Origin: Ostrinia nubilalis
Taxonomy: Eukaryota > Arthropoda > Insecta > Lepidoptera > Crambidae
Assembly: GCF_963855985.1 (NCBI RefSeq)
Contig: NC_087092.1
Location: forward strand, 2,418,001-2,482,000
Direction: 5' to 3'
Length of the DNA stretch: 64,000 nt
Position numbers and translations under genes: made by a program. A model generated the notes under the pieces. The model was not told the origin of the DNA. It did not search any database and was given only the letters and a program-made list of their open reading frames with translations. Positions 1 to 64,000 of the stretch are shown piece after piece. Positions within the stretch are counted from its first letter, which is position 1, and each line of letters opens with the position of its first letter.

Positions 1-204
1 AAACTAAGTGATACGGTTAACGGTATTCTCCTGCTTGCCATTTTAGTTTTTTAATTTCAGTTAATTAAAACTCAAAAAGACTGAATTCCACTTATCATTG
101 GTTTACATATTGAAATCGAACCAATCACAGGCCTGACTCTATCGCCCGTAATCACAAACTAGTAGTAGTAGTACATAGTAGTAATACTCGTATAATATGA
201 TCTC
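1..204. other. No gene seen
   Basis: AT-rich sequence with a short run of TAG/GTA triplets near 160-185. I see no coding region or recognisable repeat. Confidence 0.4.
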
Positions 205-320
205 ACAGTGCGCGTGGACTCACAGGGTGACTCACGAACCAATTACCACAGAGCTCTATTCAACGCTGTGCGTTCGATTTGCTGCTTCACTTGAGCAAAC
301 ATCGCTTGTGAATACGGGCG
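205..320 (-). mobile_element. MITE family A, 5'-truncated copy
   Basis: One of four copies of a roughly 120-145-bp miniature element (others at 10153, 16409 and 24134). The shared core contains CACAGCGTTGAATAGAGCTC and the outer end reads CGCCCGTATTCACAA in reverse. The best copy (24134-24279) has inverted ends and a TAA duplication, so this is probably a PIF/Harbinger-type MITE. Here only one terminus is intact (GAATACGGGCG at 310-320). Confidence 0.6.
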
Positions 321-884
321 TTTGTTTTATTTAGTTCGAATAGAGTTTTACGTATTTAAGATTTCCGCATCTACTATTTACTACTAGTTACTACTAGTTT
401 ACTAGGCATTATTGCTGTAGGCATGCCTCTAGGCTATGTCTACAGGAGTTATAAAACCTTTACTGAATGCGAGTCTACATTCAATCCAATTTAAACTTAA
501 TGACAGTAATTAGATTATGAAACAAATTAGAAATGCATAATTTTATAAATATTTATGCGCTTTCCCTTTTATAACTAGGCACCCGATCAATTGGTCCAAA
601 TGTATGGATGAAGGCACTTCAAAGTAAATATAGTGGTTCTTATGTTGATGTTTTTAAGTACTATTTTGCAGCAAAAATGTACAGTCTGATGTGCTGTTAA
701 CTGCCCTTTTTCCGATACTTTGTAAGGCTATTAATTTCTGTTAAAAATTATTAAGCAGCTGAATTGAAGGATTACGCGCGTGTAAGGCCCGTACTTATGG
801 TCATTGACTTCACAAAAAGTAAATAAATCACAAATAATCACCGAAATTATGAACAGAACTGACATTAAAAAATATCACTTAGCC

Positions 885-1054
885 TAAAGTTTCGGCCAAA
901 CCAACGCGTGCAGATCGCGTCCGCGATGGCGATGGCGATCACTGCGCTATAGGTCGCCGCGACCAATGACGGACGCGTTGATGTGAAGTCATCGTTACAA
1001 ATTCATACACGACATCTGATCGCCATCGCGCACGCAGGCTGCGTTGGTTTTAAA
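885..1054. mobile_element. Palindromic MITE, GCGTGCAGATCGC family
   Basis: The ends are inverted copies: CCAACGCGTGCAGATCGC near 901 and its imperfect reverse complement near 1020-1048. The same family is found at 45901-46067 with much better preserved ends. The GC-rich interior contrasts with the surrounding DNA. Non-coding. Confidence 0.55.
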
Positions 1055-1275
1055 CATTGCAATCGCGATTCAATTTAAACGAATCCCATGCCGGAAATGC
1101 CATTGCTGGAAAAAAAGGAATACATACAGGAAACTCAGTGCAGGTGCGCTGTCTGTCTGTCTGCGCGAGAGACTGCCCGTCTCGGGAGTCTCGTCAAAGT
1201 CGACTTTAGAGGTCCGCAAGTGGATTGGAAAACGGGTATTTGTTGATAAGGCTGAAAGTTTTAGTCAAAGTTTAT

Positions 1276-1466
1276 TGAATTTCTGTCTGGCTGTCTTGCT
1301 TTCACGCCTAAACCACTGAACCGATTTTGATGAAATTTGGCATAGAGATAGTTTAAGTCCCGGGAAAGGACATAGGATAGTTTTTATCCCGGTTTTTGAA
1401 GTAGGATAAAGTTTTTCTGTGACAGACAAAATTCCACGCGGGCGAAGCCGCGAGCGGAAAGCTTGT
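1276..1466 (+). mobile_element. Helitron-like fragment, 3' part
   Basis: Matches the 3' two thirds of the elements at 42971 and 60941: CCGATTTTGATGAAATTTGGC, then CCCGGGAAA, then the GC hairpin CACGCGGGCGAAGCCGCGAG and GGAAAGCTTG at the end. The expected terminal CTAG has changed to CTTG. A 3' hairpin followed by CTAG is the Helitron signature; the assignment to Helitrons is an inference because no Rep/helicase gene is present. Confidence 0.5.
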
Positions 1467-1528
1467 GTAGGATTGTGGAGGCATTGAAATGTTGACTGAA
1501 TTTTACGATGCGACTTTTACTACACTAA

Positions 1529-1652
1529 TGCCCGTTTTCCTATTTTCACCATCAATCCATCAATTTTTAAGTGACCCCTATGAAAACAAAATTCCTATAA
1601 GTGTTACCATAGGGGTCACTTAAAAATTAGGGATTGACGGAGAAAACGGGCA
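1529..1652. mobile_element. PIF/Harbinger-type MITE, family B
   Basis: A near-perfect fold-back of 124 bp beginning TGCCCGTTTTC and ending GAAAACGGGCA, flanked by TAA on both sides (1526-1528 and 1653-1655). The arms include AAGTGACCCCTATG and its complement. Related copies lie at 16264 and 43514. A 3-bp TAA/TTA duplication is the mark of PIF/Harbinger elements. Confidence 0.75.
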
Positions 1653-1965
1653 TAAATCTATCATACTTTACGTATGTACCTAATGTTACAATTTCAAGGG
1701 ATTTCCATTTTCTACTTTTCTCATTTCCACAAGTAGTTCAAACATACACATGTACCAGAATAAGGTTCTTGTATTTCCGTCTTGCATGCTATTTCCTGAA
1801 CCATCCTACGTAACATAAACTTAGATTGTTACCACATAGGATTCTTGCTCTGAATATACATGTACATTCAGAAATACGAATATAATATATACGCTGTTCA
1901 ATTTCCGATCTGCAATGATGTTGCCTTTTTCGCTTGGAGATTGACAAAGACGACTTTATAAATAA

Positions 1966-2165
1966 CTAGCGGCCGCCCGCGACTTCGCACGCGTGGATCC
2001 CGTTTTACCCCCTTAGGGGTGGAGTTTCGTAAAATCCTTTCTTAGCGGATGCCTACGTCATAAAATCTACCTGCATGCCAAATTTCAGCCCGATCCGTCC
2101 AGTGGTTTGGGCTGTGCGTTGATAGATCACTATGTCAGTCAGTCAGTCAGTTACCTTTGAGTTTT
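1966..2165 (-). mobile_element. Helitron-like fragment, CTAGCGGCCGC subfamily
   Basis: Begins with the reversed 3' terminus CTAGCGGCCGCCCGCGACTT, then GCGTGGATCCCGTTTTACCC, and runs to a (GTCA)n tract at about 2135-2155. The same terminus is found at 42380-42413 and 56695-56745, where longer copies show the subfamily structure. Confidence 0.55.
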
Positions 2166-4129
2166 ATATACATAAATAGACTATTACGAGTATAATATGC
2201 GTAAGCTTTACTATGTTTGTACAGTCGACAACACATTGCAAATGTATATTTTGTTGCAAAATAACACTTATTACGACTGCTGAAGAAGCCTCAGTGTTTG
2301 TCTTGTTGTCTCTACAATTGAGCTTTAAAGAAGATTTCAAAGATTAACTGTTGGCCAATTTTGTGATGCTAATTGAATATTGCTAAAGCTGTCAATCAGA
2401 AATATGACGTATTGAATGAATAATCAATATCATCATCGTTTTTAGCCAATAGTAGCATGAACTGTAATGTAAGATTACCTGCAATAAAATTCTTTAGATT
2501 TTTTTATAACCACAGCCACATGATAAAGAAAACACAGCTGACAATTATTCTCCCTATAAGTAAAACAACAAATTAAGCGAACAATAAAGCAACAAAGAAA
2601 ACAATAAACTATACACCCAATACAAAGTTAATAAAAAAACTATTGAAATTCCATTTCCTTTTATTGATAGCGTAATAAAGTAACAGGTGTGTGACACGTC
2701 CTCCGTCTACGGCGATTACAATGCATCTGACTGTTAACCGTCTTTCTTTGAATGTGGAACAAAAAATGGGCCAATCAGCAGCTGTCGCGGCTCGTGCGCC
2801 GGCGCATGGCAAAGGCGATTAGGGTTAATTTTTTGTAGGGATGTGCATTTGGATTAAGGGTTTATCGGTATGCGATGGAACAGCTGATTTTTTTTGTAAT
2901 ACAAAATTTAGCCCTTTTATGTTAAGCGGATCAGACTCTAGAACTGTAATAATGATATTACCAATAATTATATGAATCCAACGTGCTCGCGTGTGAGGCG
3001 CGAACTGTGTAATTCGTTCCATTTAAAAATAAACACTTGTTAGCAGCAGATCCAGGTGCTTAAACACCACAGTTTTCTCTATAGGTCTAATACTTACTAT
3101 TAAGGAAGCAATAAAACATATTGAGTATTGAGTACTAAAATGTACATTAACTATTGACAGCATTGAAGGAATGACTCTTATAGTGCGAGATTTGGAATGT
3201 CATTACCGAAGGAAGGAATGACAGTAATATTGATGACAATGTACACTCCGACGACTGTACATGAAGATGACAAGATGCGTAATATTGTCACATCTCAATA
3301 AATTAGATTTTATTTATTTACATAAGCTTCGAGTCGTAGTCGTTACGCTTTTTATATTAAAATGACGAGTCCATTTATAATAATTACGGTCTTGACACTT
3401 TTCAATTGCCCCATCACATGCAACTCGTAAGTAAAATAAACATTGTGTAACTAACTACAGTAAATAGGTGTTTTTATTACGACAACGATGCTATTCATAG
3501 AAATAGAATCGATATTATTTTATAATTTTTCGTCTATACGAGCACATCTTGATTTATATCTACGTCTTTATTATTCGACAATCACTTGAATTAACTTAGT
3601 GTTACATACTTCAGAAAACTCCAAGCTCAGATTTGAAAAATACTTTTTAACATTTTAGTACAAAATAAAATACTTGACCACTACGTAATTAATAGAAATT
3701 AATTTTCACTGTACAACTTCCAAGGACCAATTTCATACAAATTTTACGCAAGCCTAATCATTCAACTGATTATGCCCGAAGGCCTCTAATAATGACTACA
3801 TTCAACTAAATTGTGACCAACTTAAATTATGCTCTAAGCGAATTAGCCATTAAGGTATCGAACCTGCAATCAAAGATTAACCTAATTGCGTTTGCAAGCA
3901 GTAGGAAGTTACGTAACGTATGATTTAACTTTGACCTGCATGGTGTGTGAATCGATTGGATTCATAGATCTCACATGGGTATTAAGCACTATCACTTTTA
4001 TTTCATAAATCAATGGAGCATGAAATCCATTTATCGCAACATGCACTGTGAAATTTTGAGAATTATCATTTTGTGAGTTGACATAATATTCTCTCATCAT
4101 TATTTTTTTAGCTACAAGATGTCCTCTGC
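2166..4129. other. Intergenic, no gene seen
   Basis: AT-rich DNA without a convincing coding region, RNA gene or repeat. The short open frames here have no recognisable protein signature. A GC-rich word at about 2785-2810 (GTGCGCCGGCGCA) recurs at about 4418-4428. Confidence 0.4.
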
Positions 4130-4250
4130 TAAACATAGTCCTCCCCCAATAATAAAATTTCCAGATTGACGGGTTGGTAGCGGCCTGCATCCAGCGCCTT
4201 CCTGCATCCAGTGCTACCTTTATGAACAATATCCTTATCTGTGTCATGTT
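4130..4250 (-). mobile_element. RTE-type LINE 3'-end fragment
   Basis: Read on the minus strand, the short open frame includes the residues RRWMQAATNPSIWK, like the extreme C-terminus of RTE-clade ORF2 proteins (compare RWTQAATNRSTWKALGEAYV at 23262-23444). The DNA contains CCTCCCCCAAT and GTAGCGGCCTGC, shared with 23290-23340 and 59350-59405. Heavily decayed, with no catalytic domain. Confidence 0.6.
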
Positions 4251-4359
4251 TTTTTTTAAATAAAAAGTTTCCAAATTCGAAATGAGAATAAAAAAATAAA
4301 TGCAATTCGACTCACTTTTCAATAAAGGAGAGAAGGAGTTTCGATTCGGCCCGCATTTT

Positions 4360-4445
4360 TTGTGGTTGAATGAAATTATAACGGGGCCTGCTATGTGTGC
4401 GGCAAAAAGCTGACAGGTGCGCCGGCGCAGGGCCGCAATTGTTGG
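4360..4445. repeat. Dispersed duplicate, copy 1
   Basis: Similar to 4905-4992: both contain TTTTTGTGGTTGAATG, then TATGTGTG, GGCAAAAAGC and GACAGGTGCGC. Two same-orientation copies about 550 bp apart suggest a short element or a local duplication. No coding signature. Confidence 0.45.
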
Positions 4446-4904
4446 CTTGAAGTAAAGTCGGTTTATGGAACTTGTTGGCACGTGCGAAGAAAAAGATCGA
4501 GAATTTTACTTGATGAGGAATTGAGGATAATTGTTGCAAAAATCCATCGTCTTAGCCGATTGTTTTATTGCAACAATATTTCTGCAAGTCAAATCAAATA
4601 TTTTTACTGTAAAAGATTGGTAAATTCTTACTACATTGCTTATTAACGAAGATTGAAGCGACCAAAGCTACTTTGGAGATTCAAGTCCTACTTGGGGCAC
4701 TTTTTAAAGTATTAGTAATAATATTGTGATAATGACATTAATTTATTTATGCTGCCTAGACTTTATGCTCTTAGATGCACAATTCCAGTCGTCTTTTCCG
4801 ATTCGAAATCTACTCAACATAAGTCATTGAATGAATCATACTTGTATAATATAACTCAATTAAATCAGTTCTTTAAAATATGGCATTAATTTGCCCACTT
4901 CAAT

Positions 4905-4992
4905 GAATTTTTGTGGTTGAATGGAAATAACGGAGAACGGTATGTGTGGCAAAAAGCGGACAGGTGCGCGCGCGCAGCGAGCAGCAATAATT
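4905..4992. repeat. Dispersed duplicate, copy 2
   Basis: Second copy of the repeat at 4360-4445, in the same orientation. The interior differs by small deletions and the GC-rich part is GCGCGCGCGCAG instead of GCGCCGGCGCAG. Confidence 0.45.
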
Positions 4993-7039
4993 GATACGAG
5001 CACAAACGCCCGTAACGGTGGCCGGTAATGTACTCATTTTATACGGGCTATTAAGTTCTTTTTCTTTATTGATCTGGAGGTGACGTTGATATGAGACTTG
5101 ACTGCATTCGAAATTTAAAGATTTCATGGATTTTTTTTAAATCAAAGTGCAATGAGTTCGAATAGCTCAGGCTCGATTTCCACCACAGCGCAGATAAGAC
5201 ATGTTTTTTTCAAATTCAAATTATTTATTTGCAGAATGTGGTACATTTTGATAAGCAACCAATAGAATTTAGTTATTTACAAGTCTCGTCTTCGCTTAGC
5301 TTCAGTGTAAAGGCTAAACTAGAACTCCCCTTGAAAACAGTCCATAAAAGCCTTCAAAAACTTGGGACTGGCCCACTCTACCATAGATACATTTTAAAGA
5401 GTGAAAATTGTTTTGTTTAATCCTGGTGTGAAACCCAAGAGCTGCCATAAGTATTTGCCACGGCTCAATCACTGTTTTAAAGGCATTCCCGGATTAATTT
5501 ATATCGTATCTATGCAAGTAATTTCTTACTTAAATTGTAGTATTTAATCTAAAACAACAAAACCCACGCCTGCACTTTCAACCATACCAGTTATAAACAA
5601 ACAGACGGCCGTTCATAAACAACATTTGCCTACCAATTATTATATTTTAGCTCAAGTCAGTGCGTTTATGGGCAATGATGCAGTAATAAATGGCCGCAGC
5701 GTGGGTGGCGCGTCAGGTGCATTGAAACTGATTTGTGCGAACTGGCCGCAATGGAATGAATTTTTAAACTCTAACGAAACGAAACGTCTTAAACGAAAAG
5801 AATTGACACCTGCCACGTCTATTGGTTTAAAAAAAGAATTTCAATTTTAAATTGGGTTCCAGGAATCGCACGTGATTCTAAAATCAAACTTTGGCATCTA
5901 GACAATTGTAACATTTTTTGACAGATTATATTTCGGAGTCGTTTTGCTACGTTCTTATTTGATAAACATTTTATATGAATGTCCGAAAAACTTTAATAGA
6001 TTCTTATCTTCAAGAACTGAATGCATTTTGTTAGACATTAGTTATTTGTAGATTTTAAACTCAATGCACTTAGACATTACGAGTAGGTATTTGTTATTGA
6101 TTTTGAGTCCGGTGACTTTGTGACGTAGAGTGGTCGTATCGATTCGAAACCGAATGCTACATTGTCTACACTCACTGAACCTACAAGTAGGTACTTAAGA
6201 AAATCACCCAAAAATCTCCTAAAACCTGCACACATCCTTACGAAAGTAACAACCATTACGTTTCTTTGTTCCGTGTTCCATTGAGTATTAAACCGTAGAG
6301 ACGACACGTCAAGCGAAACACTAAAGCATCTTATGTAGTTACAATAGGGGTGGTTTTTGAACAAAAATGTACCTACATTCTGATCTGCTGTCGGTGCCTT
6401 CGTAAAGGAGTTTGCTCAACGCGGTTAATGAATGCGAGGCTACAGCGCGGTAATGAATGTTTGCGAGCAGAACACTGCTCACAACAATAGTTTTGCAGCG
6501 AGGATATGCCACTGCTGGATGTGGCTTAGACAAAAAGTAAATAAATGAAGATAATCGGGGTCTTTTCAAGGCGAGACTGAATAGGCAGTTACAGGGCAGA
6601 TATGTACCATCCTAGACTGCATCTCACTTAACACCAGGTGCGAATGCGGTCAAATACCTGCCTTGTCTTGCATAAAAAAAAAAGAAAACAAAATGGCATC
6701 ATGGACTCAGGGTTTTATCTTCTTTTGTTTTTATCCAACTATGTAATTTTTCTGCACAAGTTTTATTTTGAGTTGATAAGTAGCTCGAAGTGTTGTTACT
6801 TAGATACTATGATTACCTGCCATCTGATCAGTATTGCTAAAAGCTTACAAGTTTGTGAATATTTTTAGTTAAAAATAGTGACGACTAGCCGACTTTATGA
6901 CTAGTAGTAAGTAAGCTCTACTAGGCGTCTTTTTTATGGAGCTAATGAATAAATTACACTATTTTAAACCAAATAACAAACACAATCAAGCAGGTCGAAT
7001 CTCGCTATCATGGGTCGGTCATCAAAAGCAATAAGAAGC
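4993..7039. other. Intergenic, no gene seen
   Basis: Several short open frames (for example 5626-5850, 74 codons) show no domain, repeat or compositional signal I recognise. No RNA gene or transposon ends are visible. Confidence 0.4.
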
Positions 7040-7042
7040 TTA

Positions 7043-8255
7043 CGGCCGAATACTGAAACGCCATTTAAATATTTGACGGCTTCTCAAATAGTTAAGCAGC
7101 TCCTAAACTTACATTTCGCATACTCAAAACAATATCTGAGCAGTTCTCAATTTTTAAGCACCTCTCAAAGTAAGTTGCACTCAAACGCCACTTAAATGAA
7201 TTTTCGAATACTGAAACGCCATTCAACGCTAAGCATTACTCAAACAACTGTCAAATCGTCTTGAGCAGCCGTTAAATTTGAGAGTGCTTGCGCGGTATCT
7301 TAAATCCTATTCTTATACCTAAATCGACCTAAATAGTGGTAAATAATGTCTGTGTCATCGTTATCATTTCTTTCGAGCCTCGAGGAAATACCTAGATCTA
7401 ATCGCAGGAACGCAATAAGGCTGAACGCTATTGAAAAATATTATTATAATGACATGCAATTCCGAGCGAGGTTCCGCGTCTCAAAAGAAACGGTGTTGTT
7501 TCTGGATTCATAATTTGGAAGCTCTTTGAAAAACCCTCACCAAACGCCATACAACCAGTGGAAAATACTTAGATATTATAACCCTACGGTTCTACGCAAC
7601 GGGAAGTTATGAACGTGTGTACTAGGTGATATCTTCCACATCGAACAGCCAACTGTGCATCGTATAGAGCACAAAGTAACAACCAAAATAGCTGCTATGA
7701 AATCGCTTTACATAAACATGCCTACTTCTGAGGAATAATAATATGGGGACATCGCAGCATTTCCAAGAGTTGTTGATTTGTCAATTTGATGCTCTGTCAA
7801 CAATGATAAATGTCAATTGTGGTTACGTTTCGGTCCACGATCGCCACTTAATAGATTTCAACAATAAAAAGTTTCACCTTTAAAATTATTTTTTAATTAA
7901 AGAAAATGCAAGCATTAATTATTTTATATAATAAAACGAGAATTATGTATAATAGAAACTAAAAATAAACTGTTCTATGTTAAGTTGATTGAGTATATTT
8001 CCATAAAAGACAATACATAACCAAACTATGCTGCGTGTAATGGATAAAAAACGTAAAGTTATCATTTGTGTAAATGAAAACATACTTTTTTTGGTAAATG
8101 TTGCCAGTAGGTAAACATTTGAGAGCTGCTTAGCTGATCACGGCTTCAAATCCTTTGAGTGGTGTTTGAGAATACCATTTAAAATTGAAGGATACTTAAA
8201 TTTAGGAGCCCGTCAGCTGAGTGAAAGATTTGAGTAGTGTTTCAGTATTTGGCCG
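7043..8255 (+). mobile_element. Internally deleted PIF/Harbinger transposon
   Basis: The ends are inverted: CGGCCGAATACTGAAACGCC on the left, and on the right the reverse complement reads CGGCCAAATACTGAAACACT. They are flanked by TTA on both sides (7040-7042 and 8256-8258), the 3-bp duplication typical of PIF/Harbinger. The 1213-bp element holds only the N-terminal part of a transposase (7346-7785). The subterminal regions carry many short repeats such as GCCA(T/C)TTAAA and CTCAAA. The second half of the transposase, including most of the DDE core, and the Myb-like partner gene are missing, so this is a non-autonomous derivative. Confidence 0.8.
7346..7785 (+). pseudogene. PIF/Harbinger transposase, truncated pseudogene
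   Basis: An ATG at 7346 opens a 55-codon frame ending at a stop near 7511. It contains YYYNDMQFRARFRVSKETV, which matches the N-terminal region of HARBI1-like transposases (the conserved R-F-R-x-S-K-x-T-V helix). After the stop the similarity continues in shifted frames: an LRYYNPTV-like block near 7570, QPTVHRIEHKVTTKIAAM near 7640-7700 (the helix-turn-helix-like V-x-R-I-x-x-x-V block), and DIAAFPRVVD near 7748-7780, which aligns with the F-P-x-V-x-G-x-I-D strand carrying the first catalytic Asp in intact relatives. The sequence breaks off immediately after this. At least two stops and frameshifts make it non-functional. Family assignment rests on motif order and the element ends. Confidence 0.75.
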
Positions 8256-8950
8256 TTATTGTATCAAACATACTGTTAAAAAAGAAATTATTAATATTTC
8301 TTCGTAGTGTCATTGTGAATGTCAGTTATCGATTACTCATTTGTAAAAATAAACAACTTCGAAGTTATTCCTACAATTGTTTGCTATTTACTTATTGTTG
8401 CCAAAAACGATGACTTATGACGCAAATGCTTTCACAGTGTCATCGGAATGCGACTGCAAATGCTCAGACGACGGCGCGTCAAGCTTGACACTGTAGGGTC
8501 TTATTGCTTTGTAATAGGGTTCAGTTTGCAACGGAAATATGAAGTGTAATATGTATTAGTATGTGTTTTATTAATTAGTAGGAAATAACGTGTTGGCAGC
8601 CTTTGATCTGCCTGCTAGACTGGCGACAAACAGGTGTAAGTTATGGCTGTGTGAATCAATAGATTATGAGCGTGCCATAATGTATGTAGGGTGTTATGGG
8701 ATTTAGGAACTTAATGATAAGATAAATGGGTAGATTACGTGGATAGACTTCACAATAGGTATAGTCTATTGTAAGGTTTGTAAGTTTACACCTACGTTTG
8801 TAGAAAACCTTGGATGTTTTGTATTTCCATTATCAAAAACTTTTTTATTTGTTGTTCGTTGTCATTTTCAAGTTAAAAGAAAAGAATTAAAGATTTAAAT
8901 ATTAAAAAATGTATACCTAGATGATCAAAAGAAATCCAAAGTATCATAAA
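8256..8950. other. Intergenic, no gene seen
   Basis: No coding region or repeat recognised between the Harbinger derivative and the next Helitron-like fragment. Confidence 0.4.
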
Positions 8951-9150
8951 CTAGCTTTTGCCCGCAGCTTCACCCGCGTGAAATTTAGTTTGTCACAGAT
9001 TGTCCTAAATTATAGCTTATTTGTTATTCTGGGTTATAAAGAATAATACTGTAAAGTTTCATCAAAATCCGTTCAGTAGTTTTTGCGTGAAAGAGTAACA
9101 AACATCCATCCAGACATCCAAACTTTCGCATTTATAATATTAAGTAGGAT
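8951..9150 (-). mobile_element. Helitron-like element, CTAGCTTTTGCCCGC subfamily
   Basis: Begins CTAGCTTTTGCCCGCAGCTT (reverse of a 3' terminus with hairpin and CTAG) and ends with TTTCGCATTTATAATATTA followed by AGTAGGAT, the reverse of the TC-CTACTAATATTATAAATGCG-type 5' end. About 200 bp, non-coding. Relatives at 18233, 23422 and 44730. Helitron affinity is inferred from termini only. Confidence 0.6.
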
Positions 9151-9562
9151 AACGAAAACCTTGTTAAATGAATTCATTGAATTCAAAAATCGAAGAAAAA
9201 TAATAATATTTCTTTTTTTTTTCTATTTTAAAATTGCCGTATCCAGCCAGCGTCAATTCCTTTGCCCGACGTTATACCCACTCAGCGTCAGCATACCCCG
9301 GAGGTCCTACGCACGTAACGTTTGCTCTGTACTCGCTATTACACTACATTCTAGAACAGAAACAACTGCCGCTCGCTTGTTGGTATCACTTGTTTTGCTA
9401 AATGTAAATAGGTATGTTTATGTTTCGTTAAAGTTGTGAGGTAAATGTTTGATGTGCCTTTTACTCGCCAACTACAGTAAAACAGCAGGTTATGTTTTCA
9501 GCAGGTTTTGTAGGTAGGTGAGTTGCAGTCGTACCTACCAAATAAATATCCTTACAAACTTA

Positions 9563-9681
9563 GGGGAAAGTTTTGTATATTGGACCAGCTGTAAAAGCAA
9601 TTTTATATAAAGAATATTTTCTACGAAATATTCAAGTGGTCTAATTTAGCAGCCGATCCAATATACACAACTTTCCTCTGC
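9563..9681. mobile_element. Small TIR element (119 bp)
   Basis: Left end GGGGAAAGTTTTGTATATTG is mirrored at the right by the complement of GAGGAAAGTTGTGTATATTG. The flanks are TTA on both sides (9560-9562, 9682-9684), again compatible with a PIF/Harbinger MITE. Non-coding. Confidence 0.6.
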
Positions 9682-10152
9682 TTATTTATTTTATTACCAA
9701 AAATATAAGAATGATTTTATACAATGCTATATTTTCATTCCATATTTTACTCTTTATATTTATGTCAAAAGTTAGCCATGTCCTAGGTACCTACTTCAAC
9801 AATATTTTCTCTATTAAATAGAATAGATAGTACTGATTGCTTCATTACCAACATTGTTACTACGAGTATTTACAACTCAATCTACACTGCAATATCAATA
9901 ACTTTAGCAACGTAGAATATAAAATGTCGCAGGCAGAATGTAAACTCGGTTATTTTATGGAACGCCCAGGGTCGTAAAGAGGAGCACTCACGGTGGGAAA
10001 TTGATTTTGTAATGCTTTTCGATTTTCCCCGACCCATGGAATGTCCACAAAGGAAATTCGCTTCTATCCTATAAACATACTCAACTCACTTAATAGCAGT
10101 TACCTAATAATATTTCTTCCTCAAAAATATTTAGGTAAGTAATCATTTTCAG

Positions 10153-10272
10153 AGGTCTCCCAGTGCGCGTGGATGCACAGGGTGACATACGAACCAATCA
10201 CAGAGCTCCATTCAACGCTGTGCGTTCGATTTGCTGCTTTACTTATGTAAGCATCGTTTCTGAATACGGGCG
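10153..10272 (-). mobile_element. MITE family A copy
   Basis: Shares CAGTGCGCGTGGA, GAACCAATCACAGAGCTC and CAACGCTGTGCGTTCGATTT with the copy at 205-320 and ends GAATACGGGCG. The opposite terminus is eroded. Confidence 0.6.
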
Positions 10273-10406
10273 TTAGTGTGAATTTACTTCTAACGTCCTG
10301 ATTCTCTTCATAAATTTGTTACGAAGAGAGCAAAAATAAAAAGCCGTATTGCGTTTGTTCGAAAGTCTGACATCTTTTTAATTCCTGTCCTTGACAAAAA
10401 TATATG

Positions 10407-11155
10407 AAAAGGACATCATCCACGTTTCATATATTTTTGGTCCAAAATCAAAAGTGCCGGCCAACAAAAAAAAGTGCTGTATTCTGACAGAATACGTCTG
10501 CCTTAGCATTTGTTACTATGGCACCAAAGCCGTAGCTCCACTGTGCGTCGAGTATTTGAGATCTAAAAGTCATCGATTATTCATACATTTTTTGTTCAAA
10601 ATCAAAAGTGTCGGCCAATAAAAAAAAAAAGTGCTGTGTTCTGACAGAATACGTCCGCCTTAGCATTTGTTACTATGGCACCAAAGCCGTAGCTCCACTG
10701 TGCGTCGAGTATTTGAGATCTAAAAGTCATCGATTATTCATACATTTTTTGTTCAAAATCAAAAGTGTCGGCCAATAACAAAAAGTGCTGTCTTCTGACA
10801 GAATACGTCCGCCTTAGCATTTGTTACTATGGCACCAAAGCTGTAGCACCACTGTGCGTCGAGTATTTGAGATCTAAAATTCATCGACGATTCATACATT
10901 TTTTGTTCAAAATCAAAAATGTCGGCCAATAAAAAAAAAGTGCTGTATTCTGACAGAATACGTCCGCCTTAGTATTTGTTACTATGACACCAAAGCTGTA
11001 GCACCACTGTGCATCGTAGTATCGATGCACAGTGGTGCTACAGCTTTGGTGCCATAGTAATAAATGCTAAGGCGGACGTATTCTATCAGAATACAGCACT
11101 TTTATTTTTTGGCCGGCACTTTTGATTTTGGACCAAAATGGATGATGTCCTTTTA
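10407..11155. mobile_element. Fold-back element with ~155-bp tandem repeats
   Basis: Long inverted arms: AAAAGGACATCATCCA at 10407 and its complement TGGATGATGTCCTTTT ending at 11155. Each arm continues through TTGGTCCAAAATCAAAAGTG and GTGCTGTATTCTGA. Between them the left-arm sequence is repeated in tandem: the GTGCTGT landmark falls at about 10474, 10631, 10785 and 10940 (period 154-157 bp). The last unit is inverted around a palindrome GTGCATCG-tagta-CGATGCAC near 11010-11031. The open frame at 10391-10621 is a by-product of the repeat. Foldback-type transposons have this build, but the superfamily is not identified. Confidence 0.75.
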
Positions 11156-11636
11156 GTTCTTGAAAGTATCCGTTAGGGGCGCTGTAAAATCCGTTATAAA
11201 TTTAATGTCATTTTTCGCTAGTGACGACGTTTGATGTAAACCAGATGTAGGCCAGTGGTTCAGTGGAATGAAACTTCAGATATCACTCGGATTACGCAAA
11301 TATGTCATCAGTAAAGATTCCGTTTCTTTACTCATAATATGGTTTATAGAAATTGTGTAAAACCCTGAAAAATAATTTCTGAAGGCGCTAAAGTTGTGTT
11401 TGTCAAAAAAATCCGACATTTAGAGCTTATTTAAGCAGTGGCTGCCGTAAATAAAGTCATGAGTTTCGAGATTGGGCGGTGGCTCCAATTTTTATTCGTC
11501 GTATCAAGCGGAATCGGTGTCTTGGTGGGTCTCCTCACGAAGTAGTCCAAGGGCTAGGATGTATAGTTATTTTTGCCTTCTTTTAAAAATTATATTTTAC
11601 TTTAATTTAGAATTTTACTAGTATGCACTTAAAAAT

Positions 11637-11709
11637 ACTCATTTCCCCGCTAATCTATGCAGGTGAATATTTTTTATATTCACCTGCATAGATTAGCGGG
11701 GAAATGAGT
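11637..11709. repeat. Perfect 34-bp inverted repeat, 5-nt loop
   Basis: Left arm 11637-11670 begins ACTCATTTCCCCGC and ends CAGGTGAATAT; the right arm 11676-11709 is its exact reverse complement; the loop is TTTTT. No mismatch is present, so it is recent, maintained or produced by a snap-back event. It could also fold as a hairpin RNA. No transposon ends lie immediately outside the arms. Confidence 0.85.
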
Positions 11710-11847
11710 GTTTATTTGATATAAGTTAAGTTTGGAGGTAACCTCTATATCCATAAAGTTGATCATCGAACCACCGAACTCTAGAATCTAAGGTGCCAGC
11801 CACGTTGATTTTCAGCAATTTTTTTAACAGCAGTAACTCCACTAAGG

Positions 11848-12064
11848 CCCGGTTTTTTGATTCGTAGTTAAAATAACCAATAATCAAATTTGACAGATGT
11901 CAAATGACAAGTGGTTAAATATCAGAAAAAAATGTTTTTCGAACAATGGTTAGCTTGACTTTTAGTACATTTTTTAACTATTAGTTACCATTTTGTTAAT
12001 ATTTAACCATTAGTAGCAAAATTTAACAATTTGTTATTTTAACTATGAATCAAAAAACTGGGCC
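11848..12064. mobile_element. PIF/Harbinger-type MITE (217 bp)
   Basis: Left terminus GGCCCGGTTTTTTGATTCGT and right terminus, reverse complemented, GGCCCAGTTTTTTGATTCAT. The target duplication is TAA (11845-11847 and 12065-12067). GGCC-type ends with a TAA duplication are classic for PIF/Harbinger. Non-coding. Confidence 0.85.
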
Positions 12065-12067
12065 TAA

Positions 12068-15000
12068 AACAGCAAATTCTTGTTAACAAAAGAAATCTTT
12101 ATTCTATGCTTGATTTGAATATAAAATATTTCTCGAATAAATGTGATCCTAAATTTAATCTGAAATTGACGAAATACTTAAAAGAGTGAAAAAAAAAATG
12201 TTACTAACCAGGCTCTTCAACTAGCAGCGCACGAAGCGAATCGAGCACATAAAAAAATATTCGCGCCAAAACGAAATGTCAAATGAAATGTTGAGCACAG
12301 ATTATATCTGCAATTACTTTTTCTTTTTCGGCACTCGATACATTTTATCGGCGAGTCAGACACGAAAATTTATTGATTTGAGACTTTGTGTAAGGTCGCT
12401 CGTATTATGATTTTACAATATCTCGTTCAAATCGATAATACCGTATGTTATGCTGATACAAATGGAGATTTCTTTTTTGATCATATTGATTTTTATTTCC
12501 ATAATATATTTTACCCTATACGTTGAAAGTTTCAAAAAATACAAACCCTTTTGAACACAACCTTAAGTCTGTTTCATAAGAAATCAGATTTTGAGTAAGA
12601 AATTCCAAACAAATGAAACTTTTCTATCGGCTTCCTTTTCTATGCTAAGTAATCAAAGGCCAGTTAAAAGTTTAACTAATTAACCTAACCGTTTATAAAG
12701 CAAGAAAGGTTCTAACTTTATAAGGGACCTAAAGAGACCGACAAAGAACATTTCTTGGCCGTTTAATGTAAGCACTAAACCGCTTATTATAGGCAGGTGC
12801 AACATCTATTCGAGGTTACAATTTTATGTGTATAGTATTTATTTGCATTTAAAGTAAAGCGGTTCCCTACTTTACTTGTAAACTTTTTATTCTTTTTATC
12901 GACATAATATCTCTGGCCAGTGAGATCTACAACCATTAAAAAGAAAAAATAACGTTACGTTATCGAAAAAAAATAATACTATGTCAATAAAACAGGAACT
13001 GGCCGAGAACAATTTTGTAATAAAAAAGCCTACATAACTACGAGTAAATGTTTTTCTAATCTGACGCAATAAAATTATTACAGATAATAATAATAAAAAG
13101 CAGACTTTAGGATAATTATTTTACTTCTGTACCTGTATGCAATGTAAGTAACTTCAATAATGGTATATAAAGGTCTGTATTCACTGAATAATGAATTTTA
13201 TTAATGAATGTGGTCAAATAACTGCCTTTATGCATTTAAAAAAATAAAACTGAGTAGGTACCTAGGTACTTACTATTCAGTTTACTTTTGATAGCTCAGA
13301 GACATTTTATAAAGAACTTCAAAAATGTTTCAAATTGAGGCATTAAATACTTCTTCCCTCCATTTCTACACTGTAGTCGTAAAGTTTCTGCAATAAACCG
13401 TAAAACGGAACGATAGGCCACATTGTGATAATTCAGTTTATCTTTTTATACGTTTTCCGCGGTTGCCGCCATAAACTTGTAAATAAAATGTTTCTATATT
13501 TATTGTTGGGAGTTACAGGTTTTTGTGGGGTTGAAACTCAATGCAATGCTTAGTTTATTACTTTACAATGTAGATGTAGATGTTTAATTGCTATCTTTGA
13601 CAAAATTGACACAGGTATAATTTTTAAGATAATATTGGATAGAATGCGGGAAGCACCTAGATGAGGGAAACACAGGATCGATCTCTGTAGAAATTCTTGC
13701 CTAGGCGCAGATCACCGACTTTTGGTTGGCTGATAGTTGGACCCGATTGTAATTTGTATGAAGAATCTGGCAATACCAAATTGGTGTAATGTGCGCACTT
13801 TCGTACATCTCCATACTGATCAACAGCCTGATCCAACTAGATATCGGCCAAGTAAATGTCGGTGGCCTGCGCTTAGGCTTAAGGAATACCTTTCTCTAAG
13901 AATGGACGTCATTTGGCTAAAACGAACGATATACTTAGGTAAATGTACAGGTAGGTAAATGTAACTAAAAGTCATATTTAAATTCAGGACAGGTTGTCTA
14001 GTAAAATGTAGAAACATTCACAATTTGGAAATAGATTACATAAAAAAAAACAATTCGTGGACTGTCTCTTACATCAAGAATACTTGATCCAAAATAAATA
14101 CGAATGCTTACAATTTAACATCATCCGTCCACTTACATAGGGCCATAAAAGAGTGTCATATAAAGTTTGTGACCCATCCAGCATGAGACGTAAAAGCTAA
14201 CACAAGAGACTCGCAAAGTAATATAACGTGTTACAAAAAGTACACACACAAGACATATCGATGTACAATGACGTAACGACTCGTGCGCATATTTATAGCA
14301 ATAAGGGTCAATTCACACATACAGCACGACAGGTCATTTATCAAAAAACTCTAACTTTGTAACTTTAGGTATCAAACAAAATAACAATGTACTTAATAAA
14401 AATATGATTTTAGTGGTTAAAACCGGCTTTTTAACCGACTTCTAGAGAGAAGGATTATCCAATTTTTTTATGTTCGTTTTAAAAAGTTAATTTAATATCT
14501 AAATATAACAAATTAACACTCAAATAGCGAGGTGGACGAGGTGGTCCTCCCCTATCTACTCCTCCAACTTGGTTCTAATTGATATTAGCTTGAAATATTA
14601 CGAGTAACAGCGCTATGTTCTGGGTTCTACCTTAGACACATGCTGAAGAGCGGTTGCCATTTTTGGCATACTTTGCCTCAGTGTGAATGTGCCCTAACAT
14701 GCGCACGCGCGTGTCCTCAACTAAAGCGTCCAGATAAAAGGACCATTAAGGACGTCGCATAACTTATCCCTAAGCGCTGATAAACTAAAGAGCCGCCTTA
14801 GTTATGGCGGGCCTTGAATTCGAGAGTGTAACCTTTGGGTCCTTCGACCTGATGCTAAGGTTTTAATATGTAGACTCAGGGAAGGCACTTAAACTTCACA
14901 CAATTATCTTTCTAATAATCACACTTTAGCGACTATAACGACTGCATAATGGGTATGTTCCCGTAAATGTTAAATCGATCCAGTTCTTCAGTGTTCCCAC

Positions 15001-15111
15001 AAGAAGTTTTTAGGGAGTCCTCCTCTAATCTTACGACATCTTTATATCCCAAATTGTATGCTTTAAAATAATTAATACTTAAGTACCAGGGATAACATTA
15101 GTCTAGTCTAC
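12068..15111. other. Long stretch with no gene seen
   Basis: Three kilobases of AT-rich DNA. The open frames at 13737-13958 and 13820-14017 overlap on opposite strands and have no recognisable domain. No RNA gene or transposon termini recognised. Confidence 0.4.
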
Positions 15112-15114
15112 TTA

Positions 15115-15253
15115 GGCCCGATTCGACCAAACTTTTATCCGAAAATAACTCTTGGTATAACTGGCACATTGACAGTTTCAGTATGGGAAATATGTCAAAG
15201 CTGACGATTTATTCTGATATTAATATTTTACTCTTGTTTGGTCGAATCCACCC
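15115..15253. mobile_element. PIF/Harbinger-type MITE (139 bp)
   Basis: Left end GGCCCGATTCGACCAAAC; right end reverse complemented GGGTGGATTCGACCAAAC. The flanking TTA is present on both sides (15112-15114, 15254-15256). Non-coding. Confidence 0.8.
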
Positions 15254-15256
15254 TTA

Positions 15257-16260
15257 GTCATTTCACTTCTTTCCAAAGATTTGATTCATGTCACAACTTC
15301 TTCATTATAAAATATCGTCGTTGCTTCAAAACCATCGACACGAACGCAATTCCAAGTAAAAATATTTGAATTCAAAATGTATTTTCTGTAATGATTGAGT
15401 TATTCGATAAGAGCAGCAGTCGGCTTAAAATATCGGATACGTTCTAAATATAGGACTCCGCTTCCAGCGGCGACGGACCGACAAAAATGTAAGTCTTGCA
15501 TATTAATACAGTCATAACGCGCGGGTGACACTGCAGCATGTGGGGATAGTTCACTATTCTTGTTTTATCTGACCTTGATATGAGTTTTGCTGCAAAAAAG
15601 CTTGATATAGGAATAGATGCCGTTTCATTCTGAACTTTAGTTGTAAAAGTGATAAGTTTCTGATGAGCATCGGAATCAGTCAGCAAGTTGTTACCAAAGT
15701 TAGAAAACCATAAACTTTCTAATAATTATAATTTTATAATGAGAAAACTAACGGAGTGTAGAATCCTTCTTTACTCGAAAGCTTGACGGTCAAGAAGATA
15801 GCTGGCAGTGAATGGATGAGGAAGACTGTGAAGACCTCTTTAACTTTGACAGTGGACTGGTGTTTGGTAATTAATACGGCGATGTCGAAAAACCGAATAT
15901 TTAAAATAACTAGTTAGTCAATCTATCTATCTATAGTAAGAAAGGCTCCAAAAATTTGAAGAATTCAATAACCAAACCATTTCCCAATGAAACCGGGCGC
16001 AATCCTGCGAGCGCTCGATAATGTTGGAACAGCTTGTTTCGTGCGATCCGAAGTCTCGTTATTTCCAAAGCGAGCCGCTCGCTACTGGACAATGACACAA
16101 GGCATAAAGGCGGAGTAGGCACGCTAATAATAAAATTGAGGCAACGAAACTATTGTGTAGGCTAGCCAAACTGCTGTGTGAGACAGTACTCAAGAACAAC
16201 TCCCGTGTAGCCAGGATCTACAGCTTGACCGCCTTATTAAGAACTACTAGGCACAGAGCT
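15257..16260. other. No gene seen
   Basis: No coding region recognised. A short word CGTGTAGCCAGGATCTACAG near 16194 recurs in reverse near 46970, so this end probably holds an old repeat fragment. Confidence 0.35.
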
Positions 16261-16263
16261 TTA

Positions 16264-16379
16264 TGCTCGATTTCACCATCAATCCCTAATTTTTAAGTGA
16301 TCCCTATGAAAACAAAATTCCTGTTATGTGTTACCATAGGGGTCACTTAAAAAATAGGGATTGATGGTGAAAACGGGCT
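16264..16379. mobile_element. PIF/Harbinger-type MITE, family B copy
   Basis: Fold-back sequence with AAGTGATCCCTATG and its complement, ends TGCTCGATTTC and GAAAACGGGCT. Left flank TTA; the right flank has mutated. See the copies at 1529 and 43514. Confidence 0.7.
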
Positions 16380-16408
16380 TCTCTAAAAATCTAATGAACA
16401 CTTCCATA

Positions 16409-16528
16409 CGCCTGTATTCACAAACGATCCTTGCTTAAAGTGAAGCAGCAAATCGAACGCACAGCGTTGAATAGAGCTATGTGATTGGTTCGTGTGTGTC
16501 CTTATAGTAATATTTATGAATACGGACT
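16409..16528 (+). mobile_element. MITE family A copy
   Basis: Opens with CGCCTGTATTCACAAACGAT, contains AGCAAATCGAACGCACAGCG, and closes near TATGAATACGGAC. The orientation is opposite to the copies at 205 and 10153. Confidence 0.65.
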
Positions 16529-16759
16529 TTATTCACGAATTCATGTATTATCGAGAGCTCACTGAACCATTAACCATTGTGGCATAGCTATGTAAATGGA
16601 CGGCCCCGTTAGTGTTGGCATAACTTCGGCTAGATATTCTAACAGATAAGCAAATCAAACTTCAGGGTTTGCGGTTCCGGCACCGGCTTGGCTTCCACAG
16701 TCGTCATTTTAAGTACCTACTTTATTGTACAGAAATCAGTCATTTTGCGTAATGGAACT

Positions 16760-17085
16760 ACCCTTTTTTATCCACAACGAGGAAGCTCTTGGCCTGGACG
16801 GAAAGTGATAACCAGGCTGAAGGTGGAAGCAAGCTTCACCCGGAATCCTCAACCACAGAGGAACTGGATATCTTACCTCTTTTCTGCTAGAACAAAAAAT
16901 GCTGTTATGGTGATAGACTTAGGTAAGATGGTGGCAAGCCAGGCGGACTTAAAACAGGCTCTACCACCAACCAAACCGAACAGAAAAATCTGCCTCCCAC
17001 TGGGAATCGAACCCGGGACCTCTGCGTCTGAAGCAGGTTATTTAATTAAAGTTTTTCTTATTCTTATTCTTATTCTTATTTATAA
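16760..17085 (-). mobile_element. tRNA-derived SINE, partial
   Basis: The minus strand contains GGTCCCGGGTTCGATTCCCA (complement of about 17003-17022), a RNA polymerase III B box in a TψC-arm context. It follows CTTCAGACGCAGA and precedes GAGGCAGATTTTTCTGTTCG, a block I recognise from lepidopteran SINEs. The region upstream of the B box is cut short, so the A box is missing. The (TTCTTA)n tract at about 17045-17085 lies on the tRNA side. Weak similarity to the SINE body recurs near 48405-48460. Confidence 0.6.
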
Positions 17086-17099
17086 GTAACCTAAATTGT

Positions 17100-18232
17100 T
17101 TATTTATAGCGTCTGTATAAGAGGAAGGCGCTAATGACTGCGACACAGTCTTTGACTACTGCAGTCATTAACGTTTAATTTTGTCTATGTACAATTGTAA
17201 TTGGCTACAAATAAAGTTTATTATTATAGGTGGTCCTTCTTTCCAATACTAAAGTTTGAGCACTAAAGAGTTCATCTGCATTAAAAACGGTTATCTTTTC
17301 TATCTTTTAGGTTGTAACAACCAAGGATATACACAACCTGGTGTCAAACTTTCTGAGGCACCATGAGCGTCTGACAGAATTCAATAGGACTGAATAGCTT
17401 AAAGTGCCCTTTTTTAAAGAGAATAATTTTTAAATTTTATGAACATTTCCAACTATAATTGTATTAACTTTACGGCTAAAAAGTTATTACGAAGCTAGTT
17501 GTATTCTTTTTATTCAATTCCACTGGTCAATAAATAATACTCGTACCTAGGTAAATACAGACCTTATTACAGGGTAAGATGATGATGTTAACAAAATATC
17601 CGTTAAACATTAATGTTATCGTTTAACTCGAGAAATTCCAGCTGGTTTCTTCCTATATTAAGTTTTATTCAATATTGCATGCAAGGCTATCAATTAAGTT
17701 GTATCAATAAAAACATAATTTCATGCTGTTCACAAGCATCTCATAGCACACATAAAAACTTGGCTTAAGTTTAATATTATAATCGGAGATGCGCTTGCGA
17801 TGATGTGTAATGAAAGTATTTACAGTAGGCACACTCACAATGTATGAACACTTCTTTTGGTTGACTTTGATATAACATGATTTATCTAAAAATAAATCTT
17901 TTGCGCCTGGTTTCATACAACTAGGTATTTAAAAATCAAAACATCTTATCTTATTATTAATTTGATTTTAGAGTTTTTTTATCTACTATCTGTTTAGATA
18001 GATGCTATCTAAAAACAAAGGAAAAGCTCAAAGTAAATTATTATTGGGTAATTTAAAGTAAAGTTCCTGTACGACGAAATTCTCTATGTTAATAAATAAA
18101 TTAAACGATTTGTCTTTCCCTTCTATGATCTGAGGTCTTTTCCGATTCACACAATACATGTTTTGTCACTTACATTCTAAAGTTTCATCATCATTGCTAC
18201 TGTTCTGTCTGTGATCGTCTGTTTATACGTTA
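17100..18232. other. Intergenic, no gene seen
   Basis: AT-rich. The open frame at 17704-17916 has no recognisable features. A hairpin-like pair GCGCTAATGACTGCGACACAG / GACTACTGCAGTCATTAACG lies near 17128-17176. Confidence 0.35.
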
Positions 18233-18430
18233 CTAGCTTTTGCCCGCGGCTTCACCCGCGTGAAATTTAATTTGTCACAGATCATCATAAATCACAGCCT
18301 ATATGTTATTCTGGGTTATAAAGAATAATACTGTAAAGTTTCATCAAAATCCGTTCCGTAGTTTTTACGTGAAAGAGTAACAAACATCCAGACATCCAAA
18401 CTTTCGCATTTATAATATTCCTACCTAGGA
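18233..18430 (-). mobile_element. Helitron-like element
   Basis: Nearly the same as 8951-9150: CTAGCTTTTGCCCGCGGCTT at the left, GTTATTCTGGGTTATAAAGA inside, TTCGCATTTATAATATT at the right. About 200 bp and non-coding. Confidence 0.6.
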
Positions 18431-19878
18431 TGTTAGTACAATACGATGTAAGGCATTGCAGTAAATGAGTAAATACCCAGCACTTTTTAAGATGTACTGA
18501 ACCTTCATCCACTGTGAACTTGTGAAGCTGCTTCATGAAAGCGATGCTATCGTACCCCCCAAGAGGCTTCCATAGTTTTTGTGTCTCGAGGAGGTTATTA
18601 TGTTTTTTGTGGTGAATACCGATTGCTTTCAATCAAAGCCAATCACGGCAATCGGTGAAGCTATTGATGTTACTATTTGTATTTACTAAGAATATTGTAT
18701 AATTAACTTTTCCTTTCATAATAAGTGAATGGCATATTCTAGAGCTATCATATCTATTTTTGTAAAAGATTATACAAATTAAATCTTATTTTTAAAAGCA
18801 GAGCTTTTTACTTGCACCAAAGCAAAAGCTTTAGTAACGACTTTATGGAGTTTAGAAAAAATACTTAAACCTATAATAAAATTATGACAACGGAGTAACC
18901 TATCTGTAACCTTGCAAAATAATCAGTTTACAGTTCTTTACCTCTTTCAATAAAGGTAATCCTTAGCGCTAAAAAACGATTAACTCACAAAATACTCGTA
19001 TGCTCTACATTCAATCATGCACTCTAAAATTTATTTCATCAACTCCAATGTTGTTTAAAGCTCTTCTATACAGAGTTACATCCATGACGTAACAGTTGTG
19101 ACAAAATAGGAGAGCATGTTTGGACGGCTCCACCGACCGTACACTTGCGGTTTTTCTTCCGGGATTCTTTGTAGACGTGTCAGGTTACTAATGGAACAAA
19201 AGATACCACAGTAAAGCTGGAACAATAATGTCTTTGTTCCTGTTTTGATTGTTTTGAAAGAACATTATTTTTGTTGCGTAGGAAAATCAAGCTGTAAATC
19301 ACGGACAATTTATCAAAGTACTTTGGAATCTGAAGACGTACCTAGATAATTACTAAATTATGTTATCAAAGCTTATGTGAAGCTCTCTGAAACTTATTTA
19401 TAGGTCCCTTTTTTATCTTTTTCTTGGCTCGGAGAGAGAGAGAGAAAGTTTTCCCGATCATTAAATAGTTTATTTATTAAGTAGTCGGCCTATTGAAATA
19501 TGATAGACTTACCTACCCCATAAATTAGAGACGGTCGTGGTCCTACAGTAGAAACCAAAGGACCTTATCATGATGATGACAGCTTAAGCTCTTACCGAGT
19601 TTTGTAACTTTTGTCAGTAAATGTAACCTATCGACGCCTGTCAAAGCTCATAAATATAAAGCTTTAGGTTAGTTTCTATTTTCATGATGATAAATAAATT
19701 TATTAGTGTCATAACGACATGTGGTGTACCTAACTTGCATGATATTTTCATTTTTATTTCATACTAAATTGTATGTCTTAAGTCGACAGCAGATCAGACT
19801 ATATATTTTTGTTACAAAATAGCTCTTAATTACAACTGGATAAGATACAAAACTGTGTTTAACTTGAAATGTAGTCCG
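18431..19878. other. Intergenic, no gene seen
   Basis: No coding sequence recognised. A short (GA)n tract lies at about 19433-19447. Confidence 0.4.
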
Positions 19879-19880
19879 TA

Positions 19881-20351
19881 TACAGGGTGGAATTTTGTAA
19901 TGCCACCTGGAGGGAAAGTACTCTTAATACTGTAGATAGAAAAATTTACTGAAAGAAAACATTCCTTTTTTTTGAAAAGAAAGAGAACTGCATTCAAAGA
20001 TTTTCGAATTTTTTTCGAAAATTCACTACCATACCATACAATTTTCTGTAACATAATTAAAATAATTTAAGATTTTCATGGTTTTCCTTTCATATGATTT
20101 ATCAAGTTTGTTAGAGAGATTTCATCCTTATACTTAACCCTAACAATTGATGTAATAAAAATACATGGTGTAATTTTTAACAGATTTTAGTTGGTTCGAT
20201 TTGGGGGTGTGGCAAGTAAATTTTTGGAAATTTTTGAATGCAGTTCTATTTCTTTTCAAAAATAAAGGAATGTTTTCTTTGAGATATTTTTTCTATCTAC
20301 AATATTAAGAGTACTTTCCCTCCAGGTGGCATTACAAAATTCCACCCTGTA
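19881..20351. mobile_element. TACAGGG-type TIR element (471 bp)
   Basis: The ends are long inverted repeats: TACAGGGTGGAATTTTGTAA at 19881 and its complement ending at 20351, extending through CCACCTGGAGGGAAAGTACT and beyond. The outer context is TA on both sides, as for Tc1/mariner-like MITEs. The family assignment from TA alone is tentative. No transposase. Confidence 0.7.
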
Positions 20352-20361
20352 TACTAGGTAC

Positions 20362-21283
20362 TAGAGATGGGTTATACTAGGTAAATTTGATACTAGATGC
20401 ACCTATTCCAAGTATTTATTAATACGTGATCCAAATACCTGTTCCACTTAGTACGTAGTAATTTACCATACTTGACGCGACTAGTGCGGACTAATCCACG
20501 TATTATGACTTTAAAATACAATTTTCTTTGAAAAGATCCACTCGTAGTATTAATAATGCAATTTGAAATTGAATAATAATGTTTTTGCTGGTTGTTGATT
20601 GATTGATATCCTCCCTTCATACTTCAACAGGCTTAGGACTGTCAACTTAAAAGTTGGCGTATTTAAAAGATATCAATTTCATAAAAATATTTACATAATT
20701 TTTTCTATTTTTTATTTATGCAATTATCACGGACGCGTGACAACAAACCAAAACAAACCTGTCGGAAGAATAAAAACTGGTTTTTTACCGGCTAGTCAAC
20801 AAGGAGTGAGCTGGATGAGAGAGAACAAAAATTAAAATATTCAAAACCTTACCCGTGTACAAATAGAGTTTAAATTACGTAATACATCAAACACCTATTC
20901 GTATCTCACACCTGCCTGCGCTCAAATTTGTTTGTCAGACAGAGACGGAGTGAATCTCTACGTTCGCACATAAGCTTAGCGAGAAATACGCGGTGCGCGT
21001 AATACACGACTACGGATTATGCAATAATAACCTCTATTACTTTGATGGTAGGGTCGGAAATCGTGTAATTTAAAAAATACTTAGCGAGAAATACGCGGTG
21101 CGCCTAATACACGACTACGGATTATGCAATAATAACCTCTATTACTTTGATAGTAGGGTCGGAAATCGTGTAATTTAAAAAATACTAGGTGGATCAAGTA
21201 TTTTAAAAATTGGAATAGGTGCCACTTAGTACTGTAAAATACCTAGTGTGTGGATCTGTTCTAGTAAATACGTCTCATCTCTA
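20362..21283. mobile_element. hAT-like non-autonomous element (922 bp)
   Basis: Flanked by an exact 8-bp duplication CTAGGTAC (20354-20361 and 21284-21291). The termini are short inverted repeats TAGAGATGGG and, reverse complemented from the right, TAGAGATGAG. An 8-bp duplication with TAGAG-type ends fits hAT. No transposase is detected; a 106-bp tandem duplication lies inside. Confidence 0.75.
20974..21185. repeat. Tandem duplication, 2 x 106 bp
   Basis: Two adjacent copies, each starting CTTAGCGAGAAATACGCGG (20974 and 21080), that differ at about two bases. The duplication is inside the hAT-like element and is therefore younger than its ancestor. Confidence 0.85.
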
Positions 21284-21561
21284 CTAGGTACTTATACACC
21301 GAGGGATCCAGTAATTACGTGTCATCTAATATTCTAATAATTATTATTCAAAACTTATCAATCCACCTTCTTGTCTTTGTATGAATAATAACATTTTGAA
21401 TATTCATGAATATAAATTCATTAATAATTACATTTTAATGATGACAATTATATTTAATACCTTTTAAAATGTATCTAACTTGAACATCGACTCCCTATGA
21501 ATAAAGAAATTAAGTCTGTAATAACAAAACGGACATAATTTGACATACAAGTTATAATTAA

Positions 21562-22508
21562 CCCTTAACTGGTATCGTAAATTGGACATACGTAACTGGT
21601 ATCGTGGGGGCCGTGCGGCCCCCATACTATGTTTGCTTCTAGCAAGCATGTTTTACCTATATACTTGAATAAATGCTCATAAATGATAAATATCAGGCTC
21701 GTTCTATGTAATCATTTAGTTTTTATTTTATTAAATCTTCCTACTTGTATACTTCAAGACATTACATAATAGTAACAACTTTTAACGTAATATTTTTTTA
21801 ACGTTACAAATATCTATGAAACTTATCGTTTAGAAACTTATAACCAAAAATATGATTATTTTAATTAATGCATAATAATGTGAACTTAAAAATAAATAAC
21901 GTTTTAATGCAATTTTTAATAAAAATAATAAGTATTTTATATAAATAAAAACATAAATATTATGTTGACAAACATTAGCAGGTGCTGGTGGATTTTCAGA
22001 CCACTGGTATTTATTTTTTCATAGTAGCTGGATTGACTAGGTCCTACAACATCTTCATTTTCACTTTCTGAAGAAAAAACTTCAGAATCAGAATCAATTT
22101 CCTCATTATCGACCGAATATTGGTTATTGGGTCTTCACAATGACCTATAATTTTATTATTACGATATTCTTCTTCTGGCATGCTACTACTCACTAATTTG
22201 GGATCAAAAACTTCATTCTAGGTATCTTCTATTGTTTTATCACTTAAAAGTCATCAATACTGCAAAAAAATAAAAATTGCCATGAAAAAAAAACTAACGT
22301 AACTGGTATTGTGGGGGCCGCGCGGACCCCAACACGTGCATATCTTCGTCCTGGTGAATGATGCAGTGCTGAAACGCCTGCACCAGACGCGAGTAGCGCC
22401 GAAATGAGAATACCAAAAATTTTGGCTGCCAACGATGCGTAGCTTCTTAGAAATCAAAGAAAAAGTCATGCGTGGGGGCCGCGCGGCCCCCACGATACCA
22501 GTTAAGGG
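21562..22508 (-). mobile_element. piggyBac-like element, deleted (947 bp)
   Basis: Both ends are CCCTTAACTGGTATCGT in inverted orientation (21562 onward; complement ending 22508), each abutting TTAA (21558-21561 and 22509-22512), the piggyBac target. A second subterminal block TAACTGGTAT(C/T)GTGGGGGCCG occurs near 21595 and again near 22302. Three GC-rich palindromes built on GGGGGCCGCGCGGCCCCC (about 21606, 22309, 22471) mark the subterminal regions. The middle keeps a remnant of the transposase N-terminus on the minus strand. Confidence 0.8.
21957..22110 (-). pseudogene. piggyBac-type transposase, N-terminal remnant
   Basis: On the minus strand from about 22110 the translation reads DNEEIDSDSEVFSSESENED, an acidic region as at the N-terminus of piggyBac transposases. 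After a frame change, WSENPPAPANVCQHNI follows, resembling the W-S-x-x-P-P linker ahead of the catalytic domain. The DDD core and the C-terminal Cys-rich domain are absent. The remnant sits inside TTAA-flanked ends (21562-22508), which supports the assignment. Recognition is from motif character only. Confidence 0.6.
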
Positions 22509-22644
22509 TTAACAATATGGGTCCTAAACTAAATGAACACAACGGTTCCAAACCACACAGTTAGTTTTTGATGATATAAATACATAATTGTGTAGATGTA
22601 TGTACTTAGAAAGGTTTGTAAATGTACATAAATGAGTATTAACT

Positions 22645-22769
22645 TAAGCTGGGTTGCACCATCTTTCTTTAACTTTGACAAACGTCAAAAATCTGTCAAA
22701 CTCCATACAAAAAACACCGGTTATCGTTATAATTTGGGTCAAAGATAGGTGGTGCAACTGTGCCTAAGT
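22645..22769. mobile_element. GCACCATC MITE (family E)
   Basis: Inverted ends around GGGTTGCACCATCTTTCTTT and its complement; interior CAAACGTCAAAAATCTGTCA and AACACCGGTTATCG. Related copies at 29745, 43879, 45212 and 61738. Non-coding, about 110-125 bp. Confidence 0.65.
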
Positions 22770-23245
22770 CTTCGACGTACAGTCAGTGACATCCAAAGTT
22801 GTCAATAAGTTCGCAACACGAGTTTGTGTTGTCAACTTTTGGCCACTTTGGGTGTCACGATCTATTTGACGCTGACTGTACTCGTACGATGGCAAAACAA
22901 TTGAAAATCTGCCTAGCCTAGATACCCAACTACTTTTAGAGGTAGTCGTATTTGAAAAAGCTGTTCAGAATAATTAAAATGTGACGTATGCAGATAATTA
23001 CACTTAAAATTAAGCAGAATGATTAAAAGAACGTCCCTTTGAGTCTTAACAGATATTTTGGCACCGGTGGTCCTGACACCGAAGTCATAAAACGGTTTTT
23101 ATCGCGGAGACTCAAATAAAATGCCTTTGGAGAGAATTTGTGCATTATGTGTAGACTACTTTACACTTAGACGTCCCAAAGAATATTATTTGTATGATTG
23201 TATTGTATTATTATTATACCTAAACAGACAAATACATTTGTTCAT

Positions 23246-23440
23246 CATCATCATCATCATTTCAGCCATAGGACGTCCACTGCTGAACATAGGCCTCCCC
23301 CAATGCTTTCCATGTTGATCGATTGGTAGCGGCCTGCGTCCAGCGCTTCTCTGCTTCCTTTACGATGTCGTCGGTCCACCTTGTAGGTGGACGTCCCACG
23401 CTGTTATTACAATATTTAGCACTAACTTTTGCCCGCGACT
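23246..23440 (-). mobile_element. RTE-type LINE 3' end with (CAT)n tail
   Basis: The minus strand encodes GRPPTRWTDDIVKEAEKRWT and ends WTSYG-stop at 23262, the extreme C-terminus of RTE-clade ORF2 proteins. It is followed by a (CAT)n/(ATG)n run at 23243-23260, the simple 3' tail of RTE elements. Everything upstream (endonuclease and reverse transcriptase) is absent, as in a 5'-truncated insertion. Confidence 0.75.
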
Positions 23441-23590
23441 TCACCCGCTTGAAATTTAGTTTGTCAGTTTACGTGAAGTTTGTAGTAGTAATGTTGTTCT
23501 GAGTTATAAAAAATAACACTGTAAAGTTTCTTCAAAATCCGTTCAGTAGTTTTTTCGTAAAAGTAACAAACATCGTAGGATAGTAGGATT
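23422..23590 (-). mobile_element. Helitron-like element, eroded
   Basis: CTAACTTTTGCCCGCGACTT at the left (terminal CTAG now CTAA), shared interior, ends at AGTAGGAT. Abuts the RTE fragment. Confidence 0.5.
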
Positions 23591-24133
23591 TATTTTTACT
23601 TTGATAGAGTTGTATAAACTTTTTACAAACTTAACAGGAATTGATAATTATGTTGTAAATAATAATAAACATAAAAAAAATATTTTAAACAAAGTTTCAT
23701 ACCAAAATTGATTAGGATGATTTTGAAAAAACTCAGAATTCTAAGAAGTTGACTGAAACTTTTAAAATTATCTATCTCTACGTAGTCTTGAGATCGTTAT
23801 TTTTTAGTTCGTTGCGTCTACACCAAGAGTAGTCTACGAAATTATGCAAGAAATTCAAATTTCACAGTGCACGCACAGCGTTTTAAACGCCCTTCTGGAG
23901 TTAATGACTGGGGCAGTAATTACACCACCGTTATGTCGTATGCAGCCGATTATACTGCTAACAAATTGTATTAAGGCGGTCGTGATACTAAATGATATTG
24001 AAAGAGGTATTTTATTTGGGGCAAGACGCGGTTTGGCTCTTAGATGTTATCGGTGTATTTACACACACTTTTTGGAAGAAAGCAAATGACTACAGAAGCT
24101 GGGTGGCATGATTTTTGATTGCGAGTGATTTAA

Positions 24134-24279
24134 CCTCCGTATTCACAAACGATGGTTGCTTAAGTGAAGCAGCAAATCGAACGCACAGCGTTGAATAGAG
24201 CTCTGTGATTGGTTCGTGTGTCACCCTGTGCTTCCACGCGCACTGTGAGACCTCATAGTAATGTTTGTGGATACGGGCG
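24134..24279 (+). mobile_element. MITE family A, best copy
   Basis: Complete: CCTCCGTATTCACAAACGAT at the left and TTTGTGGATACGGGCG at the right, inverted, with TAA on both sides (24131-24133 and 24280-24282). The interior holds AGCAAATCGAACGCACAGCG and CACCCTGTGCTTCCACGCGC. Confidence 0.75.
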
Positions 24280-24282
24280 TAA

Positions 24283-25684
24283 GTAAGTCTTCTCCGGGTG
24301 ATAAAACCTTACTATTTATAACTCTATCGATCGTAAGATTTATTTCAAAGATACTTTATGACATATAGATTACGAGATACGAGATTATTATTTCAAGATT
24401 GTTATTGAATAGTTTTTCTTTCGTAGAAAATTTTTATCTATGTTTCACACCATCTGTATAATAAAATATTACTGTCTTAAGTATTACTAATCCATAAGTT
24501 ACTCTATGATTGATATAGTAACAATCAACCGAAAATACCAATAATAGTGTTGAAGAAGCAATGATGCCTTTTCACTTTTTAAATTCATTTGTGTTAAGTA
24601 TTATTATTGAGAAACCCAAATACTTAATAAAGTTACATCGATTATAATGTTTAAGTTACATCCAATATATTATGTTTACTTATGAAAATAGAATCTACTC
24701 GTACCTAATGTCTAGACTTGTTTACTCAATGTACAGTCACGGAATGAAAAGGTTCGTCAGTTTTCAAATTGATTCCTTCAACGAATCGCGAGCACATATT
24801 ACCTTTTGAAACTATGTTACAGAATAATCTCGAGTTAGAGAAAATAATCTTTAACTGTTCGTCAGTAAAGTTCAAAATTATTCAGATCAATGTTGTTTGA
24901 CGATTTATCTTGTCAAGAAGGTTATTATGATTGATAAACTAAAACCTTCTTGTTGGTTCAATCTGCCATTATTATTTCAAAAACTATTGTCAATTGGTCA
25001 ATGTCATCATTGCATTGCACTGATGGGATAGAAAAATAAACAAGCAAAACCTTATTCGTTAGCAAACGTCATATTTATTTAAATGTTAGCAGCACTGTTT
25101 CTTGCACTGTTATGTTGGCAGGTTTGACTCTTACAGTACCTAGTACAAGCGAAAACCGACACTAAGGTAACGAACCTTTTCATTCCGCGACTGTACATAG
25201 TTTGATGCCTATCATGTTTTCTATCTACATCAATCATTATACATCAAAAACCCTATTAACTAAAGGATTTCATAAGTCACAAAAATAGCGCGTAACAAAG
25301 GAACATGAAGCTCATATTAGTCAATATGCAGAATTACTATTTGTAAGTGAGATCCGAGAAATCCTTTGTTTAGTCTGAAAATAGCCTCTTACAATGTACG
25401 TTAGTTTATAGTCTGCTCGGTTTCGTTCGTTATATCACTCTGACACTTGCAATGTTTCAATACCTACTCATTTTGCAATAAATGTAGATCAATAAATTAA
25501 AAAAACTGTTAGAAAACCAGCCAGTCACAAAAATTATGAAGAAAATACCGACCGATTGTCATTTGATTCCATTATTTCGTTCTAAAATCAAATTGATTCA
25601 AATTATGTTCTTAAAAATATATTCCTTTGTCAAGTTTCGGTGATGGATTTAAGAAAAAGTTGCAAATTAAATTCTGAGCTACCT
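24283..25684. other. Intergenic, no gene seen
   Basis: AT-rich; no coding region, RNA gene or transposon end recognised up to the TIR unit. Confidence 0.4.
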
Positions 25685-25931
25685 CCCAGATAGCAAGCGA
25701 ACTTGCTGCAAACATGATTTTTATTTGAAATTAGATTGTCACGTCAAATATGACAAATCAAGTTTGTGGCAATATTGCTGTAAGCTTTTTGATTTAGGTA
25801 TGATGTTTCAAGGCTTTTTTAATTTTGAAGCAAGTTTGCATTTTGCGCTATGTTTCAAAGATGAAGTATCAAGTTTGTTTTTTGTTTGTTACAAACTTGC
25901 GTTAAACTGTCATACGCATGGAGCAAATAAT

Positions 25932-26401
25932 CAGTGTTGCCAGAAGGTTACTTTTGTAACCTTTTAGGTTACTTTTGAACTGCATTGGTTACTTTTAGGT
26001 TACACTAATGAAAAGGTTACTTTTAGGTGATTTTTCAGAAATTGTAGAATTAACTTTTACAGGTTATTCAGTAAAAATATTAATAGTGACAATTTAAAAA
26101 TTATGTCATAAACTGCATTTAAACATGAATTTGATTTATTATTTGTTAAAGACAATGAGTTTTAGCAAATGTTTTTTTGATAATAAAACGCAAATCCATG
26201 AAACGGTTTTATACGACCGGTCACTTTTCGGTCTTCATGGAATGGTCAAAATTTCGAATTTAGGTAAACATGTGAACCATCCATGAACAACCTTACACAA
26301 CCTTACACAATCCCCCCCGTATGAAGGTTACTTTTTATTCAAAAAGGTTAAATTTTTTTATATTTCTGGTAATTTCTGACAAGACCCGACTGGCAACACT
26401 G
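25932..26401 (+). mobile_element. hAT-type MITE (470 bp), copy 1
   Basis: Ends CAGTGTTGCCAG and CTGGCAACACTG, flanked by an exact 8-bp duplication CAAATAAT (25924-25931 and 26402-26409), as for hAT elements. Repeated GGTTACTTTT words fill one end; a C7 run lies near 26312-26318. A second copy lies at 48715-49186 in the opposite orientation. Non-coding. Confidence 0.9.
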
Positions 26402-28399
26402 CAAATAATCACTAGTGGTCATACGCCAACGTCACTCGCCCGAAGCCATAAAAAAGAAAACAAAAACTTCCGGTTCCGGAAGAAAAAACAGCCAAGTGTT
26501 TGTTTTGCACTTTTGCAGCATACTCTCTAATCTGTGTTTTGCAGTGCACAAAATCAGTGGTAGAACGTAGAACCTACAAGTTTTTTTTGTTTTGCACGGT
26601 GTTTTATTTAATAAACGCTTCTGTTGTGCGAATTGGACGCGTGACGTGCTGAAGATTAAAGGTTAGTTCATTTATTTTTACTTTTACAAACGGAATTAAT
26701 GATAATATGTAGTTCATATCTATCCCTTAAACCTTATTTACCTACTTTCAAACCCAGGCAACGTGTTCCAAGTGTTCCTAACCCTAAATAGTTCCTGCAT
26801 GTTCGATCCTGTTTAGTTATGCATATTACTCAATATCTATTTCTAATTATCTATGTGTAACAGAAAGGTGTTATTGTAAGTTGTAAATGTACATCGTGGA
26901 CCCTGTCTTGCACTGCAATTGGAAAATAATACATAAATAGAACGTCTAAAATTAACAAATATCCTCTAATAAAATAAATTAATTGCTGTACAGTGACTGA
27001 CATTGATGGAAAAGTCATAGTTTTTCCTTTCAATAATTATCATGTTGCTATGAAAATGCTACACTCATAGCACTTCAAAATTGTAAATGTAAATATAAAA
27101 TACCCCCTAAACATCCTATCCACCTTATCATGTACTTTTATCCTACCTCGTTTAATTCTTAAAATTGTTAGTTATGTCTTAGCAAAGGTAACATAAATTT
27201 CCTCCTACATACCTATCTATTATATTACCTATATAATATAATTATAATTAATAGTGTTATTTGGTTTCAGACTTTGCATAATGGAATCAAAAAAATTTTT
27301 TTTGGTTACATTTTTAGATGAAGATGATGCTCCTGGCATAGTTTCATCAAAGTGGTTAAGATACCAACACTTGTTATTACCCTAATGTATGCACTGAAGA
27401 AATCAAAAACAAACTTGAAGAAGATGCCTGCACCTGAAGCAACATGGTCACAATATCAAATAAAAATACTTAAAAGTTATGGTAAAATAATTTTCTTTAT
27501 TTTTGTATTGCTAAGTTATAACTAGATTTTACTATTGTGAGACTTTTTTATTTATTTCAGAAACTTATGGCGAAGCACGATTACATTTAAAAAAAGCGGA
27601 AGAAACCTGAAATTTGGACTCAGACGAAGCAGAAAATGATGTTACAAATGAAGTGACAGTGGACATAATGTCTGCTGTAAATTACCCAGTCACCTCCGGT
27701 TCTAAAGAGGCCAAGCAAACACAACTCAAAGCTGTTAACTGCCAATCAGGTAACAGGTTTTTATAACATGCAATGAGCTTCTCTCGTCAAAGATGCAATG
27801 CGACAAAATTTCATATTTTCACTTGTTTTAGTTATGACTTTTCCATGTTTTTTTATTTGTTACAGAGTGCATTACAAACAAGCAATATGCTATACAGCAG
27901 AGTCATACGATTCAGATTGTGTCAGACCTAGCTAACCAAATGGCTGAAATCAATAGAAAATTGGATTTACCGTTAGCTAGGTCCGAAGAAACATTTTCAC
28001 CAACAGATGACAATGCAGGTCTTTCAGAACTTTTGGCAAGTCTACCAGTAAAAGATATTGCAAGCTTTAATAATTTCGATGACCATTTAAAAATAAACAA
28101 GAATACAGGCAATAGTATGTATAAATGAAATACTTAAACACAGGGCAAATTTTATTATTCTATGAAAACATTCTAATGCTACTTTAATTAAATTTCAGAT
28201 GTCATTTTTGTCTGGTATTGGCGGCAGAAATGTAAGAAGCCTTACGACTAATATGTTGAGACGAATAATTCTAGATGATGTAGCCGAGTTGTATTCGTTA
28301 ACTGGGAAACAGATGAAAAATTCGAATAAAAAGTCATTTATGAGTACAGAAACCTATAAATTAATCTTTCGTAAGTACCTTTATTTTATTACAAACTTA

Positions 28400-28586
28400 T
28401 ACAGGGTGTAAATGAATTCATAGGCAACCTTGCAGGGGGTGGCTCAGACCATCATTATGAACTTTTCCTATGACCAATTTTTCCTGTTTTCATACAAAAA
28501 CTGATCACGAAAATAAAGTTGTTCATAATGATGGTCTGAGCTTCCCCCTGCAAGGTTGCCAATGAATTCATTTAGATACACCTGTA
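28400..28586. mobile_element. TACAGGTG-type MITE in an intron
   Basis: Left TACAGGGTGTAAATGAATTC, right end complement of TACAGGTGTATCTAAATGAA; the long arms include GGCAACCTTGCAGGGGG and ACCATCATTATGAAC. It lies wholly in the intron between 28370 and 28668 of the DUF4806 gene. Confidence 0.7.
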
Positions 28587-28805
28587 TATCTCTCAATATA
28601 CCTACTACTATTATTTTCTGAATCATTCGTGTTTGTTAGTGTTAATTATTTCTATTTTATTTTTCAGAAATATGTAGAAAAATCAACGAAGATGTAACTG
28701 AAGACAGTCTAAAAGAAATTATAAGTGATTGGCTAAATCAAGCTAAAGTTAGACTTTCAAAAAGGTAAGATTTAATTTATTTACATTAGATGTATTTTAT
28801 TTTAC

Positions 28806-29014
28806 ACTAGCGACCCGCCCCGGCTTCACACGGGTACATGTATTATACATATGTATAAAACAAAGTTGCTGTCGCTGTCTGTTCCTATATACATTATGCT
28901 TAAATCTATAAAACTATGCAACGGATTTTGATGCGGTTTTCAACAATAGTTAGAGGGATTTATGAGAAAGGTTATATAATAGAACCCCATACGAATCCGG
29001 GGCGGGTCGCTAGT
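28806..29014. mobile_element. Fold-back repeat CTAGCGACCCGCCCCGG in an intron
   Basis: ACTAGCGACCCGCCCCGG at the left and its complement CCGGGGCGGGTCGCTAGT at the right, about 209 bp apart. The interior GCAACGGATTTTGATGCGGT recalls the Helitron-like families of the window. It lies in the last intron of the DUF4806 gene. Confidence 0.6.
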
Positions 29015-29439
29015 TATACATATATTACATTATTATTACACAAGGGACAGACAGACAGCGACTTTCTTTTATACTATGTACCTAGTGATTTACAAATTTT
29101 AGATGTGCTCCTTTCAGAATTTTAACTAATAACCCCTTACCCTTATAGTAGTTTTTAAGGATTACTATAAATATATTTATTTCAGACATAGTTCATAATT
29201 TTGTTAGTAGTACAGAAACTTATACAATTAAATGTAAAATAATGTCTTAACCTGTGGTAAATATACTTGTTTCTTTTTGTTTCAGAGCAGAAACACAAAA
29301 TAAAGAAAAAAACCAATAGCGGCGACCATGAAACCGATTTTTTCTCATTTAAAGTAAGATAAGATAAAAGTATAAATAATAAAAAAATATATTATGTTAT
29401 GTTTGTTGTTTTATTTAATGTCAAACATGCATATTCATT

Positions 29440-29610
29440 GCAAGTTTGTTAAGGCAAACTTACATATTATTTATAGAAGCAGACATAATGCAAGTTTGTT
29501 AAGGCAAACTTACATATAATTTATAGAAGCAGACATAATGCAAGTTTGTTAAGGCAAACTTGCATATACTTTATAGAAACACATTAATGCAAGTTTGTCG
29601 CTCGGAAACT
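29440..29610. repeat. Four ~50-bp tandem units, CAAGTTTG subterminal repeat
   Basis: GCAAGTTTGTTAAGGCAAAC starts at 29440, 29490 and 29540, with a shortened fourth unit at 29589. Each unit holds an internal dyad (CAAGTTTG...CAAACTT). It lies just downstream of the DUF4806 gene and within the right end of the TIR unit, where transposase-binding repeats would be expected. Confidence 0.8.
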
Positions 29611-29744
29611 AGAAAGTTTGATTTAAACTTGCCTCAAGTTTATATACTTGCCATGGCAAATTTGAAACAAAGCTTCATTTTTGATACATCAAACTTACTG
29701 CAAGTCAGATTCAAGTTTAAATTGTTATCTGGGCTTATTTTAAC

Positions 29745-29843
29745 CCTAACTATAACCATAACAAGCGTTTTTTGTATAGAATTTGACAGACTTTTGTTTC
29801 GTTGTTAAAGTTAAGTAAGACGGTACAACTTAGCCTTATTTTC
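29745..29843. mobile_element. GCACCATC MITE (family E), partial
   Basis: Contains AACTATAACCATAACAAGCG, TTTTTTGTATAGAATTTGAC and ends near GTACAACTTAGCC; matches the copy at 45212-45337. It begins immediately outside the right end of the TIR unit. Confidence 0.5.
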
Positions 29844-30189
29844 AAAATTCTGGAATCACGAGCTGTTGTTACTTTCACCAATTCACCATACACCATAAAA
29901 ACAAGGTAGACGACCTATCTTATAAACACAAACTTCTCTTATCACTTCCTGAATATTCTAGGCGTAATGTCAATGCGTAATCTACACATAACATTATGAA
30001 AATCGCCGCACCCGTGACACAAATATGGGTTTCTCGCGTGACCGCAAACCCCGCCTGTTACATAGGAATTAATCAAATTAGTATGACTCACGGAGTCAAT
30101 AACTAATGCTTGGTCACTGCAAAAAATACAATTTAATCAACCCAATTAGGCCTAAGCGAAGCGAAGCCAATATACGTCACAGCTGAATC

Positions 30190-30340
30190 GTCTCAGACCT
30201 TATCGTTTCAGCCAAAGGGCATCCACTAAGTAGTGGACAAAGGCCTCCCCCAAGGATTTTCACAACAACCGGTCATCTAGGTGCTTCACCAGATCGTCAG
30301 TCCACCGAGTGGGAGGACGCCTACACTACATCTTCCGGTT
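30190..30340 (-). mobile_element. RTE-type LINE fragment
   Basis: Shares the order CAGCCAAAGGGCATCCACT, GCCTCCCCCAAGGATTTTC, then CAGTCCACCGAGTGGGAGGA with the RTE 3' ends at 23265-23400 and 59330-59460. Decayed. Confidence 0.6.
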
Positions 30341-30649
30341 CGTTGTCATCACTCGAGAACTTTCCACTATTGCGTCAAAGTCAAAATTTCTTTATTTGTA
30401 TAGACTATTTAAATAGTACTTACAAATCGTGAAATATGTTAGTTTTAAGGAGCATCTACATGTCTCATAATCATTACTTTAATAGTTGTCATAATCATAA
30501 TCATAATCATAATTTTATTGTCAAAACTGTGTACAAAAGGTGGTAACAATAATTTAGTGGCTTCAACAGTTATCCATTTCGGATGTACAATATGTTAATA
30601 GAAAATTTAAAATAATAATAAAAAACAAATGTAAATAAATAATATTATG

Positions 30650-31905
30650 TCAAAAGTTATTAAAATATTCATCTAGGTTATAAAAACATTTCTGCAACAA
30701 CCATTCTTTCAATTTCTGTTTGAATTGCGGGTTTTCTAGTGCTTTTATACAGTTAGGCAAATGGTTAAACACTCGAGTTCCTGTAATCAAGGTACTCTTG
30801 CTATAAATATAACTTGATGATTTCAAAATACAAATGTTATAAGCATGTTGAGATCTAAGATTCTTTTTAATTTTACTTTTTTCACAGAAATGATCCTTAT
30901 TATTCTTTACAAATACACATGTTTCAAGTATATAGATACCCGTCAAAGTCAGAAATTTATAATCTTTAAATACATTTCTCAAAGTTTCATATTTGTCAAT
31001 GTGGTACATTACGCGAAGGCATTTCTTTTGAAGTATAAATGTCGATTGAACATTAACAGAGTTGCCCCAGAATATTATGCCATATGTCAATAGAGGATAT
31101 ATGTACCCATAGTATGCGTTCTTAGTTACATTTTCTGAGGAAACACTGCTTAAAATCGACAAGGCATAGCAACCACTTGACAATTTTTTATTTATTGTCT
31201 CGATATGTGCCTTCCAGTTCATATGAGTATCTATATTTAAACCTAAGAATTTTATGTCAGGCACTTTTTCTATTAATTTATTGTCAATTTTAATACTTAA
31301 TTCTAGTGGATCATTTTTATAATTTCTAAATTCTAATAATTTGGTTTTCTCTAGATTTACAGTTAAATTTATAGATTTTAACCAGTCAATAACAATGTTT
31401 AGTGTGTTATGAATTTCACCAACAAGTTCGTCATTTTTTGCTCGGTCTTGTGACATAAACAATGTAGCATCATCCGCAAACATGACACAGGAATGATTTA
31501 TAATCAGGGGAAGTTCATTGATGTAGATTAAAAATAATAAAGGCCCCAGTACACTGCCCTGCGGTACACCAATGGATACTTTATCGTAATTGGATTGCAC
31601 TGTTAATATACTTTTCGTTTTTTTGTCATATGTATCCAATATCGTGGACTGCATTCTATTTGTCAAATATGATTCCATTAATTTTAGGGCAATACCACGT
31701 AGTCCTACATGTTCAAGTTGCTCCTCTTTTTTTACGTTTTCTACAAAAATAAGCTGCGATTTTATATCCGTCAATTTGAAGAATGTCCATTTCATGGCAT
31801 TCTAAAAAAGTTTCACTAAAGCAGCAAACATCTACCTATATGTCTTTCATGCAACAATATCTCTAGTTGATCTATTTTTGATTTTATACTTTGTGTATTT
31901 AGATG
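30650..31905 (-). pseudogene. LINE ORF2 remnant: endonuclease start fused to RT
   Basis: From 31905 downward the translation begins NIIHLNTQSIKSKIDQLEIL, the start of an APE-type endonuclease. A 4-bp insertion near 31830 shifts the frame; a SETFLECHEMDILQIDGYK block follows (the E in S-E-T is a usual catalytic residue). Near 31720 the endonuclease stops and the sequence jumps to EHVGLRGIALKLMESYLTNR in the second half of the RT. Present: GVPQGSVLGPLLFLIYINEL and the catalytic FADDATLF near 31480. Missing: the rest of the endonuclease, the fingers and palm motif A. The 381-codon frame 30650-31795 is open but starts out of frame with the endonuclease. Non-functional. Confidence 0.8.
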
Positions 31906-31907
31906 AA

Positions 31908-32436
31908 TTATGTTAAAAATAAATTCTCCTTTGCTTGTGAGAAAAAATTTTGTGATTCATCTAAGTTTGATTTAGCTTGTCCTACTGATTTATTAACCTT
32001 ATTTCCATCGCATCGTTTAATTTTTTGGAAATAGTGTAGAATAATGTTCTGCAAATATTGTGATTTTTTTATGTCATCGGTAGTATTTTTTGTTGTTAAT
32101 GTATTGTTTCCTTTAAAGTAATGCGTAATTGGTTTCTGTTTTGTTGTTTTAATATATTTATTTATGTTTTTTCTGCAATCTTTATTTTTATTTTCAAATA
32201 GAACATCAATGAACTCCTTTTTGTATCTAGGGAAGTCTATCTCTATGTTTATTTTAAAAGCAAGCATGTGTAAGTAAGAGCTTAAACCATAGTAATCATT
32301 CTTTATGTCAATAAATGTACAATTATTATATTTTTTCGTGAGCATGTCAATTTCATAATTCAATCTATTAGTATTTAAATATTTGTTGGATTTAACACTT
32401 ATAACAAAACATTTACAATAGTGAAATTTGCATAAT
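31908..32436 (-). pseudogene. LINE ORF1, C-terminal part
   Basis: Continues the esterase-like ORF1 interrupted by the BEL element: from 32436 downward LCKFHYCKCFVISVKSNKYL, then a lysine/asparagine-rich tail ending at a stop at 31908. The stop overlaps the first codons of the ORF2 endonuclease, as expected for a bicistronic LINE. The open frame that runs to 32501 takes its first codons from the BEL LTR and is artificial at that end. Confidence 0.65.
32432..32436. repeat. Target-site duplication of BEL, left
   Basis: ATAAT immediately before the left LTR; the same five bases follow the right LTR at 39864-39868. BEL/Pao elements usually make 4-6 bp duplications. Confidence 0.9.
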
Positions 32437-33344
32437 TGTTGGGGACGACTCGCCGAGAAGGAGGAAATCGGCGAAATAGTGGCGCGAACGAATGCGTACA
32501 CCGTTGCGCGTAAACTGTAAATGTGTATGTTTTGTATGTTAATTATTGAATATTTAAGGTTTTAACATGTATTTGATGGTCTCTGTAATAATATTAAATA
32601 GCTTGATATATAATTTATGGAAATAATAACCGTTTATGTAAGTTACGTAAGTAAAGATGGAAAATGATGAATAATTCTTTATAGAAGATGTAATTTACTA
32701 AGGGCTAAGTTAAATTGTAATATATAAGGAAAGACGAAACCTATGTACTACTTTTTACATGAAAATAATAAAGAGGACACCTATTAATTAAGGAAAATAG
32801 ATAATTAAGAATAAGAAGATAGGGAATCGCTTAGGAGTGAGCGAGATAGGCATGTGAGCGCTCACGGACGCGTCTGTCTGAGAGGGAGGGTTTGAAAGAG
32901 AGATAGCCTACATTCGGGCATGGCGATTGGTGTAGATTAAGGGCGATTGCCGCGACTAAACCCTCGCTCTCAGACAAGACATAAGAAGCGCGCCTCGAGC
33001 CCAAAAGGTCAGTTCGTCAGTTCAGTTCGTGAATCCAGTCAGTCCAGTGCAGAGGAATCGGAATAAGTGCGAGTCGAGCTAAGCTCCTCCTAAACGCGAC
33101 GCGGTTGCCCTATTCGAACGGGCAAAGTGTAGTGTAGTTCTAGACTTAAGGACAGGACCTACATAGTGTTAAGTGAAGATTTGTGAATTTGTGAAGTGAT
33201 AAAAGAAGCTATACAGTCCATTGTTTTATTATTTAGAAGCTATCGATGAACGGTTGGCGGTTCGAGCTCCGCCGATCAGACCCAGTGCACGCACCGTCAC
33301 ACCGAGCGGCTACTTCAGATCCCAACAGTGGGCGGTCGTGCACA
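32437..33344 (+). repeat. 5' LTR of BEL/Pao element
   Basis: 908 bp, TG...CA ends. A TATATAATTTAT word near 32605 and AATAATAAAG near 32765 are candidate promoter and polyadenylation signals; CAGTTCGTCAGTTCAGTTCG near 33010-33030 could be an initiator region. These assignments are inferences. Confidence 0.93.
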
Positions 33345-33347
33345 GTT

Positions 33348-33365
33348 TGGTCCTTCGAGCCGGAT
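33348..33365 (+). promoter_or_regulatory. Primer binding site, matches tRNA-Tyr
   Basis: TGGTCCTTCGAGCCGGAT starts three bases after the LTR. It is complementary to the 3' end of eukaryotic tRNA-Tyr (acceptor stem ending TCGAAGGA plus CCA, as I recall it). An 18-base match would make tRNA-Tyr the reverse-transcription primer. Confidence 0.7.
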
Positions 33366-33530
33366 CTACGGAACCCCTGGATCTACGGCACCCTGGAATA
33401 CGGAACCCCGGACTACGGAACCCCTGGTCTACGGAACCCCGGACTACGGAACCCCTGGTCTACGGAACCCCAACTAAGGAACCCGAGCTACGGAACCCGG
33501 ACTTTGGAAACCGGAACGTAAGGAAGCGGG
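33366..33530 (+). repeat. BEL leader minisatellite
   Basis: About ten degenerate tandem copies of a 15-16-bp unit resembling CTACGGAACCCCTGGT between the primer site and the gag start. Two frames stay open across it and would give Tyr-Gly-Thr-Pro or Leu-Arg-Asn-Pro repeats, but nothing shows that they are translated. Confidence 0.85.
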
Positions 33531-33587
33531 TCATAGTTGGAACCCTACGGACGACAAGCACTTAGAACCCGATCATCAACTGGAACT

Positions 33588-36500
33588 ATGGTGGTTACCC
33601 GGAGCCAAGACGGCAGGGAACCCGCGGAGGAGCAGCCGAGAACGCGACAAGCCACGCTGAGGCGAACGTTCGCGGAGCCGCCGCAATCACCTTCGACTGG
33701 ACCACTACGAGAAGAGGGTCAAGAAATGGAACCCCCGAGAGGAGAGGGGCAAGAAAGAGAACCCTCACGAACAGAGGTGCCAAGAACTGTGACCATACGT
33801 GCGCCATCAGTGAGGTCAACCTCAAGTGCGACCGCCAGGATAAGAGCAGCGGAGATCGCGGCAGCGGAACGGTTGGCTGCGATTAGAAAGAAGGAACTTG
33901 AACTCGAAGCGGACCTTATAAAGAAACGTTTGGCCGCCGAGATCGAAGACATTCAAGAAGAAGAGAGAGTTGCGAGCGAAACCGGCGACCACGCACACGA
34001 GCGGGTCGAAGGCTGGCTACGCGAGCAGCCGATTGCGACCGCGACAACTACGACGCGTGTTGAGGATACGGGAGCGCCACGGGGGGAGCCCCCCGATGAG
34101 GGGCGCTACTCAAGATCGCCGACGCGGACGCCTGCGCGGGAACGTCAAAGAAGCAGCGGGCGCGCTATCGAACAACTAGCAGAAGCCATCAGAGATATGG
34201 CTTATCGGCCGGGGAGACAGGAATTGCCAATATTCAGCGGAGCAGCAACGGAGTGGCTTCCGTTTAGAGCGGCAATCCGTGATTCCGGGATTTTAACGAA
34301 GGGAACACCGGCCGACAATCTAGCAAAGCTGCGGTCAAGTTTAAGGGGAGAGGCCAGAGAGGTCGTCGCGGCTCTACTTTACACTGCAGCAGATCCAGTA
34401 TTGATAGTGAGAACGCTAGACCAGTACTATGGAAGGCCAGAGCACATAATAGATCGTGCGCTGGAAGAGATCAGACATCTGCCGAAACCAGGAGCCGCAG
34501 CAATGGATCTCAACAAGTTCGCTATCAAGCTCCAGAATATCGTATCGATTATTCAAAACATCGATAACAGTGGATATTTGATGAACCCTATGTTGGCGAG
34601 GGATGTCATTGAGAAGCTCAATCCTCACACACGGACGAGGTGGTGTGACTTCGCAGCGGACAGGAAGCGGCCGGGGGAACCAGACATCGTAGCACTGTCT
34701 CGCTTTCTAATGGAAGAGGCGGACAAAGCGATGATGTACTCATATACGCCGATGGCCTCCGGTTCCGGAACACAAGCCTCAACTTCGAAGCCGCCAGTGA
34801 AGAAAAGTGCGCGAATATATAACGCGAGTGAAACGACCGCACGCAATGACAATAATGGACAAGTTAGTGACAATAAAAGACAAATAAAGTGCGTGTGTTG
34901 TGGTGGAGATCACGTAGTGCCAGACTGTGATCGGTTCAAAGACAAAAGTGATTCGGATCGGTGGGAACTGATAAGGAAGTGCCGATTGTGTTTCCTGTGC
35001 CTAGTGTCCACTCATAGACGGCAAAACTGCAAAGCCCGTCCCTGTGATCATTGTGCTAGACCTCATCACCACCTGCTGCACGCGGACCGGAGAACTACGC
35101 CTGTGCAGGAGACCGTCGTGACTGCGACCGCAACTACGGATCGGCAGGTACTTTTAAAGATGTGTCCGGTGTCTCTAGGAGAGGTAAGGACCTACGCCCT
35201 TCTGGACGAAGGCGCTACGGTCTCACTGATAGACGCTGACCTAGCGAAGTCGCTAACCAAGGGCGGGACGCCGAGGCCCATAACCATCAAGGGGGTCAAT
35301 GCGACAACGAAAGAAGAGGCCAGCCGCGAGGTACAGTTAAACATAAAGGGCCGGTTCGAGAATGAGGAGCACGAGCTGGTGTTGAGAACAATAAAGAACT
35401 TCGAGCTGACACCTCAGACAGTATCAGGCCGTGTATCGAAGTACCCGCACTTAAAGGACATAGAAGGTCTGACCTATGGAAAGGCGAAGCCACAGGTCCT
35501 AATAGGGGCCGATCATTGGGACTTGCTCGTGGCCACCGACGTGAGACGAGGAGCAAAGCACGAGCCAGCGGCAACTAGGACTCCGCTGGGATGGGTGGTC
35601 CATGGGATCCTGCCGTTCAGGATGATAAAGAAGAACGGTGGAACGGTGCTCCACATCGTGGACAACCTAGAGAAGATAGTGGCTTGGAATTTTGAAATGG
35701 AGGCGCTCGGTGTGGGTGTGAGGAAGGCCACCAAGCCCGCCGAGGAGAAGGCCGAATCAACGTTTAGAGAGACAGTGCGCAGAACGCCAGACGGGCGCAT
35801 CGAGGTAGGGTTAACCTGGAAAGAAGGAAATGTTACCCTACCTCCAAGCTACAAGGAGGCGCTGAAGAGACTCGTGAACCTCGAACGGCGGATGGACCGG
35901 AATCCGACATTTAAATCAAGTTACGAGCTGCAAATAAGAAGATTAATAGAGAAAGGATATGTGGAACCCGTGACACGACTAGAAGAAGAAAAGAGGTGGT
36001 TCCTTCCGCATTTCGCGACGGCAAATTTGAACAAACCAGAGAAGATACGCCTGGTTTTTGACGCTGCAGCTCAAAGCGACGGACGGTGCCTGAACGATTA
36101 TTTACTGGAGGGGCCTAACCGTCTAAATGACTTACCCGGCATCTTGTACCGCTTCCGAGAGGAAGAAGTGGCAGTTTCCGCTGACATCGCAGAAATGTTC
36201 TTACAAGTGCAGGTTCGAAAGGAAGACCGGCCTGCGCTGACTTTCCTGTGGCGGGGGGAGGATCGAACGAACCCGCCACAGCGATATCAGTTCAAGAGGT
36301 TAATATTTGGCGCAAACTGCTCCCCCTTTTTAGCACACAGTGCGCGAGACTATAACGCCGAATCTTTTAGAAAGGAGCACCCCAGAGCATATCGGGCCAT
36401 CACCCACTGTCACTACATGGATGATTATATAGATAGTTTTAAAACAGAAGAAGAGGCGAGTGAAGTCGCTGAAGAAGTCAACTCGGTACACGAAAGAGCG

Positions 36501-38924
36501 GGTTTCAACCTCAGGTGTTGGAGCAGCAATGCCACAGGAGTGCTAAAAACATTGCCGGTCGAAAAGCTAGCTCGAGAAGAGGATGTCATCTTAACAAATA
36601 GACCAGAGGCCCCCGACAAAACACTGGGCATGATCTGGCACCCTGCTACAGACCAGATAGGGTTCAACACAAGGATGGCACGGGTGCCAGCCGAGATCAA
36701 GGACGGGATGAAGATACCAACCAAGCGACAAACACTAAGTCTGGTAATGTCTCTCTATGACCCACTGGGACTAATTAGTCCGCACATACTGACTGGAAGA
36801 ATTATATTAAAAGATGTGTGGAAGTCAGAAATTGATTGGGACCAAGAACTGGATGCGCCTGAAGCCCAAGAAATAAAGATTTGGCTCGGCAGGCTCGACC
36901 AATTGGCGGAGATTAAAATCCAAAGGAAGTACGATAAATTGCGGGAAACGGAAGAGGGCGAACTACATATGTTTTGCGACGCGAGCGAGCAGGGTTATGC
37001 AGCAGTGGCATACGCGCGCTTCCCAAAGAAGAACGGAGGCGCCGGGGTGAGCCTGCTCGCCTCCAAGGCGAGAGTGTCGCCAAAGAAGACCCAGACTATC
37101 CCAAGGCTGGAGTTGCAGGCAGCAGTGATCGCAACCAGACTCGCGGTCTCCCTGAAGCGGGAGCATCGATTGCGGTTCAGCCGGACCTTCTATTGGACCG
37201 ATTCCAGCACCGTCCTGCATTGGATAAGGAATGGCGCCAAGCTGGAGCGACAGTACGTGCAAGTAAGGTTGGGAGAGATCCAAGAAGACTCCGAACCCCA
37301 AGAATGGCGCTGGGTCCCCACCGAAATGAATGTCGCCGACGAGGCGACCAGGAAGAAACTGGACGGGGAGGTCATAACGACGACTTGGCTCAACGGTCCC
37401 GAGTTTCTGAAAGACCCGGAGGCCTCATGGCCTGAACTGGAGGAGCGAGCGGTGCACACGGCGCAAGAGGAGCCACATGACACCCTCATAGACATGAGCA
37501 GATTCTCCAGCTATGAGAAACTTGTGAGGACGTTGGCGTATGTATTGCTCTTCATCCAAAGAGTGAAGACGAAGAGCAAAAGAGAACTGGACGTGCATCA
37601 CCTGGAAGGCGCGGAGAAGATCCTAACCATCATGGCGCAACAGGAGAGTTTCCCCAAGGAAGTAAAAGAATTGAGGACTGGAAAGCCGATTCCAAAGGAA
37701 AGTCGACTATTCGCGTTGGACCCTGCGATGCACGAGGGCATCATCAGGATGAGGGGTCGCATACAAAGAGCAGCAGTCGACGAGGATGTGAAAAGGCCGA
37801 TCATCCTAGACAGAAGGCATCAGCTGACGAAGTTGCTGGTGAAACATTACCACGAGCGGGCTCTCCATGCAAACAATGAGAGAGTCGTGAACGAGTTGCG
37901 GCAAAAGTACGCAATACTGGGGCTGAGAACGGTGGTTCGCTCAGCGGCACACTCGTGCCAGCTTTGTCGAATAAGGAAGGCGACACCGCAGCAGCCAATA
38001 ACTGGAGACCTACCTGATTCCCGACTGAAAGACTTTCAGCGGGCCTTCACTCACTGCGGAGTGGACTACTTCGGCCCGATGCTAGTGAAGATCGGGCGCC
38101 GTCGAGAGAAGAGGTGGGGTGCACTCTTCACGTGCCTCACCACGCGAGCAGTGCACATTGAGTTGGTACCTTCCCTGAGCACCGACTCTGCAATCATGGC
38201 GTTGCGCCGGATGGCGGCGCGACGAGGATGGCCGGCAGTGATCTGGTCCGACAATGGGACCAACTTCAGGGGCGCGGACCAGGAACTGCGAGCAGCGTTC
38301 AAGGAGTGGCTGCCGGAGCTGAAGGATGCGGCTCTCACACAGAGGGTCCGATGGCAGTTCATCCCACCAGGCGCTCCGCACCAGGGCGGTGCGTGGGAGC
38401 GTCTGGTCAGGAGCATCAAGGTGGCATTGGCCGCCACGCTGCGCGAGCGGGTACCGAGCGAAGAGGTACTCGCCACATTGCTGAGTGAGGCTGAGCATTC
38501 AGTCAATTCTCGCCCACTCACCCACGTCTCGGTTGATCCGCGAGATCCCGAGGCCCTCACCCCTAACCACTTTCTGTTGGGGACATCATCGGGTCTACCC
38601 CTAACGGGCCCGACAAGCGCTGACGAGAAGAGGCTTTGGCGCGCGACGCAAGCGCTTGCCGACGCCTTCTGGAGGAGATGGTTGCGCGAGTACCTCCCTA
38701 CCCTGGTACCGCGCGGCCAATCGCAGAACCAGCAGCGACAACTAGCCCCTGGCGACCTTGTGGTCGTTGTGGACCACGCCCTACCCCGAAACACGTGGCC
38801 GCGAGGCGTCGTGGAGCGAGTTTGGCCGGGGCCTGACGGAGCAGTACGAGTGGCGGAGATCCGGACCAAGGGCGGCGTCTTCCGACGCCCCGTGACTCGG
38901 CTCGCCGTGCTGAGGATGGAGTAG
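33588..38924 (+). CDS. BEL/Pao Gag-Pol polyprotein, intact
   Basis: The ATG at 33588 (MVVTRSQDG...) gives 1778 residues; the same frame is open to a TTG at 33537. Domains in order: charged coiled-coil-like Gag N-terminus; DUF1759-type Gag core (LPIFSGAATEWLPFRAAIRD, about 210); Cys/His knuckles (CVCCGGDHVVPDC, about 434); aspartic protease with LLDEGATVSLID (about 538); reverse transcriptase with SADIAEMFLQV, FGANCSPFLA and HYMDDY (about 942); RNase H (FCDASEQGYAA, about 1129; YWTDSSTVLHWI); integrase zinc region (HYHERALH...CQLC); D-D-E core (GVDYFGP about 1491, SDNGTNF about 1554, GGAWERL about 1601); C-terminal DUF5641-like region (LWRATQALADAFWRRWLREY). All catalytic motifs are present and there is no stop or frameshift, so the copy could be autonomous. 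The protease has D-E-G where D-S-G or D-T-G is most common. Confidence 0.95.
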   Translation: MVVTRSQDGREPAEEQPRTRQATLRRTFAEPPQSPSTGPLREEGQEMEPPRGEGQEREPSRTEVPRTVTIRAPSVRSTSSATARIRAAEIAAAERLAAIRKKELELEADLIKKRLAAEIEDIQEEERVASETGDHAHERVEGWLREQPIATATTTTRVEDTGAPRGEPPDEGRYSRSPTRTPARERQRSSGRAIEQLAEAIRDMAYRPGRQELPIFSGAATEWLPFRAAIRDSGILTKGTPADNLAKLRSSLRGEAREVVAALLYTAADPVLIVRTLDQYYGRPEHIIDRALEEIRHLPKPGAAAMDLNKFAIKLQNIVSIIQNIDNSGYLMNPMLARDVIEKLNPHTRTRWCDFAADRKRPGEPDIVALSRFLMEEADKAMMYSYTPMASGSGTQASTSKPPVKKSARIYNASETTARNDNNGQVSDNKRQIKCVCCGGDHVVPDCDRFKDKSDSDRWELIRKCRLCFLCLVSTHRRQNCKARPCDHCARPHHHLLHADRRTTPVQETVVTATATTDRQVLLKMCPVSLGEVRTYALLDEGATVSLIDADLAKSLTKGGTPRPITIKGVNATTKEEASREVQLNIKGRFENEEHELVLRTIKNFELTPQTVSGRVSKYPHLKDIEGLTYGKAKPQVLIGADHWDLLVATDVRRGAKHEPAATRTPLGWVVHGILPFRMIKKNGGTVLHIVDNLEKIVAWNFEMEALGVGVRKATKPAEEKAESTFRETVRRTPDGRIEVGLTWKEGNVTLPPSYKEALKRLVNLERRMDRNPTFKSSYELQIRRLIEKGYVEPVTRLEEEKRWFLPHFATANLNKPEKIRLVFDAAAQSDGRCLNDYLLEGPNRLNDLPGILYRFREEEVAVSADIAEMFLQVQVRKEDRPALTFLWRGEDRTNPPQRYQFKRLIFGANCSPFLAHSARDYNAESFRKEHPRAYRAITHCHYMDDYIDSFKTEEEASEVAEEVNSVHERAGFNLRCWSSNATGVLKTLPVEKLAREEDVILTNRPEAPDKTLGMIWHPATDQIGFNTRMARVPAEIKDGMKIPTKRQTLSLVMSLYDPLGLISPHILTGRIILKDVWKSEIDWDQELDAPEAQEIKIWLGRLDQLAEIKIQRKYDKLRETEEGELHMFCDASEQGYAAVAYARFPKKNGGAGVSLLASKARVSPKKTQTIPRLELQAAVIATRLAVSLKREHRLRFSRTFYWTDSSTVLHWIRNGAKLERQYVQVRLGEIQEDSEPQEWRWVPTEMNVADEATRKKLDGEVITTTWLNGPEFLKDPEASWPELEERAVHTAQEEPHDTLIDMSRFSSYEKLVRTLAYVLLFIQRVKTKSKRELDVHHLEGAEKILTIMAQQESFPKEVKELRTGKPIPKESRLFALDPAMHEGIIRMRGRIQRAAVDEDVKRPIILDRRHQLTKLLVKHYHERALHANNERVVNELRQKYAILGLRTVVRSAAHSCQLCRIRKATPQQPITGDLPDSRLKDFQRAFTHCGVDYFGPMLVKIGRRREKRWGALFTCLTTRAVHIELVPSLSTDSAIMALRRMAARRGWPAVIWSDNGTNFRGADQELRAAFKEWLPELKDAALTQRVRWQFIPPGAPHQGGAWERLVRSIKVALAATLRERVPSEEVLATLLSEAEHSVNSRPLTHVSVDPRDPEALTPNHFLLGTSSGLPLTGPTSADEKRLWRATQALADAFWRRWLREYLPTLVPRGQSQNQQRQLAPGDLVVVVDHALPRNTWPRGVVERVWPGPDGAVRVAEIRTKGGVFRRPVTRLAVLRME

Positions 38925-38943
38925 GCGGCGCCGGGAGCTTCGC

Positions 38944-38955
38944 CGGGGGGAGAAC
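38944..38955 (+). promoter_or_regulatory. Polypurine tract of BEL element
   Basis: The purine-rich run CGGGGGGAGAAC directly precedes the right LTR, in the position of the plus-strand primer. Confidence 0.75.
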
Positions 38956-39863
38956 TGTTGGGGACGACTCGCCGAGAAGGAGGAAATCGGCGAAATAGTG
39001 GCGCGAACGAATGCGTACACCGTTGCGCGTAAACTGTAAATGTGTATGTTTTGTATGTTAATTATTGAATATTTAAGGTTTTAACATGTATTTGATGGTC
39101 TCTGTAATAATATTAAATAGCTTGATATATAATTTATGGAAATAATAACCGTTTATGTAAGTTACGTAAGTAAAGATGGAAAATGATGAATAATTCTTTA
39201 TAGAAGATGTAATTTACTAAGGGCTAAGTTAAATTGTAATATATAAGGAAAGACGAAACCTATGTACTACTTTTTACATGAAAATAATAAAGAGGACACC
39301 TATTAATTAAGGAAAATAGATAATTAAGAATAAGAAGATAGGGAATCGCTTAGGAGTGAGCGAGATAGGCATGTGAGCGCTCACGGACGCGTCTGTCTGA
39401 GAGGGAGGGTTTGAAAGAGAGATAGCCTACATTCGGGCATGGCGATTGGTGTAGATTAAGGGCGATTGCCGCGACTAAACCCTCGCTCTCAGACAAGACA
39501 TAAGAAGCGCGCCTCGAGCCCAAAAGGTCAGTTCGTCAGTTCAGTTCGTGAATCCAGTCAGTCCAGTGCAGAGGAATCGGAATAAGTGCGAGTCGAGCTA
39601 AGCTCCTCCTAAACGCGACGCGGTTGCCCTATTCGAACGGGCAAAGTGTAGTGTAGTTCTAGACTTAAGGACAGGACCTACATAGTGTTAAGTGAAGATT
39701 TGTGAATTTGTGAAGTGATAAAAGAAGCCATACAGTCCATTGTTTTATTATTTAGAAGCTATCGATGAACGGTTGGCGGTTCGAGCTCCGCCGATCAGAC
39801 CCAGTGCACGCACCGTCACACCGAGCGGCTACTTCAGATCCCAACAGTGGGCGGTCGTGCACA
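38956..39863 (+). repeat. 3' LTR of BEL/Pao element
   Basis: 908 bp, apparently identical to the 5' LTR except for C at 39729 (T at 33210). Followed by ATAAT at 39864-39868, the target duplication. Confidence 0.93.
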
Positions 39864-39868
39864 ATAAT

Positions 39869-40690
39869 ATATTACATAAATTACTGTAAAGCAGATATGA
39901 TGACTATATCATCTCTTCCAATATTACTTGTCAATGTGTCTAAACTTGGTAGAATATCACAGCTTCTTGCTTGCGGCTTGATTAAACTTGAAATTTTGTA
40001 TAAGTCATTCCATTTTCCTTTTCGGGAATCGAGCAATTTATAGCAAATCCGCGTAGATATTGGTCTCCAAAAATATGTATGCTTTTCTTGCATTGCAAAG
40101 TACTATTTTCTTTCACCAATACATCATCTTCACTGGCTGACGCTTCCTTGATAAGTTTTTCCGGTAATTCCATATTCAATCCTTCAAGACTTTCATTGAT
40201 CGCAAATGAAATCATTGACTTAGATTGATTCGATTTTCGTTTCTTTCGAGGTTTTCGGTTTGAGTTACAGACTTGATTTAAGTTATTTATCTTTATTTCC
40301 TTTTCAGCTAGTTCCTTCAAAAGATTCGAATTTCTATTACTAATTTTTCAATTTCTCTTTCAGCTATATCTAATTTCGTTTGCATTCTTAACATTTTTTC
40401 CTTCATTTCGTCCAAATCTTCTGCTCTAATACATGACAATTCCGGGCAGCTTCTATTTAATTTCTCCTCTTGTGTATTTGAATACATGTCATCCTCATCT
40501 TCATCATCCGATAAGGTTTCAGCTAACGATTCAAATGAGTTAGTTGTTGTTATGTTTACGGTCTGTTTCTTTCTCAGTGTAACTTTGTCCATGATGGGAG
40601 TCGAGACCATCATTGCAGTGCTCGAGGAAGGTTTTGGACAAAGAAGACATTTCCACCGCCTTTTGTGTTCGTCGTTCATAATAAAAAATC
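39869..40690 (-). pseudogene. LINE ORF1, N-terminal part (PHD end + esterase-like)
   Basis: On the minus strand from about 40680 the frame reads MNDEHKRRWKCLLCPKPSSS, like the last Cys pair of the PHD-type zinc finger in lepidopteran CR1-like ORF1 proteins. A heptad-rich region follows (LDEMKEKMLRMQTKLDIAER). A one-step frame change near 40318 leads to a basic linker and IHIFGDQYLRGFAI, similar to block I (G-D-S) of SGNH/GDSL hydrolases but with Gln in place of the nucleophile Ser. RDDIVIISALQ follows at about 39885, then the BEL insertion. Only the end of the PHD finger remains, so the copy is 5' truncated. The Ser-to-Gln change and the frameshifts suggest that it was already dead before BEL inserted. 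Confidence 0.65.
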
Positions 40691-41085
40691 GTTTTTCTGC
40701 TCCAGCGTGTTGGTTGTTTCTGCTCCAGTTGTGTATTCATTAATACCAAAAGAAAGAAGAAAATCCTTAACCCATTTTCTCCTCAATAAAATTCTCTCTC
40801 TTCTCTTAAATTGCCTATTAGTAAAACTATTTCAAAGAACCGTAACACCTCCCACGTTACTTGGTTAGTATTCCACACCAGAAATATCACCATAGTTGCG
40901 CCACACCTGTGATGCAAATGCACTTTCTGCATGCATGGGAAGTATGGTGCTAATGTTAAACACCTTACATAAGTGTGGCACAGACTGCTTGGCTGTGCCG
41001 TGCCTGGTTGTACTAAAGAAATCTAGGTCCGCACCTAGATTTTTTGTCCCATTTTTGTATTTTCTGTAAAAAAGTATATAATAAA
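40691..41085. other. No gene seen
   Basis: Intergenic sequence between the CR1-like LINE and the next Helitron-like element. The beginning may include more of the LINE 5' end, but I cannot delimit it. Confidence 0.35.
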
Positions 41086-41204
41086 TCTATACTTATAATA
41101 AATCTGTAGAGAGGTCAATTCTGTACATGAAATATATTTTCAAAATAACTATCAGGGGGTGATTAGTGATCGATACTGATGCCAAAAATGCAATCAGTAA
41201 ATTT

Positions 41205-41249
<45 letters not shown>

Positions 41250-42413
41250 ATGTTCCTTATAGAAACAAAAACTACTCGACGGATTTTAAAGAAACTTGGT
41301 ACAATTATTCTTCATACTCCTGGGCAGGTTATAGGATACTTAAGAATTCCCACGGGAACGGGAATTAGCGGGAAAATCTTTTTGTATAAAAAATCTAAAC
41401 CGCTTAAGTTAGACGCTTGAAATTTGGCATGCTACCTGCATTACCTTAGTAAACTTAAAGCTTAGTTACAACAGGATATTGCAAAATTTCCACGGGAACG
41501 GGAGTTAGCGGGAAAAAACATTTGTATGAAAAATCTAAACCACTTAAGTTAGACGCTTGAAATTTGGCATGCAGGTACCTTAGTAAACTTATAGCTTAGT
41601 TACAACAGGATATTGCAAAATTCCCACGGGAACGGGAGTTAGCGGGAAAAACATTTGTATGAAAAAATCTAAACCGCGTAAGATAGACTCTTGAAATGTG
41701 GCATGCAAGTACCTTAGTAAACTTAAAGCTTAGTTACAACAGGATATTGCAAAATTCCCACGGGAACGGGAGTTAGCGGGAAAAAACATTTGTATGAAAA
41801 AATCTAAACCGCGTAAGATAGACGCTTGAAATTTGGCATGCAGGTACCTTAGTAAACTTAAAGCTTAGTTACAACAGGATATTGCAAAATTCCTACGGGA
41901 ACGGGAGTTAGCGGGAAAAAACATTTGTATGTAAAAATCTAAACCGCGTAAGATAGACTCTTGAAATTTGGCATGCAGGTATCTTAGTAAACTTATAGCT
42001 TAGTTGCAACAGGATATTGCAAAATTCCCACGGAAACGGGAGTTAGCGGGATAAACATTTGTATGAAAAAATCTAAACCGCGTAAGATAGACTCTTGAAA
42101 TGTGGCATGCAAGTACCTTAGTAAACTTAAAGCTTAGTTACAACATGATATTGCAAAATTCCCACGGGAACGGGAGTTAGCGGGAAAAAACATTTGTATG
42201 AAAAAATCTAAACCGCGTAAGATAGACCCTTGAAATTTGGCATGCAGGTGCCTTAGTAAACTTAAAGCTTAGTTACAACAGGATATTGCAAAATTCCCAT
42301 GGGAACGGGAGTAAGCGGGAAAAAAAATTGTATGAAAAAATCTGAACCGCGTAAGATAGATGAAAGGGGGGTAAAACGAGATCCACGCGTACGAAGTCGC
42401 GGGCGGCCGCTAG
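41086..42413 (+). mobile_element. Helitron-like element with minisatellite core
   Basis: Begins TCTATACTTATAATAAATCT and ends with the hairpin-type sequence GAAGTCGCGGGCGGCCGCTAG (CTAG at 42410-42413). A (TCTG)n tract lies at 41208-41247, followed by ACTACTCGACGGATTTTA. The interior is eight tandem units of about 135 bp. Two shorter relatives lie at 56287 and 56695. 5' TC and 3' hairpin plus CTAG fit a non-autonomous Helitron; no Rep/helicase gene is present. Confidence 0.65.
41351..42360 (+). repeat. Tandem repeat, ~8 units of ~135 bp
   Basis: The landmark CACGGGAACGGGAGTTAGCG (with small changes) falls at about 41351, 41491, 41625, 41759, 41894, 42029, 42163 and 42299. Each unit also has AAATCTAAACCGCGTAAGAT and AGCTTAGTTACAACAGGATA. 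Neighbouring units are very similar, indicating recent expansion. The elements at 56287 and 56695 have only about two units. Confidence 0.9.
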
Positions 42414-42419
42414 TAAATG

Positions 42420-42682
42420 AATAAATAAATATCCTTAGACATTTTACACTGCGCTTCTAGTCCCAAACTAAGCAAAGCTTGTACTATGGGTACTAGACAA
42501 CGGATTTAAACATACTTAAATACTTTTTTTTTTGTAAATACATACTTATTATACATAGAAAACACCCAGTCCAATACAAACAAATATGTTCATACACATA
42601 AATGTTTGTACTGTGCGGGAATCGAACCCGCTACCTCCGGAATAGTAGTCCGTTTCGAACCACTACACCAAACGGCCGACTA
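42420..42682 (-). mobile_element. tRNA-derived SINE
   Basis: On the minus strand from 42682: GGCCGTTTGGTGTAGTGGTT (A-box region), an anticodon-loop-like segment, and GGTAGCGGGTTCGATTCCCGC (B box), then the tRNA-unrelated body ending in AAGCTTTGCTTAGTTTGGGA and an AT-rich tail (AAATGAATAAATAAATAT complement). The body is one I recognise as common in Lepidoptera. It lies immediately next to the CTAG end of the Helitron-like element. Confidence 0.75.
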
Positions 42683-42970
42683 AAGTAACTATTTATGTGT
42701 CACAGAGTGTTCCTATGGCTACTGAGTTGGATTGTTACTTATACGTACTAAGTACTATAAAATTCTTAAACTATAACTTAGGTACACAAGGAAGAAAATA
42801 TTTTTTAGTTCATAGTTGCTATGCTATTTACAACGAATCAAATAATAACCCTTCTCTGACATTTTTCCATGCGTAATCTTGATCATAAATACTCAGTACA
42901 GACGTCACTGTATTTGGAACCATTTAAAGAAACTTGCGCGTGCGCACTGCACTCAGAACATCAGATACTA

Positions 42971-43189
42971 TCTATACTAATATTATAAATGCGAAAGTAT
43001 CTCTGTCTGTCTTGCTTTCATGCCTAAACTACTGAACCGATTTTGATGAAATTTGGCATAGAGATAGTGTGAGTCCCGGGAAACCACACAGGGTAGTTTT
43101 AATCCCGGTTTTTGAAACAGGGATGCGCGTGATAATTTTTGTGTGACAGAGAAAATTCCACGCGTGTGAAGCCGTGGGCGGAAAGCGAA
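42971..43189 (+). mobile_element. Helitron-like element
   Basis: 5' TCTATACTAATATTATAAAT, then GCGAAAGTATCTCTGTCTGTC, CCGATTTTGATGAAATTTGGC, and a 3' hairpin region CACGCGTGTGAAGCCGTGGGC plus GGAAAGCGAA (CTAG lost). About 219 bp. Confidence 0.6.
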
Positions 43190-43513
43190 TTTGAATAACA
43201 AAAAGTTAGTTAGTTTGTTGAGTGAGTTTGAGTTGCAAAATCAGAAAGCTGGCCGTAAACTTAATAGACATTCAATATCTTGTTTAAATTCCAATAGATT
43301 ATAATCAGTCGGTTTCTCTCATGCGATCAAGACTGGGAGTCAATTCTAATACAATTTCGTGATTTCTGACTTACCCGGTTCTGTCACTTTGCCTAGCAAT
43401 TTGAGTAAAATTAACTGATAGGTAGAGCAAATATTAACTCAATAATTTACGGTAAGAAGCTCATATTGACCTATTTTGCTAACTAGCAGGTTTCCAGGGT
43501 GTAGAGTGATTAA

Positions 43514-43626
43514 TGCTCGTTTTCACCATCAATCCCTAATTTTAAGTGACCCCTATGGTAACACAACAGGAATTTTGTTGCTATAGCGGTCACTTAAAAA
43601 TTTGGGATTGATTTTGAAAACTGGCA
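43514..43626. mobile_element. PIF/Harbinger-type MITE, family B copy
   Basis: TGCTCGTTTTC to GAAAACTGGCA, flanked by TAA on both sides (43511-43513, 43627-43629). The interior is inverted relative to the copy at 1529, as shown by CACAACAGGAATTTTGTTG. Confidence 0.75.
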
Positions 43627-43878
43627 TAAGTTGTCATAAGCCCTTTAACATAACTGCTCGAAGCGACAACCTTTTTTACGTATCTTTAGATGTAGGCGAA
43701 GGCGATAATTGAATGAAGCCTTTATGGGCGCCGCCCGCGCAGGTCACGTGACCAGGTTGGAGGCCGATCGGCTTCGTTTGGCTTGTGCAACTTGATGGGA
43801 AAAGAGAAGAAAGCCTTTGTAGAGTCAACTTTACGCCGACTCAATCCTATTAATAAGCACGTATCGAATTTTGTTTAA

Positions 43879-43988
43879 GGCTGAGTTACACCATCTTATA
43901 TTAACTTTAAGAAACGTCAAAAATCTGTCAAACTCCATACAAAAAACATCGGTTATTGTTATAGTTTGATGGTGCAACCCAGCCTAAG
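43879..43988. mobile_element. GCACCATC MITE (family E)
   Basis: GGCTGAGTTACACCATCTTA at the left, ATGGTGCAACCCAGCCTAAG at the right; shared interior AAACGTCAAAAATCTGTCAA. Confidence 0.65.
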
Positions 43989-43989
43989 C

Positions 43990-44729
43990 TTTTTTTCTGA
44001 TCGTCATGTAGTTTGACTCGGCAGTGGTTACACAAATTATTCCTTTACCAAAAACAATATTAAACTTGCTTGTGCTGTTAAAAGCAATAGTTTATCTTCT
44101 GATTTACTCGTGCAAAGGCTAACAATAGTACACGTCCTAATAAAGAGGTACGAGTAGAAGTACATTTCCTTCCTATAAACTACAGCATTAGATAATAACT
44201 TACTATAGAAAACACTTTTTTATACTTTCCCAATGATTTTTATAAGTATTCTAGGTTGACCTGTTTTTATGTGTCTAGCACCGGGACTGTGCCCTAGGTG
44301 AAACCACAGAAGATAGAAGAAAAAGAATTGTATTACAATACAATTAAAACAGTCTCAGAGTTGCTAATAATAAAGCCGGAACGTGCTCAACAAAATATTT
44401 TTTTTAAAAAAGCACAATCGTATCTTTAAAGTTAATAACTCACTCAACCGACAGAATTAACTTGCATTATTAAAATACTACTTCAACCGTTAAACTCGTT
44501 CCGATCAATCACTCAAAGTGGACCGAATCGCCACTTAGCTAAATGAATCAATAAAAATAACACATTCAGTACACCTTAATTGCAAGTGCATTGAACTGCA
44601 TACGAGTGCAATTAGTTTGTTCGCTTCGCGGCCGGTGAGGTGTGGCCTCACGTATAGCGGGTTACGGGGATTTTTTATTAATTATAATGCAGTATTTAAC
44701 CAATTTTCAGTAAATTAATCCTGCTTCCT
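43990..44729. other. No gene seen
   Basis: AT-rich DNA with a short GC-rich segment near 44625-44665; no coding signature. Confidence 0.35.
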
Positions 44730-44923
44730 TCCTACTAATTTTATAAATGCGAAAGTTTGGATGTCTGGATGTTTGTTGCTCTTTCACGCAAAAACTACCG
44801 AACGGATTTTGATGAAACTTTACAGTATTATTGTTTTTAACCCAGAATAACATATAATCTATAATTTATGAAGATCTGTGACAAACTAAATTTCACGCGG
44901 GTGAAGCCGCGGGCAAAAGCTAG
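44730..44923 (+). mobile_element. Helitron-like element, complete termini
   Basis: 5' TCCTACTAATTTTATAAATG; interior GAACGGATTTTGATGAAACT; 3' CACGCGGGTGAAGCCGCGGGC followed by AAAAGCTAG (CTAG at 44920-44923) and T. This is the cleanest copy of the roughly 195-bp subfamily seen at 8951, 18233 and 23422. Confidence 0.65.
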
Positions 44924-45211
44924 TTAATTATAAACTTAAGCATTCTGTTGAATCTAAGTGGATCAATGCGGAATTATTATTGCTGGAAAACGATGAAGGA
45001 GTAATTTTAATTTGTTCAGTTTTAAAACCACTCGGATATGAGTGCACTTGCATCTCAAAAATACGTATACTAAGTAAAAAAAATTACCTGACTGAAAAGG
45101 GAAAATAAAAAACAATACCTTTTCTGTAACTACGGTCTTACATCAAACAAAAAAATTGCCTAGAAGTATACTATTGCGGTCACAACGCTGGGCTGGCTGT
45201 TATTTTAATAG

Positions 45212-45337
45212 CTTAAGACTAAGTTCCACCACCATACTTTAGTCGTAACTATAACCATACCCGGTGTTTTTTGTATGGAATTAGGCAACTTTTGACGTTG
45301 GTTAAAGTAAAATAAGATGGTGTAACCAAGCCTTAAA
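45212..45337. mobile_element. GCACCATC MITE (family E)
   Basis: GACTAAGTTCCACCACCATA at the left and AAGATGGTGTAACCAAGCCT at the right; the interior includes CATACCCGGTGTTTTTTGTA. Confidence 0.6.
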
Positions 45338-45360
45338 ACAATAATCTATTTATAAAATCA

Positions 45361-45596
45361 CTAGCTTTCCGCCCGCGGCTTCGCCCGCGTGGAATTTTGT
45401 CTGTCACAGAAAAACTTTATCGCGCGCGTCCCTGTTTCAAAAACCGGGATAAAAACTATCCTATGTTCTTTCCCGGGACTCAAACTATCTCTATGCCAAA
45501 TTTCATCAAAATCGGTTGCGAGGTTTAAGCGGGAAAGCGTAACAGACAGACAGACAGACAGAGTTACTTTCGCATTTATAATATTATAGTTGGGAT
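45361..45596 (-). mobile_element. Helitron-like element with short (ACAG)n
   Basis: CTAGCTTTCCGCCCGCGGCT at the left and TTTCGCATTTATAATATTAT at the right. Almost identical to 60941-61209 except for the length of the (ACAG)n tract, here about five units. Confidence 0.65.
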
Positions 45597-45900
45597 TAGC
45601 TTAATCCGCTGTGCTCATAGACCCAGCCTAGAAAATAAGCCAGACGCCACCACAGATAGGATATCGGTTGACCGCTAAATTATTTTTACTACACTAGGTA
45701 CGTCTAATTAAGTGCATTTCCGCTGCTCCATATTTATTATCTTGTACCTGCTCTTCGTTATTAATATGCACTCGATGGTGATATTGTGCAGTTGGTATTC
45801 ATACTTAGTATCGTTGATAAAGATATTAAGATAGACAGTTATTTTAGACCTAGGGTACTAAAAGTTGTGGAAAGCACATGATGATTTTTCATGGAGTTCT

Positions 45901-46067
45901 TAAAGCTTCAACCACACCAACGCGTGCAGATCGCCATCGGCGCGATCATAGGGAAATGACAGGTCGCGTGAACTGTCATGGGTCGGGCGACCTGTCATTG
46001 GCCTTTGATGCCATTGTGGTCGCGCCGCCGATGGCGATCTGCACGCGCTGGTGTGGTTGAAGCTTTA
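45901..46067. mobile_element. MITE with ~45-bp inverted ends
   Basis: TAAAGCTTCAACCACACCAA at 45901 and its complement ending at 46067; the arms continue through CGCGTGCAGATCGCCATCGG. 167 bp, GC-rich and non-coding; related to 885-1054. The 60-codon frame at 45878-46060 is the palindrome read through. Confidence 0.75.
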
Positions 46068-47097
46068 CTCATACTTTAAGAAGAAAACTGCAGTCATGAA
46101 ATTAAATTAAAAAAATCGAGAAATTAAACAAATGTAGGTACTTAGCAAATATACTTATTTCAATAAAAAAAAGAAACGCATTATAAAAGGCCAATAACTC
46201 CACTCAGGAGGATTTGATGAGTGCTGCTGACAACGCCACTCTTGTGGCGGAGTTTTGGGCTGACACTGTGTAGGTTTGTTGTCGACACGAAAAGAAGAAG
46301 AAGAAAGGACAATAGCTATTTTAAGACCGCTTGCTAAAAAAGAAACAAAACGTATTATGTATACTTAACTACATTTATTTTATTACATTGCAATAAGAAG
46401 GCGTGAGATACAAAAACACTTAAAGCAAGTAATAAATTCAAGAACAATGGCATGTAAGGCAATTCTTTATCATTAAAACAATGAAATATTACTAGGAATA
46501 GCAATAATAAATAAAGTGCAAATAAATTGAAGAAAACTGTTTTTATTTTTATCAGATACGAAACACTTCCTTCATTGAATAAAATATAAAATAATGATTA
46601 ACTCAATGTCATAATTTTACTTTCCTGCGATATAAATGGGACCTTCAGTTTCGATTTAACCTCTACATGATGAAAGAAGATGTAGTAGGATCATTTTTAT
46701 CCATTTTACTTTGATTTTTCAGGATGTGAGTATTTTTTTTACATTTAAATCTAGCTTGATTAAAAAGAAAGAATTTGCAAATAAACATGCCCGAAAGAAG
46801 TTAGGTACCTACATTCTGTTGGTAAAATACTGAAACTGAAAAATTCTTACAATGCTGTCATTTTCAACTAAAAGAAGGTCCTCTGCTGATTATAAGGTCT
46901 CCAATAAGGATTTCCACAATAACAGTATTTCTTGACCTTCACTGGTTGGGTTTTTATTGGCGGTCAAGCTGTAGATCCTGGCTACACAGGAGTTGCAGCG
47001 GTGGGAACGAGAGGTGGGAATAGTACCGTAACATCATAACCTAATGGTAGACTTTGTTTAAAAACTGCTTTGTGTAATTTGTTTAAAAAATTCAACC
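46068..47097. other. No gene seen
   Basis: AT-rich. Near 46190-46310 a segment ends in GAAGAAGAAGAA, which looks like the tail of a short retroelement but cannot be classified. CGGTCAAGCTGTAGATCCTG near 46961 is the reverse of a word at about 16200. Confidence 0.35.
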
Positions 47098-47225
47098 AAA
47101 CTGTGGAATGGACTGTCGTTTGCGGTATTTCCGGACCGATACGACCTACAAACTTTCAAGAAGAGAGCGTATCTACCTACACCTTAAAGGCCGGCAACGC
47201 ACCTGTAGGGTAATTCAAGTGCAAT
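47098..47225 (+). mobile_element. LINE 3'-terminal fragment
   Basis: Frame-shifted translation gives [20 protein letters not shown], resembling the C-terminal W-N-x-L-P...V-F-P...Y-x-L-x-x-F-K block found downstream of the reverse transcriptase in many insect LINEs, then a LKGRQRT-like piece. Only the last part of ORF2 is left. Confidence 0.5.
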
Positions 47226-48714
47226 CTGTCATTTCAATCTATTCTATTTGTCATTTAGCTTGTTTAATCTGTGCTGAATAAAGTGCACAATATTTAAGCA
47301 GGATATGGTTGCACGCGGATTTTTAGAGAGTTAAATCTTTTGGCCAATAGAAAACGTCATAATAGTTATTATATGAACTGGGATTGGTCAATGACTTTTG
47401 AAATTAAAATCCGATGGCCTGAAAAAATCGGTTTTCCAACAAACGTCAGTTACGCGCAAGGAGGTTTAGCTATTTATCCATCGAAGTTAATAAGGGAGAA
47501 GACATAAGACTAATTTTATTATTTGCCTGCCGCGACCCGGTTTTTACGAACAATGACGATGACGAACGATGAACCAGTAACGAGGAGCACACTTAGCAAT
47601 GCTTCCAGGTTGCGCCTCGGTATCAATTAAGTAACATTTTCCGTTAAGTTTACTTTATGGCCAACTAAAGGACTTTTGCCGTCTCCATGGACAAACTCGA
47701 AGTATGATAACTACAGTCATTGTCAAAATTTTGCACTGCCATTGCCGCTGGATACCTTATATCGCTACTATATTCATAGATAATAGACTTTCAGTTAATC
47801 GTCAAAATTGACATTGTTTTTTAAATAACAACAAATGGTATGAATTTTTAAATGTGATATTTTTATAAAGGTAAGTCCCCAAAACAACATTTGATAGCCT
47901 ATTTTCTTTCGTTGGCATCTAAGTTCCTGTTTTCTACATATATGTTACTACTACCTATTGGATAAGTAACTAAGAACTTTGTCGTTTATTCCATGTGAAC
48001 AAAATCCCTAAAAGCCCATTTGTAATAATATTCTTACTAAACACTGCTGAAAAAGGACTAAACTTCTGAGCTATGAACGTATAATCCAGTAGCATTAAGT
48101 AGGTAGGTACGTATAGCGACGTTGGAACTTGATATAGAAGTTAGCTGTTTTATATTTTTTTTCACAGCAGAAATCTTTATCTTTGATCTTAATATCTGAT
48201 CGTACGTATTGTTTTTTAAAATATTACATTTGCCTAAATAAAAATAACCGACCTGCTGCTTATGTAAATTATAATTATTTATAACCCTACTTACAATGCA
48301 TAACAATCATAATTAGGTATAGGTATTATAACCCTACTTAACAATGCATAACAATCATAAGATAGTTTGGCGTATAAGTAGGTAGGTAGGTACTATCTAG
48401 GCCGAAGGTGGAAGCGATCGACCCGGAAATATTCTCAACCATCTCAACTATCATAATATGTATTTAGAACAGTCCCTCCTTACCAATGATATTATAGATA
48501 ATACCATTGCTCCTTACCATCAATGCAATCGAGCAGACAAAGGACATTGATAAAAATCGCCCTAAGATTTTCAAAGACTTAGTATGTACCATAATTTTAT
48601 GTATATTTTATTTATTTACTTGCAAGTGTCCAAACCTATCGGACAAGTTGCAGTTCGAAAAAATATTTTAAAAGTATTTAAACGAAATCAAAGTCACCGA
48701 CATATTGACAGAGC
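47226..48714. other. Intergenic, no gene seen
   Basis: No coding region recognised. A 36-bp tandem-like duplication (AACCCTACTTA(C/A)AATGCATAACAATCAT) lies near 48282-48359, and a weak SINE-body fragment near 48405-48460. Confidence 0.4.
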
Positions 48715-49186
48715 CAGTGTTGCCAGTCGGGTCTAGTCAGAAATTACCAGAAAAATAAAAAAAAGTAACCTTTTTGAATAAAAAGTAACCTTCATACGGG
48801 GGGGGGGGGGGGGGGGGTTGCGGAGCGATGATTGTGTAAGGTTGTTCATGGATGGAAAATGAATACAATAATAATTAATCATCTAAATTCGAAAAGTGAC
48901 CAGTCGTATAAAAACGTTTCATGGATTTGCGTTTTATTATCGAAAAACATTCGCTAAAACTCATTTTTTTAACAAATAATAAATCAAATTCAAGTTTAAA
49001 TGCACTTTATGACATAATTTTTAAATTGTCACTATTAATATTTTTTACTGAATAACCTGTAAAGTTAATTATACAATTTCTAAAAAATCACCTAAAAGTT
49101 ACCTTTTCATTAGTGTAACCTAAAAGTAACCACAGCAGTTCAAAAGTAACCTAAAAGGTTACAAAAGTAACCTTCTGGCAACACTG
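48715..49186 (-). mobile_element. hAT-type MITE (472 bp), copy 2
   Basis: Ends CAGTGTTGCCAG and CTGGCAACACTG with an exact 8-bp duplication GACAGAGC (48707-48714 and 49187-49194). Same family as 25932-26401 but inverted in the window. The C7 run of copy 1 corresponds to a G20 run at 48798-48817. Confidence 0.9.
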
Positions 49187-50353
49187 GACAGAGCAGAGAC
49201 AGAGATGCGCTTTTTTAATTCGATTTAAGTAAATAATGGTATGATCGATTAGACTAGAGTCTAATCATTAGACCTTTAGACGGGCGCAGATCCGCCGCGC
49301 CCGCAGCGCTTCAGTGGATTATTGCATTTTATGTATATGTTACGGTTAATGTGATAAATTGAAAATTATTAATAATAACCGGTTATTATGAATAATTACC
49401 GACAGTCGCGGTAAAAGTGATAAATTAATCACATTTAACAGTGATTATTTAATAATTCAACCTTAGTACTAACAAATTTCATAAAAAAGAACAACATCTT
49501 GTGTACGTGTTCGTGTACAGCCAAACTTTTGAACGTTTTGATATCATATATTAATATAATTTGGCATAATGAGTTTGGAATGTTTCTTGCATAATATTAC
49601 TTTTCCATGATTCCTATAACATAATGTTTTGATTTAAAGTGAAAAATAGGTTAAGGTGCGGCGGGGGTGGCCCTTGGGCCACCCCTAAGCCGCCTATTTA
49701 GTTTTATACACACATAAATGACCTCATATTAATCACATTTACCAAATCATGCGGTAATTATTCATAATAACCGGCGATTATTCATAATTTTCACATTTAT
49801 CACTTTGACCGTAACATATATTTAATCACATTTATTTACCTACATTTACATATTTACTCTTTTCTTTAAGTGTAGACACTGTTTATGTATAAGTCCACTA
49901 TTGCATGCCGTGGCAACCTATAATTAAGGCAGCACTTAGATTAAGTTAAATACGTTGTAAATATTGATTGTCTTCCAGTGTATGTCTTGTTGGTTGTCCT
50001 ATTAAATAAATAAAATAAATATTTATAGCAACACAATGTTTAAAAATAAAATTTTTCAAAAACGATCAATTTAATCGATTATGTCTATTCTAAATGGACA
50101 TCCCTATTTGTTAGTCAAATTGTCATTCACTCGCATCACCTTTTCTCTCTCACTCACTCTTGCTGTGTTGCTGTACTTGCTGTCTTGCTTGATCCTTCTT
50201 TGTGATTCGTTTGTGTTTTAGCTTTTATTTTCGGAACTTTATTAACTACAAACTTGGCTATTCAAACGGACTCTGATTGATTGCAATAACGACATACTCA
50301 GCCTGGGATTTACTGTTTTTGTGTGGCTCGGCCAAGGCTCGGCTGGTGGTTCT
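49187..50353. other. Intergenic / possible promoter side of next gene
   Basis: No gene. The pair ATTATGAATAATTACCG near 49386 and CGGTAATTATTCATAATAAC near 49752 forms widely spaced inverted repeats with matching GTTACGGT(T/C)A words outside (49340, 49805), so a degraded TIR element of about 480 bp may lie at 49330-49820. The 250 bp before 50354 may be the 5' region of the transposase-like gene. Confidence 0.4.
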
Positions 50354-51635
50354 ATGGTGTTAGAAAATGAGCAACTTAATTATACACAACAATGGGCAGC
50401 ACCTCGATCGGTAAGTACCTACATTTTGCTCTGCAATCTTATGAATAAGTACTAGCCTTGCCAAACTTCTGAATTGCCATTCTCATGGCGGGTTGTCTTG
50501 AAATGAATGTTCCGCTATTATCTGTGGTTCAACCCTGGACAGTGTGGACAGCCAGGCCCGATTCGATTGTAAGAAACTAGTCGATGGTACAGCGCAATGG
50601 AGGCATGAGCGAAACAACAATTATGTTGACAATCCAGCTGGTTTTGGTGTAAATCTAAGGAATTATTTACTTTGACACTATCTCCCTGCTCTCAATGAAA
50701 GCTTGTTTTGTTTTGTTTTTTGGAACTAAGACTACCTACTAGATTATTATTTTTTGTAACTAAGTTTGTAACACGTCATAATTAATTATTATAACAACAA
50801 TGCTTATTTACTAAAGCTGTTTAACCCTACCCTCTGACCCAAAATTCTACTAACAGCACATAATATTGAATTATCATTTTTTTATGGTTTGCGGCTCAAT
50901 TTATCCAACGCACAGGAGTATGTGTGGCATGGCATGCAATGAATCTATTTATTTTTACAGGTTACAGCTCATGATCTTATATGCACAACATGATGGACCC
51001 AAGCCCAAGATACAACACAAATGCATCTACTTCAAATCTTAGCAGAAAATGTGTGCTTTGCAGTAGAACACTAGAGCCTAGAACACGTTCACATCAGCTC
51101 ATGTCCCTGAGAACTAACACTCAACATCATATTAACATCAGGAACATAATTGTGGAACGACTAACTCCATTAGAGGTAATGCACGCTAAAGTCCTTATTT
51201 AATAAAATGTTATTGGCTATACAATCAGTCTAATTCTTGTAAAGTTATTGGTTTCTGTAAATTAATACTAAAATAAAATAATTTAAGTGCGGGACATTAA
51301 AAAACTGATAATTTTTTTAAACTTATTTCTAATTATTATTATTTTTAAACAGGTTACTGCAAATGACTACATCTGTGGGGCTTGTCACTCATTTATTTTA
51401 TTTATTTATTTTAGGAATTACAAACAAATGTGTTACAAAAATTAACTTATCTACTAGACTTATGTATTATTTATGTGGTAACACATCCCACTACGTAATC
51501 CACATATTGATAATGAAACCATGTAATATAGAGCGAGGCAATTACAATTAAGGTACACCTTATAAACGCGGTGTAGCTCAACACCAAGAAGTAATTAATA
51601 TTATGTTCAGACTTTTAATTATTAATTTTGTACTG

Positions 51636-54545
51636 TTTTTTTTTTCATTTAATTTATCTTAATTTTAATTTGGTCACTTTGCAGAGTGTCTAAAATATGC
51701 TTTTTAAATCTTGAGGAACTCTGGGAAAAATCGATGCTATTAAAGTTCTGGTTGTAAATGGACAACAGTCTGTTGAGTGGGGCTCGTAAACCCGCATTGG
51801 TTTTACACAAGTCTACATAAAAGGTTCTCTCGTCTCTGCGTGTGCTTCTGAGCGCAGCACGCCTGGGGACGCTAAAGTGGATCAGGTTACAGAGGTCTAT
51901 GCAATCGATTTCATTATTTATTAGATTGTATAAAAACATGGCTGATAGGAGCAATCGTCTAGAATCAAGGCTCAAGAACTTAAATTTGGTTAGCAGCATT
52001 TCGTAAGGGACCCGGGAGCGGGAACACATGAAGTTAACTTTGCGTAAGAATTTACGCTGGACTTTTTCAATGGAGTTGGAGTACTTCTTGTAGAATGGGT
52101 TCCAAACCGGCACAGCATATTCGAGCTGGGATCTTACAAGCGAACGGTACAAATGCAATAATGTGTTGGGTTTTTTAAAATTAACTGCAGACCTGGAAAC
52201 GAAACCATACATCTTGAACGCTTTGTTGATTATATCATTGATGTGGATGTCCATGTGAAGTTTTGAATCCAAGAAAACACCAAGGTCACGAACAACTGAT
52301 ACTCTCTTCAGAGTATTATTGTTTAACTTGTAATCAAAGATGTAAGGGTTTTTCTTCTTTGTAAAGCTTATGCAGTTACATTTGGGGATGCTTAGGAATA
52401 ATTTGTTGGTTAAACAGTATTCACTTAGTGTGTCAAGGTCTGATTGAAGAAGGAAGCAATCATTGAGCGACTTAATTTCTTTATAGATTTTAAGATCGTC
52501 AGCGTACAGTAAAAATGATGTATGATTGAAGCATTTCTTGATGTTGTTGACGTATAAAAGGAATAGCAGAGGACCTAGAATGGACCCCTGGGGTACACCC
52601 GAAGTGACAAGAGTATCACCCGACACGAGTCCGTTAATTGCTATTTTCTGTGTCCGGTTAGAAATGTAGGAAGCAAACCAACGCAACAGGTCACCACGGA
52701 TCCCGTTAAACGCCAGTTTTTCTAGGAGCAATTTGTGGTCTACCTTATCGAAGGCCTTTTGGAAATCCGTGTATACTGCATCGACTTGTATCCTTCTATC
52801 CATACTAGTAAACAGATTATTTGTGAATAGTGTCAAATTGGAGGAGGTGGAGCGGCGTTTAACAAATCCATGCTGTTCCGGTATTAAAATGTGATGTAGC
52901 GATGGGTATACTTCATTGTGAACGAGTCGTTCGAAGACCTTCGACAAGGCAGACAGGACAGAGATAGGCCGGTAATTTTCCACGTTACGTGCGTCGCCAG
53001 ACTTTGGAATAGGAGTGACGAAAGCGCTTTTCCATACACTCGGGAAATGTCCCTCCTGCAAACATTTTTTGAATATGATGTGCAGAGGGGCACTGATCGT
53101 TTTGTATGTGAGTTTCAGGAATAATGGAGGTATTCCGTCCGGACCTTTACCTTTGGTAATATCGAGTGAATATAGTACTCTTTTAATATGATCCAGAGAA
53201 AAACTAATATTGGAAATAAGAAGGTCGTTATCGCTGTTATCCGAAAATTGTGTAAAATCAAGATGACCGAGTGTCGAAGGTTCGTAGACGGAACTAAAGA
53301 AGCTTGAAAACATATTACAGATCTCTCGAAGGTCACTTGAGCTATTGGTCTTGTAGAACATTGTAGAAGGGTAGCACGTGGTATTTTTACGGTTCTTTAT
53401 GTAAGACCAGAAGAACTTTGTATTAAGAGCTATGCTAGTTTCAACTCTATCAATGTACTTACCGTAACAAATTGAACATTGAGCCTTAAATCTTGATCTG
53501 TATATGGAAAAGGACTCGTAGTCTGAGAGGTTCCCGTACATTTTCCATTTCCGCCAAGCTCGCTCCTTATTGCTGTATATATGTCTCAGAGCTGGGGAGA
53601 ACCATATAGGAAAACGGGAGGACTTTACGTTTGTCAAGGGTATGTGATTCTTAATGATTTCGTGGATCCTCTCATAGAATACATTAACTGACTCTTCAGC
53701 AGTGAGATCCGATAACAATAACTCCCAGTTTACTTCGTTGATATTAATGTTAATATTATCGTAATTACCTTTGTGGAAGTTAGGTTTGGAGAAGTGATTC
53801 CTAGGCATATGTTTAGTTTTTAAATTTATAAAAGTAAGTGCGCAGAATGGAGGGTGATGTTGATTCGCGGGTACTATAGGAGAACAAGGACTCAGACTAG
53901 TCTCGGTATTGGATATGAGAAGGTCAAGAATACGGTCATTGGCGTTTTTCAACGAATTGAACTGTTTAGCATTCAATGTATTTAAGAATTTATAAAGATT
54001 ATAAGTAATAGAAGTAGGAGCACTAATAGGGGCAGCGAGTTGGAAATTAGACCAGTCAATGTGGGGTAGATTATAGTCGCCAATCATGAAAAATGACTCG
54101 GTACTAAGGTCGTTCACGAGGTCTTGTAATAAAGTGAAATGGTCTAAATATATGTCTATGGGGGTTTGCGGTGGGATGTAAACAGCACTAAAAATGTGTC
54201 TCTTGCCTGGGTCAAAGGCGGGTATAGATACAATAATATGTTCAATAGCTGAGGAGCAGTGATTTATAGGTGAATTGACCGGTTTAAGGTCCCTTCTCAC
54301 CGCAACAAGTACACCCCCTCCGTCACTTTTATTAGTCGCTAGTCGGTCGCGATCACATCTAAATACAATGTAGCGATTATCTAAGAATTCGCTGTTAGAT
54401 ATTTCTGGTATAAGCCATGTCTCCGTCAAAACCAAAATGTCATATGCCGCAGAGAGAACATTCATATAGACCGTGTGCAGTTTTGATCTAATTCCAGTAC
54501 AATTTTGGTAATATATTGTAAGATTGCTATCCATTCAACAAGAGC
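51636..54545 (-). mobile_element. Jockey-type LINE copy (ORF2 only)
   Basis: Minus-strand insertion: ORF2 start at 54534, stop at 51649, then only ATG and an A10 tail (T10 at 51636-51645). No ORF1 or 5' untranslated region is visible upstream of 54545, so the copy was probably 5' truncated close to the ORF2 start. No clear target duplication. It separates modules 2 and 3 of the transposase-like gene. Confidence 0.8.
51649..54534 (-). CDS. LINE ORF2: endonuclease-reverse transcriptase, intact
   Basis: 961 residues. The N-terminal APE-type endonuclease shows YYQNCTGIRSKL (N, about 10), LVLTETWL (E, about 38), SDGGGVLVAVRRDL, VYIPPQ, IGDYNLPHIDW (D-x-N) and a late ANQHHPPF block where S-D-H is usual. 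The reverse transcriptase shows GPDGIPPLFLK, PIPKSGDARNVENYRPISVL, VYTDFQKAFDKVDH (motif A Asp about 588), GVPQGSILGPLLFLLYVNNI (about 645) and LLYADDLKIY (catalytic YADD about 677). The C-terminal part has WNPFYKKYSNSIEKVQRKFL. Length and motif set fit the jockey group of non-LTR retrotransposons. The frame is uninterrupted. The divergent S-D-H position would weaken endonuclease activity if real. It nicks target DNA and primes reverse transcription in the nucleus. Confidence 0.9.
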   Translation of the reverse strand: MDSNLTIYYQNCTGIRSKLHTVYMNVLSAAYDILVLTETWLIPEISNSEFLDNRYIVFRCDRDRLATNKSDGGGVLVAVRRDLKPVNSPINHCSSAIEHIIVSIPAFDPGKRHIFSAVYIPPQTPIDIYLDHFTLLQDLVNDLSTESFFMIGDYNLPHIDWSNFQLAAPISAPTSITYNLYKFLNTLNAKQFNSLKNANDRILDLLISNTETSLSPCSPIVPANQHHPPFCALTFINLKTKHMPRNHFSKPNFHKGNYDNINININEVNWELLLSDLTAEESVNVFYERIHEIIKNHIPLTNVKSSRFPIWFSPALRHIYSNKERAWRKWKMYGNLSDYESFSIYRSRFKAQCSICYGKYIDRVETSIALNTKFFWSYIKNRKNTTCYPSTMFYKTNSSSDLREICNMFSSFFSSVYEPSTLGHLDFTQFSDNSDNDLLISNISFSLDHIKRVLYSLDITKGKGPDGIPPLFLKLTYKTISAPLHIIFKKCLQEGHFPSVWKSAFVTPIPKSGDARNVENYRPISVLSALSKVFERLVHNEVYPSLHHILIPEQHGFVKRRSTSSNLTLFTNNLFTSMDRRIQVDAVYTDFQKAFDKVDHKLLLEKLAFNGIRGDLLRWFASYISNRTQKIAINGLVSGDTLVTSGVPQGSILGPLLFLLYVNNIKKCFNHTSFLLYADDLKIYKEIKSLNDCFLLQSDLDTLSEYCLTNKLFLSIPKCNCISFTKKKNPYIFDYKLNNNTLKRVSVVRDLGVFLDSKLHMDIHINDIINKAFKMYGFVSRSAVNFKKPNTLLHLYRSLVRSQLEYAVPVWNPFYKKYSNSIEKVQRKFLRKVNFMCSRSRVPYEMLLTKFKFLSLDSRRLLLSAMFLYNLINNEIDCIDLCNLIHFSVPRRAALRSTRRDERTFYVDLCKTNAGLRAPLNRLLSIYNQNFNSIDFSQSSSRFKKHILDTLQSDQIKIKIN

Positions 54546-54919
54546 GGCAAAATATACTTAGTGTTACTGAGTAAGGTAACTCATTATTGCAAAGAGATAC
54601 CACACCTACTTCACAAGACTCTCCAGATATGCCAACCGGTGCCCCGGTAGGTCACCAACAAGTTTGTGTTGGATGTGGTTGTTCATTATTGCGAACTTGA
54701 AGTCATTGTTTGGATACAGAGAATAATCAAGATATATTAAACATTGTTCGAAATTGGATTCAACCCAGAGAGGTAAGAGCCCTGCCAGTTTTATAATACA
54801 TAAAAATAATTATGCCGGTTTATTATAATAATAAAAAAGGTTTTTTCCGAATCAGCCTTCCCATCCTTCAACTCCTTCCATTGCTTTCAATCTGCCACTA
54901 CTCTCATCCATACAGGTTA

Positions 54920-55156
54920 TACAGGGTGGAAACGATAAGTGATCTCACTCGATTATTTCTAAACTACACAAGATATCGAAAAACTGGTTACTCATCCTGA
55001 AAGTGCTTCACGAGCTCTTTCTAACGGTATCAGTAAATAGTTACAGAATTAACTGGATCTATCCGAAAATTCAATGTTTTCAGCCTCCATACTAAATGTA
55101 TGCCAGCCACACAATATTAAAAGTGTTTATAGATCACTTATCGTTTCCACCCTGTA
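54920..55156. mobile_element. TACAGGG-type MITE in an intron
   Basis: TACAGGGTGGAAACGATAAG at the left, complement at the right; arms continue GTGATCT. 237 bp, in the intron between 54772 and 55533 of the transposase-like gene. Confidence 0.75.
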
Positions 55157-55532
55157 TAATACAAATAGACTTATATTATTAAAATATTGCAATATCATTA
55201 CTTACATAATATTAAACATAATTTTTACTATTATAAAGCCAGTTAAAAATTCCCTGAGCCAAATAAACTCAGTAAAGTTTTATTTATACTTCCTGCATAA
55301 CAACAGACTACTCTTTTAAACTACCACTATTCTCACTCTCAATCCTCGTTCCTCATTCATCCCTTTCGTTTCCTCCATAGACCAATCATTCCTCATCATT
55401 CAGCGTTCAAATCATAAATTATCTTTCATCACTCATCTTACTATTCCGTTACACACAAAAGTCGTTAATCCTATATAAATATTGCTCTTCTTATTGTTGA
55501 ACTGTGAATCTGATGTTTTATTTTATTTTCAG

Positions 55533-56024
55533 ATTCGTCCTTCAGATCTTCTTTGCCATAGATACTATCAGAGAGCACGAATTACTACAGTTGGTGCTTA
55601 TTTAATGAAGCTGAGGACCGGTGATTCAGATGACAGAATAGCTACATTACTTGGCATTTCAAGGAGTACTCTTACAAAATATGTAATGAAAGCACGCAGT
55701 ATGATGGAGGAACATTTCGTACCAGCACATTTAGGGTTACAACATATTAGTAGAGAGGAAGTAGCCCAAAGAAACCTTTATGTTCCAGTCTCTTTTCGGG
55801 AAGCCAGGAAACGATTTACCACAAAGAAAGGCTATTGTCATCATGGATGGTACATACATACATTTATGTGCAAAAAAGTAGCAATTATGCATACCAAAAA
55901 AAAAACTTATTCCCTATACAAATATCGGAATCTCGTTAAACCATTTATGGTACTTTGTTGTGATGGCGACATCATTGATGTATTGGGCCCATATTTAATA
56001 GAAAATGTAGAACATGACCATTAA
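55533..56024 (+). pseudogene. Last exon: HTH plus start of DDE domain
   Basis: Begins after a TTTTATTTTCAG acceptor. The frame reads RTGDSDDRIATLLGISRSTL, a helix-turn-helix-like segment, then MMEEHFVPAHLGL. The catalytic part is split over two frames: KAIVIMDGTYIHLC in one (D-G-T-Y, likely first Asp of DDE), then KTYSLYKYRNLVKPFMVLCC and DGDIIDVLGPY in the other. Excess A in two homopolymer runs (6 A near 55872, 10 A near 55896) accounts for two of the shifts. In relatives annotated as DDE_Tnp_4-like, the G-P-Y block is followed shortly by N-D-A with the second Asp; here the sequence ends at a stop, so the second Asp and the Glu are lost. Confidence 0.65.
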
Positions 56025-56286
56025 TAAATAATAAGTACCTACATATACGTATTTTCATTTATACCTACATAACTGCCTACTTACCCTTGGGTCGGAATAA
56101 AGATATTTTTGGATTTAAATGTAAGTAAAATATATTAACTTCTTTTTAAAAAATGTTTGGCTTTTCCGTAGGCATTCCTATTTTTCCAATACGCAAAGTT
56201 CTATTTGCTGCTATTCATACGGTTTGACAAAGGGGTTCTTTATCGATCTACGATTTAAAGTGTAATTAAGACGTCTCTCCTACATA

Positions 56287-56660
56287 TCTATACCTACTTA
56301 TAATAAATCTGTAGAGAGGTCAATTCTGTACATGAAATATAATTTTCAAAATAACTATCAGGGGGTGATACTGATGCCAAAAATGCAATCAGTAAAATTT
56401 TTGTCTGTCTGTCTGTCCGTCTGTATGTTCCTTATAGAAACAAAAACTACTCGACGGATTTTAACGAAACTTGGTACAATTATTCTTCATACTCCTGGGC
56501 AGGTTATAGTATACTTAGGAATTCTCACGGGAACAGGAATTAGCGGGAAAATCCTTTTGTATGAAAAATCTAAACCGCTTAAGTTAGACGCTTTAAATTT
56601 CGCACGTAGGTACTTTAGTAAACTAATTCCCACGGGAACGGGAATTCGCATTATTATACA
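56287..56660 (+). mobile_element. Helitron-like element, 3' truncated
   Basis: TCTATACCTACTTATAATAA at the start, TCAGGGGGTGATACTGATGC, short (TCTG)n, ACTACTCGACGGATTTTAAC, and two partial CACGGGAAC(A/G)GGAATT units; the CTAG end is missing. Same subfamily as 41086-42413. Confidence 0.65.
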
Positions 56661-56694
56661 TATAATTCTTGACAATAAATAGTTTTATTAGCAA

Positions 56695-57171
56695 CTAGCG
56701 GCCGCCCGCGACTTCGTACGCGTGGATCCCGTTTTACCCCCTTCATCTATCTTACGCGGTTTAGATTTTTTCGTTCAAATGTTTTTTCCCGTTCACGTGG
56801 GAATTTTGCAATATCCTGTTGTAACTAAGCTTTAAGTTTATTAAGATACCTACATGTCAAATTTCAAGCGTCTAACTAAAGCGGTTTAGATTTTTCATAC
56901 AAAAGGATTTTCCCGCTAATTCCTGTTCCCGTGGGAATTCCTAAGTATACTATAACCTGCCCAGGAGTATGAAGAATAATTGTACCAAGTTTCGTTAAAA
57001 TCCGTCGAGTAGTTTTTGTTTCTATAAGGAACATACAGACGGACAGACAGACAGACAAAAATTTTACTGATTGCATTTTTGGCATCAGTATCACCCCCTG
57101 ATAGTTATTTTGAAAATATATTTCATGTACAGAGTTGACCTCTGTACAGATTTATTATAAGTACCTATAGA
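56695..57171 (-). mobile_element. Helitron-like element, near complete
   Basis: CTAGCGGCCGCCCGCGACTT at the left (3' end) and GATTTATTATAAGTACCTAT at the right (5' end). Opposite orientation to the neighbouring copy at 56287, so the two form a large inverted repeat with a spacer of about 35 bp. Confidence 0.7.
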
Positions 57172-58393
57172 AGATAGAAAATGGAAATGTACTTCTGTTA
57201 TGCTAATAACCTCAAAATCTGAAGCATTTTTCCTATTGTAACGAATAGACTCAAAAACTATTGGACCGTTTTTATTAAATTCTTTCACCATTCGAAAGCT
57301 ACATTATCCACGAGTAACAGGCTAAATTTTATTTTGGAAAATAATAGGGTTCCGTAAAATATGTAGGTACCTAATGTAGGCCACGCGCGCGAAGCCGCGA
57401 GCGAAAAGCTAGTGGAGTATAAGGTGACAATCGTTAAGTAATTTCACATATAAAAATCATTATTTCATTGCTTGGGGGTCTTGGGGCGAACGATGTATGG
57501 ACGCAGAACAATATCCTTTATTTTCAAATTTAAGCAAAAAGCATTCTGTGGTTATAAAATACCTATGCTTATTTGCACCTAGTTTATCAATCACCATGTT
57601 AATTCCATGCTTTCTATCCAGTCGACTGCTCTAACGACAAGGGTGGGCAGTCGTTGAGATGACAGCGCGAAAATCGTCGGCATCCACTAATTATGACCCT
57701 TATGTACCACTATATTGACAAAGTTCTCCGTCTTCGTACGCGATATTGGAAATTTGGCATCTACCATCGGCTGATCTGACATTAGGCGTAGTCTGGCTTT
57801 GATATTCAATTTTCAACTGTATTACCTTGACAATCAGTTCAAAATTGATTACTAGAAAATTATTTGACAGACGATTTCTACTCTCGACAAATGCATTTGA
57901 ATTAGCCCACTGTAACGCCCCCGGGACTACGGGTGTCTATAGGCGACAGTACGTTTGCCTCCTGTCCCATAAAAAAATTAAACATGCACTTTTTTGTTCG
58001 TGTAAAGTGTCCCTACGGCGTGTGTGCTTTTACTGTGACCTCTAGACGATGCGATCGTAAAGCATTATGTTATTTTATGCCTTTTTAACGTTTATTAACG
58101 AGTTTCGGTTGACTGGCCGAAGAAAAGCTAAAGGTTAATTGACAGAAAAATGGTTCTTTGTGCAAATGGCGAGTGTAATCATCAGTCATTTGCGGCTAAT
58201 AAGTTAATAACGATTGCCCGTTTGTTGGAATAACAAATAAAGGGTTAAAAGAACCAAGTTGGTTCTTACTAAGATTGGATGACTTTAATGAGAACCTTGC
58301 AATACCTATTGTAAATACGAAAGTAGCTTTGATAAATTCTGTGGGAGGAATACATTTTAATCTGAACCCATGTTTTTTTTATGCTCACTAGCC
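57172..58393. other. No gene; small LINE/SINE-tail-like fragment
   Basis: No coding region. GGGACTACGGGTGTCTATAG near 57922 followed by GTTTGCCTCCTGTCCCATAA near 57952 is a truncated form of a 3' end I recall from lepidopteran retroelements. The rest holds nothing recognisable. Confidence 0.35.
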
Positions 58394-58619
58394 CAGGGTT
58401 TCCCAATTTTTTTTGCCAAGGAACCCTAATTGATGATACTTTTCCTAGCGGAACCCCCGTACTACTCCGCCCGCACGCCCTGCCCCTCCCTTGTGTGTAA
58501 ACAAGTCGGTGCGAGCGAACAACGTCCGTCACGAAACGTGGGATAATATTTTTTACGGAAACCTTGCGGCCTTTCCACGGAACCCCAGGGTTCCGCGGAC
58601 CACCTTTCGGGAACCGCTG
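58394..58619. mobile_element. hAT-type MITE (226 bp)
   Basis: Left CAGGGTTTCCCAA; right end reverse complemented CAGCGGTTCCCGA; exact 8-bp duplication CACTAGCC (58386-58393 and 58620-58627). Interior GC-rich with GGAACCCC words. The 117-codon frame over it is incidental. Confidence 0.85.
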
Positions 58620-58627
58620 CACTAGCC

Positions 58628-59309
58628 TATGTTATGGAAAATAATAATGCTAGTGTTAGCCACATTAGTGTAGTGCTAGCCACATTAATGCTAGTGTTTT
58701 TTAATCAGAGGACGCTTATGACTAAAATTTGGGCAAACCAAGCCATGTGCAGAAGCTAGTTCCAAGATACTAGGGTCTTCGTCTATTAAGAAGATTGACC
58801 ATGACGTCATCATTTATTCAGTTCAATGTAGGTAGGATAACATTTTGAAATCAATGAACCTACTTAATGATTGTTTCACAAAAACAGGTTAATATAATAT
58901 AAATCACTCCACACCTTATTGCTAATAAAACGTGTTGTTTTAACTACAAAGGAATTAGCACAATAAATGTTTTGTTATCAAAATTGCATCGATAAACTTG
59001 AATCGGCTCTCAAGCTCCGGCATTATTCGCGGGCCAAAATATACATTAAACAAGACAACGGAAAAATCGTAGAAGTGCCATGGAGTGACACATTTTGAGG
59101 TTTTGATCTTTTAAATCCACAGTTCGAAATACACGTATGGTATGGAACGACAGTAGTTGTCGAAACAACAGTGAACTAGAGACCATTGAAGCAAAATGTT
59201 TACAGTTATTATTTGTTCAAACTAGAGGTCTGAAATAAGAACTTGCGAAACCATTGGCAAAAAATATAACATCAATAGAACGTAGCACACTCATTGTTTT
59301 AAACAGTTT
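58628..59309. other. No gene seen
   Basis: Includes a small tandem-like duplication GCTAGTGTTAGCCACATTAGTGTA / GTGCTAGCCACATTAATGCTAGTG near 58649-58696. No coding region recognised. Confidence 0.35.
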
Positions 59310-59555
59310 CATCATCATCATCATCTCAGCCATAGGACGTCCTCTGCTGAACATAGTCCTCCCCCAATGCTTTCCATGTTGCCCGGCTTGTAGCGGCCTG
59401 CGTCCAGTGCCTTCCTGCTAATACCTTTATGATGTGGTCGGTTCCCCTGTGGGTGGACGACCGACGCTGCGTTTTCCTCCACTTCAGAACCTTTCTGCCC
59501 CATCGGGCGTCAGTTCCGCGTACTACGTGCCCTGCCCAAATAGTTTGCTCACCTG
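59310..59555 (-). mobile_element. RTE-type LINE 3' end with (CAT)n tail
   Basis: (CAT)n at 59312-59323, then CAGCCATAGGACGTCCTCTG and CCTCCCCCAATGCTTTCCAT, the same 3' end as 23246. It extends further upstream (CAGAACCTTTCTGCCCCATC, CCGCGTACTACGTGCCCTGC), the part encoding the last residues of an RTE ORF2. Frame broken. Confidence 0.7.
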
Positions 59556-60940
59556 GAAATCAACAAGTACTATAAGAAGTTAGAAGTAAAGAGCTTCTTC
59601 TATTCTTTGACAGTTTGCTCCCCAAGACATTTACCTCCGACCAGGATTGTGTATAAATACGCGATAAATCGTATTTACGCCGCAAATAATCTATTGGAGT
59701 GTATTAAATCAAACTAATGTTTATTAGCACAGCTCATACCAACCGCCTTGGGCTCAAACTCAGCCCAAAATAGAACAGGCTAGGTCATGAATCATGCTAG
59801 TCTATCCAGATTTGTATTATGACAAAGGAATTTACTATAACACAGTCTTTTTAGACACATAATTTTGAAGTAAGGGCACTAAGATGAACTAACAAAAAAT
59901 ATGTTTACACAAAATAAACATGAGAATAACAATGTCATTTCTCGATTTACTAATATTAATTTGATGTTTTAAATTTTTACAAATCCACATAAAATATAGT
60001 TCTTGCAGCTCACGAAGGCGAGTGAGCTTTACTTGTGTGTGTACGAGTACATGCACATAACGATAGTGAAATATCTGTCAAAACTTAAACAAAAAGAACA
60101 TTAGCGAGCCACCACACATGTAAAGCTCACTTGCCTTCGTGAATTGCAACAACTATAAACAAGAATGTAATGAAAAATGTGCATAAAGAGAAAATAAATA
60201 TAGAAAACATACTAAAATAAAGGGATAGTTTTCGAAACCTGTGGTGGAACCCTAAAAACTTAGAAATATGTCAAAAATAGAAAACAATTTGTCAAACACG
60301 CAACTTAAAAGTAAAAAGCCCGCTTGTGCGCATTCTAATTCCCTAGTTGCGCAAACGCAAGTCAAAAGAAACAGTTAAGGGCACGAAAATGACCTTACTC
60401 ATACACTATTGTATGGAATTCCATACAAAATCGTGGCCATTTGACACGTTCACAGCGTCATTGTGCAAGAAATAGACAGTCATACGTATGACTTGCAATT
60501 GACTGTTTTGACAGCATGATTAAGACAGTTTCTTTACAGTTTGTGTACTGACTGAGCTTTGCTATGAATTGATTTTGTTTGCAGCTATTTGAAATGTTTT
60601 GCAAGCCTTCTTATTCACGGTGGGCTTATTATGACATGCTCGTACATATATGTATGTCCATTTCAGTAGTAAAAATTGTAGTTATATGAGTCAAATTTGA
60701 CACGTTTATGTGAAATAGTTTTTGAGTTATGAGGGGGTCAAAAGTGTCTCCAAATGGTTCGTGTAATATTACTCGCCAGTTTTGTTACTTGAACTTGGAT
60801 TGACACGCTACTGCGTGTCTAGATAAGGTAATCAATATAGACAAAACCGCAATAGGTGTCGTCTTTTTCAAACATATTAAACTGAATTATAACGTGATAT
60901 TAAGCCGTGGTAATCCAATGAACACAATACTTATACAGGA
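59556..60940. other. No gene seen
   Basis: AT-rich. A pair of related inverted words, GCAGCTCACGAAGGCGAGTGAGC near 60006 and AAAGCTCACTTGCCTTCGTGAATTGC near 60122, may be the ends of an eroded TIR element of about 150 bp. Confidence 0.4.
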
Positions 60941-61121
60941 CTAGCTTTCCGCCCGCGGCTTCGCCCGCGTGGAATTTTGTCTGTAACAGAAAAACTTTAT
61001 CGCGCGCGTCCCTGTTTCAAAAACCGGGATAAAAACTATCCTATGTTCTTTCCCGGGACTCAAACTATCTCTATGCCAAATTTCATCAAAATCGGTTGCG
61101 AGGTTTAAGCGGGAAAGCGTA

Positions 61122-61178
<57 letters not shown>

Positions 61179-61209
61179 GTTACTTTCGCATTTATAATAT
61201 TAGTTGGGA
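60941..61209 (-). mobile_element. Helitron-like element with long (ACAG)n
   Basis: CTAGCTTTCCGCCCGCGGCT at 60941, CCCGGGACTCAAACTATCTC inside, TTTCGCATTTATAATATTAG at the right. (ACAG)n at about 61122-61178 has about 14 units against about five in the otherwise near-identical copy at 45361. Confidence 0.7.
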
Positions 61210-61737
61210 TGTTGATTTCAATCCTCGCCATATTTAGGGAGTTGATTAGGTATGTAGCTTATTCTGCTCATGAATTAGTAAAAAAAATGACTTCCAAAAA
61301 ACTTTAACTTTAATTAGTTAAAGAAAAATACCTATTTACAATACCTAATTTACGTGGCTTCCTTCAGTAGGCTATCCGACATGATAAGCGAGCGATCCGC
61401 GTAGCTCGATGATGCTGATGAAGTACAGTTGATGTCGCACGGAAAATATTCGCCAAAAATTCCACTTTCGTTTGTGCTTTTTTTTTTTTTGGTGGATAAT
61501 GCGTTTATACAAGTCATAATAGATCACCTAAATAAATATGGCGAGGATTGAAATCAACACCTATATACAACCCCTATTCACGGAAATGCCTCACCACTTT
61601 TCCACCCTCACATTCCATGCTGGGTCAGGTTTCAACCACGACAGGAAACCTAAGCAGTGAAATGTGGAATTCTCAGGAGAAACTAAAAACCTAATAGGCA
61701 CTCAAAACTTGTCAGATTGCTTAACATTAGAAGTTTA

Positions 61738-61860
61738 AGGCTGCGTTGCACCATCTTACTTTAACTTTGACAAACGTCAAAAATCTGTCAAACTCATACA
61801 AAAACACCGGTTATCGTTAAATATTACGGTCAAAGTTAGGTGGTGCAACTCAGCCTAAGG
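61738..61860. mobile_element. GCACCATC MITE (family E)
   Basis: GGCTGCGTTGCACCATCTTA at the left and GGTGGTGCAACTCAGCCTAA at the right, interior CAAACGTCAAAAATCTGTCA. Confidence 0.7.
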
Positions 61861-64000
61861 GTGTTAGTTTTCTTAAGTGTTCATAGGTACACGGACGGTC
61901 TCTTAATTATCTTGGGTTATGTGGATCTCTCCCTGCCAGATGAGCAGGTCTTACTAACTTTGGAACTATAATGGGTACTATCAACTATGCCTCGTTCTTC
62001 CGACTTGGTGAACCTCACATTACCTACCCTATCCCGTGGTGAACACATTACCTACCCTGTCCCAGCAGGATAGATATGCATTTTCCCTGTCAAAAAACGG
62101 TCAAGTTAGGTAAATAAGTCAATTCGACTCTACGTTTCAAAAACACAAAATTTTACCTTGGTATATTTTCTTCGTTCTTGGTCTAAACTTTATGTCATGC
62201 GGGTAAGCTATACTCAATCCAAAACGCTTTACTTAAAGCTTGGTTTGCTAGGGTAAACATCTACAGTGGTGCGCCGACGCTGCTTAGACCCGAAACATGA
62301 ATGAACGGGGGCGTACCTTAATCGAGCGTGTGTGTGCGAACAATTTAGGCCCTTAAGGTGTCAAAGCGTCCGAGTCCCCGATAGTACATTGACTGGTGCC
62401 TACTTTCCATAATTATAATCTCGATAAAAATGCAAGCATTAATCGGAAGCGAGCATATTAATCAACTATGTAGATGTCCTGCCGACCTTGTCCCGACACG
62501 TCTAGTGGCGCCACCTACAAATAGCGCAGTAATTACACGCGCGGGCGCAGCATCGCACCCCCGTAATGACATAATGACTGAATCATTAAGAACTGGTCTG
62601 ATTGGCAAAACAGGAACAGCTATTTTTAGATGAAACTATTTTAGATGTTTAGAAAGTAGGAAGTCAGTCATTAAGAAGACCAGGTATTGAATATCATCAT
62701 GGGTTTTTAAGCTTTAATTTGAGTTCCATTTTTCAATTAGAACTCATTTTCATTTAGTAGATAGTAGTATGATAAATTGATAACGATTAATTAATACCCA
62801 ATTTTATTTGTTTACAGGTAACGCATCAAAAACAGTCATCAAAGGATAATTAACAGTTCTTATGCTAAGTATAACACAGTAGAATTTCTAATTACGATAT
62901 AATAAATCAAGTAGACAAGTACATAGACGATATCCTGTCTTCTACTGCACGTTAGATCAGTTTACATATTCAGACCATGTAGAGTGGACATCAGATTATA
63001 CCTACCTTTTTATCTGTAGCTCTACCATGAGTTTACATACCGAGCATTTCGCTATCGAGTGAGTTAGAAAGGAGCGGCATTCGTTCTTTCATTCATATTC
63101 ATATTCATATTCATTTTATTCACTTCACAATGTTACAGGAGTTCCAACAATAAAGTGTAGTAGGTACAGATGTTCAAAAATGTTACATTGATTCATCCAT
63201 TCATAGAGTGTGAAGTTGGATACGTTAACATGCTCACCAACAAGACATCACAAAACCATCGAATTATCGCTAGCTAGTAAAGTATACGGTAATATAACTC
63301 ATGGTGTGATTTTAATGCAAACTTCATCGATTCACGTTTAAACTCTATCGACTGTAGTATACGAACCACATTTTCGATGGCAACTCATGGTAGACGTACT
63401 GTTCTTTTTTACGCTATGTCAGAATTAACAAAGAAAGTATTCCAGTATCACTCTCTTTACTCATTAAGTTAATTGCTTCAGTTAAACTCATAATAACTAA
63501 CTAAGCTCGTGATTTGTCGCGTCTTGTCGTGCGCAGTGAAAGTGTGCATTGTTTGGAGATCTATTTGGGATCTTTGAGAAACTGTCTTAAGTCGGTATGA
63601 TGAAACGAGATTCAAATATGAGTTACTTAAGTATAGGTAGTAGTTGGCTTGAACCTATACTTGGGAGTGAAGTGCTAGATTAAATATCTCTGTGCGTAGT
63701 ATTTGTGATACCAGAGAAAACTTTACCTAAGTAATGGACAGCAATGTTGAATGTTACCGTTTTCTGTCATCTATCTTAAAACCTTATCAATTAGGACTTT
63801 ATGTTTATTAGATAAGGCTAATCAATCCTGATAAGTCTTTTTTACATTCCCACTCAGGAATCATCGCCAAGCTTACAGGTAGAGCTAAAGCCTCGAGATT
63901 TTAGTTCATGTCAGCAACCGCTAGAGGCTTTGTATAATCTCTCATATATTCATGTCATTTTTTACACAGACGCTAGCGAGCACGCTAAACTTATCGTAAG
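61861..64000. other. No gene seen; short microsatellite
   Basis: No coding region recognised. (ATTCAT)n/(CATATT)n at about 63090-63118 resembles the simple tail of a retroelement. The 67-codon frame at 62430-62633 has no recognisable feature. Confidence 0.4.

Follow-up and report, generated by a model that had tools for sequence, protein, structure and literature searches.

The 4,049-bp element at positions 25685-29733 of the window (the whole 64-kb stretch of DNA analysed here, C5:2418001-2482000 of a 495-Mb assembly of Ostrinia nubilalis, Crambidae) is a genuine DNA transposon with recent activity, present here as an internally deleted, non-autonomous copy. The evidence laid out below points to a two-gene TRC/EnSpm element, with the window copy as a deletion derivative and DUF4806 as the element's own TnpA-like accessory protein, which would bind its ends; we give this reading a probability of about 0.8. 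The first-pass annotation of the same DNA had regarded the DUF4806 gene either as cargo or as the coding part of the transposon. It appears instead to be one of two genes of the element, the second after a transposase gene that has been deleted in the window.

The inverted CCCAGATA ends that had been noted 4 kb apart are present as placed, at 25685-25692 (+ strand) and 29726-29733 (- strand), and are the only two occurrences in the window. The word pair alone is within chance, with two or more occurrences in 31 of 100 shuffles (shuffle mean 1.15). The left terminal inverted repeat is CCCAGATAgCAA (25685-25696, + strand) and the right one CCCAGATAaCAA (29722-29733, - strand); CT borders both ends as a target-site duplication (25683-25684 on the left and, from the flank comparison, 29734-29735 on the right). 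The density of CAAGTTTG words inside both ends was likewise recovered: the window has 14 where 3.7 are expected, and none of 100 shuffles reached 14; ten of the 14 lie within the element, nine of these in its two ends. Four form the left subterminal repeats (25759-25899; three direct, one inverted), at distances from the end that are identical in an 8,197-bp copy of the element elsewhere in the genome (C26). On the right, a subterminal array with a 50-bp unit (29439-29598) carries in each unit the dyad TGCAAGTTTG-TTAAGG-CAAACTT(A/G)CA, in short form TGCAAGTTTG-N6-CAAACTTGCA.

The genome establishes the element beyond doubt: its left end recurs there in 34 copies, and 2-bp target duplications flank 24 of the 25 copies in which both ends fell within the sequence compared. 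The search with the first bases of the element that had been proposed as a check gave 34 matches to the first 61 bp, 29 of them at 100% identity. A 22-base left-end pattern with up to three mismatches allowed returned the same 34 sites only, 33 of them exact, while the reversed-pattern control returned none; all genome copy counts are lower bounds. The flank comparison took in the window copy and the 33 other sites. Besides CT at the window copy, the duplicated pairs were AT, TA, CA, AA, TT, CG, AG, AC, GT and TG, and the single exception was L030 (AT/AA). When the pairing of left and right flanks was shuffled 20,000 times, a mean of 3.7 and a maximum of 13 matches were obtained, against the 24 observed. 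None of the 25 both-ended copies matched over 3 bp, and all 25 had CCC at both termini in inverted orientation. One copy, L018, is inserted in a common repeat, and its flanks, joined after removal of one AT, found a match at all 40 sites scored, out of 2,709 candidates; these uninterrupted paralogous sites were 91-99% identical across the junction. The duplications and the uninterrupted sites of L018 therefore indicate that insertion is precise, duplicates 2 bp and has no fixed target sequence. The comparison of full-length copies with empty sites, also proposed at first pass, has thus defined the target duplication, and the suggestion of a DNA transposon is borne out.

The C26 copy (L041 with L042) runs from CCCAGATAGC to TTATCTGGG, has AT on both sides and holds, on one strand between its CCC ends, a non-coding first exon, a transposase open reading frame and the DUF4806 gene, in that order. 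The frame is open for 690 codons from its ATG and is located between the left end and the DUF4806 gene, inside what the window copy shows as intron 1. By sequence comparison it is an EnSpm-type (DUF1258/Transposase_21) DDE transposase, with scores of 30.8 bits against DUF1258 (E 2.8e-7) and 23.1 bits against Transposase_21 (E 4.8e-5), each below its Pfam cut-off (33.1 and 28.6, respectively). Both families have been grouped among the RNase H-like transposases in the part of the source seen (PMC3985635). A query in which the transposase was joined to P0001, the DUF4806 protein of an O. furnacalis gene model, gave 363 protein matches, including a flea protein titled 'Putative enspm-4 hm' by its source (P0017), which shares 57% identity with the C26 transposase. 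Three residues, D196, D276 and E519, were kept in 99-100% of a 117-row transposase alignment, made up of C26 and 116 of the best 120 of the 363 proteins (four with DUF4806 were left out), and probably form the catalytic triad. Among the copies examined at left-end sites, C26 is the only one in which the transposase was found. The transposase is open there, and the DUF4806 gene carries a frame shift; both genes are therefore open in none of the copies examined, and no autonomous copy was found among them, the window copy also being broken.

Relative to C26, the window copy has lost about 2,554 bp (C26 positions ~1996-4549), comprising most of the transposase gene, at an internal deletion junction at 26991-26992. 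A remnant of the transposase C-terminus, DIDGKVIVFPFNNYHVAMKMLHS with its stop codon, remains at 26999-27070 (+ strand) and matches the end of the 690-aa frame, so that the last 23 transposase codons (26999-27067) survive inside the apparent intron 1. This deletion is found in all 30 copies with an alignment across it, the window copy among them; its right border is shifted onward by a few bases in some, and an exact word across the junction occurs in 26 of the 34 copies. The remaining four are C26, which is whole, L009, with a larger deletion, and L016 and L038, for which the site lay outside the coverage. A second deletion removes about 526 bp (C26 positions ~5384-5909), has GAAG at both break points and joins exon 3 to a later exon; its junction is present in 31 of 34 copies and absent in C26, L016 and L038 again being outside the coverage. 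With C26 set aside, all 31 readable rows, the window copy among them, share a 2-base frame shift in exon 2; a second frame shift, an 8-base gap relative to C26, is present in 30 of the 31, L011 having a 6-base gap there. One more base is missing from an A/T run of this exon in L011 and L030. L011 diverges most of all the copies. Substitutions relative to the window copy range from 0.31 to 1.42% (median 0.54%, 30 copies), and the median between copies is 0.40% (346 pairs). The common deletions and frame shifts, together with this low divergence, therefore indicate that one deletion derivative spread recently.

The DUF4806 gene of the window had been described as complete, with seven exons, and as lying with its stop wholly inside the element ends. 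Seven exons with GT-AG borders can indeed be drawn between the ends, but their frame is broken by the two frame shifts in exon 2, a stop in exon 3 and the internal deletion, and the gene is a pseudogene shared with the other copies. All exons are on the + strand. Exon 1 is non-coding (26498-26661, donor after 26661; the 5' border is uncertain and the start guessed), and its GT donor is kept, with the other splice sites, in the C26 copy. Exon 2 (27271-27481) holds the start codon at 27281 and the two frame shifts, and exon 3 (27561-27749), with an in-frame TGA at 27608-27610, is fused to a later exon by the second deletion at a junction near 27629. Exon 4 (27866-28114) covers a coiled-coil region, exons 5 (28199-28370) and 6 (28668-28764) the first part and the remainder of a DUF4806/BEN-like domain, and exon 7 (29286-29319) ends in the stop codon TAG (29317-29319). 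A 54-bp inverted-repeat foldback occupies 28409-28574 within an intron. Comparison with P0001 suggests that the undeleted gene would have about nine exons rather than seven. Against the PF16064 DUF4806 profile, for which the Pfam description gives no function, P0001 scored 26.3 bits and the window copy 20.8 bits, above and below the cut-off of 25, respectively.

Structure comparison gave DUF4806 a predicted BEN three-dimensional fold. The folded parts of the protein are this BEN-like domain, a helix and a small N-terminal domain, and no nuclease-like match was obtained for it in the same comparison. The Foldseek matches to BEN structures had weak E-values (0.03 and up), and DUF4806 was 9-23% identical to BEND6, BANP, insv, Bsg25A, NACC1 and BEND3. 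To our knowledge these six are host DNA-binding proteins and not transposon genes; the DUF4806 protein described here differs from such host BEN proteins in being encoded by a transposon. That DUF4806 is a BEN subtype was already known (PMC11075544, in the part seen, citing Pan et al. 2023).

A BEN fold and a coiled coil in a protein encoded by the element itself make DUF4806 a natural candidate to bind the dyads and pair the ends. In C26 there are 11 CAAGTTTG words on both strands, four at the left and seven at the right, within the first 215 or the last 345 bp, and none inside. The shorter AAGTTTG occurs 4 and 12 times in the two C26 ends, where shuffles give 0.12 and 0.17, and twice in the 7.5-kb interior against 2.6 expected. 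We infer that the DUF4806 protein is the element's own end-binding protein, by analogy with TnpA. Its BEN domain would bind the repeated CAAGTTTG words and dyads at both ends, it would oligomerise through the coiled coil, and it would thereby pair the two ends so that the transposase can act on them. Alternative splicing of the DUF4806 transcription unit is probably how the transposase is expressed. The recent amplification to about 30 copies would then be that of a single derivative with a broken DUF4806 gene, both proteins having presumably been supplied in trans during its spread. It is also conceivable, if rather unlikely, that DUF4806 is the second gene of the element with another role, as a transcriptional repressor or anti-silencing factor acting on its promoter, or as a chromatin targeting factor. 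The placement of the CAAGTTTG words at both ends, instead of the promoter end alone, speaks against this. A protein with a part in both end binding and regulation is possible as well.

A search with P0001 gave at least 175 exon matches in the genome (99 of 239 candidates scored), and among the matches listed each of the 34 left ends is followed downstream by DUF4806 exons. The idea that transposition explains the multi-copy state of the gene is thus supported for this genome. The first-pass annotation had staked that idea on other DUF4806 genes having the same ends, and on the ends not recurring apart from the gene. The second point held fully, as none of the 34 left ends lacks a DUF4806 gene. 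Exons and left end are separated by 11 kb in L016 and by 7 kb in L038, and each of these two copies is read as parts of one interrupted element. The first point held for this clade of DUF4806, in which the left end is present at 34 of the 36 loci among the matches listed. The other two loci are C30, a 5'-truncated element with the right half that lies behind ZAD exons (a ZAD-DUF4806 chimera), and C19, an older fragment with no ends within the 5 kb fetched. It did not hold for three divergent DUF4806 genes (L044-L046), for which no clear transposase was found within 3.2 kb around each. These three belong to other DUF4806 lineages.

The transposase and DUF4806 are also joined outside Ostrinia, where the other species were seen as protein records only, rather than as DNA ends. 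Four of the best 120 of the 363 proteins match both halves of the joined query: P0014 and P0016 from Choristoneura fumiferana, P0066 from Ceutorhynchus assimilis and P0067 from Callosobruchus chinensis. A fifth, P0141 from Araneus ventricosus, was among at least 30 matches to the DUF4806 profile (30 hits used; the search gave at least 7,996 candidates). The transposase comes first in all five of these proteins, out of 150 examined, a proportion that is not a rate because the query held both halves and its ranking favours such proteins. They represent a further moth species, two beetle species and one spider, with identities of 30-75%, which suggests that the linkage is old. Annotation fusion may have produced these tandem models, which would then show adjacency only; P0067 also has an unrelated acyltransferase. 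To the eye, P0014, P0016 and P0143 (Uloborus) resemble splice-joined models, and the start of P0143 resembles that of the transposase by eye, with no BLAST match at 1e-3.

These observations bear on whether DUF4806 could have originated in the host, been picked up a single time by a non-autonomous element and travelled with it as passive cargo. The window alone does resemble a cargo element, the transposase is absent from all examined copies except C26, and the C30 chimera indicates that exon exchange with host genes can happen. The sole undeleted copy, however, has the transposase adjoining DUF4806, the same order appears to be old in other arthropods, and the chimera, judging from its structure, reads as capture of part of a 5'-truncated element by the host, which is the opposite direction. 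We therefore consider passive cargo very improbable. There is next to no chance that the element is moved by the DUF4806 protein alone, as a new kind of transposase: DUF4806 exons are present in all copies, and the 30 copies covering the deletion site hold nothing of a transposase beyond its C-terminal end, but C26 has a DDE-type transposase between identical ends, DUF4806 has no nuclease-like match, and the copies were amplified although the gene is broken.

The two-gene element is best classed as a member of the animal TRC/EnSpm (CACTA-related) transposons, because of its CCC ends, 2-bp duplication and Transposase_21-type transposase, which are marks of the animal TRC branch of EnSpm in the portions of the descriptions available to us (PMC1636069, PMC4298943). 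On the same sources, its type has already been described, contrary to what had been supposed at first pass. The features are shared with SmTRC1 of Schistosoma and the TRCs of Tribolium and Aedes, as far as their description was seen (PMC1636069). For SmTRC1, the portion seen reports several proteins through splicing, two of which, PrA and PrB, had no detected relatives in the 2006 description and are not described there as DUF4806 or BEN; its inverted repeat is 54 bp, against about 8-12 bp plus subterminal repeats in the Ostrinia element (PMC1636069). Spongebob/EnSpm-4_HM likewise has CCCAG... ends and a 2-bp duplication and has been placed in TRC/EnSpm; the Hydra EnSpm-4_HM element is reported to have a broken transposase, and no second protein is mentioned in the part of the paper seen (PMC4298943), whereas the Ostrinia element has DUF4806. 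In the literature collection searched, no paper was found that links DUF4806 or BEN with EnSpm/TRC transposons. A plant-type CACTA (En/Spm) element was ruled out by the CCCAGATA ends and the 2-bp duplication, with none of 25 copies matching over 3 bp.

In maize En/Spm, the transposase lies within the first intron of a multi-exon gene for a DNA-binding protein, and TnpA binds subterminal repeats. The Ostrinia element is similar in that a shorter protein comes from exons downstream of a transposase lying in the first intron, in its direct and inverted subterminal repeats, and in its amplified, internally deleted derivatives. The plant elements differ in their CACTA ends and 3-bp duplication, and no homology is claimed; we know of no report that TnpA has a BEN fold. 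The two proteins of maize En/Spm correspond to tnpA and tnpD transcripts (PMC1636069, in the part seen).

Our findings suggest that the multi-copy insect DUF4806 family largely belongs to transposons. Elsewhere, a strong expansion of the domain is reported for Hydra, whose two columns hold 69 and 54 entries while the five other columns hold 0-6 (PMC7642931), and a beetle shows enrichment of it, listed there as being of unknown function (PMC13270666), according to the parts of these papers seen. DUF4806 is likewise multi-copy in Hydra and fish. We lean, by a little over even odds, towards the view that DUF4806 proteins of the BEN type supply the TnpA equivalents that have been missing from animal TRC/EnSpm elements, as part of an old two-protein system of insects and spiders and perhaps of Hydra and fish, and that scattered animal DUF4806 genes, the C30 chimera among them, are its relics or domesticated offshoots. 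If DUF4806 is the second protein of animal TRC elements, for which the 2006 description had no relative, one answer would serve for that gap and for the DUF4806 expansions, which would be transposon copies, and the predicted target sequence for DUF4806 would be the CAAGTTTG dyads. Animal EnSpm elements would then rely on a pair of proteins, as maize En/Spm does, the end-binder having a BEN fold, and BEN-type DNA-binding proteins would have a possible source in transposons.

Several other sequences that look like mobile elements lie in the window alongside the element. An ORF search showed an open frame of 1,795 aa on the forward strand (window 33537-38924), which, judged by eye from its sequence, reads like the polyprotein of a BEL/Pao-type retrotransposon. 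Two non-LTR retrotransposons were recognised by eye on the reverse strand, one with a 961-aa open frame containing endonuclease and reverse transcriptase (window 51649-54534) and a second, broken one present in pieces (window 30650-32561). A DNA transposase fragment on the forward strand (window 55479-56024) matched HTH_Tnp_4 at 26.9 bits (E 3.6e-6), just below the cut-off of 27; it appears Harbinger-like by eye and has no kinship with the element studied. Within an intron of the element itself there is a foldback, a 54-bp inverted repeat with arms 94% complementary (window 28409-28574).

Elsewhere in the genome, two copies have their left end separated from the DUF4806 exons by 11 kb (L016, C25:5854735) and 7 kb (L038, C10:11392321), and therefore probably contain large nested insertions.

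A separate, divergent lineage of DUF4806 genes is represented at three loci (L044, C12:13503522; L045, C42:28025; L046, C2:14825709), which have in common, by eye, the motif C-x-W-(S/T)-G-(G/S)-(S/T)-R. No clear transposase was found within the 3.2 kb examined at each, and these genes are possibly domesticated.

At C30:2577800-2584000 (L059), a host gene encoding a ZAD (zinc-finger associated domain) is joined by splicing to DUF4806 exons supplied by a 5'-truncated copy of the element. The 429-aa product, LOC135086117 isoform X3 (P0002), carries zf-AD and DUF4806 domains. This gene is a chimera of host and transposon that would have gained a new DNA-binding domain.
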